Source of the DNA: a virus
Length of the DNA: 52,936 bases
Reading direction: 5' to 3' (one strand)
IMG/VR virus record: IMGVR_UViG_3300032213_002156
Span: 1-52,936 of that record
Position 1 is the first letter of the stretch. Each line of letters opens with the position of its first letter. Under the pieces are notes generated by a model. That model saw only the letters and a list, made by a program, of their open reading frames with translations. It had not been told where the DNA came from and searched no databases. Shown one piece after another: positions 1 through 52,936 of the stretch. The position numbers and the translations under genes are program-made.

Positions 1-124
1 TATCAGTTACCAGGCAAACAGGTATGTTTAAGTGTCTGTGTATATTTTTTGCAGACCAATTGGCCATGGCAACATAATCTATTTGCTCGTTGTTAAATGC
101 AAATATTAATGCGCCAGCGGTCAT
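1..124 (-). CDS. Conserved phage protein, possibly glycosyltransferase-like fold (partial, runs off left edge)
   Basis: Only the first 41 residues are present; the frame stays open to the window edge. The start is ATG, overlapping the TGA of the preceding gene as ATGA, which is typical translational coupling. The visible part reads MTAGALIFAFNN, then IDYVAMANWSA, then HLNIPVCLVTD. This hydrophobic strand, helix, strand ending in VTD looks like the start of a Rossmann-type nucleotide-sugar transferase, and I recall similar N-termini in conserved hypothetical proteins of marine T4-like phages. The function is inference. It shares a short transcript with the 102-residue gene, downstream of the structural-operon terminator. 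Confidence 0.6.
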   Translation of the reverse strand, partial: MTAGALIFAFNNEQIDYVAMANWSAKNIHRHLNIPVCLVTD

Positions 125-429
125 CGTTGTTTGTTGAGTTCTTCGTGTTCAATTAACCAGGCATTCATTTGTTCTTGCCAGCGTTGTTGTACAGCAAGTT
201 CTAGTTCCGCTACATCGACCTGTACAGGTGTTTCGTACAAGTCAAGAATAACTGCTGATTCTCGGTCAGGACATGCTGCCAGCAGTGTCAGCAGTTCTGG
301 GCCTGCACACCACATGCCACCTGCATAAGCAAATACTAGTTTAGCTTGATATTTTTCTTTAAGCAGTCGTCGGGCAGCCACGTGATCAAAACGGGCACGC
401 CCATGTGCAATTAGTTGTTCAGTATTCAT
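121..429 (-). CDS. Small conserved hypothetical protein, 102 aa
   Basis: Function not recognised. The protein is soluble, has no signal peptide or membrane segment, and is mainly helical, with an acidic and Gln-rich C-terminal half. An AGGMWCAGPELL segment (about residues 36-47) sits between a basic N-terminal helix and the acidic half. The gene lies outside the structural operon, because a strong terminator separates it from the fibre gene upstream. Its leader contains TATAATA about 10 bases before the ATG, which could be a promoter -10 element. No clear Shine-Dalgarno is visible. It overlaps the next gene as ATGA, so the two are probably co-translated. Confidence 0.6.
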   Translation of the reverse strand: MNTEQLIAHGRARFDHVAARRLLKEKYQAKLVFAYAGGMWCAGPELLTLLAACPDRESAVILDLYETPVQVDVAELELAVQQRWQEQMNAWLIEHEELNKQR

Positions 430-462
430 AGTGTTTATTATACAGGAAATATGGATAAAAGT

Positions 463-483
463 AAAGGGCCCTTGGGCCCTTTT
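463..483 (-). terminator. Intrinsic terminator closing the minus-strand tail operon
   Basis: A perfect nine-base-pair inverted repeat (463-471 with 474-482, core AAAGGGCCC) is followed on the minus strand by a T-rich run (CTTTACTTTT). It lies about 20 bases after the stop of the 331-residue fibre protein and before the small gene at 121-429. The arms are symmetrical, so it might also act on plus-strand transcripts, but the better T tract is on the minus strand. Confidence 0.85.
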
Positions 484-503
484 GGTAAACCGCTACAGTT
501 CAA

Positions 504-1499
504 TCAAGCAACTGCGGCTGCAATAGTTGGTGTGCCCCATGCGGCGCTGGTTAGGTAAGTTGAGCTTGGAACAAATAGCGTTACTAATGTGGTAGGTGCT
601 GTTCCAAAAGATGTAAATGGTGACGCAGTTGCAGTGCCACCAGTGATAACGTCACTAGACCCTGTTCCAGACCCGCCTGGATCAGTCCAAGTTGTGGTCA
701 ATACCAACTGTGTTCCTGTGCCTGCTGTCTTGGCATTTAGTGCAATAAACTGTCCTGTGTACGGAGCAGTATCTGCAAATTGTTTGTAAATTAGTGTGTC
801 GCTTGTTAACAAATTATACCAGCCAGTTGTGGTGGCCAATGTGTTTGGTGTACCAGTTCCACCTGATTTGGTTGTACCTGTGTAGTTAGAGGCAGCAATG
901 GTTTGTGTCCCAAATGCACTGCCGCCGGTGATGAATATGTCACCCACCAGTGTGTTGGCCAAGTCATTCCATTCAGCATCGGCTAAATTACCTGTTGATG
1001 TTTTGCTTGTTTCCCACTTGATACGTCCACCTGCGTTGAAGAAATAACGTGCGGCATTGGCCCTGGCCCAGGTTACAGTGTGAGTGAAAGTAATTGTCCA
1101 AGCAGTTGATCCCGACCCAGTGGCAGTTGTTTTACTGGTTGTGCCTGAGAATGTTGTTGTTTGTGCACCACTAGCTACGGCATTACCACGGTTGGTAGTA
1201 AGGTTTGTGATATCAGTGGCCATGTTGGCCAAGATTGTAATAGTATCACCTACAACAGGGTTTGCTCTGCTGGTAATGGCAGTGCCTTGATGGCTGGCCA
1301 TTGACGACACTTTACTGTTCAATGTTGACCATTCAGTGGCCGAAACAGTTGCTCCGGCTGATACTGTGCTGAGTGCTGTTTCTCCATAGCCAGCAGTGGT
1401 GGCACCTGTGGACCAGATTCCGTTTACGTTTGAGCCGTTTGTGCTAACAAATCCATTATAGTCTACTGCAACTATCGTACTTCCTGCGGTGTATGTCAT
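504..1499 (-). CDS. Thr/Ser/Gly/Ala-rich tail-fibre-like protein, 331 aa
   Basis: This is the last gene of the tail operon. It is very rich in Thr, Ser, Gly and Ala, with almost no Cys or Met, and is low in charge, which is typical of beta-structured fibre or appendage proteins. No catalytic motif or transmembrane segment is visible. Short patterns such as NLTTNRGNAV, SGTTSKTTATGS and TWARANAARYFFNAGG suggest repeated beta strands; the phrase RYFFNAGGxIxW recurs in phage appendage proteins that I recall only as structural. The start is supported by AGGA upstream (12-base gap to the previous stop). It probably forms a distal fibre or decoration with the 427-residue protein. Receptor binding is inference from position. 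Confidence 0.65.
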   Translation of the reverse strand: MTYTAGSTIVAVDYNGFVSTNGSNVNGIWSTGATTAGYGETALSTVSAGATVSATEWSTLNSKVSSMASHQGTAITSRANPVVGDTITILANMATDITNLTTNRGNAVASGAQTTTFSGTTSKTTATGSGSTAWTITFTHTVTWARANAARYFFNAGGRIKWETSKTSTGNLADAEWNDLANTLVGDIFITGGSAFGTQTIAASNYTGTTKSGGTGTPNTLATTTGWYNLLTSDTLIYKQFADTAPYTGQFIALNAKTAGTGTQLVLTTTWTDPGGSGTGSSDVITGGTATASPFTSFGTAPTTLVTLFVPSSTYLTSAAWGTPTIAAAVA

Positions 1500-1511
1500 T
1501 TTGTTATCCTA

Positions 1512-2795
1512 TTAATTAATCTTAACAATTGCTTCTACTGTGCCTTGCTCAATAGAAGATTTGTTGTCTAAGGATCTGCCAATAACATTAAATGCTGTGG
1601 CCTCGCCTGGTTGGGCGGCTCGAGCAAGTCCATTACCTGCAGATACAAGCCTATCTCCCTTGCGTACAACACCGATGGTGTTAACCGGAACGCGACCTGT
1701 CATCGCAACAGGGGGGTGAGTTTCGTCAGTTCCAGCAACGGCATTCATTAAGTAGGCTGCTCTTGTACTTATGACACCGAACACACTTTCGCTTAGTTCG
1801 TTGGCAACTCGGGTGATTTCGTTGGCGCCACCTAGCTCAACCACTGTTCCTGCTGTTAAAACTTCGTCGGCTGCAAAACGTTCAGCAACGTCGGCATAAT
1901 TGGCATAAATGCCATTGGCACCAGAAACAATACCGGTTGCACCATTGATCAACATTACTTCAGTCGGGGTTCCGCCTATGTTGACATTGAATGCAATGTT
2001 ACCATTGCTAGTTTGATTATAAATTGTTGCTTGTGTGCCAGACACGCCAATACGGAAGTCTTGATTTACACCAACAGTAAGTCCGGTATTGTTTAAAACG
2101 CCCAATGATCCGGATGTGGTGTCATTGATATCACTGCGTAAAAATTGACTTGAATTAATTGAATCAAGCGTTTGAGCATTAGTTGCTGTGCCTTGGAATA
2201 ACGGAACTTGTGCTCCTACCAGGGTAGCCAATGTAATACCAGGACGTACTGTTGTAAATCCAGGAATTGCAACTTGTGGTGTGAATGCGGCGTCTTTACT
2301 AACAATGCCCACAATAGCATCGGCCACATACAATTCAATAACAGTGTGGCTAACAGCAGTGTTGTCTGTGATTGTGGCAACAATGGCGCCGGTTGTGCCA
2401 GTCCCTGCTGTAAATTGCGGACCAACCAACAACCACGCAGTACCTGTCCAAACATTCAACTGTGCGTTTACTGTGTCATACCACAAGTTGCCTTGTACGT
2501 TGCCTGTTGGAGCAGTGGATGATGCAGTAGCGGCAGAAATAACTTTAAAAGCAGATCCATTGTACACTTTCATCAATCCATTGGCTTTGTCCCACCAAAG
2601 TTGACCAGTCAACGGCGCTGTTGGAGGTGTTGTGTTAGACGCATTTTCCAGCAAGTGGATAAAGTTTTCGTCCAAAAATTCACCGTAACCAGCGTAATTT
2701 TTACCAACTAGTACCATGTTACTAGAAGTATTAATAGTACCATCTGCAATAGTAGCAAATATGGTGCCATCGGTTAGATTGATTGTATATGCCAT
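1512..2795 (-). CDS. Tail fibre protein with a YADVAERF-type C-terminal domain, 427 aa
   Basis: The N-terminal part (about 1-130) carries repeated LWWDKANGLMKVYNGSAFK and LWYDTVNAQLNVWTGTAW segments, Trp-rich beta hairpins common in aquatic T4-like fibre proteins. The middle is Thr/Gly-rich beta structure. The C-terminal domain (from about residue 300) begins YADVAERFAADEV, followed by GTVVELGG, FGVISTRAAYLMN and GRVPVNTIG. I recognise this module as the C-terminal domain of many phage tail fibres, related in pattern to intramolecular chaperone or autoprocessing domains. Self-cleavage cannot be judged here. GGAG precedes the ATG, and a perfect TATAAATA late promoter lies 22 bases upstream, so it can be transcribed separately from the giant gene. 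Confidence 0.75.
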   Translation of the reverse strand: MAYTINLTDGTIFATIADGTINTSSNMVLVGKNYAGYGEFLDENFIHLLENASNTTPPTAPLTGQLWWDKANGLMKVYNGSAFKVISAATASSTAPTGNVQGNLWYDTVNAQLNVWTGTAWLLVGPQFTAGTGTTGAIVATITDNTAVSHTVIELYVADAIVGIVSKDAAFTPQVAIPGFTTVRPGITLATLVGAQVPLFQGTATNAQTLDSINSSQFLRSDINDTTSGSLGVLNNTGLTVGVNQDFRIGVSGTQATIYNQTSNGNIAFNVNIGGTPTEVMLINGATGIVSGANGIYANYADVAERFAADEVLTAGTVVELGGANEITRVANELSESVFGVISTRAAYLMNAVAGTDETHPPVAMTGRVPVNTIGVVRKGDRLVSAGNGLARAAQPGEATAFNVIGRSLDNKSSIEQGTVEAIVKIN

Positions 2796-2817
2796 TTGTA
2801 TCTTACTCCGTTAATTG

Positions 2818-2825
2818 TATTTATA
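2818..2825 (-). promoter_or_regulatory. T4-type late promoter TATAAATA before the fibre gene
   Basis: On the minus strand the octamer TATAAATA matches the T4 late-promoter consensus exactly and ends 22 bases before the fibre ATG. A second near match, CATAAATA, lies a little upstream at 2843-2850 and overlaps the stop codon of the 206-residue gene. Recognition by the gp55 encoded in this window is inferred from the T4 system. Confidence 0.75.
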
Positions 2826-2845
2826 ATGCAATTATATCTCTATAT

Positions 2846-3466
2846 TTATGCGGCGCTAAGGTTCGTTAACGTCTGGATACGGATTGTGTAATCAATTTGT
2901 ATCTGTCTGTTTAAACTCTTTTGTACCGGGTGAAATATTACATGGGTGATGAGACGCAAATTATCTGCTGATCCGTTCCATGTTTTAAGCCCTAGTTCGT
3001 CAAAAACGTACTCACCGTTGAAGTTTGTACTGTTATCAAATGCTTGTTGCCCAGGCGGCTCGCCGTAGTCTAACAGGCACGTTACTAAAATATCTGTGTA
3101 AACTTTACCAGCTGTGTGTAGCACTGTCATTTTGTTGTTGGCACTATCAGTGTCAGACGCAGAATTATCATCAACTACCTTGGCATAAGTTTCATTATAC
3201 AATGTGGCATTTTGTCCTGTTGTGTTAGGGGGCAAATAGGTAATAATACCAGTGGGATCCACGCTGGATCCACCGTTGCCAAACGCCATCTCATATATCC
3301 AACCGCCGCCCTGGGCTGACGTACGATTGCTCAGTGTTTGAGCCATGGCATAAGATATATTTTCGTAATGAATGGCGTTCTTTTTGTCTACCAATACTTC
3401 ACCAGTAACAGGGTCATGGATTTTTATAAATCCTTCAATTTTGGCCAGGCCGGGCTGAATTATCAT
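2846..3466 (-). CDS. Virion structural protein of aquatic T4-like phages, 206 aa
   Basis: This soluble, beta-rich protein has no recognised enzymatic motif. It opens with IEGFIKIHDPVTGEVL, then KKNAIHYENISYAMAQTL. The first part is nearly repeated in the 45-residue protein encoded just upstream. The middle has MAFGNGGSSVDPTG and YVFDELGLKTW, patterns I recall from conserved structural proteins near the fibres in cyanophage-like genomes. The start overlaps the stop of the 45-residue gene as ATGA. It sits between the giant baseplate/tail protein and the fibres, so a role as an attachment or adaptor protein is plausible but unproven. Confidence 0.65.
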   Translation of the reverse strand: MIIQPGLAKIEGFIKIHDPVTGEVLVDKKNAIHYENISYAMAQTLSNRTSAQGGGWIYEMAFGNGGSSVDPTGIITYLPPNTTGQNATLYNETYAKVVDDNSASDTDSANNKMTVLHTAGKVYTDILVTCLLDYGEPPGQQAFDNSTNFNGEYVFDELGLKTWNGSADNLRLITHVIFHPVQKSLNRQIQIDYTIRIQTLTNLSAA

Positions 3467-3600
3467 GCTCGCTTCTCCACTATAACTTCCTTGGTTTTAG
3501 GGTCAAAAATACGAATGTGCCCTTCAACAGATATTGATCCTGTTTCGTTGGGTTTCTTAGCCGGTGGCACCGGCTGTTGAGGTTGTGTACTTTGATTCAT
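3463..3600 (-). CDS. 45-residue protein related to the N-terminus of the next gene
   Basis: The frame starts at an ATG at 3600, with AAGG about 11 bases upstream, and ends with TGA overlapping the next ATG. Residues 1-20 are Gln/Pro-rich (MNQSTQPQQPVPPAKKP). Residues 22-45 contain SVEGHIRIFDPKTKEVIVEK, which aligns without gaps to the segment starting IEGFIKIHDPVTGEVLVDKK in the 206-residue protein. It therefore looks like a stand-alone copy of that short beta-hairpin module. Coding is supported by this similarity, by the tight spacing on both sides (16 bases from the giant gene's stop) and by the ATGA coupling. It may be an assembly or capping peptide; the function is unknown. Confidence 0.7.
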   Translation of the reverse strand: MNQSTQPQQPVPPAKKPNETGSISVEGHIRIFDPKTKEVIVEKRA

Positions 3601-3616
3601 GCTTTATTTACCTTGA

Positions 3617-6600
3617 TTATTCGCCCCGTAAAAACCTTGCGGCCTGTGTCTCAGTATCTTGCAATGCTACACCGTTGCTTGGTGTGTTAATACCAGGAGC
3701 ATACCACGTTACGCCTCTGCGTACCAAAATAGTAACCTCAACTCCTTCTGGAGGTGCTGTATTAAATTCCACAGTAACCGGATTTTCATTGGTAATTGTG
3801 TAGCCGCCGTATTGTCGTATGCCGCCTATGTAAACTTCAACTGCTTCATTATCCACAGTGCTGTCGGCCGCTGATACATCTATCAGTTCAGCAACAAATG
3901 ATGTAGTAACTCCATCGCCAAGATTTACTCCTGGCACTAACGGATAAGTTATATTAGAAACAATATAATTCTGGAACTGTGGTGGTAGTAAGTTGCCGCG
4001 GCTGATATTGTATACATCAGCGTCAACTGCATGACTTGCTACGCCTGTTCCAGCTGTACCTCTCCGCAAACCGCTCACTGTATTGGCAACCGTATCACGG
4101 TTACGGTACATAATACGCTCGCCATTGATAGTTAGTAATCCCCAAATGTTCATTGCTAAATTTGGTTCATTCAATGCAGCCGCGTTGTGTACATAAATGA
4201 CATCATCTGTAGTACTGAGTGGCGCTACTAGATATGTTGTGGTAGCAGGAGTAATGCGGTATGTTGCTTGAACTCCGCGCATGTCTTGGAATATGCGGAA
4301 TGCCATTGCTTCTGGAGCAACGCTGTTGGTAAACTCGGTGATCATAACAACATCTGTTGCAGACATGATATAGCCGCTGGCCAATACTATCTGGTTGTCA
4401 ACAATAGTAAATCCATCATTAACAAATATCTGGAGACCATTGAGTGTTACCCATAAGCGATCTGGGTTGGTGATTACTCTGTTTAGGTACAGATTATTAA
4501 GTGTAACTGGACGTGGTGTTGAGAAATCATACTGCCCTGGCTCAACTGATGCATCACCAGGTGGATTATCGTACTTTGTACTGCTGAATGGCTCTACAAT
4601 TGCTGGCAGTGCTGTGGACGATACTGGCCCAACATACACTTGTGTTAGGATATCTTGTTGACGAGTATCGTTCCAGCTTGTTACTGCAATAATATCACCA
4701 TTGGATGGCACCATTCCATTGAATGCATTGAACAATAGCTGTGTGCCAACAACTGACGCTTGTGTGCCGGTTGTAACACAAATTAAAATTTTCTCGCCCA
4801 ATGTCAATGGCTCAGTAAACATCACAGCACGTGGAGTATTGGGATCATACGGTTCAACTGTGAAGTCCACACCCAACACTTGCGGAACGTTGTCTACGTA
4901 CACGTGAACTTCGTTGTCTGAAATAGTTGATTGTGAGAATCCCAATCGAGTTGGCAACAGATAATCTGTTGTACCGTCTGCTAGATATTCAATACCTGCA
5001 GACGTTCTAGCACGGATACCATTGAAAGTAACAACTACATTATCGGGGTTGGTATATTCCATACTGTTGGTTAAATCATACTCTAGTACACCTGTTACAC
5101 CTGTGATATACTGTGTGACAGGTACAGACCAACTGTAGTCAATTTCAGTGCCATCAATTGTAGTTGGGCCAATGGCACCTATCATCAAGTAATCATTTAT
5201 AGTGTACGGAGTACCAAATACTACTTCGGTACTGGTGGTACCGTAAGGAACAAATGTGTAATCTGTAGTTAATGTGCCATTGGCAAAAATTACAAATTGA
5301 TCAATCAACGAGTACTTCACTGGTACAACAACTGAGCTGCCAATTTCTGCACCGTTATATGCTCGCTTGAACAGTTGATTGCCACCACCAATTTCGTACA
5401 GTGTGATTACTATTTCGCTGCCAACTGCTACACTGGGATCCAATGTAATAGTTTGTTCTGCCCAGTTTGCTGTGTAGCTCACGTCAATAGCCAAGTCAAG
5501 TCCCAGCGTTTGATTTGCAATCAACATTGTTGCAGGTACCGGAGTAACCCCAGCAAAACTATAGGTTTCGCCAACAGATGTAACTGTAAACTTGCGCACT
5601 TCTGTGCGGAATCCGTGGCCGTCACGAGCCCAATCTGCACCAGGTGTTGTGTAAACTCGGATGTCAAGTGTGTCAAACTCACTGCCCGGAACTAGTTCTT
5701 CTGGTGCATAGCTTGAGTACACGTCAATGTATTCGCCGCCTTCGACGTTGATGCTGGTGGGTCTTGTTCCCAAGTACGGATCTGTATATGGACTTTCAAA
5801 GATAGTATCCAGTATAGTTTGATCAAACGTTGGGCGCCCTTCGGGACCATATGTTAAGTTATCAAACGGAGTTGAATCATAAGGTGCAACGTCAAAACCC
5901 GGGTACTGGTCGTAACCAACTCCAAACACTTGCACGCCCGGATACTCAACACCGTCGATCAACAATGGCAAACTCAGCCCTGGTTGGTTAACTGTAGGAG
6001 TGTAGAAGCCCATGGTACGATCAACACCAGACAACGTACCAGCATTTACCAAGATCCAATCCAATGGATCAAATGTAGCACTTTGTACGCCTGTGCTATC
6101 TGGGCTGGCTGCTTGCCATACGCGGTCTGCATATCTAACCTGTGTTCCATCGTCGTAATTTACATTTGGTTGCCATTCTTGAATGGTAGAGAAATATTGA
6201 TATCTATCATATTTTATTGTAGTTTTTATCTGGCGTACCAAATCATTGCCCATAACAACTGCGGCGGTGGCACCCGAACCGTTGCCGCCTACAAAAGTTA
6301 TAATTGGAGTAGTAACATATCCGCTGCCATATTCAGTGATGTTAACACCAACTACTTGTCCTGCGCTGTTGACAACAGCAGTCATTTCTGCAGGAACGGT
6401 GGCGGCACCAGTGATCGTAATAGTTGGCGCAACAGTATACCCACTACCTGTGTTGGTAATAACAACGGATTGAACTGTCAATGTATAATTATTATACCAA
6501 TCTACCCACGGGGTTTCTGTCCATATTATGGCATTTGATGCAGTGTCGGCATTAGAGTTAGTTGGACTATTAGCAGTTGACTCGGTATATGGCAACAGCA

Positions 6601-9600
6601 CCGGGGCAATGAATTGAGGTACTGTTAAAGTTTCATCAAAAAATGCCGGATTGTCAAAGTCTGTTATTGATCCTGGATACTCGTCATTGCCAGTGTACTG
6701 CAAATTGAACTCACGAATTTGTACATGGTATGGCTTGACTTCTTGAATGTAGTTTAGCACAAAGTCCTGGTTGTCTTGGCGGTACAATTGGTACGGCAGC
6801 AACGACCGGATTTTGTGGTTGACATCAATCAGGCTGGTTTTTAACAACCAATCAGGAGCAGAGAATTCACTCATGATAAATTCAAACATCAGCATCAAAG
6901 AACGGTTTCGATTTATTGCTAATTCGTCAATGAATATTTGTTGATTAATTGCCTGAACAATCTTGCGTGTTTCAATCACTGGTTCTTGGTCAAAGTACTG
7001 TGCATCAAACACTTCAGAGTCAAATCCAAAGTTACCAAGTGAGTAGTTCCATAATTCCGCACTGAGCTCAATGGTTCCATCTTCCAGTCCCACACGGTCC
7101 CAACTTGTCAGTGTGCGCTGATAAATTTCAAATTTTCCAGCAGGTGCGTTAGTTACTTTGACACTTGCTCCAACTGGAGCAACGTTGAGTGTTATTCCGG
7201 CCAACTCTGCATAATTTACAACAGTTGCAACAGGATTTACTGTGCTGTTGTAACCAGGTGTGTACCAGTTAATATAACTCCAATAACGGCTGGTATCATA
7301 ATTTTGTACACGCACTAGTCTTAGTTCTTTAGACCCAACCAATGGCCCTGCGATGACATCATATATGGTCCAGAAGCCCTGGTTACTCGAGTCTGTTGCA
7401 ACCAAATAACGATAACCGTATGGCACAATTAATAAGTTTTGGTAACCCAATTCTGTTATGTCAGCAACACGGAAATTCCAGTTTGTAAATGTGGCGGTAC
7501 CTGTTCCTTGACCCACACCAGTGGCCACAAACGAAACACCAATTGCGTTACTTGATGCGCCTATTGCAGTAAAATCAGTTGTGCCAACATAAGAAATTGT
7601 ATAAGTGTCACCTATGTTAAATGTTCCAGCATAGTAGGCCTGAGTTGCAGTTGGCTCAGTATCTTTGCTGTTCAGCAGTGTGAGACTCTTTGTTTCAGCT
7701 ATTGGATAGTTTGCCATTATGCGATTAGCATAACCAAAATAGTTTTTCAATGCGGCAAACCGGTCAACAAACATGCTTTGACGAGGTCTAAACTCAACGC
7801 CGTAGCGTTCTGCAGGACTCAAGCTGGCATCGGGTACTTGTGCACCTGTAATGTTAACGCCACTTAAACTATCTTGTAATTTCAGATAAAGGCCAGCACT
7901 CAAGAAACTGTCAGCAATACCATCTGCAATCAACTCGTATTCTTGGTGTACATTGTCGTCGTTCTTGATGCGGTCATATTCAATGTGCAAGATTGTATCT
8001 TGCGCACTAATTAACCCCATTACATTATAAATTGCAACAGTGCTTGCATTTAGCGGGGCTAGGTAAGAAATTCCACTGGAACGTGGGTTAGATATGTAAT
8101 TGGCAATGGCATTTGTGCTTAACTTTTTGTTTGCTGCCGTGGCCACTGTGGCAATATTACGCACCCAGAAATAATAACGAGTTGCAAAAATATTATCAGT
8201 ATTGAGCTCGGAACGAGTGGTGTAACTCACAACACTCAGTGGAGTACCTGGTCCTGTGTAGGCGGCAGGTGTTACATCACTTTCGATCCACTGATAAATG
8301 TCTACACTACTGCCTGGGAATACTTGACTCCACCGACGACTTGCATACACAATGTCATCTTGGTTAGGATCAATGAAGCGGACTGAATTGGTATCCCACC
8401 AAATTTCTCCAATTCTTGCGGCGGCCCAAGGATTGCCAATATTGCGCACAGGACCGTTGTTATAACTAGCAGGGTCAACTGCGCCAATGTAATCAATATT
8501 TTCTCTTGCAACGCCAAGAATTTTACCCTGTAATGGATCAATAAAATCCAAATACGATGTAATAGTAGATTCTAATTTATCATACATGTAAACAGAGTTT
8601 AATAATGCGATTTCAACCACTGGTTGTTGTACGTGCTTAACTGTCCAGGCAGGTGTTCTATCTGCATTTTCAAATACGCTAACACGGCCATAGTTAGAAT
8701 TACTACTGTCTCCAAAGTCACTTCCGGGTGATCCAATTAACAATCTGCCTGTTACATAACTGATGGCAGTGCCGTATTGGTCAAGCGGAGTGATATTGCT
8801 GTCGTACATCTGTTGACCAAACACAAATTGTCCTGGGTTGCTAACTGAGTCTGTAGAACTTGGCAAGTAATCAAATGTGTATGTCACACCACTCTGTACA
8901 ACCACTGTTGAGAACACTGTGCTACGGTCGTCAAAATAAGTTGTGTCGTTGTCAAAGGTAACAGGTTCGTACAAGTTACCTCTCGGCGCACCAACCACCA
9001 AGGTCGTTGCATCTGTATTGATAAACACTTCTGAACCAAAATTTGCATCAACAGTAGGTGCCGGGCTTGTTATGGTTTGTGTATAAACGTACTCTACAAA
9101 TCCAAAGTCAGCAAACGCTGTTCCGACTACGCCTGGCGACACAGTTAAACGGCTGTTTGATAATACGGCCGCTGCGTTTATAACATTCAAAGTTAATATG
9201 CCTTGTACTACAAGTATAATAGCCTGTGCTTCGGGGCTGTAAATAAAACTAATGATGCCAGTGCTGTTGTTATATGTGTAGTCAACATTAAGAATTTGTA
9301 ACGTGCCATCAACATATACCACTGGATTGTAAGTGGCATATTGTGAATAAGTCACTCCAATGTCATATGTTTTTGTAACGCCGTCAGCAGTAAAATATAA
9401 ATCTCCGGGTGCAGAGGCTCGCACATTAGGAATACCAACGCCCTCGTTGGCGCTATTAATGGCATTAACTACTCCGGCCACAGTGTTGTTAGGGCTAAGT
9501 GGAATTGTTATTTCATAGTTGTCAATTCGTATCGTGTCGCCGCCAGTTAACACAGGGTTTGGAACTTGAGATGATATTACACCGTATACGCGAGCCTGGT

Positions 9601-12600
9601 TTACATTGCGCTGTACACTACCAGCGCCCGGGAACACAGTGCCGTCGGTCGGTGCACCACTATAGATACTGCAATTATTTGGGCACAAGTCAACAGACTG
9701 TCCAAAGTTAACAAACCCTGCATTGGTAATATCAGTAGCAGTACCAGTACCGGAACCTGCCCCGGTTGCAATAAACACTGTTCCTATATTATTATTTACA
9801 GCTCCAACACTAATAAAATTAGTGTTCCCAACAGTTGCAATACTGTATGACTGGCCGACAATAAATTGTCCTGCGTTAACAGTTGCAGGGCGTTGTGTAA
9901 TCTTCTGTACCGATCGGAAAATATTACTTTCAATTTCAATTATGTCGCCAACTACCAGTGTTACATTATCTTCTAGTGTTACTGTATTGCCCGACACTGT
10001 AAATTGTCCGTCAATAAATTGGCCAGCATCGGTTAAAAACGCATTGTTAATTGTTACAGATACTGGGGTGTTAAATCCAGCAGGTAATGTAAAAGTTTTT
10101 ACTCCTGTTTCACCGATACCAACTTGATATCTTGCCACACTCCGATTGTACACATAGGTACTGCCATAGGCCAATCCATTGTTGTCATCAGTTGGTGCTC
10201 CAATGATTATCTGCTGGCCGTCTGTTGCTGTTGCTACACTTGTTCCAAATCCAGAACCTACTGGACCGGAAATAGTTTCAACATACGTAAAATATGAACC
10301 AGTTTCGGCGATAATCTTAGTGCCGGCAGCCGGTAGCGTAACAAAAGTTAATGTAGTTCCTGCAAACGTATAATCAATGTACGGTCGTTGTAGCGCACCG
10401 TTAACAGTAACGCTGAAAGAATTAAGATTTGTAGCGGTGTATAGTGTTGTACTTAGATCAAATACAGAAGTTGTTGAAACGCCAGATCCAGAATATGTGT
10501 ATTCCGTTATTGATCCAACATCGTCAATTGCAGTTACAGTGATTGTGATATCATTTGCCGGCGATGTTCCGCCGCCGATTGTTGCTGCATCAATTGTAAT
10601 TGTATTTCCAACTTCGTAGAATACACCAGGTTGAGTCATTGTAACTGTGTATACTCCGCGAACTCTTTTAACTGTAAATAATGCAAGTATGCCCGGACCG
10701 TCGGTTGAGTCCTGCTCAACATTGTAATAGGTTTCAGCATCCAATTGTGTCAACATATTTCTTGTTATTACAACTGGTAAATCTCTAAGGGGAGGAGTGG
10801 CAAATACCACATCCAATGAATTCAGAGTATACTCAACTCCATACGTTTGAACCACAGCATTAACAGTTACAGTTATTTGTCCAGGCTCTGCCAAGTCAAA
10901 TACTAAATTATCGCTGTAATTAAACGACGTAGTAACACTGTCGCCAATGTACTTTACTTCTTGAATTTCCAAATCCGAACGACCGTATGCATACACTGCA
11001 TTTTGCGCTGGGGCACCGACATACGCCCACCGTTCGTCTCGGCTGATTGCCACAGCGGAGCCAAAACTTCCTGCGCTGTTACCATAGTCGGGTGCAATCA
11101 ACAATTGTGTTTGTAGGAATTCATTACTGGCAGGTGCTCGGTACAGTATAACTGTATATCCGTCGCCACCGTTACTTTGTCCGGCTCCGGCAATGGCCCA
11201 GGATTGATATCCAATGTCTAATGCACTACCATATCCTACTGTACCGGTAGTTCCTAATTGTATTATTGGGCTTTCTTCATATGTACCGCGTTGGCCGCGG
11301 AGGTATGGATAGATTGCACCCGCGCCATCATCGTACATTGGTGCACCAATCAATGCCGCAATATTTTCGTACGCTTGAGCAACACTTGCGCCGTAGCCCG
11401 TGTTATATAATGGCGTGTTTTGATCGAGTGCGTAGCCGGGTGCAAAAACATTTTGTTTTTCAAGTACTTCCCACAACCCAGCACCGTTGTTGTCAACCCA
11501 GGCCATTGCACCTGGTATCAAGTCATTGGCAAATGATAATGTGCCAACATCACTGGCTTGAGCGACACGCATAGTGTCGAGATAAAATCCTATTCCTGAT
11601 CCAGTTATAGTAGTTTGATTACCATTTGGAAATGTGTACGCAACAGTGAGCGTGGTTGGAGTAGGAGTAGTTAGTACACGATATACGCCATTGAAAGAGT
11701 CATTGAAGAATCGAACAATTAATATATCGCCTAGAGATAAATTATGTACCTGAGTAAATGTTACTAGACTGGCACCGTCGAGATTGTCAGTAACACGAGT
11801 AACTCTACCCGGCACTTGAGTAGTACGATAAACATTCCAATCATAACTGTTGGTTTTAGCTACCCAAATTTTTGTACCATTGCCGATTGAGTCCAAGTTA
11901 GCGGCAATATTACTTGGATCATCTAAAGAAAATACTGTTATATCAACGTCGTCGATGTTGACATAGCCTGCGCTTGGCAACGCTGTATCGGTCATCTGAG
12001 TTGTGGTGGTGGTTAAGAAATTCGGCGAAGTTAACTTGTAACTTTCGCGCCACACATCATTTAACAACACAGTCTGATTTGCCAAACTTGTTTCGCCTGG
12101 CAAGATTACTTGTATGGTAGACGGATCACTTTGTAACAACGGCTCGTTTAATCGCAACTCAACATAACTGCGATTTGCGTTTGCTCCATATGTGCCGCGG
12201 CGTATAGCCCAGTTTTCGTAAATTTGATAATCTGCAGTCTCTTTACCAAGGTTGGCACCAGTGAATAATTCGGCACTTAATATTGTTCCTTTGGTGCCAA
12301 TAAATTGTTGATATAAGTTAACCTGACTAGCATCGTCGAGATTAATTGCAACCATGTATTCTCTAGGCTGGAATCCGATCAATCCAAAACTCAGTAGATC
12401 GTTATCGCCTTCGAGGTTTGCAGTTTGCGTGTTGTAACTGTTCTCTATCTGATCTGCTTTGTTTGCAATATTAGGCAACAGTCCTTTTTGTATCTTGGTG
12501 AAGTCACTTTTAACCCAGTCAGCATAGGCAAATTCTCTCTTGGGCTGAATAATATCTTGTGCGGACCAATAGTTGTTTTTGTAAAGAACAATCTCGCCCT

Positions 12601-15600
12601 TGGCATACTTGATATTTGGACTCCATTCTTTAATGTTGTCTCGGTTAAGCACAAAGCCTTGTGCATTTAATGTTCCGTTCCACTCAGTGGTTGTAATAGC
12701 ATTAACATAAATGCGATTTTGTCGTGCACCAGTTGCTGGATTGTAAATTAAATCTGCAAAAATACTGATGTTGTTAAGTATTACAATATCTTCATAGTTA
12801 ACAAATTGTAATTTTACATAGGAAATTGCCTGGTTGTTTGTGCCATTTATTGTGAATCGATTTTCTAATCGCTCAATTACCAAGTTTCTAGCATCAAACG
12901 GTGTGCGGTTTTGATCCAGCAACATATTTTCTGGATTTTGAACACTGATGCTGTCAACCACTGCGCCGGGTCTTTCTGCAATTAATTGCAGTGCGGCAGG
13001 ATTTAAATTGATTAAACTGTCAACTGCCCAGCCCTGGTTTGCCCAATAAAGAAACTCGCTGGCCATTTGCTTCCAGTCAAGTGTGTACCCATTTTCTCGT
13101 GTGTCAAATATTAACCCTTGTGTGGTCAAGTATTGTCCATAGCTTAACAAAAAGTCAACCACAGATGATTGGTTAGTAAACACAAACCCGTATGGAACTT
13201 GCACAATATCATTTGTATATTGCCGTGGGACTCGCACTGTACTGCCCCCGGCACTGATGGTTTGCAACTCGCCACTGGCACGACTTGCATAAATGTCAAA
13301 GTACGGATCGGTTGTACTGTAACCAAAAACTGCATATCCTGTATCAGTGAGTTGGATAATCACTGCACTGTATGCTACAGACGCAAAGGGTGAGTTTTTG
13401 TACAACATCAAGTCGTAGCTTTCGTCTGGCAACAATAAACTTGAATTTAAACTGTTAGGGCTAGAACGTTCTGTGTATATTTTTAAATATTGTTTATCTG
13501 TAAAACTTGCAGTTCTCCAGCACAAACGAACATCAAGATTTGCCAGTGCTTCTTCCAGTGCCTGTGTTGAATTAATGCCCAGCTGTTGATTGTAGTCAAC
13601 AATCCAGTTGATGTAACTGGCCTTGCTGACAGGAGTAACAACACCTGTTGATGTGTTAACGTTACCACCATACACTTGTACGCCGCTGGCGTCTAGTCGA
13701 TATCGACCATTGTACAAGTACTGTTGAAATTCTGTGCTGTACTTGTAAAGGTCTCGGTCCGCAAACAAGCTGAAGAATTTTGCAGGGCGTGTCAGTGCCA
13801 ACAAGCGCATGACAGCAAATGGGTAACTACTAGAGGTCCACCATGCAGCCTCTACTGGGCCGCCATCGCCGACCACCCAACTCTTGCGCCAAGCAGTAGG
13901 ATCATATTGTCCAACAACACTATCCAATGGAGCCAGTAACTGGCCTTCTGTGCCAGTTGGTATAAAGTAAGTTGATAAGTTTGGTCTTATAAAGTTGGGT
14001 CTAACATAAGCGCCTGCCGGATCGGCCACAATACCCGCTTGTATGTCATCCCATAACACCAAGTTGTCCTGTGTGTATGGCGCAGGGCCATATCGTGTTT
14101 CCCACCATGAGGGCATTTGACTAAAACCCAACATCTCCCACGGAGTGTAGTTTGGAGCCAGTGTATCATAAAAATATCTACTGATGCCGCGCCAGGCTCC
14201 CAGCAACGGCAAATCTTTTTCTTTGTCTCCTGCTTGACTATAGTTGTAGGTAAACGGATTGCTGGCAATGTACTGCTGTGTTTTGTAGTCTAGCTTGTTT
14301 TGTCCTACCCAAGTCAAAAAACTTTCGCCTAGAATAGTTGTAATCTCAGCCTGGGTATAATCTGTTGTGCGGAAATATCCCGGAATAACTTCTTCAGGTG
14401 GAATTGGTACTGGATTACCTTCGGTTTTTAAGTTGTTGAAAATTCTACGTTCAAATTCTAATAAGATATCATCGCGCATGTCGCCAAAGGCTGTGGTAAT
14501 ACTGCCATCGTGTCCACGGATAACAACAGTTGGGTTTACATAGTTTTCATCCAGGAACATTTCAGGTTTATATGCCTGATACAATCCCATTTTGGTAGGA
14601 GTGTTGGGGACAAAGTTACCGGCAGTGTCTGCGTATTCACGAATGGTAACTACATCGCCAACTGTCAACGTAACAGTAACAGTCAGTGTTGGACTGTCTG
14701 CTGATACAGTGTAATCAGAGTTTAATGTTAGCAGTGTATCGTTTAGATAAACCAATAACCCTAAAAAGTTTGCAGAAGTAAATGTGTGCGTTTGTAGGGT
14801 GTCAAATGTTCCAACTGTAATTGGAGTTACTGTATAAACAGTATCCGTGTAGACATTGCCGCTGGGCAACATGTCGCTGTAATAAAAGCTGTTTAAGTTA
14901 GTTTTACCAATGTTTAAATCAGTGACCACAGCGTCAAGAATTTCGCTTGTTGTTAAATTGCCCCATTCTCCTCGAATAGTGTTTTCTAACAGTCTGTTTT
15001 TAAATTTATTATATTCTCTATCGTTAAACTCTAACGATTTAAAGATATTATACTCACTGCTTCGCATAAAGAAGCCGGCCAGAGTCAATGGTGCGCTCTG
15101 TTCCAGTATAGTTGTACCATAGCGACCAATGTCGCCTAGATCGCGTGTGTTGTTTGCGCCGTTGATGACACCTGCAAAGTTGATTAAATTTCTAGCAATG
15201 CTTTCGTAATGTGTTCGTATAGTACCCAATGTGAAATAAGGACTGTTAACGTTAAACGGATTATTTGCCAAATTAATTGGCACTTGATAAAATCCATTGT
15301 CACTGGGCTCCGTGCTCAAGACCTGAACTTCAATGATTGACCCTGGTGTATAGATATTATTCAATACAATTGTAGTTGTAGTATTGGTTCTTGTTACTGT
15401 GTACTCTGCAGGCAAGATATACGTGTTGGCCACATAAAGTTGTATTGGCGGAACAACTGTGTTCTCAGGTATATTGATATTAAATCGTAACGGAGATCCA
15501 TCGTATGTAAACTGGAATTGTTGACGAATCAAACTTGGAGTCGCGGCCACTTGCCATCCAAGTTCTCGTTCGTAGACGACTCGACTGGCATATTGATACG

Positions 15601-18286
15601 AGTAGCCATCACTTATATTAAGAGTCTCAGAGGTATTTTGTACAACATACGTAAATTGATCTGTATAAAAATTATTATCAAATACAATGTCACCAATGTT
15701 GTTTATACTTAGATAACGAAGTGGAAATCCCAGCACAGTATCTGCGACACCTTGGCCAGTGGCATAACTGAACAACTTACTACCAGCAAATGTAGTGCTA
15801 GGATACTTGCTACGGTCGCTAAAACTAATGCCAGCAGAATCATACACATTAAACAATGGCGCTTGATTTGTCTTTGTCTTTTGTTGTCCTTTTATCCAAG
15901 CAACACCATCATAATAATAACTTGTTCCTTGTGTTGTTAATCCGTTAAGTGTAACTACTGTTTGATCAACTAGTACCGTGGAGTCATCAGCAGGAACTAG
16001 ATCAATGATAGGTTGTATAATTAGTGGTGGTACAGTGTCGGGTGTAATGAAATTTACAACGTAAATTTTATTTCTAACTTCTGGATCGGTGTCTGCTGCA
16101 AAAATAACACGGGTGCCTTGAACAAATTCGTATCCATCAATGCCGTAACCAAGTGATCCATTAATGGTACTCAGTGCGTCTGTGACAGCAAAGTCAACAA
16201 TATTAACTGGAAGTTTTCCTTGCGTTCCAAAATCATATAAGCGTGTTCCTGCATTAAATTCTATAATAGGGCGTTTAGCACTTTGACTGTTGCTTATAGT
16301 TGGTGTTGTGTTATTATACGCCGCAGATGCATTGATAACATCAATGTGGAACCAACGATTACTACGTGTCCAAGCACTTAAATCAGGGCTGGCACGACCA
16401 ATTGTAAGATACTCTGGGATCAGTGGCGCATTCAAAGAAGCATCATAGTTTCCAACATCGTATCTAAGACTATCATAAGGAATAAATGCATTTTGGGTAT
16501 ATGTTTCTGGCGTGACAAAATCAGTAACTGGCAATAATTTAATTGCTGTTCCAACACCTTCAACATAGTATTCTTGGTTTTCATACTCGGCCGGTATTGT
16601 GCTGCCACGAAATTGAACTTTAAGTCCGTTGGTAAACACTACGCCATTTGAACTGGTGTAGTTTGGGCGGCCAATGATGTCGTTGATATAGGTTGTGGTC
16701 GCATTGTCTTGATCAAGCAAATGAATTTGTCCGAAAATACCAGGATCTGTTCCGTCTTGATAGTACAATGTATCTTTGATTGCTGTTAGCAAAGGAATTG
16801 CTTGAAAATATCCTTCGGCATTTTTATACCAACTGGTATTTGAATATTGGTTACCAAAAGCAATAGAGAATTTCGTTAACTCAGCAACGTCGAGTATACT
16901 GGTCAACTGGATGTACTCTACACTGTCAATTGTGACGTAATTGATTTGCCAAACACTGTATCGTTGTTCTGGGGTAAGATCAACTGTTACTTCATACGGG
17001 GCAGAATCAAAGCCTCCGTCAACAGTTGAAATAATTTGCCAGCCACCTTCGGCTGCGCCTTCTACTGTGCTTAAAAATACCAGTGTTCTGCCATTGATAT
17101 TGGTAGTGCCGTCAATGCCTGTTGCGTTGTTCAAAAAGAATGTTGAAACAGGAATGTTGTTGATTTCGCTGAACATTAAATTTGTAGCCAGGTCAACTGA
17201 CCCAATGCTGTCAAGTCCGTAGTAAAAACTCTGCGCAGTGGATAACGGTACATTAAATGTTACGGCTCCAAGATCTTCGCCGTTGTTGGTTACGCCTAAT
17301 ACATCTCTACTGCTGATGTTAGGTGACCAAGGTAATACTCCGTTAACGCCAGGTTCTGCCTGTATCCAAAAACCTGGACCGGTACCAGGTGTCCCGTCAA
17401 TGATAGTCAACACGCCTTGCATGTTAAACTGTGTTTCACTTGCGTAGTACAGTGTGTCTGGGGCGTCTTGCGGAACAGTAAATGTGATGTTACCAGTGTT
17501 TGCACCATTGCGACTTACACCTTCGTTGTATTGATCAGTACGACCTTGCGATGGTGTTGTTTTAATCCAAAACGGAGACACTACGCCAAGATTTAAATTG
17601 AATACGTATGTGTTTCCACGCACAAGAGTCAGTGCCGGATTTGGCAAGTAATCAATGATGTATGCCGATGTTGTGGCCGCTGTTACACGATAGTTTACTG
17701 TTTCTGTTGCATTTTGTGCCACAGTGAATGTGTAGTTACCGCCACGCAATAATGTAATTGCAGGATTGGATCCGTTATAGTCTGAGAATGTATATACACC
17801 ATTTTCTCTTGTGACAATATAATCAGCAGAGAGTGGAACTGCTGTGCCGCCTACCGTAACTGACAGTGGGCCACTTGGCAACCAATAGTATTGACCGTAG
17901 TTTACAAACATGTCCCAGTTGATCTGCGGGTCCCAGGTATAGTACTCGCTAGTATAAAGCCGTTCGCTTTGATCAACAAAGGCACCTTGTGATCCCAATG
18001 AATCGGTAATACCTGGATAGGTAACTGCGTCTTTGATTACTGTGGAGTCAGTTTTTCTAAAGATAACGCCCGGTTCAAGTTGATAATCTGTGCGGGATCT
18101 AGTAGGTTCAATAACATATTTGTCATCAGCATTTACACCCGGGCCTACACGATGTCCAACATATCCTTGTGTCTTTTTAAACTGCGGCTCTTGTACCAAC
18201 TGATCTAGTGTGGCAGCTAAAAATTGCTTGTTTGTAGACGTCTGAAATATCTCTGGTAGAAAATCTACCGTTCTCACTGTGGCCAT
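3617..18286 (-). CDS. Giant multidomain virion (baseplate/tail) structural protein, 4889 aa
   Basis: One uninterrupted 14.7-kb frame starts at an ATG overlapping gp6's stop as TAATG. The N-terminus (NFLPEIF-like VDFLPEIFQTSTNKQFL) is of a type I recall from large structural proteins of cyanophage-like T4 phages. Residues about 180-350 hold three cupredoxin-like segments (LVRGNTYVF, PFWIKT, DTLYYASE) without copper ligands. Between about 2350 and 3200 there are six FG-GAP-like blades (for example SFGSAVAISRDERWAYVGAP and GFGTSVATATDGQQIIIGAP), consistent with a beta-propeller. At least ten copies of a hairpin module (VNGxxQxxxxDYT) are scattered from about 945 to 4815. Two TAIGA/GTGTAT modules lie near 2840 and 3570. 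It occupies the place of T4 gene 7 after gene 6, but the sequence does not show gp7 homology to me. Confidence 0.85.
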   Translation of the reverse strand: MATVRTVDFLPEIFQTSTNKQFLAATLDQLVQEPQFKKTQGYVGHRVGPGVNADDKYVIEPTRSRTDYQLEPGVIFRKTDSTVIKDAVTYPGITDSLGSQGAFVDQSERLYTSEYYTWDPQINWDMFVNYGQYYWLPSGPLSVTVGGTAVPLSADYIVTRENGVYTFSDYNGSNPAITLLRGGNYTFTVAQNATETVNYRVTAATTSAYIIDYLPNPALTLVRGNTYVFNLNLGVVSPFWIKTTPSQGRTDQYNEGVSRNGANTGNITFTVPQDAPDTLYYASETQFNMQGVLTIIDGTPGTGPGFWIQAEPGVNGVLPWSPNISSRDVLGVTNNGEDLGAVTFNVPLSTAQSFYYGLDSIGSVDLATNLMFSEINNIPVSTFFLNNATGIDGTTNINGRTLVFLSTVEGAAEGGWQIISTVDGGFDSAPYEVTVDLTPEQRYSVWQINYVTIDSVEYIQLTSILDVAELTKFSIAFGNQYSNTSWYKNAEGYFQAIPLLTAIKDTLYYQDGTDPGIFGQIHLLDQDNATTTYINDIIGRPNYTSSNGVVFTNGLKVQFRGSTIPAEYENQEYYVEGVGTAIKLLPVTDFVTPETYTQNAFIPYDSLRYDVGNYDASLNAPLIPEYLTIGRASPDLSAWTRSNRWFHIDVINASAAYNNTTPTISNSQSAKRPIIEFNAGTRLYDFGTQGKLPVNIVDFAVTDALSTINGSLGYGIDGYEFVQGTRVIFAADTDPEVRNKIYVVNFITPDTVPPLIIQPIIDLVPADDSTVLVDQTVVTLNGLTTQGTSYYYDGVAWIKGQQKTKTNQAPLFNVYDSAGISFSDRSKYPSTTFAGSKLFSYATGQGVADTVLGFPLRYLSINNIGDIVFDNNFYTDQFTYVVQNTSETLNISDGYSYQYASRVVYERELGWQVAATPSLIRQQFQFTYDGSPLRFNINIPENTVVPPIQLYVANTYILPAEYTVTRTNTTTTIVLNNIYTPGSIIEVQVLSTEPSDNGFYQVPINLANNPFNVNSPYFTLGTIRTHYESIARNLINFAGVINGANNTRDLGDIGRYGTTILEQSAPLTLAGFFMRSSEYNIFKSLEFNDREYNKFKNRLLENTIRGEWGNLTTSEILDAVVTDLNIGKTNLNSFYYSDMLPSGNVYTDTVYTVTPITVGTFDTLQTHTFTSANFLGLLVYLNDTLLTLNSDYTVSADSPTLTVTVTLTVGDVVTIREYADTAGNFVPNTPTKMGLYQAYKPEMFLDENYVNPTVVIRGHDGSITTAFGDMRDDILLEFERRIFNNLKTEGNPVPIPPEEVIPGYFRTTDYTQAEITTILGESFLTWVGQNKLDYKTQQYIASNPFTYNYSQAGDKEKDLPLLGAWRGISRYFYDTLAPNYTPWEMLGFSQMPSWWETRYGPAPYTQDNLVLWDDIQAGIVADPAGAYVRPNFIRPNLSTYFIPTGTEGQLLAPLDSVVGQYDPTAWRKSWVVGDGGPVEAAWWTSSSYPFAVMRLLALTRPAKFFSLFADRDLYKYSTEFQQYLYNGRYRLDASGVQVYGGNVNTSTGVVTPVSKASYINWIVDYNQQLGINSTQALEEALANLDVRLCWRTASFTDKQYLKIYTERSSPNSLNSSLLLPDESYDLMLYKNSPFASVAYSAVIIQLTDTGYAVFGYSTTDPYFDIYASRASGELQTISAGGSTVRVPRQYTNDIVQVPYGFVFTNQSSVVDFLLSYGQYLTTQGLIFDTRENGYTLDWKQMASEFLYWANQGWAVDSLINLNPAALQLIAERPGAVVDSISVQNPENMLLDQNRTPFDARNLVIERLENRFTINGTNNQAISYVKLQFVNYEDIVILNNISIFADLIYNPATGARQNRIYVNAITTTEWNGTLNAQGFVLNRDNIKEWSPNIKYAKGEIVLYKNNYWSAQDIIQPKREFAYADWVKSDFTKIQKGLLPNIANKADQIENSYNTQTANLEGDNDLLSFGLIGFQPREYMVAINLDDASQVNLYQQFIGTKGTILSAELFTGANLGKETADYQIYENWAIRRGTYGANANRSYVELRLNEPLLQSDPSTIQVILPGETSLANQTVLLNDVWRESYKLTSPNFLTTTTTQMTDTALPSAGYVNIDDVDITVFSLDDPSNIAANLDSIGNGTKIWVAKTNSYDWNVYRTTQVPGRVTRVTDNLDGASLVTFTQVHNLSLGDILIVRFFNDSFNGVYRVLTTPTPTTLTVAYTFPNGNQTTITGSGIGFYLDTMRVAQASDVGTLSFANDLIPGAMAWVDNNGAGLWEVLEKQNVFAPGYALDQNTPLYNTGYGASVAQAYENIAALIGAPMYDDGAGAIYPYLRGQRGTYEESPIIQLGTTGTVGYGSALDIGYQSWAIAGAGQSNGGDGYTVILYRAPASNEFLQTQLLIAPDYGNSAGSFGSAVAISRDERWAYVGAPAQNAVYAYGRSDLEIQEVKYIGDSVTTSFNYSDNLVFDLAEPGQITVTVNAVVQTYGVEYTLNSLDVVFATPPLRDLPVVITRNMLTQLDAETYYNVEQDSTDGPGILALFTVKRVRGVYTVTMTQPGVFYEVGNTITIDAATIGGGTSPANDITITVTAIDDVGSITEYTYSGSGVSTTSVFDLSTTLYTATNLNSFSVTVNGALQRPYIDYTFAGTTLTFVTLPAAGTKIIAETGSYFTYVETISGPVGSGFGTSVATATDGQQIIIGAPTDDNNGLAYGSTYVYNRSVARYQVGIGETGVKTFTLPAGFNTPVSVTINNAFLTDAGQFIDGQFTVSGNTVTLEDNVTLVVGDIIEIESNIFRSVQKITQRPATVNAGQFIVGQSYSIATVGNTNFISVGAVNNNIGTVFIATGAGSGTGTATDITNAGFVNFGQSVDLCPNNCSIYSGAPTDGTVFPGAGSVQRNVNQARVYGVISSQVPNPVLTGGDTIRIDNYEITIPLSPNNTVAGVVNAINSANEGVGIPNVRASAPGDLYFTADGVTKTYDIGVTYSQYATYNPVVYVDGTLQILNVDYTYNNSTGIISFIYSPEAQAIILVVQGILTLNVINAAAVLSNSRLTVSPGVVGTAFADFGFVEYVYTQTITSPAPTVDANFGSEVFINTDATTLVVGAPRGNLYEPVTFDNDTTYFDDRSTVFSTVVVQSGVTYTFDYLPSSTDSVSNPGQFVFGQQMYDSNITPLDQYGTAISYVTGRLLIGSPGSDFGDSSNSNYGRVSVFENADRTPAWTVKHVQQPVVEIALLNSVYMYDKLESTITSYLDFIDPLQGKILGVARENIDYIGAVDPASYNNGPVRNIGNPWAAARIGEIWWDTNSVRFIDPNQDDIVYASRRWSQVFPGSSVDIYQWIESDVTPAAYTGPGTPLSVVSYTTRSELNTDNIFATRYYFWVRNIATVATAANKKLSTNAIANYISNPRSSGISYLAPLNASTVAIYNVMGLISAQDTILHIEYDRIKNDDNVHQEYELIADGIADSFLSAGLYLKLQDSLSGVNITGAQVPDASLSPAERYGVEFRPRQSMFVDRFAALKNYFGYANRIMANYPIAETKSLTLLNSKDTEPTATQAYYAGTFNIGDTYTISYVGTTDFTAIGASSNAIGVSFVATGVGQGTGTATFTNWNFRVADITELGYQNLLIVPYGYRYLVATDSSNQGFWTIYDVIAGPLVGSKELRLVRVQNYDTSRYWSYINWYTPGYNSTVNPVATVVNYAELAGITLNVAPVGASVKVTNAPAGKFEIYQRTLTSWDRVGLEDGTIELSAELWNYSLGNFGFDSEVFDAQYFDQEPVIETRKIVQAINQQIFIDELAINRNRSLMLMFEFIMSEFSAPDWLLKTSLIDVNHKIRSLLPYQLYRQDNQDFVLNYIQEVKPYHVQIREFNLQYTGNDEYPGSITDFDNPAFFDETLTVPQFIAPVLLPYTESTANSPTNSNADTASNAIIWTETPWVDWYNNYTLTVQSVVITNTGSGYTVAPTITITGAATVPAEMTAVVNSAGQVVGVNITEYGSGYVTTPIITFVGGNGSGATAAVVMGNDLVRQIKTTIKYDRYQYFSTIQEWQPNVNYDDGTQVRYADRVWQAASPDSTGVQSATFDPLDWILVNAGTLSGVDRTMGFYTPTVNQPGLSLPLLIDGVEYPGVQVFGVGYDQYPGFDVAPYDSTPFDNLTYGPEGRPTFDQTILDTIFESPYTDPYLGTRPTSINVEGGEYIDVYSSYAPEELVPGSEFDTLDIRVYTTPGADWARDGHGFRTEVRKFTVTSVGETYSFAGVTPVPATMLIANQTLGLDLAIDVSYTANWAEQTITLDPSVAVGSEIVITLYEIGGGNQLFKRAYNGAEIGSSVVVPVKYSLIDQFVIFANGTLTTDYTFVPYGTTSTEVVFGTPYTINDYLMIGAIGPTTIDGTEIDYSWSVPVTQYITGVTGVLEYDLTNSMEYTNPDNVVVTFNGIRARTSAGIEYLADGTTDYLLPTRLGFSQSTISDNEVHVYVDNVPQVLGVDFTVEPYDPNTPRAVMFTEPLTLGEKILICVTTGTQASVVGTQLLFNAFNGMVPSNGDIIAVTSWNDTRQQDILTQVYVGPVSSTALPAIVEPFSSTKYDNPPGDASVEPGQYDFSTPRPVTLNNLYLNRVITNPDRLWVTLNGLQIFVNDGFTIVDNQIVLASGYIMSATDVVMITEFTNSVAPEAMAFRIFQDMRGVQATYRITPATTTYLVAPLSTTDDVIYVHNAAALNEPNLAMNIWGLLTINGERIMYRNRDTVANTVSGLRRGTAGTGVASHAVDADVYNISRGNLLPPQFQNYIVSNITYPLVPGVNLGDGVTTSFVAELIDVSAADSTVDNEAVEVYIGGIRQYGGYTITNENPVTVEFNTAPPEGVEVTILVRRGVTWYAPGINTPSNGVALQDTETQAARFLRGE

Positions 18287-21200
18287 TAAATTACTCCGCT
18301 GCCTGAGGCAGTTTTAAGGTTTGTGCTGGTTAGTGCTTCAATTACTTGAATGTCTGCTACTGTGGCTGCGTTAACAAAAATTTGGTTTGGTGCCGAGCGT
18401 ATTTCGTATAAGTCGCCAAAACTCTTTTGTGGACTTATTGGAACCAGCACTACAGAACTTACTACGTCGCCGATGTTTTGATGCAGGTACCCTGATAGTT
18501 CGGAGAAGTAGAATGTATCACCAAAGTTCCAATTTTCAATTGCAAAATAACTATTAATAAACGTTACTACCAAACTTTTTATTTCGCTAACTGATGCTGT
18601 AGACCCGCTGGCACGAATAACTTTAATTGTTGCACGTAGTTCTGGTGCTGCCTTAATACCAAACAATGGTTTAAAGTCAACTGAGTTAATGATCATGTTG
18701 TCAGAAATCATTTTGTAATCTTGTAGTCCTGCATACTCAGTAGTTAGTGTATCTAATGATGGTGGGTCTGGCTCTGGTACTGTTCCAGTTGCATCCACAA
18801 TATAATTTCTATATGCAGTGTAATATGCTTGTGTGACCACATAAACGTCAATGATGTTGGTTGATCCAGGGTCAATACGATTGGTCAACGCACTATTATG
18901 TCTGTATTGGAAAGCCAGGTCTTGTCGTCCAATACGAGTTATATAATCACTTGTTGTTACAAGTTCTGTGGTGCCTGTAGTAGTCAACGACAGGATATAA
19001 AATGCCGGTGGTGTTGTATACGTAAGTGTTGTGGTATTATACACACCGTATGCATAGAATACTTGTCCAACTACATACTGTGCTTTTACCACTTCAATGT
19101 CATCCATTGTGGCGTACTGAGAATTAATAACTCCGGGCTCTACCAATACATATCGTTGAAGATTATCAAAGTCAACAATTTGTTGGAAGAAAACATTTTT
19201 AGTTGTAGGATTTACATTGGGTGCAACAATTGTATTAAAGAAATCTGGATCATCAGGAACGCCGTCAGCATCATTATCCTGCCAAGAAACCAACACTTGA
19301 TAGTCATCAACATATCCGTCTGGTTGTACTGGTTGGTCAATGATGCGCATTGAAATATCACTTTCCAGCGGCAAGTTTGAATCAGGCTTGCTGTTTGTTT
19401 TTAATACTTTGACAAAGTCTCGGATAGTAGTTCCGGTACGACTATCATAGATTTGTTCGTCGCCGTAGAAGAAGAAGCGTGTTTGTAGTACACTGCCAAA
19501 GTAATAGTTCAGCGCACGGCTTGTAACAGTATACGACTCGCCATCAGTTACAAATTGCAAAAACCAACTTGCATCTAAGTTTGCACCAGTGGTATTACCA
19601 GCGTATGTTTGGCTCCATGTGGCATCAATGGCAAGATTGTTTGCAGTAATTAAATACCAGGTTTTAGTTAGATTATCATAACCCAGACCAAAATTACGAT
19701 ATAATTCAATCTGTGCGGCAGCATTATTACGCACTTCAGTTCCTAGATCTGTAACAAACAACGGAATAACTTGACTGCATACTGCACCAGTAGGAACAAA
19801 ATTATTAAGAACCACTGGGCCAACACCGTTGCTAAAATTGCCAAGATTTTGATTTGTTCCGTCAAGGTATATTGCCTGTGCCGATGCCCACACTACCAAC
19901 TTTTCATCGGCTCTTGTTGGTGTACCTAATACCAATTGGTTATTGGCATCAAAGTAATACCCAGCAGGAGGAATAAATTTAATCAAACTACCAACTTGGA
20001 CATATTGCATGTTGCTGGTAGTGTATTGCCCAAGCGGTACTGGTTTTCCTGCAGAATTTTTAAAATAGCCAGTTGTCTCGTTGGCCATTGTGGTGCTTTC
20101 GTTCCAGGTCACTGCCAGTTGTAACAATGCCGGACGAGGGAAATTAGCGTAATAAAATTGTTTGGCAGGGCTGTTGGCCAAGTTAACTTCAATTTGATTG
20201 GTGAGAATATCACTGATTTCGTTTGTAGTTAGCCAACTGAATAGGAATGTGGGCAACGCATTGTATTCGTACAGGGCACCATCACTGGAGAATGTGTTGG
20301 TACTTGAATACTTCCCTGTGTTGTCTACTAGATCAAGGTATCGACTTGTGCCAATTGAGGCACGGTTCAATGCTTTGGATTTAATAATTGAATTGTAGGC
20401 AGTGAACGGAAAGTTATTGTAGTCTTCGCCATTGACCATACGGTTCTGTGTGTAGTAACGAGCAGGAGCACGTTGTTTAATTTCGTCAAGTGTTTCACGT
20501 GCGAGAGCGTTGCTTACTGGTTCAGTGATACCACAATTTAGTGTAAGTGTTTCTAGTTGTCCAGTACGGCTGACATAACTAATGCTCAACAAGACATTTT
20601 GCATTTCTTCTGGATTGATAATATATTGCAATCCATTACTTGCACGAACATAAGCACGGAAAGTTCCAACAGGAATTTCAGAGAATACACCATCGCCAAA
20701 GTTCATGGTGATTTGATCATTGGCTCTGCTAGTAACTGAGTATATTGGACGGAGTGTGGTTAACTGTTCGGCGGCGGCAGTATACACACTTTCAACAAAC
20801 TCCCATTCTCGGCTAATGGTACCCACGTTATCCAATTGATACAGCCAACGGTCAGTGTTGTTGACACCTTCAATATTGATGTTGACTGCTCGATTAGAAA
20901 TGCGTTCTGGCAAGTTAAAGTCTTGATTTTGTAATACACCTTGTTTGAACAAGAAGAAGAAACCTGTATTGGCAGAAGCAAACCCTAATTGGTCGTTACG
21001 GAATAGCACATTAAATTGTCCATTAGGACGTGGACTAGGTTCATATATGTAACCGCGCCCACTGGCAGTAGCACTGACTGCTTCAAATGGCATGTTGACG
21101 CCATCAATTACAGAACTATAAGGTATAACTGGCAAGAAGCCTGGCAACAAGTTAATTGTGTATTCATCTGTACGGATTCCATTAATTGTTGTTTTGTTTC

Positions 21201-21720
21201 CAGGACGACCGTAACGTTGAGTGTCAACCATTGCGGCATTTAAAATAGCAGTGAATTGTTCTTGCCAGTTAAAGTTAGTTGGGTCCGCCCAATTAACAGT
21301 AATGTTGGCCAAGTTGATGCCATTGTAGTCCACAATATTTTCCGTTGTTTGAACTGAAAATACTTTAAGGTATCCTGAAGCTTCTGTGTTGCGTTTAGGA
21401 GTGTAACTGACTAGATTAGCAAGTTTAACAACACTGTCACGACGTTCGGCAGTGTCTAAATAATTTTCACGTGTGTTGAGGTCAGTACGGAAGGCCAGTG
21501 CTTGACCCATGAATGCCATTACATCTAGCAAGGCAATAAATTCACTTGACTCAATATAGTCGTTGAATGTTTCAGGGTAATACAGTCGTATGTAATCAAC
21601 AAAACTCTTGCGAAGAGTTTCAAAGTCATAACTTTGGAAGTTGGCTTCTTGGTAGGTTTGATAGATTGCTTTCCAATCCTCAACACCAAATACCGCAGTT
21701 TGTCTAGTAGTTTTTGCCAT
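18286..21720 (-). CDS. 6: Baseplate wedge protein gp6, 1144 aa
   Basis: gp6 forms the inner ring of the T4 baseplate wedge and dimerises to lock adjacent wedges. The N-terminal 130 residues are diagnostic: FETLRKSFVDYIRLYYPETFNDY, broken by conserved ESSEFIALLDVMAFMGQALAFR, then DLNTRENYLDTAERRDSVV and LVSYTPKRNT. The C-terminal part has PLFGIKAAPELRATIKVIR and FGDTFYFSELSGYLHQNIG, the usual gp6/gpJ-type ending. At 1144 residues it is much longer than T4 gp6 (660), mainly through additional beta-rich segments in the middle and C-terminal half. GATGGAT precedes the ATG, and a CATAAATA late promoter lies 20 bases upstream. gp25 precedes it and the giant structural gene follows with a one-base overlap. 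Confidence 0.93.
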   Translation of the reverse strand: MAKTTRQTAVFGVEDWKAIYQTYQEANFQSYDFETLRKSFVDYIRLYYPETFNDYIESSEFIALLDVMAFMGQALAFRTDLNTRENYLDTAERRDSVVKLANLVSYTPKRNTEASGYLKVFSVQTTENIVDYNGINLANITVNWADPTNFNWQEQFTAILNAAMVDTQRYGRPGNKTTINGIRTDEYTINLLPGFLPVIPYSSVIDGVNMPFEAVSATASGRGYIYEPSPRPNGQFNVLFRNDQLGFASANTGFFFLFKQGVLQNQDFNLPERISNRAVNINIEGVNNTDRWLYQLDNVGTISREWEFVESVYTAAAEQLTTLRPIYSVTSRANDQITMNFGDGVFSEIPVGTFRAYVRASNGLQYIINPEEMQNVLLSISYVSRTGQLETLTLNCGITEPVSNALARETLDEIKQRAPARYYTQNRMVNGEDYNNFPFTAYNSIIKSKALNRASIGTSRYLDLVDNTGKYSSTNTFSSDGALYEYNALPTFLFSWLTTNEISDILTNQIEVNLANSPAKQFYYANFPRPALLQLAVTWNESTTMANETTGYFKNSAGKPVPLGQYTTSNMQYVQVGSLIKFIPPAGYYFDANNQLVLGTPTRADEKLVVWASAQAIYLDGTNQNLGNFSNGVGPVVLNNFVPTGAVCSQVIPLFVTDLGTEVRNNAAAQIELYRNFGLGYDNLTKTWYLITANNLAIDATWSQTYAGNTTGANLDASWFLQFVTDGESYTVTSRALNYYFGSVLQTRFFFYGDEQIYDSRTGTTIRDFVKVLKTNSKPDSNLPLESDISMRIIDQPVQPDGYVDDYQVLVSWQDNDADGVPDDPDFFNTIVAPNVNPTTKNVFFQQIVDFDNLQRYVLVEPGVINSQYATMDDIEVVKAQYVVGQVFYAYGVYNTTTLTYTTPPAFYILSLTTTGTTELVTTSDYITRIGRQDLAFQYRHNSALTNRIDPGSTNIIDVYVVTQAYYTAYRNYIVDATGTVPEPDPPSLDTLTTEYAGLQDYKMISDNMIINSVDFKPLFGIKAAPELRATIKVIRASGSTASVSEIKSLVVTFINSYFAIENWNFGDTFYFSELSGYLHQNIGDVVSSVVLVPISPQKSFGDLYEIRSAPNQIFVNAATVADIQVIEALTSTNLKTASGSGVI

Positions 21721-21739
21721 AATAATCCATCTTGTAGAT

Positions 21740-21759
21740 TATTTATGGCGAAAATAAAC
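21740..21759 (-). promoter_or_regulatory. Late promoter with extended upstream element before gp6
   Basis: On the minus strand ATAAATA (21740-21746) lies 20 bases before the gp6 ATG. Directly upstream is TTATTTTCGC. The same block, with one base changed, precedes the ATAAATA before the 676-residue baseplate gene at 30633-30652. Sharing 18 of 19 bases between two otherwise unrelated leaders supports a functional promoter. The gap from gp25 to gp6 (21721-21773) holds nothing else that I can see. Confidence 0.7.
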
Positions 21760-21773
21760 CACCCAGTTTATGT

Positions 21774-22148
21774 TTAGACGTAGCCTGCAGTTTGATTTTG
21801 CTGATCAAAAAACAGTGTTAAGAATTGTGTTGTTTGGCCAGGAACAGTGTCCAATGCTATCTGTATAAGTATGCCATTATCTTGCGGAAATAATTCAACC
21901 GTTTGTATATAGATTCTAGGATCTAGTCCGGCAACACGTTGTATTTCTGCCAGTATAGCTCGTTCAGTATCTTGTGTTTGATTTTCAAACAGGTAACTCC
22001 AGATCACTGTGCCATACCCAGGACGTCCAACCAGTTGCCCTTGCTGTATGTTAAATGCATTCAGCAAGTCGCGCTTGATTAACTCAAAGTCTACCAGTGT
22101 AAACTTCTTTGGCTGGTTGATAGTGTTGAATCCCACAAATGTTGTCAT
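21774..22148 (-). CDS. 25: Baseplate wedge subunit gp25 (lysozyme-like fold), 124 aa
   Basis: gp25 is the small wedge protein that contacts the sheath initiator in contractile tails. The length (124) is close to T4 gp25 (132). The pattern is typical: an N-terminal DFELIKRDLLNAFNIQQGQLV, then RPGYGTVIWSYLFENQT, then ERAILAEIQRVAGLDPRI, and a final strand with LDTVPGQ. The GYGT...FEN motif and the helix with EI are the family signature. Despite the name, the family lacks lysozyme activity. It follows the 370-residue gene by eight bases and precedes gp6, the conserved order 25-6. Confidence 0.92.
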   Translation of the reverse strand: MTTFVGFNTINQPKKFTLVDFELIKRDLLNAFNIQQGQLVGRPGYGTVIWSYLFENQTQDTERAILAEIQRVAGLDPRIYIQTVELFPQDNGILIQIALDTVPGQTTQFLTLFFDQQNQTAGYV

Positions 22149-22156
22149 AGTAATAT

Positions 22157-23269
22157 TTACCCTAATCTAGCCGTTACACTGCTTAACGCATTTCTGGCGC
22201 CGGTTACACCACTTGATGCAAATGCTGAGTCTACTGCCGCAATTCTACCAGTTGTAAGATCAACTCCTGCACCTTGTAAGCCAGCGGTAAAGCTGCCTGC
22301 TAATGCACCGGTAGCATCCAAGCCGCCTGCTAACAGTCCTTTGGCTTTGCTTGCCGCATTAGTTAATGCAGATGTATCAACTGCTTGCGGACTAAAATTA
22401 GGCAATGCTATTTTTGCACTGCCGACTAGTTTAGCAGTGGCAGCATTTAGTGTAGCTCTATCAACGGTCCCTTTAAATCCTGCAGCCGGAACAATGCCAG
22501 CCACTGCCGCAGGCAATTTAGTGTCGCTAAAATTAACTGCAAACTGCCCTTGCTTGGCCAACGAATCCATTTGACTTTTTAATCCAGATGTTAAACTGCT
22601 GGCAGCACCTGACAGTGCTCCAGTTGCTCCTGCGGCGCCGCCCGACAGTGCTCCGGTTATTCCAGATATAGAGCCAGTGGATCCCTTTGCCCAGTCAACT
22701 GCGGTGCCAACTCCAAATTTACTAGCATTGGCCAACAGTCCTCCAAGTTGTGCTGTACCTTTATTGGCCAATGACGACACACTACCTAGGTTGCCAGTGA
22801 TACTGCCGGCGCCGCCGGCGAGGCTGCTAACTGTTCCAGATAAAGCGTTAACTGCTCCAGAGACTCCACCTGATGCAAATGCCGAGTCTATTCCTGGAAT
22901 TTTTCCTGTACCCAGATCAACTCCTGCTCCTTTTAAACTATTAGCAAACCCGCTGGTTAGACTGGATAAGCTGCCAGAGGCCAAACCACCTAATGCCTTG
23001 GGCACTTCGGTTAGACCGGCAGTAGGTGATATCAAACTCTTTCCGGCATTTGCGGCCGCATTATATAATAATCCTGTTGGTGCTTTTAAATCTGTACCGG
23101 GAGTTACAATTTCTCCAGTTTTAACTAGTGTGTCAAAACTAGACTTCATTAACCCAAACTGTATTTTATCTTGCAGTGGGGGATTTTTTAACAAGTCGGT
23201 TACCCCGGCCACTCCATTTTTGCCAGTCCACACACTGGGACTTTTTAATACATCAGTTAATCCACTCAT
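22157..23269 (-). CDS. Gly/Ala/Ser-rich baseplate-region protein with internal duplication, 370 aa
   Basis: Function not recognised. The protein is low-complexity (Gly, Ala, Ser, Leu), with repeated GALSG and SLAGGAG-type segments, and has no Cys or Trp-rich core. A 40-residue unit occurs twice: near residues 108-148 (GAGVDLGTGKIPGIDSAF) and at the C-terminus, residues 331-370 (GAGVDLTTGRIAAVDSAF). Both are followed by ASxGVxGAxNALS. Such proteins often line flexible linkers or coat parts of the baseplate. It starts with an ATG overlapping the stop of the 178-residue gene by one base (TAATG) and is followed by gp25. A structural role is inferred from its position inside the baseplate operon. 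Confidence 0.65.
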   Translation of the reverse strand: MSGLTDVLKSPSVWTGKNGVAGVTDLLKNPPLQDKIQFGLMKSSFDTLVKTGEIVTPGTDLKAPTGLLYNAAANAGKSLISPTAGLTEVPKALGGLASGSLSSLTSGFANSLKGAGVDLGTGKIPGIDSAFASGGVSGAVNALSGTVSSLAGGAGSITGNLGSVSSLANKGTAQLGGLLANASKFGVGTAVDWAKGSTGSISGITGALSGGAAGATGALSGAASSLTSGLKSQMDSLAKQGQFAVNFSDTKLPAAVAGIVPAAGFKGTVDRATLNAATAKLVGSAKIALPNFSPQAVDTSALTNAASKAKGLLAGGLDATGALAGSFTAGLQGAGVDLTTGRIAAVDSAFASSGVTGARNALSSVTARLG

Positions 23270-23805
23270 TATGGTTGTCCTAAAAATCTAGCAGTGGTGC
23301 CGCATTTTAAATATCCGGCATCTTCTAATTGTTGCGCACTCAACCCATACTTACCAACACCTAGTTCATCAGTTACAACATCAGCAGGTTGGCACACACT
23401 GGCTGCTATTGCAGCCATAACAGCCTGGACCTGTGATGTTGATAGTGGACCTATGCCTTCTGTTACAGTTGATTGATCTACATAGTCTGCCACTGTGATG
23501 CCATTGTTAATGGGCACATCGGTAAGAATTGGCAACGAAGATATTATACCACCGTTATAAATTGCCAACAATGGGGTATCTGGGACACCTGCTGTGCCGC
23601 GATCAAGTCGAGATTGAGTAAACTGAACGGTCATAGTTTCTCGAGACTGTAGTTGATCGCCTGACCGTAATCCAACAAATGCGCCAGCGGCCAATTGTTC
23701 AAGATATATTTTCTCTGCCTGTGCTCGTGTTGCGCCACTGGGACCATCTAAGGTAAACAATTGTCCGTTTGGCAGTGTAAATGTAAATTTAACCATTTGC
23801 TTCAC
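23269..23805 (-). CDS. Baseplate-region structural protein, 178 aa
   Basis: The N-terminal segment FTLPNGQLFTLDGPSGATRAQ followed by AEKIYLEQ resembles the short beta-beta-alpha modules found at the start of many phage structural proteins. The C-terminal part has STSQVQAVMAAIAASV, then GKYGLSAQQLEDAGYLKCG and ARFL. This GKYG...QLE.AGYLKPG-like helix pair recurs in baseplate-associated proteins of aquatic T4-like phages as I recall them. No enzyme motif is visible. Two in-frame starts are possible, 23805 and 23796 (MVKFTF), and both overlap the end of gp5, so coupling holds either way. The gene lies between gp5 and gp25, consistent with a hub or wedge accessory role. Confidence 0.65.
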   Translation of the reverse strand: MKQMVKFTFTLPNGQLFTLDGPSGATRAQAEKIYLEQLAAGAFVGLRSGDQLQSRETMTVQFTQSRLDRGTAGVPDTPLLAIYNGGIISSLPILTDVPINNGITVADYVDQSTVTEGIGPLSTSQVQAVMAAIAASVCQPADVVTDELGVGKYGLSAQQLEDAGYLKCGTTARFLGQP

Positions 23806-25318
23806 CTTCTACTGTGCCGCTCCAACCAGATGGCAATGGCGGGGTGTTAGGCGGGGTAGTCGGCTGTCCTTCCTCCATTGCAATTTCAACTTCTACACCT
23901 TGATTATGGAAAGGCCACGGTTCGTGTGTGGGGGCTCGTGTCACAATGCTTTCTAATCCTGTGGCTGAAATTTGCCATCCTGTTGCATTGTTAAACTCTG
24001 TGTCGGGCATTATACGTTTTTCTAATTTAATAGGAGGTTCTACATTTTCAGCAGATCCACCATTGAGATCAATGCCGCCGGCCCGCAATACCATTGCACC
24101 ACCAGCATTCCAAGATCCATTGTTACTGACCATTGCAAGACTGCCATCAGCACGTACCCCAATGCGAGCTTTACTGTAAAGAGTCATTTCATCGTTGCTG
24201 GTCAACGTTATTGTTTTTTCACTTTCTAATGTTGTGCCAGTCATACTTTTCATATTGATTGTGCCGCCGGCAAACATATTAATATCTTTGTCTGCATGTA
24301 GATTAATTGTACCTTGTGTGCGAACGTTGACTGAGTTTGTGGCATACACATCAACTGTGCCTTCTTGTCCAAACTCTAACCACGTTTGTCCATTGGCATG
24401 TATGATGTAAAAGAAGTTGCCGTCATCACTCATTGTGATTTGGTGCCCGGCAGCAGTACGAATTCGTACCAACTTATCGTCGCCTTCTAAGTTTCCATCA
24501 TCGAGAACAATACTATGCCCACCTTGGCGGCCAATGATATTAATGTCTGAAGCAGTAATTGACCCAGAGGCAATGCGTTTTTTAATGTCATCTTCGCTGA
24601 TACCACCTTGATATACTGGACGCCCTGGTGTGCTTAACCCAAACACAGCACTTGGACTTTCTCGTTGGCTTGTTGAACCAATGGGACCTCGCTGTGTATC
24701 GCCAAGTGTTCCTTGTTGAAACATTTCTGCGGCTAAAAAACTATGTACTGGTTTTGGCTGATTAAAAAATTGCGGATTATCGTCAATTTTAGTATTGTTT
24801 GGATTGATCTCTGTCACTGGCAACACCGTGGCGCCGTTGTAGTAGCTCTTTTGATCGCTGTTTTGCAAATCAAACGCCTTGCTTGATCCAATTGCAGGAA
24901 CCATGTGCATTATGCCGGCGTTTGGAATGCAGCCTATATAGTATCCAAGACTTGGGTCGCCACCAGCAAATACGCACAACACACTGACTCCGACATCAGG
25001 TGGTGTAAACCACATACCATAACTTTGTGGGTTACCATTGAGATACCCGCCAACACTGTCAGTATCACCTTTCTTGCCAGGACTTGGCGGTGTTGATCCG
25101 TAAAATGATGGACAATAACTAACGGTGCGCCATAGTGTTTTATCTTCTGGATCTGGCCCGGCAAACTGCTCAATGTAAACTTGTAGGCGGCCTTGTCTGG
25201 TAGGATCAACGTTGTTTTTTACCACACCAACAAATGGCCCAAAGTCCGCAGGTGTGCCACCACGGTCAAATTTGTAGTTTTGGGCAACGCCGCCATTTCT
25301 AATAATATTATCTGACAT
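23789..25318 (-). CDS. 5: Baseplate hub / central spike protein gp5-like (no lysozyme domain seen), 509 aa
   Basis: The N-terminal OB-fold region (about 25-150) contains GPFVGVVKNNVDPTRQGRLQVYI, broken as GPFVGVVKNN and DPTRQGRLQVYI, then WCxFxPP-like MWFTPPDVG, VLCVFAGGDPSLGYYIG. This is the gp5/VgrG-type entry domain. The C-terminal half (about 290-440) has HQITMSDDGNFFYI, then a run of short beta-helix repeats (GTINLHADKDINM, GTINMKS, KTITLTSNDEMTLYS). T4 gp5 carries a lysozyme domain between these parts; I see no T4-lysozyme motif here, as is usual in cyanophage-type gp5. It starts with a one-base overlap (TAATG) with the upstream hub gene, which implies coupled synthesis. Confidence 0.88.
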   Translation of the reverse strand: MSDNIIRNGGVAQNYKFDRGGTPADFGPFVGVVKNNVDPTRQGRLQVYIEQFAGPDPEDKTLWRTVSYCPSFYGSTPPSPGKKGDTDSVGGYLNGNPQSYGMWFTPPDVGVSVLCVFAGGDPSLGYYIGCIPNAGIMHMVPAIGSSKAFDLQNSDQKSYYNGATVLPVTEINPNNTKIDDNPQFFNQPKPVHSFLAAEMFQQGTLGDTQRGPIGSTSQRESPSAVFGLSTPGRPVYQGGISEDDIKKRIASGSITASDINIIGRQGGHSIVLDDGNLEGDDKLVRIRTAAGHQITMSDDGNFFYIIHANGQTWLEFGQEGTVDVYATNSVNVRTQGTINLHADKDINMFAGGTINMKSMTGTTLESEKTITLTSNDEMTLYSKARIGVRADGSLAMVSNNGSWNAGGAMVLRAGGIDLNGGSAENVEPPIKLEKRIMPDTEFNNATGWQISATGLESIVTRAPTHEPWPFHNQGVEVEIAMEEGQPTTPPNTPPLPSGWSGTVEGEANG

Positions 25319-26871
25319 TATGTATCTCTATTAATTTTTTGCACTGGTTTAGTTGTTGTCTCTCTGGCTGCATTGGCCAACGCGGCCCGCTCACGCAAAC
25401 TGCCCGGTCTAATATTAGGATTGCCCAATTGCGTTCCTTTTGCCAGTATTGGATTTCCAGTGGCAGCGCCGCCAGCAGTGTCGCTAAATGTAGGGACCGG
25501 AATTGCCTTTTCCAAGGCCGCCGGTCGCACACCAGCATCAACTGTGGTAGTGGTATCTCGTTCTGTTGAGCTAGTTGGCTTGGCGGAACTTGTGTCCAAC
25601 AAGTCAATGAATACACCTTTAAGCTCTTGTTCAAATTTACCTCTGCTGAATTTACTAACACAGTGTGATGCTTTATATGTATAAATGGCCTGTGGTGCAC
25701 TAGAAACATTAGGGTTTGCTAACCCAGTTCCAGTCAAGTCATAATCTACGCCAGGATTCCATTGTAGGTCAAAAATAATTTCTTGTGCGTCAAAGTTAAT
25801 TGAACCATCCGCATTGAACGGATTAAAATTATAATTGGTTGAGCTGACACCTGTGGCTGCTTCACCTTGTTGGAGCCAAGCAGGATCACCAACAATGGTT
25901 AACTCACACTTGGCAATGTCTGTTTTACTGTACAAATAATCAGCGGCTGATGCACCCACTGCATTGGCTTGGCCTTCTGCGCCCTGGCTGCTACTTCCTG
26001 CCACTGCTGCCTGATATTCTCGCGGCGGCGATTCTCTATTATTTGCTATCCTGGCATCTGTTAAGATTTTCGGATTGGTAAAAGTTGTAGCGTACAGTTT
26101 ATTAAACTTTTGTTCAAATTTAAGAACCTGTGTGTTCTGCCCGGTGAACCAGTATTTGTAACTTTTGTGTCGGCCACGGATCTTGCTTTTTGGAAAATAT
26201 TCACTTTGCATACTGTTTATAGGATATGCAGAAATTACATACGTAATATCATAAGCAAAATCATTACGTTTGGTATCAAACGGTAGTATTGGTGTGGTTT
26301 GCACAGAAATTTTATACCACATCAAATCACCTAATGGTTTTTGAGGTTTTACTTCGTTGGTGACTTCGTCGTTGATATACGCTGCCTGGTCAGCAATGTA
26401 CGTGCTGTTTTTTAATATTTCATTAAGAATAACTACAATTGGTGTTCCAGCACGAAAGTCAAATGTTCTAACATCGTAGTCAGCAGAGTTGCTTTCAGGA
26501 TTAACTTTGTCAGCAGGATTTTTTGCCTGTTGCATTGGAACTTTTGCTTTGTTAGGTTTTCCACCCTTGGTTACACGGGCATCACCAAGTGCCGCTGGAG
26601 CAAATTCTACGCTATATTTGTTTGCTACTTCCCATACGCCCGTTTTAACCAACTCGGCTTCTGTTTTGTTCAGTGATTCTATCAGACCAACTGCAATATT
26701 TTTGTTTACGCTCGGAGCCGCATTGGCCTTGGGCGGTGCGTCTGCACTGGTAGAGGACGGAGTAGTGGTAGTGGTAGTAGTGGTGGTACGACCAGGCGCA
26801 GATGTTCCTCTAACAGGACCGCTTCCGGCATTGTTAGCACGACCAGGTGCCGATGTTCCAGTTGTTGCCAT
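25318..26871 (-). CDS. Baseplate hub-region structural protein (gp27-like position), 517 aa
   Basis: I place the start at the ATG at 26871. It has a strong AGGAGGAG seven bases upstream and lies one base after the previous stop (TAACATG), the same arrangement as its neighbours; the frame also runs upstream to 26910. The first 60 residues are a Thr/Ala/Pro-rich tail with two TSAPGR copies and a run of Thr. The core has TFDFRAGTPIVVILNEILKN, then LPFDTKRNDFAYDITYVISAYP, and YFPKSKIRGRHKSYKYWFTG with NxxVLKFEQ. This pattern matches conserved hub-region proteins of cyanophage-like genomes. Being immediately upstream of gp5, it could play the part of gp27. That identification is inference. Confidence 0.7.
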   Translation of the reverse strand: MATTGTSAPGRANNAGSGPVRGTSAPGRTTTTTTTTTPSSTSADAPPKANAAPSVNKNIAVGLIESLNKTEAELVKTGVWEVANKYSVEFAPAALGDARVTKGGKPNKAKVPMQQAKNPADKVNPESNSADYDVRTFDFRAGTPIVVILNEILKNSTYIADQAAYINDEVTNEVKPQKPLGDLMWYKISVQTTPILPFDTKRNDFAYDITYVISAYPINSMQSEYFPKSKIRGRHKSYKYWFTGQNTQVLKFEQKFNKLYATTFTNPKILTDARIANNRESPPREYQAAVAGSSSQGAEGQANAVGASAADYLYSKTDIAKCELTIVGDPAWLQQGEAATGVSSTNYNFNPFNADGSINFDAQEIIFDLQWNPGVDYDLTGTGLANPNVSSAPQAIYTYKASHCVSKFSRGKFEQELKGVFIDLLDTSSAKPTSSTERDTTTTVDAGVRPAALEKAIPVPTFSDTAGGAATGNPILAKGTQLGNPNIRPGSLRERAALANAARETTTKPVQKINRDT

Positions 26872-26872
26872 G

Positions 26873-28282
26873 TTATGCTCCTCCTCTTGTTCCGCGATTG
26901 CCGCCGGCATCTGCCGGCGGAGTGGCTGTTGGTGTTGCTGGAGTAGCAGGTGCAGGAGTTGTTTTTCTTCCGTCAGCCGGTGACACCTCGGCCAATGCCA
27001 CTCCTTTGGTCATTAAATCTTTTACAGTAGCGCCTGAGATTTCAATATTTGCTTTAATCACTCCTAAGTTTGTTCCAAATCCCACTGTGTACGGAATTGC
27101 AACTCCTTTAACACGATATTCAATCAACTTATTAGACACTGTAAAGTCAATGTCGGCCAACTTGAAAGGTATAATTTTTTCTACAACAGCATTTTTATTG
27201 TCAGAGTCGCTGGCTTGTACAATTTTTCCATTTTCGTCATACCCGTAAAATCTTATAACCAGTGCATATATTGCGGCCGAATATGGTATCTTAGAATCTT
27301 TATATGCGGCCTTTACTGCGTTCCAGAGATTGTCAATAAGCGTTATTCCTGCAGTTTCAGTTACTGAAAAACTTAGTTCTGCGGCATTGTGTGCGCTGTT
27401 GCTGCCTTTACCTGTGATAACACTTTTTATTTCCAAGTTATCAAAATAGTAATCTAGTCCAAAAAATGGATTTCTTCCAGCAGACCGAGAAACACCGGCC
27501 ACTGCACCACCAGTTGTTAATTCGGGTTGCACCCCTTCAACAGTTGACGGTGCACCACCACTTTGAATCAATAAGTTGTATTGGCTTATGGTCATCTTCC
27601 TGGTTTTTTGTAAAGCAGTATATTGCTCTGGCGTCATTAGATACCAACCGATGTTGTAAGTATAACTGGCATATTGATCCAACACATTATTTCTTGGAGC
27701 AAATGCTGATTGGTTGGCTTGTGCGGCTGCTATAATTTGTTTTGTGTTTGCCGCTGTGGCGCCATCTTCGCCTGCGGCACCAACGCCGGGCTGGCCGCCT
27801 GGGCGACCTTCTGAATTAAGAGGAGTATATAGTTCTCCTGTTTCTGGGTTTCGTCGAGATGTTGCCAATCCGCCTTCTTCGTTGTACACTGGCAAGCCTG
27901 ACGTGTTGTTAACTGACTGTGTTTCTGTTAAGGTCTTTACAGGAGGGTTAGTGCCATATTCAGTGTTTTGTGCCAGTGTGGCAGCTTCAGTGGTTGTGAG
28001 ACGTCCAGTACTGGTCGGTGGTGTTGGGGGATTCTGTGTGGCACCGGCTGCACTGGCAGCAACACTCGAGGCCGCGGATTGCGTGGGCGTTTGCAGTGCA
28101 GCCAACTGAGATTGTAATGCGGCAATTTGTCCAGGAATGGTTGCCACTTCATTGGCATATCTTGCTAGTATTGCTTGATTACTTTGCAAATTTCTATTCA
28201 ATGAGGCAAGCCCATTTTGGGCAATACGAAGTCTTCCTTGTAAACGAGCAATTTCTGCTTGTAGTTCTGATGCAGTTGCCAT
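26873..28282 (-). CDS. Baseplate hub-region protein with N-terminal coiled coil, 469 aa
   Basis: Residues 1-65 form a clear coiled coil (SELQAEIARLQGRLRIAQNG and QIAALQSQLAALQ). A Ser/Thr/Pro/Gly-rich linker of about 110 residues follows. The folded part (about 180-430) contains DQYASYTYNIGWYLMTPEQY, PFFGLDYYFDNLEIKSVI, and LSFSVTETAGITLIDNLWNA. It ends with KLIEYRVKGVAIPYTVG. These are features of a family I know only as virion structural proteins near the hub in aquatic T4-like phages. The C-terminal tail is Pro/Ala/Gly-rich. It stands between the gp53-like gene and the 517-residue gene, with three bases and one base of spacing. No enzymatic motif was found. Confidence 0.7.
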   Translation of the reverse strand: MATASELQAEIARLQGRLRIAQNGLASLNRNLQSNQAILARYANEVATIPGQIAALQSQLAALQTPTQSAASSVAASAAGATQNPPTPPTSTGRLTTTEAATLAQNTEYGTNPPVKTLTETQSVNNTSGLPVYNEEGGLATSRRNPETGELYTPLNSEGRPGGQPGVGAAGEDGATAANTKQIIAAAQANQSAFAPRNNVLDQYASYTYNIGWYLMTPEQYTALQKTRKMTISQYNLLIQSGGAPSTVEGVQPELTTGGAVAGVSRSAGRNPFFGLDYYFDNLEIKSVITGKGSNSAHNAAELSFSVTETAGITLIDNLWNAVKAAYKDSKIPYSAAIYALVIRFYGYDENGKIVQASDSDNKNAVVEKIIPFKLADIDFTVSNKLIEYRVKGVAIPYTVGFGTNLGVIKANIEISGATVKDLMTKGVALAEVSPADGRKTTPAPATPATPTATPPADAGGNRGTRGGA

Positions 28283-28285
28283 AGT

Positions 28286-28585
28286 TTAAAATCCCAGTAC
28301 CGAACGCAAGGTGCTCAACTTGGGCACGTAGATAAATGTGTCGATCACAAAGTCCAATGGAGGCTTTGTCAGTGTGTTGGGATTGCGCTGATAAAACACC
28401 CACCACAGTCCAGCAGAGTCGTACAAGTCGTAGGCCAACAGATCAGGACGATACTGATAGGTTTGATTGATTGTGAATGGTAAATCATCCGTTTGGCTTG
28501 GTATTGGTCTATTGACCATGGTATCCAAAAAGAACTGACTGTAGCCTGTGGTATAGTACGGACTGGTTGCGTTATAAGTTGACAT
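28286..28585 (-). CDS. 53: gp53-like baseplate wedge protein (LysM-like), 99 aa
   Basis: The central pattern is TYQYRPDLLAYDLYDSAGLWWVFYQ, broken here as YRPDLLAYDLY and LWWVFYQRNPN, then DFVIDTFIYVP. This is the short module seen in T4 gp53 and in LysM-related baseplate proteins: RPD.LAYdlYG....WW....N, followed by F.aG..I.iP. It is shorter than T4 gp53 (196). gp53 completes the wedge and contacts gp25/gp6 in T4. The ATG overlaps the previous stop by one base (TAATG). The family assignment is fair; naming it gp53 rests on the module plus its place among baseplate genes. Confidence 0.6.
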   Translation of the reverse strand: MSTYNATSPYYTTGYSQFFLDTMVNRPIPSQTDDLPFTINQTYQYRPDLLAYDLYDSAGLWWVFYQRNPNTLTKPPLDFVIDTFIYVPKLSTLRSVLGF

Positions 28586-30615
28586 TACCAGAACCCTCCT
28601 TTGAGTAGATCACCATTGGCATACTGTTTTAAACTGAACTGCTGGCTTTGTTGCTTGCGACTCTGAACCGGCAACAGTGATATGCTTATGTTCATCTTTG
28701 TTGGCACATAGGTTGGACTGTTTTGACCAAATGATGCTGGTGCAGGAGGTTTGTTCATTCCGCCCTTGGGTAATCCAGCATTGGCCAAACGGTTGATTGC
28801 TCCACCTAGCACATTGCCCAGTATGCCACCACCCCAGGTTGTGCCTGGCCCAGTGGGGTTGGTACTTTGACGTTTGTTAAGCATGTTGCTGTTGTTGACG
28901 TTTTGACTGCGAGCACGTATATAGTCCACATCCGCAGGCAGATCGTATGTGAATGACTGTACCACGCAAGGATGTTCGTTGTATTGGAATTCGCCAAGAC
29001 CGGTTAGGTACACCAAGGGCGGTGGCGTTCCACGTTCAGCATCTTGTCCGTAAAACATTTTAGTTACACTTTTAAAGAAGTGTATCACTGCCAGCAAGTA
29101 CTCGGCCTCAGATGTGCTTTGTGCGGTAAACGGACAACTCAATGTGACAGGATCAACTGCACTGCTCTGATAGTAGTAGCCTTTGTAGTTGGAGTGTGTT
29201 AGATCATAGCTTGAGTAATTGGCTTTGTAGGAAGTGGCAATAGTAGGTGTATAGGGAAATATAATTCCTGTGCCTTTTAAAGGATTTAATATTCCAGGCT
29301 CTGGTGCATTGTACAAATAGTTAGCACCGGGTGCCAGTCTCAGTTTAACACGCCAATCGCCGTTGTTGGGATTTCTACGCTGGTTGGCAATGGTGTTCTG
29401 TGCTCGTGCCTTGTCCAGTGTGCCTTGCTTGATGGCTGCATTGAGATTGGTGCGCTCTTCTTCTTCATCAGGATTGGCGGCAAAATCTGGGGAAGGCGGA
29501 AATGCAACTGGATCACTGTCGCCAACATTTAGATTTTCTTCACGTGCCAGTTCGTCACGATTGGCCTGTTGCTCAAGTTCAAGCCGACGTTGTTCAAACG
29601 GATCATCGGCGGCTGCTTGTTCGTCCGGTGTTAACACAATCTCGTTAGGTGGCACATCGGCCGCTTGTTCTGCTTCAAATCTTGCTTGCTCAAACGGATC
29701 TGAGTTGGGATCAACATTGGCAGGATCAAACACTGATTCCCCAACTTCAGCAGGTTGCGGAGTGCTTACGCTTTCATTGTTATCAACTGCGCCCGGAGCT
29801 GTTTGAACATTGGAGGCGCCAACTGCGACTCCTAGGCTCGTTTCAGTTTGTCGATTTATAACAGGATCTGACCCGCCGGGAGATGCTACAGCAGTATCTG
29901 CTGAGGTAGTTCCTGAGGTGGTTGTGGTGGTTGTGGTTGTGGTGTTGGGTACTGTGGTAACTGTGGGTGTGCCGGGTGTTTTAGCATTATTTTGTTCAGT
30001 TCTAAGTGCGGCACGTTCGTCAGTAAGCTGTTTGAATTTGGCGTCCTGGGCGGCTTGTTCCGCATCTGACAATGGCGGTAACCCTCGTTTTTCTCTGAAA
30101 CCGGGACTGGGATTGTCTTTGACAAATTGGTTAATTTCAGCTTGTTTTGCAGCAATTTTTGGTTGTATTGCCTCACTGGCTGCATTGGGAGTTCCGAGGC
30201 CAGAAGTAATTGTAGTGGACCCGCCGCCGCTCACAGTTTCTGTACTAGTAGTGGTGTAGTTGACCGGGGTTACTTTGCTTGGTGAATTTTTGGCGTCTAC
30301 CTGATAATCAACTTTTTCAAAGTTTGATGGTGACGTCAGTCCTCTGTCAAACCTAGCATTTTCTGCCTGGTCGGCTGCGCTTACTACATCATAATCACGT
30401 CCGGCAACTTTTGCGGATCCTTGTACGTCAGCGCCCATGGTACCCGGGTTTGGATTTTTTGTTCCGTCGGCATTATATTTTCCACTGATTACATAATTTC
30501 CGTCGCCTAACGGTATTCCTGCCTGAGCGGCGGCGGCTTCTTCACTTAATCCGCCCTGACGTAGTTGATTAAAGGTCGCTGCTTTTTTTGGATCGTAACC
30601 TGGGGTAGTAGCCAT
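28585..30615 (-). CDS. Baseplate/tail-tube cap protein, gp48/gp54-like, 676 aa
   Basis: The first 400 residues are disordered-looking: Asn/Gln/Ala/Glu-rich, with a Thr run near 220 and repeated DPFEQxRxExEQ segments. The folded C-terminal part (about 410-676) contains WRVKLRLAPGANYLYN, then IIFPYTPTIATSYKANYSSYD, SAVDPVTLSCPFTAQSTSEA, and YLLAVIHFFKSVTKMFYGQD, followed by PLVYLTGLGEFQYN. I associate this with the tube-initiator/tail-cap family (gp48/gp54) of cyanophage-type phages. It is the first gene of the baseplate operon, with AGGAAAA before the ATG and an ATAAATA late promoter upstream. The long disordered front end is unusual compared with T4 gp48 (364) and gp54 (320). Confidence 0.65.
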   Translation of the reverse strand: MATTPGYDPKKAATFNQLRQGGLSEEAAAAQAGIPLGDGNYVISGKYNADGTKNPNPGTMGADVQGSAKVAGRDYDVVSAADQAENARFDRGLTSPSNFEKVDYQVDAKNSPSKVTPVNYTTTSTETVSGGGSTTITSGLGTPNAASEAIQPKIAAKQAEINQFVKDNPSPGFREKRGLPPLSDAEQAAQDAKFKQLTDERAALRTEQNNAKTPGTPTVTTVPNTTTTTTTTTSGTTSADTAVASPGGSDPVINRQTETSLGVAVGASNVQTAPGAVDNNESVSTPQPAEVGESVFDPANVDPNSDPFEQARFEAEQAADVPPNEIVLTPDEQAAADDPFEQRRLELEQQANRDELAREENLNVGDSDPVAFPPSPDFAANPDEEEERTNLNAAIKQGTLDKARAQNTIANQRRNPNNGDWRVKLRLAPGANYLYNAPEPGILNPLKGTGIIFPYTPTIATSYKANYSSYDLTHSNYKGYYYQSSAVDPVTLSCPFTAQSTSEAEYLLAVIHFFKSVTKMFYGQDAERGTPPPLVYLTGLGEFQYNEHPCVVQSFTYDLPADVDYIRARSQNVNNSNMLNKRQSTNPTGPGTTWGGGILGNVLGGAINRLANAGLPKGGMNKPPAPASFGQNSPTYVPTKMNISISLLPVQSRKQQSQQFSLKQYANGDLLKGGFW

Positions 30616-30632
30616 ATGATTTTCCTATACGA

Positions 30633-30652
30633 TATTTATCGCGAAAATAAAC
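30633..30652 (-). promoter_or_regulatory. Late promoter with extended element heading the baseplate operon
   Basis: On the minus strand GATAAATATC is centred 18-24 bases before the ATG at 30615 and is preceded by TTATTTTCGC, the same upstream block as at the gp6 promoter. It faces away from gp55 and lies only about 35 bases from the sigma70-type promoter of gp55. Together these two promoters account for most of the 112-base gap between the divergent genes. Confidence 0.72.
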
Positions 30653-30673
30653 TGGCTATATAATGATTCCAGG

Positions 30674-30701
30674 TTGACAACGCAGTAAAAAGTGTTATAA
30701 T
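30674..30701 (+). promoter_or_regulatory. Consensus sigma70 (early) promoter for gp55
   Basis: TTGACA (30674-30679) and TATAAT (30696-30701) are both perfect matches to the bacterial sigma70 consensus and are separated by 16 bases. The downstream leader carries GAGGAG before the GTG start of gp55. T4 early promoters are likewise read by host polymerase. The overlapping AATAAATA at 30699-30706 could additionally serve as a late element. The site is direct from sequence; the timing is inference. Confidence 0.82.
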
Positions 30702-30727
30702 AAATACATTACGAGGAGACACTGCCT

Positions 30728-31720
30728 GTGGCAACATCTAAACGAGCGGCATCCACACTGGATCCGTTAAAATCAATATCATCAACCCCGACTGCACCAA
30801 AAGTAAATTATCTCAACAACAGAGACATTCTCAAAGAGATACACGCTAGTAAAAATACGTACTGCTACTATAGAGATCCTGCCATTGACAGCCAATACGA
30901 CATTATTTTGCCCAGTTTGGACAAGATTAACCAGCGTACCATAGCAGAAGCAAGACGTAATCGTGCTGACCGACTCAAGCGTGAAGGCACCATTGTGGAC
31001 CCTGTAAAGATTCCCAATACAGACCTGGTATTCCGTATCAGTTGTTGGGATCATATCCCAATGGCCGAGAAAAAGATTCCAAAATCCGCACAAAAGAAGA
31101 AACAGAAGATTGAAGACCTGTTGGAGTTTGAAGACGAACCCGTTGATGATTCCTTGGACGAGTTACTGGATGATGTGGTGCTAAACCCTGTGCGTCAGCG
31201 ACTGAACTTTCCTCCGTTTGAACACTGGCGACTAGATGAAAACAAAGAACGGTTCCGTGTGGGCCGTAGTCACTGGCGGGGTGATTTGGAAACTGGTTAC
31301 TTCAGCAAAGACCACGGCGACATGACACGTAAACTGGCACACATGTTTATGAAACTGTGCGAACGCTATGCTACACGAAGCAACTGGCGCGGCTACACCT
31401 ACAATGAAGAAATGCGTGGGCAGGCCTTGTTACAGTTGAGTCAGATTGGATTGCAATTTGATGAATCAAAATCACAAAACCCGTTTGCCTACTACACTGC
31501 GGCCATCACCAACAGTTTTACTCGCATCCTTAATTTAGAAAAGAAAAGTCAAAACATTCGCGATGACATCCTAGAAATCAACGGACTAAGCCCATCGTGG
31601 ACCCGTCAAAATGCTTCCAAGCCCAGCATGGCCGCACTGAGTGGCCCTGTTACCATTACTACTTACATTGTGGACAAGCCTGTGGCAGAGTCCGAATCCG
31701 ACCGAGCAGGCACCGTTTAA
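30728..31720 (+). CDS. 55: Late-transcription sigma factor gp55-like, 330 aa
   Basis: gp55 is the phage sigma subunit that directs host RNA polymerase to TATAAATA late promoters. The diagnostic part is C-terminal (about 197-285): DMTRKLAHMFMKLCERYA, NWRGYTYNEEMRGQALLQLS, and NPFAYYTAAITNSFTRIL, a sigma region 2-like helix set. T4 gp55 has 185 residues; here about 190 extra residues precede the domain. They include RDPAIDSQYDI, a Lys-rich stretch (KKIPKSAQKKKQK) and an acidic patch (LEFEDEPVDDSLDELLDD). The start is GTG, chosen because GAGGAG lies about 10 bases upstream; no earlier in-frame ATG fits. The C-terminus lacks an obvious hydrophobic clamp-binding tail. It is transcribed from a consensus sigma70 promoter and precedes gp47. 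Confidence 0.85.
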   Translation: MATSKRAASTLDPLKSISSTPTAPKVNYLNNRDILKEIHASKNTYCYYRDPAIDSQYDIILPSLDKINQRTIAEARRNRADRLKREGTIVDPVKIPNTDLVFRISCWDHIPMAEKKIPKSAQKKKQKIEDLLEFEDEPVDDSLDELLDDVVLNPVRQRLNFPPFEHWRLDENKERFRVGRSHWRGDLETGYFSKDHGDMTRKLAHMFMKLCERYATRSNWRGYTYNEEMRGQALLQLSQIGLQFDESKSQNPFAYYTAAITNSFTRILNLEKKSQNIRDDILEINGLSPSWTRQNASKPSMAALSGPVTITTYIVDKPVAESESDRAGTV

Positions 31721-31790
31721 GTCTTGCCAGACCGGTTGTTTCTCAGCAACATAGGTAGTACAATAATATTTGGTATTACCTTATATAACT

Positions 31791-32807
31791 ATGTCCAATC
31801 TATTTAAAAAAGCCGCAATCTTTACTGACATTCACTTTGGACTCAAGTCAAACAGCACGTTACACAACGAAGACTGTTTGTCTTTTGTCAAATGGGCCAC
31901 TGCCAAGGCCCGGGCTGAAGGTTGCGAAACCTGTTTGTTCTTAGGCGATTGGCACAACAATCGGTCAAGTCTGAACATTGTTACATTAAACTACAGTCTA
32001 CAAGCACTGGAGCACCTCAATGATAATTTTTCAAGTGTTTATTTTATTCCTGGTAACCATGATTTGTATTACCGCGACAAGCGAGACATACAGAGTGTGG
32101 AATGGGCAAAGCATCTCCCAAATATTGAAATATGTAATGATTGGGTCAGTGTCGGTGATGTGGTTATTGCTCCTTGGCTTTGTGGTGACGATCATAAAAG
32201 GATTCCTAAATTAAGTGGCAAGTACATGTTTGGGCACTTTGAGTTGCCCGGATACATGATGAATGCCATGGTGGAAATGCCAGACCACGGAGAAATACGC
32301 AGAGAAGACTTTAATAATTTTGAGCATGTGTTTACCGGGCACTTTCACAAGCGGCAGACTAAAAAGAATATTACATACATCGGCAACTGTTTTCCGCATA
32401 ACTATGCTGATGCCGGGGACGACGAACGAGGAATGACTATATTAGAGTGGGGACAGGATCCTGTGTATCACGCTTGGCCTGCACAACCACGATATCGTGT
32501 GCTAGGACTTAGTAATGTCATTGACAATGCGCCCACCCTGCTTGGCAAAGATATGCATGTTCGTGTACAATTAGATATCGAAATCAGTTACGAGGAAGCC
32601 AATTTCATCAAGGAAACTTATATCAAAGACTACGGGCTAAGAGAAATGGCTCTTATCCCAAATAAAAATTCCGGAGTTGACACAGACATGGCACCCGGAG
32701 AAGTAAAATTTGAATCAGTTGATCAAATTGTTACAGATCAACTCACTAACATTGAATCCGAATTTTACGATCCAAAACTATTGCTAAAGATATACCAAAC
32801 ATTGTGA
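31791..32807 (+). CDS. 47: Recombination endonuclease subunit gp47 (Mre11-like), 338 aa
   Basis: gp47 pairs with gp46 to resect DNA ends for recombination-dependent replication. The calcineurin-like metallophosphoesterase motifs are all visible: FTDIHFG (D13, H15), LGDWHNNR (52-58), PGNHD (87-91), GHFELPG and TGHFHKRQ. The length matches T4 gp47 (339). The ATG at 31791 is preferred over an upstream TTG at 31770, because homology begins at NLFKKAAIFTD and the length then fits. The 70-base gap after gp55 holds a short AT-rich stretch (TTATATAACT) next to the ATG and no strong Shine-Dalgarno. The last bases overlap the GTG start of the SGNH gene. Unusually, gp46 does not follow directly. Confidence 0.93.
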   Translation: MSNLFKKAAIFTDIHFGLKSNSTLHNEDCLSFVKWATAKARAEGCETCLFLGDWHNNRSSLNIVTLNYSLQALEHLNDNFSSVYFIPGNHDLYYRDKRDIQSVEWAKHLPNIEICNDWVSVGDVVIAPWLCGDDHKRIPKLSGKYMFGHFELPGYMMNAMVEMPDHGEIRREDFNNFEHVFTGHFHKRQTKKNITYIGNCFPHNYADAGDDERGMTILEWGQDPVYHAWPAQPRYRVLGLSNVIDNAPTLLGKDMHVRVQLDIEISYEEANFIKETYIKDYGLREMALIPNKNSGVDTDMAPGEVKFESVDQIVTDQLTNIESEFYDPKLLLKIYQTL

Positions 32808-33508
32808 GCATACTCAATAACTTTGTTGTTCGAAACAGAATTAATTTAACCTTTGAATCTAGTGGGCTAGATACACTAGGGCAATGTCTTGATCGCAAAT
32901 ATTTTTTAAATTATCCATACGCAGTGAATTACAGATTCAATAGCAGAGGATTTAGAGACGACGAGTGGCCCGATGATTTAATTAACCATGTGTGGGCACT
33001 AGGAGACAGTTTTACTGTAGGGGTCGGTGCGCCTGTTGAGCATAATTGGTGTAATGTACTATCTAAGAATCTTAATTATAGAGTTCTAAATTGTAGTATG
33101 GAGGGTGCTAGTAATGATTGGATTGCTCAACGAACAGTAGAACTACTCAAGGAACTACCACTATCGAACATAATAATTCAATGGACTTACCTGCATCGAC
33201 GTGAAGTCAATGGCAATCAAGTACATTTTGACAAATCAAGTTTACATATCGATGACGTTGACAATCTAGTCAATAATATACAATTAGTCGAGTCGGTAAA
33301 GAATAAAACAAATGTTATTCACAGTACAATTCCTTATAGAAACATTGGTAATCCAAATATAATATATCAGTTACTGGTTAAAAGAATTGGCTTTCCAGTT
33401 ATTTTTATTCCGCCGGTGACACAAATAGACTTTGCTAGAGATTATCATCACTACGATTTGCTAACTAGTGCAGAGTATGCAAAACAATATGAACTATGTC
33501 TAACATAG
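32804..33508 (+). CDS. SGNH/GDSL hydrolase-like protein, 234 aa
   Basis: The nucleophile block is VWALGDSFTVGVG, with Ser69 as the predicted catalytic serine. A second block, GASNDWIA (101-108), supplies the Gly and Asn of the oxyanion hole. Near the C-terminus RDYHHYD gives a DxxH pair. NSRGFRDDEW before the GDS motif is a common lead-in in phage and bacterial SGNH proteins. Such enzymes are esterases or deacetylases, often on glycans; the substrate here is unknown. The start is GTG overlapping gp47's TGA (GTGA). Like the following gene it is more AT-rich than gp47 and gp46, which suggests later insertion between this normally close pair. The end overlaps the next gene by 13 bases. Confidence 0.72.
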   Translation: MSILNNFVVRNRINLTFESSGLDTLGQCLDRKYFLNYPYAVNYRFNSRGFRDDEWPDDLINHVWALGDSFTVGVGAPVEHNWCNVLSKNLNYRVLNCSMEGASNDWIAQRTVELLKELPLSNIIIQWTYLHRREVNGNQVHFDKSSLHIDDVDNLVNNIQLVESVKNKTNVIHSTIPYRNIGNPNIIYQLLVKRIGFPVIFIPPVTQIDFARDYHHYDLLTSAEYAKQYELCLT

Positions 33509-34377
33509 TACTAATCAGTTATCCCTCTGGCGGGTTTGGTAATTTTTTGTTTCATGCATTAACAGAATATGCTGATTCAACATATAAGCCAGATAATTCA
33601 GAATTTAATTTTAGCAAAACGGGCAATAGCCATACCACAACAAAGTACACCAATGTTTATTTTAAAGATCCAACTGACTATGTGTTAGTTGTTCCAGATC
33701 AAAGTAAAAAAACTCTTGTGCTGTGTGACAATGGTATTAATAATGATTCATATACAAAAATCAATCAAGTGTTTGACAATGCTAAAATTGTGCGAACTGT
33801 GATTGATACCGATATTCGTCCTGTGATATACCAAACATGCATAGTTAAAGCAAAAGAATCAGATTTAGTTACCGAAACTCAAGATCAAGTTTTAAACAAC
33901 TGGATTGACTGCAATGAAGATTATGCAATTCGAGAAAATTTTACATTGTTTTATCATAACTGGAATTTTGGATGGGAACCAGTTGCAGATTATAATGTTT
34001 TAAATGTAAGTTTGGAACAGCTAATCACTGATCCGGTAGCATGTTTAACTAGGTTAATTGAACAGCTAGGGTGTCGGGTTGTTAAGAATGATATGTTAGA
34101 ACAGTTTTGCCATCAATGGCAAGCAAGCAATCAACAATATTTTGATGTTTATTGGCACTGGAAAAGAATCAATTCCGCACTTGACAATAATATAAATTTA
34201 AACATTAACAATATTACCAGTCTACACGATCAAGGTTACATTAACTATTGCATCGAGAGGAAGTTTAATGTTATAATACCCGTATACGACTACAGATATT
34301 GGTTTAGTGATACCAATCAAATTTTACAAATGGTTAGTCAAATAATACATGATACAAATAAAAAATCTAACAGTTAA
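33496..34377 (+). CDS. P-loop/sulfotransferase-like hypothetical protein, 293 aa
   Basis: The N-terminus reads VLISYPSGGFGNFLFHAL: a beta strand, then a PxGGxGxF loop and a helix, similar in plan to the PSB loop of sulfotransferase-like proteins. No full Walker A (GxxxxGK[ST]) is present, so nucleotide binding is uncertain. The rest is Asn- and aromatic-rich, with YNVLNVSLEQLITDP followed by helices, again sulfotransferase-like. The coding region is AT-rich. A protein of similar plan occurs at 40582-41592. It overlaps the SGNH gene upstream by 13 bases and gp46 downstream by 29 bases, so all four genes from gp47 to gp46 are tightly coupled. A link with the SGNH enzyme in modifying a surface glycan is speculative. 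Confidence 0.55.
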   Translation: MSNIVLISYPSGGFGNFLFHALTEYADSTYKPDNSEFNFSKTGNSHTTTKYTNVYFKDPTDYVLVVPDQSKKTLVLCDNGINNDSYTKINQVFDNAKIVRTVIDTDIRPVIYQTCIVKAKESDLVTETQDQVLNNWIDCNEDYAIRENFTLFYHNWNFGWEPVADYNVLNVSLEQLITDPVACLTRLIEQLGCRVVKNDMLEQFCHQWQASNQQYFDVYWHWKRINSALDNNINLNINNITSLHDQGYINYCIERKFNVIIPVYDYRYWFSDTNQILQMVSQIIHDTNKKSNS

Positions 34378-36430
34378 AAACTTTATGAGTGTCGGCAATG
34401 CTACACAAGGCATTGACTTTGACCGCAATGATCTAACACTTGTGTTAGGCGAGAACTTAGACTTAGGCGGCGACGGAAGTCGTAACGGTACGGGCAAGAC
34501 CACAATCATCAATGCATTAAGTTACGCATTGTATGGGCAGGCGTTAAGCAACATTCGCAAGGACAACCTTGTAAACAAGACCAACGGCAAGAACATGTTG
34601 GTTAGTCTGGACTTTGTTGTAAACGGTCAAGAATATCGAATTGAGCGTGGGCGCAAGCCCAATGTGTTACGTTTTTACGTTAACAATGAAGCACAAGTAT
34701 CAACGGACGAAGCGCAAGGCGACAGTCGCGAAACACAAGATGCCATCGAACGTATTATGAATATGAGCCACGACATGTTTAAACATGTACTGGCTCTAAA
34801 CACTTACACAGAACCGTTTTTAAGTTTAAAGGCCAATGACCAACGCAACATCATCGAGCAGTTGTTAGGTATTACCTTGTTGTCAGAACGAGCAGATGCT
34901 ATTAAAGAACTTAATCGTCAGACTAAAGATGGTATCAGTCAAGAAGAATTTCGTATCCGTGCAGTGCAAGAAGCTAACAAACGTATCGAAGAGCAAATTG
35001 AAAGCCTGCGTCGCAGACAAGTGCTTTGGCAAAAGAAATACGACAGTGATTTAGCCTATCTAGTTGGACAATATGATGATCTAGCAAAGATTGACATCGA
35101 AGTAGAACTGCTGGCTCACAAAGATCTAGCCGTGTGGATCACACGAAAACAACAGCAAGACGCCTATACCGCACTGGGTAGTCGTCAAACTGCTTGGAAA
35201 CAAAAACAAGACAAAGACATAGATGAGCTACAATCAATCTACAACAAACTTAGCCATATCGATATTGCAGTAGAACTACAAGCACACACAGACTTGGCCA
35301 CCTACATACAAAAAGCCAAAGACATTGCTGAGTTTGAAAAGCTCATTGCTAGGTGTGTAACAGACGAAGCAAAAGAACAGAAAACAATCGATAAACTCCA
35401 AGCCGAAATTGAAGAATTAAAAAATCACAAGTGTTATGCCTGTGGTCAAGACTTCCACGATGCCAATCATGAAACGGTATTAGCAACAAAAAAGAAAGCA
35501 TTACAAGAAGCCGCACTGCAAGCCTTGAGTACCAATGGACAATGGTTGGAAAATATCGATGCATTAAAAGAGTTAGGTGAGTTGGGTACTAAACCCACAA
35601 CACATTATCGAACAGAAACAGAAGCAATTCGACATTCAAGTGAACTAGAAAATATTCAGCACAAGATTGATGCTAAACGTGCAGAAACAGATCCATATGC
35701 TGAACAACTAGCAGAACACACACTTGTAGAAGTTGGTGTACAACCTATTACACACTACGATACAGAAGCTCAAGCAGTTGACCATCGCAGTCGCATGAAC
35801 ACCCTGGTGACACAGATTGCTACCAAAGGTGAAGAGAAGGATCCATACACAGAACAAATTACTGAAATGCAACAACAGGCATTGCAGACTGTGAGCTACG
35901 ATACGCTCAACGATCTCACACGCTTACAAGAACACCAAGACTTCTTGCTCAAACTACTAACAAGTAAAGATAGTTTTGTTCGTAAAAAGATCATTGATCA
36001 GAACTTGAGTTACTTAAACGCACGTCTTACACACTACCTAGATCGCATTGGATTGCCACACACTGTTAAGTTTCAGAATGATTTAACTGTGAGCATTGAA
36101 GAACTAGGACGTGAGCTAGACTTTGATAACTTATCACGTGGAGAGCGTAACCGACTAATACTATCAATGAGCTGGGCATTCCGAGATGTTTGGGAAAGTT
36201 TATACTCGCCAATCAACTTGTTATTCATTGATGAACTCATAGACAACGGATTGGACACGCAGGGGGTGGAGAACGCCCTGGCATTGCTGAAGAAAATGAG
36301 TAGAGAACGACACAAGAGTATTTGGCTTGTGTCGCATAGAGACGAACTAGCAGGGCGTGTAGAAAACATCTTAAAGGTTATCAAAGAAAACGGCTTTACA
36401 AGTTACAATACAGATATTGAAATTGCTTAA
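34349..36430 (+). CDS. 46: Recombination endonuclease subunit gp46 (Rad50/SbcC-like ATPase), 693 aa
   Basis: gp46 is the ATPase partner of gp47. An extended Walker A loop ends in RNGTGKTTIINAL (G47-T52). Long coiled coils flank a zinc hook, CYAC at residues 362-365. The ABC signature is NLSRGERNRL (about 594) and Walker B is LLFIDEL (about 625), followed by LVSHRDEL. T4 gp46 has 560 residues; the extra length is in the coiled coil, which has two repeat-like stretches around THYRTETEAIRHSSELENI and THYDTEAQAVDHRSRM. The ATG at 34349 lies inside the end of the P-loop-like gene. It ends at 36430 with a TAA sharing the palindrome TTAA with the convergent gene's stop. Confidence 0.94.
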   Translation: MIQIKNLTVKNFMSVGNATQGIDFDRNDLTLVLGENLDLGGDGSRNGTGKTTIINALSYALYGQALSNIRKDNLVNKTNGKNMLVSLDFVVNGQEYRIERGRKPNVLRFYVNNEAQVSTDEAQGDSRETQDAIERIMNMSHDMFKHVLALNTYTEPFLSLKANDQRNIIEQLLGITLLSERADAIKELNRQTKDGISQEEFRIRAVQEANKRIEEQIESLRRRQVLWQKKYDSDLAYLVGQYDDLAKIDIEVELLAHKDLAVWITRKQQQDAYTALGSRQTAWKQKQDKDIDELQSIYNKLSHIDIAVELQAHTDLATYIQKAKDIAEFEKLIARCVTDEAKEQKTIDKLQAEIEELKNHKCYACGQDFHDANHETVLATKKKALQEAALQALSTNGQWLENIDALKELGELGTKPTTHYRTETEAIRHSSELENIQHKIDAKRAETDPYAEQLAEHTLVEVGVQPITHYDTEAQAVDHRSRMNTLVTQIATKGEEKDPYTEQITEMQQQALQTVSYDTLNDLTRLQEHQDFLLKLLTSKDSFVRKKIIDQNLSYLNARLTHYLDRIGLPHTVKFQNDLTVSIEELGRELDFDNLSRGERNRLILSMSWAFRDVWESLYSPINLLFIDELIDNGLDTQGVENALALLKKMSRERHKSIWLVSHRDELAGRVENILKVIKENGFTSYNTDIEIA

Positions 36431-36927
36431 AATCCAAAATATTGTTTAACTTCAATTAATGTTTTTCTAGTGGTATGTTGTCCGTGCATTGTGTCATTGG
36501 ACACGTTGAACATTTTTTTAATCCAGTTATTAACTGGTGCCGCAAACTCTAGTTCCAAATATCCGTTATGACCAAGATACAAACTACTGCTCGGTGGCGG
36601 ATCAGTATCCCATGGTGCTAGATATGCAGTTTGTTTAAAACTATGTATGTGATGTTTAAGATCCACATCATTGATATAACAACGTTTTAATTCAAAGTAC
36701 TTGTCTGGACTTTGATCTGTGATGTAATTTTTTCCATAATGTTCAATTTGCAATCGATTTGTATCTTTGGGATCGAACTCTAATACACATTCCCAATTTG
36801 TACTATCGGCCTGGAATCGCGATACAATCTCATGATTGATCTTGATCAATATAAACGGCCAAGTATTATTGTACTGTGATTGGTATTCGAAGGCCAGTTT
36901 TATAACGGCCTTGTTGTAGTTTTTCAT
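36427..36927 (-). CDS. CBM-like beta-sandwich hypothetical protein, 166 aa
   Basis: I choose the ATG at 36927 (MKNYNKAVIKLAFEYQS); the frame continues upstream to 36981, but only inside the radical-SAM gene. The pattern PFILIKINHEIVSRFQ, then LEFDPKDTNRLQIEHYGKN, then ELKRCYINDVDLK, and LGHNGYLELEFAAPVNNWI resembles small beta-sandwich proteins with carbohydrate-binding-like topology found repeatedly in aquatic phages. No catalytic residues stand out. It overlaps the radical-SAM gene by 62 bases and is translated after it. The stop codon shares TTAA with gp46. A ligand-binding or structural role is inference. Confidence 0.6.
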   Translation of the reverse strand: MKNYNKAVIKLAFEYQSQYNNTWPFILIKINHEIVSRFQADSTNWECVLEFDPKDTNRLQIEHYGKNYITDQSPDKYFELKRCYINDVDLKHHIHSFKQTAYLAPWDTDPPPSSSLYLGHNGYLELEFAAPVNNWIKKMFNVSNDTMHGQHTTRKTLIEVKQYFGF

Positions 36928-38383
36928 ATGCTTCTTTGAGTTTGAGTAATTGGCTATCACCATTCCAGATTGTATATCCAAGATCCATTAGTACTTCTTG
37001 CATTTCAATGCGCCTACGAGCACGTTCTCGAAAATCTAGTCCGGGATTGGTAGACATCGTCCAGTTAAATCCTGCAACATGATTTCCAATGGGATCTTCT
37101 ATGCCTAGACTAACACTTTCATTGTACAAGGGTGTACCTTCGTCTATGCTGGCAGTGGTGCCTAAATTTACTCCGTATATGGTTCCATCTAGCGCATACT
37201 TTTGATATTTGCGAAACTGTTCAATCCCATGTGTATGATCTTCTATAGTCTCGGTAGGATATCCAACTATCATTAAGAAATAACAATTCATGTTGTTACG
37301 ATGTATCTGTTCTAGTGTAAAATCCATGTCTGCATTGCTAAAACCTTTTTTCATGTGATCTCTTACACGTTCGCTCAGACTTTCAACACCCATTGCAACT
37401 CCATTCATACCTGCTCGAGCAGCAATTTCATAATCAGCAACAGTCATACTGTCTGCATCACGTACAATAAATTGTCCTCCCCAGTTAAAATATCGATCTG
37501 ACAGATTGTTTGTTTGATAGTATTCAACTAGGCATTGACAAAACTCTCGAAAACTTTTCATACTGCCGTTGATCAAACTGTCAGTAAACCAAAAGTTTTT
37601 TACGTTGTATTTTTGATAGTGATGTATAAACTCATTAGCTACGCTACGGCCACTGCGGTATTTGTACTTTTTCCATGCCGAATGTATGTCACAAAAACTA
37701 CATTTACGAACACAACCCCTACTGCTGGTCACAGGTATTTGCGGATTGCCTGTTGTCCATAGATAGTTTTTGTTGATTACATCATCATAATTGGGATACG
37801 GAATAGAATCCAAATCTTCAATTTGTATAAAATTATCGTTGTTTATTCCAGGATAATCCACATTGCCGCTTAACAGTTCTAGTAATGCACGGTCACCTTC
37901 GCCGCGAATATAGTAATCTGCTAGATTATTGTGTATTAACCAACTGCCAAAGTCGTTTTGTTTTGATGCAATTCCGTTGCTACTAAGGCCGGCGCCCCCT
38001 ACAATTATTTTATTGTGAAATTTTGACCGTAGTTTTGACAATAACATTTTAGTAAAGATTTGACACTGAAATGTAAACACACTTATTCCCACCCACCGTG
38101 GATTAGTTTCAACAATATGTGCCACACAGATATCAATATACTGATCTAGCCAAGTTTGAGTAAATTGACTCAGTGTTCCTGTATGATCATTCAACGAAAA
38201 GTATTGATCTAGTTCTTGTTTTGTGTTATTATTGTTGTTGCACAGTTCTGCTAGTTCTAAATTAAAATCACTCACAGATACAGTATACCCATTTGCTTCA
38301 CAAATGCCTTTGAGTAGGCTGGTGGCAGCAGGAGGATAAATTAAGGATATCTGTGGAACATTTATTAGCAAAACATCTAACAT
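36866..38383 (-). CDS. B12-binding-domain radical SAM enzyme, 505 aa
   Basis: The N-terminal 190 residues have the layout of a cobalamin-binding domain (MLDVLLINVPQ, PPAATSLLKGICEANGY, NPRWVGISVFTFQ, IIVGGAG), but without the DxHxxG motif. The radical SAM core has SSRGCVRKCSFCDIH, with Cys224, Cys228 and Cys231 binding the 4Fe-4S cluster, and later GVAMGVESLSERV and LMIVGYPTET. This matches class-B-type (methyltransferase or thiomethyl-like) radical SAM proteins of the BchE/P-methylase group; the substrate cannot be told. I choose the ATG at 38383, because the domain begins there and the longer frame (38431) would run into the divergent gene starting at 38403. Only 19 bases separate the two starts. 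Confidence 0.82.
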   Translation of the reverse strand: MLDVLLINVPQISLIYPPAATSLLKGICEANGYTVSVSDFNLELAELCNNNNNTKQELDQYFSLNDHTGTLSQFTQTWLDQYIDICVAHIVETNPRWVGISVFTFQCQIFTKMLLSKLRSKFHNKIIVGGAGLSSNGIASKQNDFGSWLIHNNLADYYIRGEGDRALLELLSGNVDYPGINNDNFIQIEDLDSIPYPNYDDVINKNYLWTTGNPQIPVTSSRGCVRKCSFCDIHSAWKKYKYRSGRSVANEFIHHYQKYNVKNFWFTDSLINGSMKSFREFCQCLVEYYQTNNLSDRYFNWGGQFIVRDADSMTVADYEIAARAGMNGVAMGVESLSERVRDHMKKGFSNADMDFTLEQIHRNNMNCYFLMIVGYPTETIEDHTHGIEQFRKYQKYALDGTIYGVNLGTTASIDEGTPLYNESVSLGIEDPIGNHVAGFNWTMSTNPGLDFRERARRRIEMQEVLMDLGYTIWNGDSQLLKLKEAYEKLQQGRYKTGLRIPITVQ

Positions 38384-38402
38384 AGCATATTTAACTGGAA
38401 TA

Positions 38403-40115
38403 ATGCAAGGATTTAAAATATCAAGCGTCACTGAATATCAATTGGAGATTACCTCTTATTGTAATGCCGCTTGTCCGCAGTGTCCACGCAACGTCAACGG
38501 CAGCGGTGTTAATCCACATCTTACACTAGAACATCTTCCTAGATCGGTAATAGACGCTGCCTTCACAGAAGATCTGTGTCTTAATTTAAGACAGGTATTC
38601 TTCTGTGGCAGTTACGGCGATCCTATTATGCATCCAGACTTCCTGGATATACTACGTGACTTTAGACACAAGTGTCCGACACTGTGGTTGTACATACACA
38701 CCAATGGCGGTGCCCACGATACAGAATATTGGACTACAATGGCAGAGATCATTGGAGGGTATGGTCAGGTAGACTTTAACATCGACGGAGTTGAAGATAC
38801 CAATCACTTGTACCGGCGCAATACAGACTTTAACAAAATTATTGCCAATGCCACTGCGTACATCAATGCAGGTGGACGTGCGGTGTGGAACTATATTATA
38901 TTTGAACACAATCAGCATCAAGTTGAGCAGGCAAGAGAGTTAAGCATCAAATTAAGGTTTAAAGATTTTAAACATCGTGCTACTGGTAGATTCTTAAATC
39001 ACAAAACCATGGAAGAATTTTCAGAATGGCCTGTGCAGAATCGACAAGGCGAAACAGAGTATGTTATCAAGCCCACTGTGTTAAAACAATACAAAAACAA
39101 AAGCATTAGCATACTTCCAGATTTAAAAAAGCAATACCCGGATATCAAAGAATATTTTGCCAACACTGAGATTAGTTGTGACTCGCTAAAAGGCAACAAA
39201 GTTGCTATCAATGCCGCAGGACTTGTGCTACCATGTAATATGTTAAGCCACAACCTGAGCGATGCCAGATTTCGTGACCAATCTGTTCTGCCGTGTAGTA
39301 ACGATTTAAGCACTGTGGATGGCAAAAATCAAGTGCAAGAATTTGTCAACCGTCACGGTGCCAACAACTTAAACATACATCATCGTTCGCTGGAACAGGT
39401 GTTTGATAGTTCTTTCTGGACAGATCTTGTAGATAGTTGGAAGTATAATACATTTCCTGAGAGATTATTTGAGTGTGCAATGACCTGCGGTAAACAGTTT
39501 CAAAAAGTATGGGATCAAACTAAAATGAACAAGACATTCTTAATCACTGGCGGCAATCGAGGTCTAGGACTACACCTAACAAAAACGTTTGGCGGAACTA
39601 GTGTTAGCCGGGTTCAAGGGTATGATATTACAAAACATGCTAAAGAAATTGCAGAAATAAGTTTAGACTTTGATGTGTTCATCAACAATGCGTTTGACGG
39701 GCCTCCACAAGAAGATTGGGCCAACTTTGCACAATCGCAAATATACATGGCAGTATATGATGCGTGGAAAGCGGCAAGAAAAGCCGGCTATATCATTAAC
39801 ATTGGCAGCGCCGGCAGCAAAAGTATTGTTGCTCCGGAGCCAAGATTTGAAACATATAGAATTAGTAAGGCAGCCCTAGAACACGCAAGTCGTCAAGGCA
39901 CACAGGCATTTAAACAAAACATTGTACCATTTAAAACAACACTCATTACACTAGATAGACTAGACACAGAACTTAGTCGTGGCCGTACCAATTGGACAGG
40001 CAACGGCATTAATTTAAACGACATCAGCAACTTTATAACATACGCTACCACAGTAAGTTCAAATACTGTGGTAGAAGAGGCAACTTTTTACGTGAACTTT
40101 GATCATAAGGCATAA
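38403..40115 (+). CDS. Fusion: radical SAM (SPASM-like) enzyme + short-chain dehydrogenase, 570 aa
   Basis: Residues 1-370 form a radical SAM enzyme: EITSYCNAACPQCPRN has Cys20, Cys24 and Cys27, and FFCGSYGDPIMHPDF is the usual second motif. Cysteines in LPCNML and ECAMTCGK suggest a SPASM-like auxiliary cluster. Residues 375-570 are an SDR domain: FLITGGNRGLG (cofactor loop), FDVFINNAFDGP, NIGSAGSKS and YRISK (Tyr485, Lys489 catalytic pair). No stop separates them; the junction is DQTKMNKTF, and its Met375 (ATG at 39525, GGGA just upstream) could also be an internal start. SPASM enzymes commonly modify peptides or sugars, and SDRs oxidise or reduce hydroxyls. A combined modification pathway is inference. 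Confidence 0.85.
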   Translation: MQGFKISSVTEYQLEITSYCNAACPQCPRNVNGSGVNPHLTLEHLPRSVIDAAFTEDLCLNLRQVFFCGSYGDPIMHPDFLDILRDFRHKCPTLWLYIHTNGGAHDTEYWTTMAEIIGGYGQVDFNIDGVEDTNHLYRRNTDFNKIIANATAYINAGGRAVWNYIIFEHNQHQVEQARELSIKLRFKDFKHRATGRFLNHKTMEEFSEWPVQNRQGETEYVIKPTVLKQYKNKSISILPDLKKQYPDIKEYFANTEISCDSLKGNKVAINAAGLVLPCNMLSHNLSDARFRDQSVLPCSNDLSTVDGKNQVQEFVNRHGANNLNIHHRSLEQVFDSSFWTDLVDSWKYNTFPERLFECAMTCGKQFQKVWDQTKMNKTFLITGGNRGLGLHLTKTFGGTSVSRVQGYDITKHAKEIAEISLDFDVFINNAFDGPPQEDWANFAQSQIYMAVYDAWKAARKAGYIINIGSAGSKSIVAPEPRFETYRISKAALEHASRQGTQAFKQNIVPFKTTLITLDRLDTELSRGRTNWTGNGINLNDISNFITYATTVSSNTVVEEATFYVNFDHKA

Positions 40116-40146
40116 CTATAGAGCAAGGACAACCCACTAAAAACAC

Positions 40147-40578
40147 ATGACATGGCTATATCAAGATGCTCCAATTGAGACGTTGCCCGAAGAATGTGTT
40201 GGATTTGTTTACTTAATCACAAATAATCTCACCGGACGCAAGTACATAGGCAAAAAATTAGCAAAATTCTCAAAAACAACTTACAAAACTGTAAAACAAA
40301 AGAACGGCATTAAGAAGAAGAAAAGAATCCGCAGTAAAATTGACAGTGATTGGCGCGAGTATTATGGGTCAAGTCCAAATCTTACAGCAGACATTGAGGC
40401 ACTAGGCAAAGAAAACTTCATCAGAGAAATACTTTATTATTGTAACTCTAAAGCAGAATGTAGTTATGTTGAAGCAAGAGAACAATTTTCACGCATGGTA
40501 TTAGAAACAAATGATTATTACAACGGACACATTCAGGTGCGTGTGCATGGTAGTCACATAAAAAAAATAAAAAAATAA
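40147..40578 (+). CDS. GIY-YIG nuclease-like protein, 143 aa
   Basis: The GIY-YIG signature is visible as GFVYLITNNLTGRKYIGKKL (residues 19-38): VYL...YIG with the expected spacing. It is followed by a Lys-rich insert (KKKKRIRSK), WREYYGSS and a helix with YVEAREQF, whose Glu could be the metal ligand. I recall near-identical small proteins, annotated as Seg-like endonucleases, as single conserved genes in many aquatic T4-like phages, so it need not be a mobile homing enzyme here. It starts 31 bases after the radical-SAM/SDR gene; no strong Shine-Dalgarno is visible. The next gene starts three bases after its stop. Confidence 0.75.
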   Translation: MTWLYQDAPIETLPEECVGFVYLITNNLTGRKYIGKKLAKFSKTTYKTVKQKNGIKKKKRIRSKIDSDWREYYGSSPNLTADIEALGKENFIREILYYCNSKAECSYVEAREQFSRMVLETNDYYNGHIQVRVHGSHIKKIKK

Positions 40579-40581
40579 AAT

Positions 40582-41592
40582 ATGATATTAATTTTAACTG
40601 ATCCAGGAGTGGGAGGCACGTTTTTAACATGGAGCCTTCATTACCTTGCTGGACACAAAAATTATTTTCATTCTAAAACTAATAGGTGGGTTGACATACC
40701 CGAAGATCCAAACACTAATACCAATGCTCATCTATTTCTTCCAAATCAACCTCTTAACATTAATCAATCACATAACATATTAACTACTTTAAAAAATATT
40801 ACTACTTCTGATTTTCATACTATGTATTTTCACAATCTAAATGACGATGTCAGATCTTGTAATTCTCGTATTAATCCCGGTGATAACCATCTACCCACCA
40901 CTGAATTAATATCTTCTATTGCTCCAGAATTTAAAAAAATTATTGTGTTATCTAATAGCCATCCGTTGTATCAATGCTCATCGAGATTTAGAGTCTTGAC
41001 AGAAAAATGGTCTGATTTTGACAAAAGAAATTTATCTAACGAAGAGCAACTACTAGACTATGTTGAATACTTTTTTACCGATAGTTATAAAATTTGGCAA
41101 GAACAAAATTTAAATCATGTCTGGGACCAACGAGAATTTCTAGCATTAAATATGCGTCCATTTGCTGTTAAACAAATCGCGGGTAACGTTGATTTAACCA
41201 TTACTCATTATAATTTCAATACAGTTGAATTGTATACTATGTTTGATCAAACAGTTGATCAACTGTTTGAGTTTTTAGAAATTAATATCGACAACACCAA
41301 AAAATCTCGCTGGATTACAGTTTATAACAAATGGAAAAAAATACATGCTAACAGACTGTTATTTGCCATGTACTTTGATACTATTGTGGATTATATCATT
41401 AATGGAAATAATATGGATCTAGTAAGATTTGATCTTGATCTGGTTCAAGAAGCGGCTATACAACACTACCTTATATACAAACACAATTTAAACTTAAAAA
41501 CTTGGCAATTAGAAAAATTTACAAATACCAAACAATTATACAATCTTTTAGAACCAAACACCCACACGTTAGAAAACACGTATCTAATATAA
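40582..41592 (+). CDS. P-loop/sulfotransferase-like hypothetical protein, 336 aa
   Basis: The N-terminus, ILILTDPGVGGTFLTWSLHYL, has the strand-PxxGGTF-helix plan seen in the 293-residue protein at 33496. A complete Walker A is absent. The rest is rich in Asn, Phe, Tyr and Lys; FKKIIVLSNSHPLYQCSSRF and TITHYNFNTVELYT may mark later strands. The coding sequence is markedly AT-rich and its leader is almost only A and T, with no clear Shine-Dalgarno, unlike the surrounding T4 genes. This suggests a recent, separately acquired gene. Function not recognised. Confidence 0.5.
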   Translation: MILILTDPGVGGTFLTWSLHYLAGHKNYFHSKTNRWVDIPEDPNTNTNAHLFLPNQPLNINQSHNILTTLKNITTSDFHTMYFHNLNDDVRSCNSRINPGDNHLPTTELISSIAPEFKKIIVLSNSHPLYQCSSRFRVLTEKWSDFDKRNLSNEEQLLDYVEYFFTDSYKIWQEQNLNHVWDQREFLALNMRPFAVKQIAGNVDLTITHYNFNTVELYTMFDQTVDQLFEFLEINIDNTKKSRWITVYNKWKKIHANRLLFAMYFDTIVDYIINGNNMDLVRFDLDLVQEAAIQHYLIYKHNLNLKTWQLEKFTNTKQLYNLLEPNTHTLENTYLI

Positions 41593-41598
41593 AACTAG

Positions 41599-41935
41599 GC
41601 AACAATTACGACCGTGTGGTGAGTGCATTGGCTCACCCCCATTGAAGATATGTGCAATACCATATTTGGACTTGGGCGTCAAAGGCAATTGCTAACTTAA
41701 GGCAACAAATGGTTTGGGCTCTGTGAAGAAGATACACCCCATGCTTATAGGACTTGGATCTATATCGGGTTACTAGGGTTCCGTTGATATGTGAAGCTTG
41801 AGTAGGGGGTACCGGTCAACCGCCTCCGCGTAGGAAACTACAATCTCATTACGATAGATGACTGGGCTACTCAGATAATGCTCTCTCATGTTCACCGTGC
41901 ATACGGTGAATTATGACCAGTTAATCTAGATAATA
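41599..41935 (+). ncRNA. Candidate structured non-coding RNA in a 411-bp gene-free gap
   Basis: No frame of useful length exists on either strand between 41593 and 42003. On the plus strand I see: a six-pair hairpin (41618-41623 with 41632-41637); ATATC/GATAT (41762-41766 with 41786-41790); a seven-pair stem TGAGTAG/CTACTCA (41799-41805 with 41867-41873); inside it a GNRA tetraloop hairpin GTAG-GAAA-CTAC (41830-41841); and a seven-pair hairpin TTCACCG/CGGTGAA (41891-41897 with 41904-41910). ACTGG (41861-41865) can pair with CCAGT (41917-41921), which would make a pseudoknot with the long stem. The tetraloop has the GNRA form only on the plus strand. The stretch is more GC-rich than its AT-rich left neighbour. 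Class and function are unknown. Confidence 0.5.
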
Positions 41936-41952
41936 CTTAAAAAAAAGAAATT

Positions 41953-42004
41953 AGAAAAATATTGATGAGCGATAGCGAAATCAATAGAACTTCGCAGAAG
42001 TTCT
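41953..42004 (-). terminator. Terminator-like hairpins after the nucleosidase operon
   Basis: Directly at the stop codon, AGAACTTC and GAAGTTCT (41997-42004 with 41986-41993, three-base loop) form an eight-pair hairpin. A second inverted repeat (ATTGAT/ATCAAT, 41961-41966 with 41980-41985) follows, and on the minus strand it is succeeded by ATTTTTC and, further on, a run of T at 41938-41947. This fits a termination zone for the minus-strand operon. Confidence 0.55.
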
Positions 42005-42546
42005 TACACAGTTACACCAAGTTCAAGTAGTTTAGCAATAAAGAACTTTTCTCCCAAAGATACAGATTCTTTCCATGAATCCGATGCTTGAGCATCTGCT
42101 TGATCTGTAATATACTTGAAGCAACGAAACTCAATCTTATTGCGTATACAAGCCTTTGCGATAGAGTATGCTTCCATGTCGACTAGATCTGCAGGAATAC
42201 TAAGAATTGGATTCATTACAAAGTTGTCACCGGTACTGCATGTAAGTCCGTGAGTTCCTGTACTTAAAATAACATCATCCTCAAATGGTGTTTGCCCGTC
42301 TAAGCATCCCAGGGCTTGACACAAGATATCTCGTTGTACAAAACAAGTACATTCGTGCAGTCCGGGTCCAGCAGTTATGCCACCTGCTGTTCCAACATTA
42401 ATAATACGATCTGGTTGATATCGTTCAATTACCTGAGCGGCTGTTAATGCCGCATTTACCTTGCCTACCCCAGTATAAAAAACATTCATCATGTGTCGTA
42501 GGTTAGGAGCCTCGCCAGGTAAGGCAATCAACACTACTGTTTTCAT
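42004..42546 (-). CDS. MTA/SAH-type nucleosidase (nucleoside phosphorylase family), 180 aa
   Basis: The family motifs are clear: FYTGVGKVNAA (23-33), INVGTAGG (49-56), VDMEAYSIAKAC (122-133, with M124/E125 binding the ribose) and YITDQAD (145-151), where Asp148 matches the catalytic Asp of bacterial MTA/SAH nucleosidase. At 180 residues it is shorter than the usual 230, lacking part of the middle and the C-terminus. Family members cleave adenine from methylthioadenosine, S-adenosylhomocysteine or 5'-deoxyadenosine. The last is the by-product of radical SAM enzymes, two of which lie 2-5 kb away. The start overlaps the upstream stop as ATGA. It is the last gene of the gp26 operon. The exact substrate is not decided by sequence. 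Confidence 0.82.
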   Translation of the reverse strand: MKTVVLIALPGEAPNLRHMMNVFYTGVGKVNAALTAAQVIERYQPDRIINVGTAGGITAGPGLHECTCFVQRDILCQALGCLDGQTPFEDDVILSTGTHGLTCSTGDNFVMNPILSIPADLVDMEAYSIAKACIRNKIEFRCFKYITDQADAQASDSWKESVSLGEKFFIAKLLELGVTV

Positions 42547-42881
42547 ACAAAGGTATCAGGCCAATCACGGAACAGTGCATGTTGTATTGTTCCAGAAACA
42601 AATTGATTAAAACTTTTGTGTTTTACTTCTAGTTCTCCACTAAGTGGAGCAACACGTCGAAATGCTTCATCCATTTGGGCCATGTCTCGGAACTCCATCA
42701 GTATCATCCATTCGGGCATGTCAGCAATGCTACGGAAACCCATTTTACAACGAGTAATACGATAGTCTTGCATTTTGCCTTCTTCTTTTAAATGATCAAA
42801 AAAACTTTTCATTCCGTTGACCCAGTCAAGGTCTGATATGTCGCCTTCTTTGTCTGCCCAAATTGTGTATAAGTCTGCCAT
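42543..42881 (-). CDS. Conserved small protein resembling DUF6614 (ferredoxin-like fold), 112 aa
   Basis: The pattern is an N-terminal strand (LYTIWADKEG), a helix with WVNGMKSFFDHLKEEGKM, then YRITRCKMGFRS, EWMILMEFRDMAQMDEAF and a C-terminal HALFRDWPDTF. This is the beta-alpha-beta-beta-alpha-beta plan of a dimeric alpha/beta barrel. I recall a family (DUF6614) with a similar YNIWFD...L.eWRL.RRKLG...FHV.iE..DlaqLD.AF...RDFPD pattern in marine bacteria and phages. The biochemical role is unknown. It lies between the GNAT-like gene (TAACATG spacing) and the nucleosidase (ATGA overlap), so the three are made together. Confidence 0.6.
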   Translation of the reverse strand: MADLYTIWADKEGDISDLDWVNGMKSFFDHLKEEGKMQDYRITRCKMGFRSIADMPEWMILMEFRDMAQMDEAFRRVAPLSGELEVKHKSFNQFVSGTIQHALFRDWPDTFV

Positions 42882-42882
42882 G

Positions 42883-43314
42883 TTATAGTGGTCCTAAAAT
42901 TTCAAAACCTTCAAGGTCTTGTTTGTACAAATGCGCTTGATCCAGATACAAGTACTCAAATCCGCGGTCTCTGTAAATTGCACACTCTGTTTGTAAACTT
43001 GTAATACCCAACCGTAGTCGAGGTGTACGATAGTTCCACGCAAACTGTGCGGCTAATAAATTTCGATCATCGTAGCGTTTCATCATAGAAAATGCTACCA
43101 GTTCGCCGTTGTCTCTGTAGCCTATGAGATCCATTCCGGGTTCTGTAAACTGACTGTCAAACAACGGCATTACACTGCCAAAGTGTTTGTAAATGCAGTA
43201 GGTTCTATATATGTCTTGCAGTTCAGCAATGTTGGGTTCAGTAATGTAAAACCAATCCACTCGTGGCCGATATGTTGTTTTTTCTAAATTAATACGTGCA
43301 AACTGATAAGTCAT
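42883..43314 (-). CDS. GNAT-like acyl/aminoacyl transferase fold protein, 143 aa
   Basis: The central part, DLIGYRDNGELVAFSMMKRYD, then LLAAQFAWNYRTPRLRLGI, and YRDRGFEYLYLD, follows the strand and helix order of GNAT domains. It is most like the C-terminal half of aminoacyl-tRNA-protein transferases, where a small side-chain-free loop precedes the LG...I helix. The classical acetyl-CoA loop (R/QxxGxG/A) is not well formed, so the cofactor is uncertain. Its length fits a single GNAT domain. It starts with an ATGA overlap with the upstream 168-residue gene. The assignment is by pattern only. Confidence 0.5.
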   Translation of the reverse strand: MTYQFARINLEKTTYRPRVDWFYITEPNIAELQDIYRTYCIYKHFGSVMPLFDSQFTEPGMDLIGYRDNGELVAFSMMKRYDDRNLLAAQFAWNYRTPRLRLGITSLQTECAIYRDRGFEYLYLDQAHLYKQDLEGFEILGPL

Positions 43315-43817
43315 ATTCTGGGATCCTTCCTATGCTGGAACAGCGCAGTGAGATATTCCTCAGGCCATGTATCATAGAATCCTTTGCTGGCCATTTGCTG
43401 TGCTTTGGTATTGAGATCGCTTAGACTCTGTACCAATGCCAGTGCGTATGTGCCTTGATTCATACAAATGCCGTTGACTATTTCTGGATCAGCAGGATGA
43501 TCTTCTAAAACCAGTATGTCTGCTGTGAGTAAAAACTCTTGATTGGCTTGATCTAAACTAGACGCAAACAGTTCATGTGGCCATTCCACAGGATCGTATG
43601 CATACACAATGACTTCTCGATTGCCCATGCCGTAACGTGCTCTATTCTTGAGATCGTAGTAGGGATCCGTGCCAATGAACACTTTGTAACTGCGTTTTAA
43701 TCGTGCTGATCGTGCGTAAGGACAAGGTGGAAAGCCGCCCAGCGCCGGATGTGGAACTTCTACAAAGTTCATGATCCACTGTTCGATGTCTTGTTTAACT
43801 TGATCTATGTTTAGCAT
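43311..43817 (-). CDS. Conserved hypothetical protein with PHPALGGFPPCPYAR motif, 168 aa
   Basis: The N-terminal motif VPHPALGGFPPCPYARSAR is striking, with one Cys in a Pro-rich loop followed by basic residues. I recall it as conserved in hypothetical proteins of marine phages and bacteria. It is followed by YKVFIGTDPYYDL, VIVYAYDPVEWP, and TADILVLEDHPADPEIVNG, which look like the strands of an alpha/beta fold. No known catalytic signature is complete. It begins six bases after the stop of the gp51-like frame and overlaps the GNAT-like gene as ATGA. The conserved association with the GNAT-like, DUF6614-like and nucleosidase genes suggests one pathway, not identified. Confidence 0.55.
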   Translation of the reverse strand: MLNIDQVKQDIEQWIMNFVEVPHPALGGFPPCPYARSARLKRSYKVFIGTDPYYDLKNRARYGMGNREVIVYAYDPVEWPHELFASSLDQANQEFLLTADILVLEDHPADPEIVNGICMNQGTYALALVQSLSDLNTKAQQMASKGFYDTWPEEYLTALFQHRKDPRI

Positions 43818-43823
43818 GATGTT

Positions 43824-44054
43824 TTAGAAAAATGGCAGTCCAGATTTTTTAGTTGTTTCTAAATTGTCTTTGATGATTTCAGAAACGGCATTGCGTTCTT
43901 CAAAACTGAGATTTAATGCAGCCTCATAAGATAGCCCACCACGCATATACCACACCATTTTTAATGCCTCAGATTTTATTGATTTAGCCTCTTTTTCCAT
44001 TTGATCTACCCATTTGGAAATTTGGTCAGAGTCCAGTACTAAGAGGCGTCCGCG
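43824..44054 (-). CDS. gp51-like downstream frame, probably made by -1 frameshift from gp26
   Basis: This open frame lies in the -1 frame relative to gp26 and overlaps its last five codons. It encodes 76 residues after the slip: DSDQISKWVDQMEKEA, ALKMVWYMRGGLSYEAALNLS, and DNLETTKKSGLPFF at the end. I recall this C-terminal pattern from small proteins after gp26 in aquatic T4-like phages; T4 places gene 51 (hub assembly catalyst) after 26. There is no ATG, GTG or TTG at its beginning. The first ATG (QMEKEA) has no Shine-Dalgarno and would remove the first 19 residues. Joined by the slippery site, the product would be a 350-residue gp26-gp51 fusion. Confidence 0.65.
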   Translation of the reverse strand, partial: RGRLLVLDSDQISKWVDQMEKEAKSIKSEALKMVWYMRGGLSYEAALNLSFEERNAVSEIIKDNLETTKKSGLPFF

Positions 44055-44875
44055 AAAAAACTTGTCATATCCAATGTAATAGCCTGTTTATATTCTTTAG
44101 TACATTCGCCACATGAAATTGTCAATGGTTGTATTTCTGCAGCTAATTTTGTTTCAATAATGTGATCTCTAATTTTACCAAATAGTCTACGATCACAATT
44201 TTTTAACATGTCTTCAATGTACTCGGGTTCGCTTACTAACGCATCAGGAGTTTTAACTGCTGAAATGCTTTGTGCCAATGCGCTTACAGTGATCTCTGTA
44301 ATTTTCATCAATGCCGCACTGAGCGCAGACATACGTTGTTCGTCGGGCATGTCGGTTCCCGGTAACACTTGTAGTATTTTCTGTTCTTCGAACTGTCGTT
44401 GATTATTCTCATTGAGGTTTCGGTACGACATTGGTTTAAAATATATTTCTAAATCTCCATCGTTTACGGGTTTAGAATAATCAGGAGCCTTCATATTCTC
44501 AAGCATGTTGCGTAAATCAATTCCGTAATCTGCTTCGTTTTTACAATGCGGACAAGTGGTTGAAATTTCCATTGTAGTTCCATAACTGGCCATGCGTATT
44601 GCAACCAAAATAGTATCCACATCCATGGCAGGTATGCTCCAAGGATCTTTAATAGCAGGAACGCAACTTTTAATAACATTAACAACAGCATTACCGTTGA
44701 ACAACGCATCGGGAGTCCTGTAAGTAATTTCATCAATTGCTGTCATTGGATAAACAGGCAGTTCTTGATTGGGCGGCATTGCAATTGCTCCTTCGGAATA
44801 ATATTTTCCGCCACTGGGCAACCGGACGTACACAGCCGGTTGTCTAAAATATTGTGTTAATGGGTTATTTGACAT
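44039..44875 (-). CDS. 26: Baseplate hub subunit gp26-like protein with zinc ribbon, 278 aa
   Basis: The N-terminus, YFRQPAVYVRLPSGGKYY, then LPVYPMTAIDEITYRTPDALFNG, broken as MTAIDEITYRTPDALF, is typical of gp26-like hub proteins of cyanophage-type genomes. Two Cys pairs, CPHC (108-111) and CGEC (255-258), probably bind one zinc. T4 gp26 has 208 residues; this form is longer. AGGA precedes the ATG. The gene is divergent from the tape-measure gene, with 25 bases between starts. Near its 3' end, codons 272-274 form a -1 slippery heptamer, so a fraction of ribosomes could extend the protein. In T4 terms it works in assembly of the hub; a tail-chaperone role is inferred from the layout. Confidence 0.8.
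   Translation of the reverse strand: MSNNPLTQYFRQPAVYVRLPSGGKYYSEGAIAMPPNQELPVYPMTAIDEITYRTPDALFNGNAVVNVIKSCVPAIKDPWSIPAMDVDTILVAIRMASYGTTMEISTTCPHCKNEADYGIDLRNMLENMKAPDYSKPVNDGDLEIYFKPMSYRNLNENNQRQFEEQKILQVLPGTDMPDEQRMSALSAALMKITEITVSALAQSISAVKTPDALVSEPEYIEDMLKNCDRRLFGKIRDHIIETKLAAEIQPLTISCGECTKEYKQAITLDMTSFFADAS
44054..44060 (-). promoter_or_regulatory. -1 frameshift slippery heptamer T TTT TTC
   Basis: On the minus strand the gp26 codons AGT TTT TTC contain the canonical X XXY YYZ heptamer with X=Y=T and Z=C. Slipping back one base gives TTT TTT and continues CGC GGA CGC CTC into the gp51-like frame, which is then open for 76 codons. In the zero frame gp26 stops four codons after the heptamer. 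No strong downstream stem was found. Confidence 0.65.
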
Positions 44876-44889
44876 GATTTTTTCCTAGG

Positions 44890-44895
44890 TAAATA
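44890..44895 (+). promoter_or_regulatory. Late-type promoter TAAATA before the tape-measure gene
   Basis: GGTAAATATAG ends only about five bases before the ATG at 44901, inside the leader of the divergent gp26. If it acts as a -10 element, the transcript would start at or near the ATG. A weak AGG at 44887-44889 could serve as ribosome site for longer transcripts. Confidence 0.5.
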
Positions 44896-44900
44896 TAGTT

Positions 44901-47423
44901 ATGGCAAGTATGTACACCCCCGAAGAAAAAGCAGAAATTGAAGCGCGAGCGACGGATGAGATAAAACGTCTTGGCGCTGTCTCCATTGAAACTAAAATGG
45001 CATTAATGGACATGTCCGTTGGTGTTAAAGGGTTCACTGGTAGTTTAACCAAAGGGTTTGGACAACTGGGAACTTCTGCACTGGGATTAACTAAACAACT
45101 GGCAGACGGTGAAATTGGTGCGTCGGTATTTAACAAATCCATCGGCGGCGTGGCAGATGCACTGGGAGATCTACTAGGATTGATTCCTTATGTGGGCGGT
45201 GCACTTAAAACACTGGTCAAAGGTGCGTCAGAGTACACGCAGGCAGTAAATCAACAGGCAGATTTACTGTATAAAAATTATCAAGAAATGTCTAAAATGG
45301 GTGCTACAGCATCCGATGGCATGCAAGGTGTTTATGATAATCTAAAACGCATGAACTACGGCACTGACGAACTGGACAAGTTCGTCAGTATTGTTAAAGA
45401 AAACTCAGTAACATTGGCCAATTTTGGCGGCACAGCAAGTCAAGGCCTTAACCAACTGGCCTCTGTGTCTTCGTCTATACAGCAAAGTGATATGGGACGC
45501 CAGTTCCGAGACATGGGCATGAGTGTTGACGAAGTTAACAAAGGCATTGCAAGTTATACAAAACTACAAATGCTGTCCGGTGCTCGACAAAAAATGTCCG
45601 CAGACGAGCAAGCCGCGGCAGCTGCCAACTACATTAAAGAAACAGACTTATTAGCAAAAATAACCGGTAAGAATAGAGAACAACAAGAACAGTCGCGCGA
45701 AAGTGCATTGGCAGAAGAACGCTATGCTGCCTACAAAACAGAATTAGAACAACGTGCTGCCATGGGCGACACAGCGGCTGCTGAACAACTTAAACAAGTT
45801 GAACGTACACAGATACAGTTAGACAAAGTGGCCCCTGAAACTCGCAAAGGTTTCTTGAACATCCTGTCAGGTAGTTTGAATACTCCAGAAGCACAAAAGT
45901 TGCTGTTGACAATGCCTAACGCGGCCGCAGTAGCAGGACAAGAAACATTTACACAGGCTGAATTCATGGCAGCCGCACAGAAAGATGCAGCCGCAAATGT
46001 AACAGGTTACGCCAAAGATTTGGCCAAAATGGGTGTTAACAACGAGACGTTTATAGCCTTCCAAGAACAAAACAAACTGGCAGCTATGGGTGTGACTGGA
46101 ACAGTTGAAGAGCAGTTAGAGGCAGCTAAAAAAGCACAAACTGTTACAGATAAAACCACGCAGAACATGACAGATCTGCAGGATGCCAATCGCGCATCAC
46201 GTGATAAATTGCAAGATTTAATCAACGCTGGTATAACTCCTGTTACAACTGGAATGAAAGGGCTGGCCAACGCCACTGATAAGACCATTGAAGCCATGAC
46301 TAAGTTGGCTAATGCGGCCGGAGTCACAACTAAAAAACGTGATGAACCAGGAGCTGCCGCACAAGCCGCACCAAGACCGGCTGCGCCGCCTCCTACTGCA
46401 CCTGCGGCAGCACCAGCCCCAGCGGCAGCTAAACCGGCAGCACCTGCGGCAGAACCTGCGGCAGCACCTGCCAAGACAGCGGCAGCACCAGCGGCAGCAC
46501 CTGCCAAACCAGCGGCAGCACCAGCGGCAGCACCAGCGGCAGCACCAGCGACAGCACCTGCGGCAGCACCTGCGGCAGCACCTGCCAAACCAGCGGCAGA
46601 ACCTGCGGCAGCACCAGCTGGTGGTAATGAAAAAGTTGGATTTTTAGATAAAGCATTAAATCGATTGGCAGGACAAACTCCGTCGGCAGCACCTGCGGCA
46701 GCCAAGCCAGCCGGGGCTAAACCATTGGCGGCGGCGGCAAAACCTAGTCCTCGACCACCAGAAGGATCTGGAGCATCAGAATCTGGTCCAGACAAAGCGT
46801 TGGCCTCGGCAGTTGATTTAACAAAAATATTAAAATTTACTGCTAGATCTGGTAGTCAACAAGCCTTTGAAGGCCTAAATGACACATTTAAAAATTCTGT
46901 TATCTCTGCCGCAACTGAGTATAACAAATTAACCGGCGGTGTGTTACAGATTAACAGTGCCAAACGAGATCCTGTAGACCAGCAAAGAATTTGGGATGAA
47001 TCTGTAGACGCCGGTAGACCTGGCGTAAGTCCAACAGGTATGCCTATAGGCAAGCCTGGACGTAGTTTACACGAAAAAGGCGAAGCAATTGATGTTCAAA
47101 ATTACCAAGATCCAATTGCTGTGTCTGCACTTAACAAATACGGATTAACGCAAAAAGTACCCAAAGATCCAGTACATTTTCAAGCCAAAGATGGTGGTGT
47201 AGTTCCACCGCTGCCAGGAGGATCAACAGTACTAGCAGGCGAAGCCGGGCAGTCCGAAGCAGTGGTTCCGTTACCAGATGGTAAAACAATACCTGTACAA
47301 ATGGTTGGCAATGAAGAACAAATGATCATGATGGCAGCACAACTAGATAAACTAGATCAAATGGTACGCATCATGCAAAATCAAGTAGGTGTGTCGGAGC
47401 AAATATTGAAGTATGCACAGTGA
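44901..47423 (+). CDS. Tail tape-measure-like protein with Ala/Pro linker and M15-like domain, 840 aa
   Basis: Residues 1-470 are long helices with small hydrophobic patches (LGLIPYVGGALKTLVKGAS), like tape-measure proteins. Residues about 485-575 are a linker of AAPAAAPAKP repeats. Residues about 672-760 resemble M15 (VanY-type) peptidases: INSAKRDPVDQQRIW, GRSLHEKGEAIDV and DPVHFQ. The usual acidic residue in the ExxH motif is replaced, so catalysis is doubtful. The C-terminus, VLAGEAGQSEAVVPLPDGK, is a typical tape-measure tail motif. Its place next to gp26/gp51 fits a tape measure beside its chaperones. T4's tape measure gp29 has 590 residues; homology to it is not evident by eye. It might instead be a hub protein. 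Confidence 0.65.
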   Translation: MASMYTPEEKAEIEARATDEIKRLGAVSIETKMALMDMSVGVKGFTGSLTKGFGQLGTSALGLTKQLADGEIGASVFNKSIGGVADALGDLLGLIPYVGGALKTLVKGASEYTQAVNQQADLLYKNYQEMSKMGATASDGMQGVYDNLKRMNYGTDELDKFVSIVKENSVTLANFGGTASQGLNQLASVSSSIQQSDMGRQFRDMGMSVDEVNKGIASYTKLQMLSGARQKMSADEQAAAAANYIKETDLLAKITGKNREQQEQSRESALAEERYAAYKTELEQRAAMGDTAAAEQLKQVERTQIQLDKVAPETRKGFLNILSGSLNTPEAQKLLLTMPNAAAVAGQETFTQAEFMAAAQKDAAANVTGYAKDLAKMGVNNETFIAFQEQNKLAAMGVTGTVEEQLEAAKKAQTVTDKTTQNMTDLQDANRASRDKLQDLINAGITPVTTGMKGLANATDKTIEAMTKLANAAGVTTKKRDEPGAAAQAAPRPAAPPPTAPAAAPAPAAAKPAAPAAEPAAAPAKTAAAPAAAPAKPAAAPAAAPAAAPATAPAAAPAAAPAKPAAEPAAAPAGGNEKVGFLDKALNRLAGQTPSAAPAAAKPAGAKPLAAAAKPSPRPPEGSGASESGPDKALASAVDLTKILKFTARSGSQQAFEGLNDTFKNSVISAATEYNKLTGGVLQINSAKRDPVDQQRIWDESVDAGRPGVSPTGMPIGKPGRSLHEKGEAIDVQNYQDPIAVSALNKYGLTQKVPKDPVHFQAKDGGVVPPLPGGSTVLAGEAGQSEAVVPLPDGKTIPVQMVGNEEQMIMMAAQLDKLDQMVRIMQNQVGVSEQILKYAQ
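46355..46625 (+). repeat. Ala/Pro-coding low-complexity repeat
   Basis: Short units of 12-18 bases built from GCGGCAGCACC and GCACCTGCC recur more than fifteen times inside the tape-measure-like gene. They encode (A)AAPAxPA-type linkers, with Lys or Glu every 8-12 residues. Such perfect DNA repetition favours length variation by slippage. The same composition produces long false frames on the other strand. Confidence 0.85.
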
Positions 47424-47424
47424 T

Positions 47425-47435
47425 CGCGGTAAATA
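47425..47435 (+). promoter_or_regulatory. Late-type promoter before portal gene gp20
   Basis: TCGCGGTAAATATTG lies 26 bases before the gp20 ATG. The TCGC preceding the TAAATA matches the upstream half of the extended late promoters at gp6 and at the 676-residue gene. AAGGAAA follows as Shine-Dalgarno. Confidence 0.65.
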
Positions 47436-47461
47436 TTGCTGTATGCAAAAGGAAATGTTAA

Positions 47462-49297
47462 ATGGCTGAATCAACAGTTGGTAACGAATCTGGCCCAGGC
47501 CGCAAAAGGGGCTGGCTCAAGTATTTCAAAGTGGCCGCAGGTGACGCTAATGGCCAACTGAGTCCTATTTCTGGGCGCAATCAATCTGGCCTGCCAGGGT
47601 ACGACCGCCAAAATGGCTACACTGGCAACACAGGAACAGGCAATGATTTTGCATTCCGTAACTATGCTAGCCGTTTGCCCGAAGTTTATTCTGGACACCC
47701 CAATCGTATTGAGCGTTATAACCAATATGAAAACATGGACCTTGATAGTGAGATCAATGCATGTTTGGACATTATTGCAGAGTTTAGTACACAGAACAAC
47801 GAAGATAACAACACACCCTTTGATATCACGTTCAAAGAAACACCCACTGACCACGAAGTAGAAATTATTAAAAAGCAGTTACAACAATGGACCAAACTGA
47901 ACAAGTTAGACCAGCGCATGTTTAAACTGTTCCGTAACACCATCAAGTATGGTGATCAGGTGTTTGTGCGTGATCCAGAAACATTTGAAATGTACTGGGT
48001 TGACATGGTCAAAGTCAGCAGAGTCATTGTAAACGAATCTGAAGGCAAGCGTCCCGAGCAGTATATTATTCGTGACATCAATCCCAACTTCCAAAATTTA
48101 AGTATTGCACAAAAGACCACCAGCGACTACTATGTTAGCCGGTCAACAGGTAGCACAGGGCAAACCAACTACTCGGCACCCAATGGTGGCGGGGGTGGCG
48201 GGGGTGGTGGCACAGTGGGCAATAGCAGATTTGCACAGGCCATGAACGAAACCTGTATTGATGCCAAACACGTGGTACACATGAGTTTGAATGAAGGATT
48301 AGATTACTTCTGGCCATTTGGGCAAAGTATATTAGAAAACATCTTTAAAGTTTACAAACAAAAAGAATTGTTAGAAGACTCTGTGCTGATCTATCGTGTA
48401 AGCCGTGCTCCAGAGCGTAGAGTGTTTAAAATTGACGTGGGCAACATGCCCAGCCACATGGCTATGGCCTTTGTTGAACGTGTTAAAAACGAAATGCACC
48501 AGCGTAGAATTCCCACGGTGAATGGTGGCGGCGCAAACTTAATGGATGCCAGTTACAATCCACTGAGTATCAACGAAGATTACTTTTTCCCACAAACAGC
48601 AGACGGTCGTGGATCCAGCGTAGACACTTTACCAGGCGGTACAGGGCTCGGCGAAATTGACGATTTAAAGTACTTCAACAACAAAATGGCACGTGGTTTA
48701 CGTGTGCCATCGAGCTACTTGCCCACTGGTCCTGACGACTCAGACCGTGCAATGAACGACGGAAAAGTAGGCACAGCACTGATACAAGAGTACAGATTTA
48801 ACCAATATTGCGAACGTTTACAGCGTTTAATCATGCAAAAACTTGATGATGAATTCAAGATGTTCATGAAATGGCGCGGTTTTAACATTGACAACAGCAT
48901 TTTTGATATTGTACTAGGTCCTCCACAGAACTTTGCTAGTTACCGTCAGGCAGAAATGGATACTAGCCGTGTGAGCACATTTGGTGCACTAGAGCAGTTG
49001 CCCTACATGAGCAAGCGTTTCTTAATGGAACGCTACTTAGGATTGAGTCAAGAAGAGATTGTAGAGAACGAAAAACTATGGCGCGAAGAACGTGATCAGC
49101 CAGAGTTAAGCACTACACAAGGACAAGATTTACGTAGTATTGGTATTACTCCAGCAGGTATGGAAGCAGATATCAACACCGGTGAAGAACTGGCGGCCAT
49201 GCCACCTGCTGGCACGCCCGATGTTGGCGGCATGCCTGGAGCCCCGGCTGGCGCAGGAACAGCACCCTCGGCCGCTCCTCCGCCGGCAACAGCATAA
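47462..49297 (+). CDS. 20: Portal vertex protein gp20, 611 aa
   Basis: The portal is the dodecameric DNA channel and head-assembly initiator. Diagnostic stretches are ENMDLDSEINACLDIIAE, FKLFRNTIKYGDQVFVRDPE, GLDYFWPFGQSILENIFKV, YRVSRAPERRVFKIDVGNMP and ARGLRVPSSYLPTGPDDS. It is longer than T4 gp20 (524), partly from a nine-Gly run near residue 242 (PNGGG...TVGN) and a Pro/Ala-rich C-terminus. AAGGAAA precedes the ATG, and a late promoter lies 26 bases upstream. The stop codon TAA is also the start of a TAAATA motif used by the next small gene. It begins the conserved head block 20-21-22-23. Confidence 0.95.
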   Translation: MAESTVGNESGPGRKRGWLKYFKVAAGDANGQLSPISGRNQSGLPGYDRQNGYTGNTGTGNDFAFRNYASRLPEVYSGHPNRIERYNQYENMDLDSEINACLDIIAEFSTQNNEDNNTPFDITFKETPTDHEVEIIKKQLQQWTKLNKLDQRMFKLFRNTIKYGDQVFVRDPETFEMYWVDMVKVSRVIVNESEGKRPEQYIIRDINPNFQNLSIAQKTTSDYYVSRSTGSTGQTNYSAPNGGGGGGGGGTVGNSRFAQAMNETCIDAKHVVHMSLNEGLDYFWPFGQSILENIFKVYKQKELLEDSVLIYRVSRAPERRVFKIDVGNMPSHMAMAFVERVKNEMHQRRIPTVNGGGANLMDASYNPLSINEDYFFPQTADGRGSSVDTLPGGTGLGEIDDLKYFNNKMARGLRVPSSYLPTGPDDSDRAMNDGKVGTALIQEYRFNQYCERLQRLIMQKLDDEFKMFMKWRGFNIDNSIFDIVLGPPQNFASYRQAEMDTSRVSTFGALEQLPYMSKRFLMERYLGLSQEEIVENEKLWREERDQPELSTTQGQDLRSIGITPAGMEADINTGEELAAMPPAGTPDVGGMPGAPAGAGTAPSAAPPPATA

Positions 49298-49300
49298 ATA
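49295..49300 (+). promoter_or_regulatory. TAAATA late-type promoter overlapping the gp20 stop
   Basis: GCATAAATACTTG overlaps gp20's stop and lies six bases before the ATG of the 73-residue gene. If used as a promoter the transcript would have almost no leader. It could also be a chance product of the stop codon. Confidence 0.4.
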
Positions 49301-49305
49301 CTTGT

Positions 49306-49527
49306 ATGATTTTAAACGAACTTTACCAACGTGACCCTGAAGGCTACCAAGATGTTGCTCAAGACAACAGCCAGCCTCAAAAAAATCAACTACGTAAAAC
49401 TCGTTTAACATTACGACAGTTAAGCAAGTTACGTCAGATGAACGACGTACGAACTTATGAATACAAAGAGAAACTCAAAGATATTCGTAAGCAGTATGCT
49501 CCCCCGGCCGCCCCTCCTGGCCTTTAA
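49306..49527 (+). CDS. Small basic head protein between gp20 and the acidic core protein, 73 aa
   Basis: The protein is highly charged and mostly helical, with RKTRLTLRQLSKLRQMNDVR and YKEKLKDIRKQYAPP; it is net basic and ends in a Pro/Ala tail. In T4 the small core genes 67 and 68 lie here between 20 and 21. Small ORFs with the KLRxMNDxRxYEYKEKLxxIRxQY pattern are, as I recall, conserved at this place in cyanophage-like genomes. It starts eight bases after the portal stop, with no evident Shine-Dalgarno, so it may be translated by coupling. A role in the prohead core is inferred from position. Confidence 0.7.
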   Translation: MILNELYQRDPEGYQDVAQDNSQPQKNQLRKTRLTLRQLSKLRQMNDVRTYEYKEKLKDIRKQYAPPAAPPGL

Positions 49528-49558
49528 TAAAATAGTCAAATTCACCAGTTTTGACGTC

Positions 49559-49564
49559 TAAATA
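49559..49564 (+). promoter_or_regulatory. CTAAATA late promoter of the acidic core gene
   Basis: GTCTAAATATGC lies in the 99-base gap after the 73-residue gene, 57 bases before the acidic core gene. The form CTAAATA is known to me from cyanophage late promoters. The expected start would place the long hairpin (49566-49604) at the 5' end of the message. Confidence 0.65.
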
Positions 49565-49565
49565 T

Positions 49566-49604
49566 GCTCAGTTTACTACTTTTGTGTAAGTAGTAAACAT
49601 GAGC
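49566..49604 (+). other. Long 5'-leader hairpin before the acidic core gene
   Basis: GCTCA-GTTTACTACTT (49566-49581) pairs with AAGTAGTAAAC-A-TGAGC (49588-49604), giving about 16 base pairs with one bulge and a six-base loop. It lies between the CTAAATA promoter and the GGAGGA ribosome site (49615-49620). No T run follows, so it is not a typical terminator. It may protect the message or mark a processing site. Confidence 0.75.
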
Positions 49605-49626
49605 CATAACCTTTGGAGGAAACAAT

Positions 49627-50388
49627 ATGACATCAAAATTTGAACAGTTAATTGAATTCGTAATTAACGATGAAGAAGCGAAAGCTAAAGAACTATTTCA
49701 TGATATCGTTGTTGAGAAATCACGCGAAATCTACGAAAGTTTAATGGAAGAAGAAGAAGGTGAAGAACTAGCCACTGAAGAAGTTGACGAAGATGTAGAG
49801 AACGACGGCGACGCTGCTGACGATTTGATCACTGATGTAGAAACTGAAGAAGAAGGCATGAATGAAGAAGATGACGACATGGATGCTGAGTTTGACGACG
49901 AAGCAGAAGAAGCCGGCGATGATCTTACACACGACATTGAAGGTGCCCATGATGCAGGCGAAGGCGATATCGAAGACCGTGTGGTTGACCTAGAAGACAA
50001 GCTGGACGAACTAATGGCTGAATTTGAAGCCATGATGGGCGGCGAAGAAGAACAAGAATTTGACATGGATGCTGGCGGCGACGCAATTGAAATGGATGAT
50101 ACATCAGAAATTATGCCTGAAATGGGCATGATGGAAGCTGTAAGTTTGTCCAAAGTAGCTCCTGCTAAAATGGGCGACGACGGTGCTAACACCAAAAGTG
50201 TAGTGCCACAGAACTCGGGTGCCAAAGGTATGCAAGGTTCTCCAGTTCGGATGACTGGAGATACAGCCCAAGGCCGTTCTGCTCCATCTGTAAAAGATAT
50301 GGGCATGACAACAAGTCCTAAACAAGGTGCCGCACCAAAGCCAGTGACCACACAGGCTGCAGGCGTAAACACTAAATCTCCAGTATAA
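49627..50388 (+). CDS. Acidic prohead core protein (gp67/gp68-like position), 253 aa
   Basis: Residues 1-45 form a helix (KFEQLIEFVINDEEAKAKEL). Residues 45-150 are extremely acidic (EEEEGEEL, DDDMDAEFDDEAEE). After a Met-rich stretch (DTSEIMPEMGMMEAVSL), the last 90 residues are flexible and basic. This resembles the acidic internal core proteins of T4-like proheads, which are cut by gp21 during maturation; IPE/L-x-E-like sites are present but cannot be ranked by eye. A strong GGAGGA lies six bases before the ATG. gp21 follows six bases after the stop. A late promoter and a long hairpin precede it. Confidence 0.7.
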   Translation: MTSKFEQLIEFVINDEEAKAKELFHDIVVEKSREIYESLMEEEEGEELATEEVDEDVENDGDAADDLITDVETEEEGMNEEDDDMDAEFDDEAEEAGDDLTHDIEGAHDAGEGDIEDRVVDLEDKLDELMAEFEAMMGGEEEQEFDMDAGGDAIEMDDTSEIMPEMGMMEAVSLSKVAPAKMGDDGANTKSVVPQNSGAKGMQGSPVRMTGDTAQGRSAPSVKDMGMTTSPKQGAAPKPVTTQAAGVNTKSPV

Positions 50389-50394
50389 GAGATT

Positions 50395-51042
50395 ATGGCT
50401 CGTTACCTACAAGAACACTTGACATTCTCACAAGCGCAGGTCGAACTGCTGAGTGAGGATGCTCAGGATGGTTCTGGTAAAACCCTTTACATGCAAGGAA
50501 TCTGCATTGAAGGTGATAAGCGTAATGCTAATGAAAGAATATACCCTGCTCACGAAATTCGTAAAGCAGTTGGCACTATTAATGAACAACTTAAGAGTGG
50601 CAATTCGGTATTGGGAGAAGTAGATCATCCAGATGATCTTAAAATTAACCTAGACCGTGTGAGTCACATGATTGATAAAATGTGGTGCGACGGTGCAATC
50701 GGTTATGGAAAATTGAAGATATTACCAACGCCAATGGGACAACTGGTTAAAACCATGTTGGACAGCGGTGTTAGATTAGGTGTTTCAAGTCGTGGGTCAG
50801 GAAACGTCGACGACAGAACAGGACATGTCAGTGACTTTGAAATAGTCACTGTAGATGTAGTTGCACAACCCAGTGCTCCAAATGCATATCCCACAGCAAT
50901 ATATGAAGGCCTCATGAACATGAAGTACGGTCATAGATTGTTGGAAGTGGCACGTGAAGCCGGCGCGGACAACAAGGTACAGAGATATTTGAAAAGTGAA
51001 GTAGTAAAACTGATCAAAGATCTCAAAATTAGGGAGGAATAA
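50395..51042 (+). CDS. 21: Prohead core protein protease gp21, 215 aa
   Basis: gp21 is the serine-type maturation protease of the prohead. The family motifs are GICIEGDKRNANERIYP, LGEVDHPDDLKINLDRVSH (His78 predicted catalytic), and LGVSSRGSGNV (Ser131 or Ser132 nucleophile), then VDVVAQPSAPNAYP. The length is as in T4 gp21 (212). The C-terminal helix (KVQRYLKSEVVKLI) is probably removed on activation. It follows the acidic core gene by six bases and precedes gp22 by two bases, inside the conserved order 21-22-23. An AAGAGATT sequence before the ATG is a weak ribosome site, so coupling with the preceding gene is likely. Confidence 0.94.
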   Translation: MARYLQEHLTFSQAQVELLSEDAQDGSGKTLYMQGICIEGDKRNANERIYPAHEIRKAVGTINEQLKSGNSVLGEVDHPDDLKINLDRVSHMIDKMWCDGAIGYGKLKILPTPMGQLVKTMLDSGVRLGVSSRGSGNVDDRTGHVSDFEIVTVDVVAQPSAPNAYPTAIYEGLMNMKYGHRLLEVAREAGADNKVQRYLKSEVVKLIKDLKIREE

Positions 51043-51044
51043 GC

Positions 51045-52145
51045 ATGTTAGATGCTATTAAACCGTTACTAGATAGCGACTTGATCACCGAGGAAACTCG
51101 CCAGGAGATCAACGAAGCTTGGGAAGCCAAGCTGGTTGAGGCTCGTGAACAGGCTCGTGCAGAACTCCGCGAAGAGTTTGCACAACGCTATGAACATGAC
51201 AAAACAGTGATGGTGGAAGCCCTAGATCGTATGGTAACAGATGGTCTTACTGCAGAGATTCAAGCCGTTGCTGCCGAAAAAGCACAATTGGTAGAAGATC
51301 GCGTTCGATTCCAAAGCAAGATGAATGAAAATGCCACAAAGTTTAACAGCTTTATGGTCACTAAACTTGCCGAAGAAATTAGCGAACTGCGTAAGGATCG
51401 TAAGCAGCACAATGAAGGACTCCAGAAATTGGAAGGCTTTATTGTTCATGCATTGGCTCGCGAAATTCAAGAATTCGCAACTGACAAACGTGATGTTGTA
51501 GAAACAAAAGTTCGTCTAGTACGTGAAGCACGTAGCCAATTGGAAGCATTGAAAGCACGTTTCGTAACTGAATCTGCACAGAAAATGTCACAATCTGTTA
51601 GCCGTCATCTAAAGGCCGAACTCAGTCAATTACAAGAAGACATCAAAGTTGCTCGCGAGAACAATTTTGGTCGTCGTATCTTTGAAGCATATGCAAGTGA
51701 ATTTGGTGCTACCCATCTCAATGAGAAAGCGGAAGTGCGCAAGTTACACGATACAATTGCAAACAAAGATGCAAAATTGTCTGAAGCCATCAAACTTATT
51801 AAGAATGCAAAAGTTCTTAATGAGTCAAAAGAGCGTGAAATACGAATGATTAAAGAGTCCAACCAACGTGCAAACGTTATGGACGAATTACTAGCCCCTC
51901 TTAACAAAGAGAAGCAAGAAGTCATGCGTAATTTACTCGAAAGCGTCCAAACTCCACGTTTGAAAAACGCATTTGAAAAGTATCTACCGGCTGTTCTAAC
52001 CGACCGCTCTGTAAAAGCCTCTAAAGTGATTACAGAATCCGTGTCAGCAGTCACCGGCGATAAATCTGCCCGTAGCCAAATTGAAGACGACAGTGCTGAA
52101 TCTAGCAATGTTATCGACATCAAGCGTTTGGCAGGGTTAAATTAA
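51045..52145 (+). CDS. 22: Major prohead scaffold protein gp22, 366 aa
   Basis: gp22 builds the internal scaffold around which gp23 assembles, and is then degraded by gp21. The protein is almost entirely charged helix and coiled coil: EETRQEINEAWEAKLVEAREQ, the segment around HNEGLQKLEGFIVHALAREI, and LNKEKQEVMRNLLESVQT. A conserved C-terminal part, RLKNAFEKYLPAVL, is typical of the cyanophage-type family. It is longer than T4 gp22 (269). AGGGAGGAA precedes its ATG, overlapping the gp21 stop region. gp23 follows after an 18-base gap containing AAGGAGA. Its place between 21 and 23 makes the assignment firm. Confidence 0.93.
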   Translation: MLDAIKPLLDSDLITEETRQEINEAWEAKLVEAREQARAELREEFAQRYEHDKTVMVEALDRMVTDGLTAEIQAVAAEKAQLVEDRVRFQSKMNENATKFNSFMVTKLAEEISELRKDRKQHNEGLQKLEGFIVHALAREIQEFATDKRDVVETKVRLVREARSQLEALKARFVTESAQKMSQSVSRHLKAELSQLQEDIKVARENNFGRRIFEAYASEFGATHLNEKAEVRKLHDTIANKDAKLSEAIKLIKNAKVLNESKEREIRMIKESNQRANVMDELLAPLNKEKQEVMRNLLESVQTPRLKNAFEKYLPAVLTDRSVKASKVITESVSAVTGDKSARSQIEDDSAESSNVIDIKRLAGLN

Positions 52146-52163
52146 TTAAAAAGGAGACATTAA

Positions 52164-52936
52164 ATGTCACAACAATTATTAGAAGGTCGCTGGGACGAGA
52201 CCAAGGAAGCATTGCTTGAAGGTCTAAACGGTTCCAAGCGTACCAGTATGAACGTTATTCTTGAGAATACACGCAAGTACTTGAAAGAAAACGCAACTGC
52301 TGGTTCCACAGCATCAGGCAACATTGCTACATTAAACCGTGTGATTCTACCAGTTATCCGTCGTGTTATGCCAACAGTTATTGCTAACGAGTTGGTAGGC
52401 GTTCAGCCAATGACAGGTCCAGTTGGTCAGATCCACACACTACGTGTGCGTTATGCCAACAACTTGACTGACAACTCTGCAGCCGCAACCAGTGTCACTG
52501 CTGGTCAAGAAGCCCTGAGTCCATTCACTATTGCTACTGCATACTCTGCAGTACCAAAAGGCACAGACTCTACATCAACTTACACAGGCGCTAACACAGC
52601 TACTATGGAAGGTAACGGCGGTAAGCAAATTAGCGTACAGATCTTGAAGCAAGCAGTTGAAGCCAAGACACGTAAATTGCAAGCACGTTGGACATTTGAA
52701 TCTGCACAAGACGCACAAGCCATGCACGGTATTGACGTTGAAGCAGAAATCATGGCCGCACTGGCACAAGAGATCACAGCTGAGATCGACCAAGAGATTC
52801 TCTTGAGTTTGAGCACTCTGGCTGCTGTTGAGTACACATACAACCAAGCTACCGTTTCTGGTACTGCTACATTCGTTGGTGACGAACACGCTGCTCTAGC
52901 TGTGTTGATCAACCGTGTTGCTAACCTGATTGCCCA
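52164..52936 (+). CDS. 23: Major capsid protein gp23 (N-terminal half, runs off right edge)
   Basis: About 257 residues are visible. The start (MSQQLLEGRWDETKEALLEGL) is followed by TRKYLKENATAGSTASGNIAT and the highly conserved VIRRVMPTVIANELVGVQPM with TGPVGQIHTLRVRY. QARWTFESAQDAQAMHGID and EIMAALAQEITAEIDQEIL are equally diagnostic of T4-like gp23. The residues before NIATLNRVILP probably form the pro-peptide removed by gp21, as in T4. AAGGAGA lies seven bases before the ATG. No TAAATA lies in the short gap after gp22, so the message may come from upstream late promoters. Confidence 0.95.
   Translation, partial: MSQQLLEGRWDETKEALLEGLNGSKRTSMNVILENTRKYLKENATAGSTASGNIATLNRVILPVIRRVMPTVIANELVGVQPMTGPVGQIHTLRVRYANNLTDNSAAATSVTAGQEALSPFTIATAYSAVPKGTDSTSTYTGANTATMEGNGGKQISVQILKQAVEAKTRKLQARWTFESAQDAQAMHGIDVEAEIMAALAQEITAEIDQEILLSLSTLAAVEYTYNQATVSGTATFVGDEHAALAVLINRVANLIA

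Follow-up and report, generated by a model that had tools for sequence, protein, structure and literature searches.

A probable programmed −1 frameshift in a putative gp26-like tail assembly chaperone gene

In phage lambda, the short form of the tail assembly chaperone is proposed to coat the tape measure protein and the long form to recruit the tube protein (PMC5009743). The same 2016 review describes tail-chaperone frameshifting as conserved in long-tailed phages "except T4". The T4 proteins gp26 and gp51 have been listed as hub assembly chaperones, with gp51 being needed for assembly and absent from the particle; genetic evidence for gp26 in the hub is cited in the same source (PMC3004832). 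Tail assembly chaperones (TACs) of T4-like phages were identified by Vladimirov, Gautam and Davidson in 2022, as cited in PMC10885494 and PMC12846349. The PRFect paper (PMC10885494) summarizes that study as having described, in some T4-like phages, a short gene plus a long fused one; the 2025 paper on phage Adele (PMC12846349) refers to it for −1 signals of the poly-T type in the TAC-N genes of T4-like phages. The original prediction for the locus analysed here had presented a gp26–gp51 fusion as a new reading of these genes; going by the two citing papers, T4-like TACs had already been recognized in 2022.

Here we describe a gp26-like gene in a 52,936-nucleotide stretch of viral DNA (IMG/VR record IMGVR_UViG_3300032213_002156, positions 1 to 52,936; hereafter "the window"). 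Its features are listed in Table 1. Comparison with related loci points to a single tail assembly chaperone gene with programmed −1 ribosomal frameshifting, a reading to which we assign a probability of about 90%. To what was known, this adds the breadth of the heptamer, the jumbo phages and a co-varying stem; a search of the open-access literature found no prior description of these three points, which is weak evidence of novelty.

Table 1. Positions of the gp26-like locus and its neighbour in the window
Feature	Coordinates	Strand	Remarks
gp26-like gene, putative short isoform (TAC-N)	44039..44875	minus	ATG 44875 to TAG 44039, 278 aa
Slippery heptamer T TTT TTC (gp26 codons AGT TTT TTC)	44054..44060	minus	phase X XXY YYZ, kept in related loci
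−1 frame extension (TAC-C part of putative long isoform)	43824..44060	minus	FF + 76 codons + stop; predicted long product ~350 aa
5' arm of putative stimulatory stem, GCCUCUU	44041..44047	minus	6 nt after heptamer
3' arm of stem, AAGAGGC	43987..43993	minus	+67 to +73 from heptamer start; MFE structure of window
Alternative 3' arm with GAGGC	43966..43972	minus	+90 to +94; pairing partner in other clade members
Divergent neighbour, 840 aa, candidate tape measure protein, VanY-like C-terminal domain	44901..47423	plus	tentative assignment

Slip site and −1 frame of the gp26-like gene

The gp26-like protein matched the PF12322 (T4_baseplate) profile with an E value of 8e-18 (65.3 bits, against a curated cut-off of 24.5) and phrog_150 ("baseplate hub") with an E value of 1e-17. 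The sequence AGGA lies directly 5' of its ATG. An AlphaFold model (pLDDT 86) resembled T4-like hub assembly proteins in a viral structure library; a PDB fold search with the same model returned no significant match and did not confirm the known TAC fold.

The 3' end of the gene reads GAT ATG ACA AGT TTT TTC GCG GAC GCC TCT TAG. The heptamer (44060..44054) thus sits in the zero frame in the canonical phase, four codons before the TAG, and the −1 frame is open from it to the stop at 43824, 76 codons past FF (FFRGRLLVLDSDQ...ETTKKSGLPFF; full translation, FFRGRLLVLDSDQISKWVDQMEKEAKSIKSEALKMVWYMRGGLSYEAALNLSFEERNAVSEIIKDNLETTKKSGLPFF). The original prediction had placed T TTT TTC four codons ahead of the gp26 stop and had described a −1 frame open for 76 codons, ending in ETTKKSGLPFF and lacking a start codon at its head. 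Position, phase, translation and the missing start all held up, with the genes lying on the minus strand and the first in-frame ATG of the extension at 44000. From that internal ATG, a mechanical ORF finder reported a 58-aa ORF only. The ATG sits in the middle of the conserved part of the extension and is absent in several close relatives.

The U_UU.U_UU.C type belongs to an efficient heptamer class in Escherichia coli (PMC4066793). The bare count of TTTTTTC in the window is uninformative (8 copies, fewer than the approximately 16 expected); the evidence is its conservation. Three rounds of IMG/VR searching (100 to ~35% amino acid identity to the query used, some contigs recurring between rounds) yielded an in-phase TTTTTTC in 18/18, 79/79 and 66/66 jumbo-type loci with a readable end, respectively. 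The heptamer stood at −19 from the stop in all 18 first-round relatives with a readable end. Overall, the gp26 stop took different positions relative to the heptamer (−19, −16 or −10), with both the slip site and the −1 frame staying in place. The amino acid before FF was variable (Ser, Asn, Thr, Ala, Asp, Arg or His) and the wobble T fixed: the codon carrying the first T was AGT, AAT, ACT, GCT, GAT or CGT, always ending in T.

Among 72 unique clade members, wobble entropy was zero at codons 272–274, whereas the median across 266 columns was 1.61 bits; codon 277, inside the overlap, was the one further position with zero wobble entropy. From the codon usage of the clade itself, the chance of NNT TTT TTC is approximately 0.11 per independent lineage (Ser ending in T, 0.475 × TTT, 0.637 × TTC, 0.363). 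The check proposed with the original prediction was whether heptamer and −1 phase are kept while synonymous sites vary; heptamer and phase were kept both in the clade and in distant phages. No upstream Shine–Dalgarno (SD)-like stimulator, an optional frameshift element, was visible 5' of the heptamer in the window.

The extension is 78 codons long in 107 and 79 codons long in 11 of 118 unique sequences. Its codons 7–20, which lie past the gp26 stop and ahead of the usual first ATG, vary as coding sequence does, with entropies of 1.18, 0.84 and 1.56 at codon positions 1, 2 and 3, respectively. A predicted model of the extension is all-helical (pLDDT 87); a fold search with it returned no match. 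Two frames of one apparent protein could also reflect decay or mis-assembly, in which a real or artefactual indel split one gene in two. This reading is barely credible against the same arrangement in approximately 200 separate contigs and finished genomes, the constant extension length and the coding-type variation, and we rejected both assembly error and a pseudogene on the comparative data.

A co-varying RNA stem downstream of the heptamer

A putative stem begins after a spacer of 6 nt, where about 5–9 nt would be expected for a −1 signal, and both possible 3' arms occur together in the window (Table 1). We found GCCTC 6 nt past the heptamer in 67 of the 72 unique clade members, and the complement GAGGC at +69 or +90 in nearly all members carrying it. 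The GAGGC sites are GAG-GCN (Glu-Ala) codons, and Glu is encoded by GAG in only 20–25% of cases elsewhere in these genes. Where Glu-Ala is present at both sites, one is GAG and the other GAA in 7 + 3 sequences; both are GAG in two sequences and neither is in one. Pairing within the two main stem classes was mostly invariant, the sole clear swap within a class being the next pair (18–89) of the +90 class (CG in 16, UA in 13, five mismatches). The more distant set has other arms: GGCTTTTGA/TCAAAAGCC, GGCTCTTA/TAAGAGCC and ACTCTT/AAGAGT, as well as an arm GCCTAATTA with a near-complementary partner. Such a swap of both arms between groups would be hard to explain except by co-variation.

RNAalifold detected no consensus stem in a 23-sequence alignment because the 3' arm moves between positions, and the stem was assessed instead by class-wise analysis, synonymous shuffles and arm permutation. 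The best helix exceeded those of synonymous shuffles in 114 of the 118 unique sequences. When arms were permuted among the 118 sequences, the own-arm score was 20.1 versus 14.6 for permuted arms (0/5000), a result that held after reduction to 47 distinct arms, with relatedness not fully removed by the test. Folding energy relative to synonymous shuffles gave a z score of −2.0 at the stem and −0.48 in a control region. Folding of single sequences produced similar stems for Atu_ph07 (arms GGCUCUUUGU/ACAAAGAGCC) and Phosso, and cyanophages showed a hairpin at the same place (z of −3.3 versus −1.3 in a control). The co-varying stem thus appears to be a second signal beyond the heptamer of the original prediction. 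A stem that moves in this way offers a compact system for studying the joint evolution of RNA structure and overlapping coding frames.

Mixed products could also come from transcriptional rather than ribosomal slippage at the U6 run. The heptamer does contain six consecutive T, and poly-T tracts can cause transcript indels, although six T is short for efficient transcriptional slippage in bacteria. The invariant codon phase and a co-varying stem at canonical spacing fit a ribosomal signal, leaving slippage during transcription very improbable.

The heptamer, its phase, the coding −1 frame, the co-varying stem and the distribution of one versus two genes are read directly in the sequences; the ribosomal shift, its efficiency and the chaperone function are inferred. 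Most ribosomes would terminate at the gp26 stop, releasing a short chaperone of 278 aa. Held up by the RNA stem that starts 6 nt downstream, a minority would slip back one base on U UUU UUC, where both Phe tRNAs could re-pair, and would read 76 more codons. The resulting long chaperone would be ~350 aa in length, its C-terminal domain helical. If lambda G/GT is taken as the model, the short form would coat the tape measure protein and the long form would recruit tail tube subunits; T4 would arrive at the same two products with no frameshift, gene 26 encoding the short one and its paralogue, gene 51, the long one. TAC pairs are isoforms that share an N-terminal domain, the long one arising by frameshifting, and this locus carries the sequence signature of such a pair in its heptamer, −1 frame and stem. 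The central claim of the original prediction, that ribosomes enter a start-less extension by a canonical −1 slip close to the gp26 3' end, in the manner of lambda G/GT, is thus supported by the conserved heptamer, its phase and the co-varying stem.

One gene or two across T4-like phages

T4 gp26 (208 aa) and T4 gp51 (249 aa) each hit PF12322 and phrog_150. In gp51, a further part at the C-terminus hits phrog_634; by these profile matches, the two are paralogues, one short and one long. The product had been predicted to be gp26 fused to gp51. That description needs correcting, as T4 gp51 itself consists of a gp26-like domain plus a C-terminal extension; the putative frameshift product corresponds to the gp51-type long form and gp26 to the short form. 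In T4 gp26, FF is encoded by TTC TTT and there is no heptamer. In a whole-genome search of 15 isolates, T4 and RB43 each had two PF12322 genes, and the remaining 13 had a single one. Since the tested phages with the heptamer have one such gene and T4 and RB43 have two, frameshifting most likely replaces duplication: where T4 needs two genes for its short and long chaperones, one frameshifted gene would supply both here.

The heptamer is also present in the distant jumbo phages Atu_ph07, Phosso, PAC2 and 121Q, whose gp26 proteins are 26–34% identical to that of the window and whose extensions can be aligned with its extension. Cyanophage-type contigs carried T TTT TTC in the same phase at 80 of 80 loci. 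In P-SSM2, gp26 ends in AGT TTT TTC GTA TAA, with the annotated gp51 in the −1 frame. TTTTTTC was further found in Vibrio phages nt-1 and K571, Aeromonas phage G2 and S-CRM01, and variants of it in Melnitz (TTTTTTT) and RHph_I1_9 (TTTTTTG); two more nt-1-type contigs and one RHph-type contig agree with this pattern. In most cyanophage contigs, GGAGGG lies ~9 nt upstream of the slip site. This element resembles the SD-type stimulator of dnaX.

This locus is mis-annotated in databases: the extension is left out (Aeromonas G2), cut short or listed as a gene of its own (P-SSM2, 121Q). In Aeromonas phage vB_AdhaM_G2, the gp51-like −1 extension (~2190–2373) is open and conserved and is unannotated in the public record. 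The jumbo-type extension did not match phrog_634, the C-terminal part of gp51; profile–profile comparison by hhalign gave probabilities of 1.5–6% and no significant link to the cyanophage extension. Nine of the 15 members of set A3 matched phrog_634. The proposed link between the extension and gp51 comes from its position and from relatives (cyanophage, Vibrio and Aeromonas) whose extensions match phrog_634.

Vibrio phages D532 and K364 have lost the heptamer (CTT TTC and CTT TTT), and an ATG overlaps their gp26 stop. Given these two phages, the family can apparently do without the slip, and they look like a natural switch from slip to re-initiation within it. They also favour coupled re-initiation more generally, in which the downstream frame would be translated separately, from an internal or overlapping start after gp26 termination, with no fusion. 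So do the annotation of a separate downstream gene in Phosso and 121Q, its ATG adjoining the stop, and the ATG found 3 nt past the stop in cyanophages. For the clade of the window this is improbable: the first ATG of the −1 frame falls at codon 16 or later in 103 of the 118 unique sequences, a position within or past the conserved N-terminal portion of the extension, and only nine of the 118 have an SD-like 4-mer ahead of it. Moreover, re-initiation would work without an invariant heptamer and without a stem 6 nt past it.

A single gene with a slip signal was present in every other lineage sampled, one Vibrio group excepted. On balance, we lean slightly towards frameshifting as the ancestral source of the two chaperone forms in T4-like phages at large (jumbo, cyanophage, Vibrio, Aeromonas and Rhizobium), with T4 and RB43 having lost the slip site after duplication and in-frame fusion of one copy. 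What drives the slip would be a stem with a 5' arm held in place by two overlapping frames and a 3' arm that relocates among several downstream sites. This distribution suggests that T4 is a derived exception within its own supergroup.

Neighbouring genes and comparison with known systems

The original prediction had likened the layout to that of lambda. The short protein, the putative slip near its 3' end and the start-less extension fit; the neighbour taken for a tape measure gene (44901–47423) is divergent rather than downstream, and its identity is only inferred. A tape measure role is plausible for this 840-aa protein, which lies between portal and gp26, has a length equivalent to ~126 nm and contains a TMP-like motif (DGGVVPPLPGGSTVLAGEAGQSEAVVPLPDGK) in addition to the VanY-like domain. 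It matched no tape measure family, tblastn against phages found no match, and its similarity to the genes at the syntenic position in Phosso and PAC2 was weak or absent when they were compared in pairs. The gene also carries an Ala/Pro-rich 12-bp repeat array (46414–46618) before the VanY-like C-terminal domain. The usual, although not obligatory, place of TAC genes is immediately 5' of the tape measure gene and on the same strand; T4 also departs from this order.

It is unlikely, although less so than the other alternatives, that frameshifting is real and that the proteins do not serve as tape measure chaperones, being for example a hub component with an optional C-terminus. The "baseplate hub" annotation of gp26, genetic reports placing T4 gp26 in the hub (PMC3004832), the PDB fold search without a significant match and a divergent neighbour of putative role all favour such a reading. 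Against it stand the listing of gp26 and gp51 as hub assembly chaperones, with gp51 needed yet absent from the particle (PMC3004832), and the T4-like TAC genes that PMC10885494 and PMC12846349 credit to Vladimirov et al. (2022). In addition, a co-directional gene downstream of gp26/gp51 in Vibrio K571 and Rhizobium RHph_I1_9 matches tape measure families (5.7e-8 and 1.7e-5, respectively).

Several other genes came to our attention. Atu_ph07 gp701 (8510–9127 of its contig) is annotated as "tail length tape measure protein" at only ~205 aa and is probably misnamed, being too short for the tape measure of such a phage; it was left out as a length reference for this reason. On the minus strand of the window, one uninterrupted frame extends over 4889 codons (3617–18286). 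Near the tail genes lie a radical SAM protein (38403–40115), a phosphorylase-superfamily protein (PNP_UDP_1; 42004–42546) and a weak ATE_C-like acyltransferase match (42883–43314).

Like lambda G/GT (Xu, Hendrix and Duda 2004; reviewed in PMC5009743), the locus combines a short protein, a putative −1 frameshift near its 3' end with a stop codon soon after the slip site, and a predicted long isoform extended at the C-terminus. Unlike the lambda pair, whose sequence family is unrelated to PF12322, the chaperone and the candidate tape measure here are divergently transcribed. The lambda heptamer, G GGA AAG, also differs from T TTT TTC. T4 gp26 and gp51 belong to the same family as the gp26-like protein (PF12322/phrog_150), with gp26 short and gp51 long through its C-terminal extension, but T4 uses two paralogous genes and no heptamer, whereas in the window one gene carries both slip site and stem. 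The gp26 and "gp51" of cyanophages (Kyanoviridae, for example P-SSM2) share the T TTT TTC in the same phase and a downstream hairpin; they differ in an extension of ~60 codons that corresponds to phrog_634, in the ATG 3 nt after the gp26 stop and in the GGAGGG ~9 nt upstream of the heptamer. The TACs of Vandenendeviridae and Andersonviridae (phage Adele, PMC12846349) are alike by description, with a poly-T slip motif (GTTTTT) at the TAC-N end and a conserved open −1 frame, although they belong to different phage families. The concept is already published, and this locus adds a well-supported example to a known mechanism without being a new kind of system.
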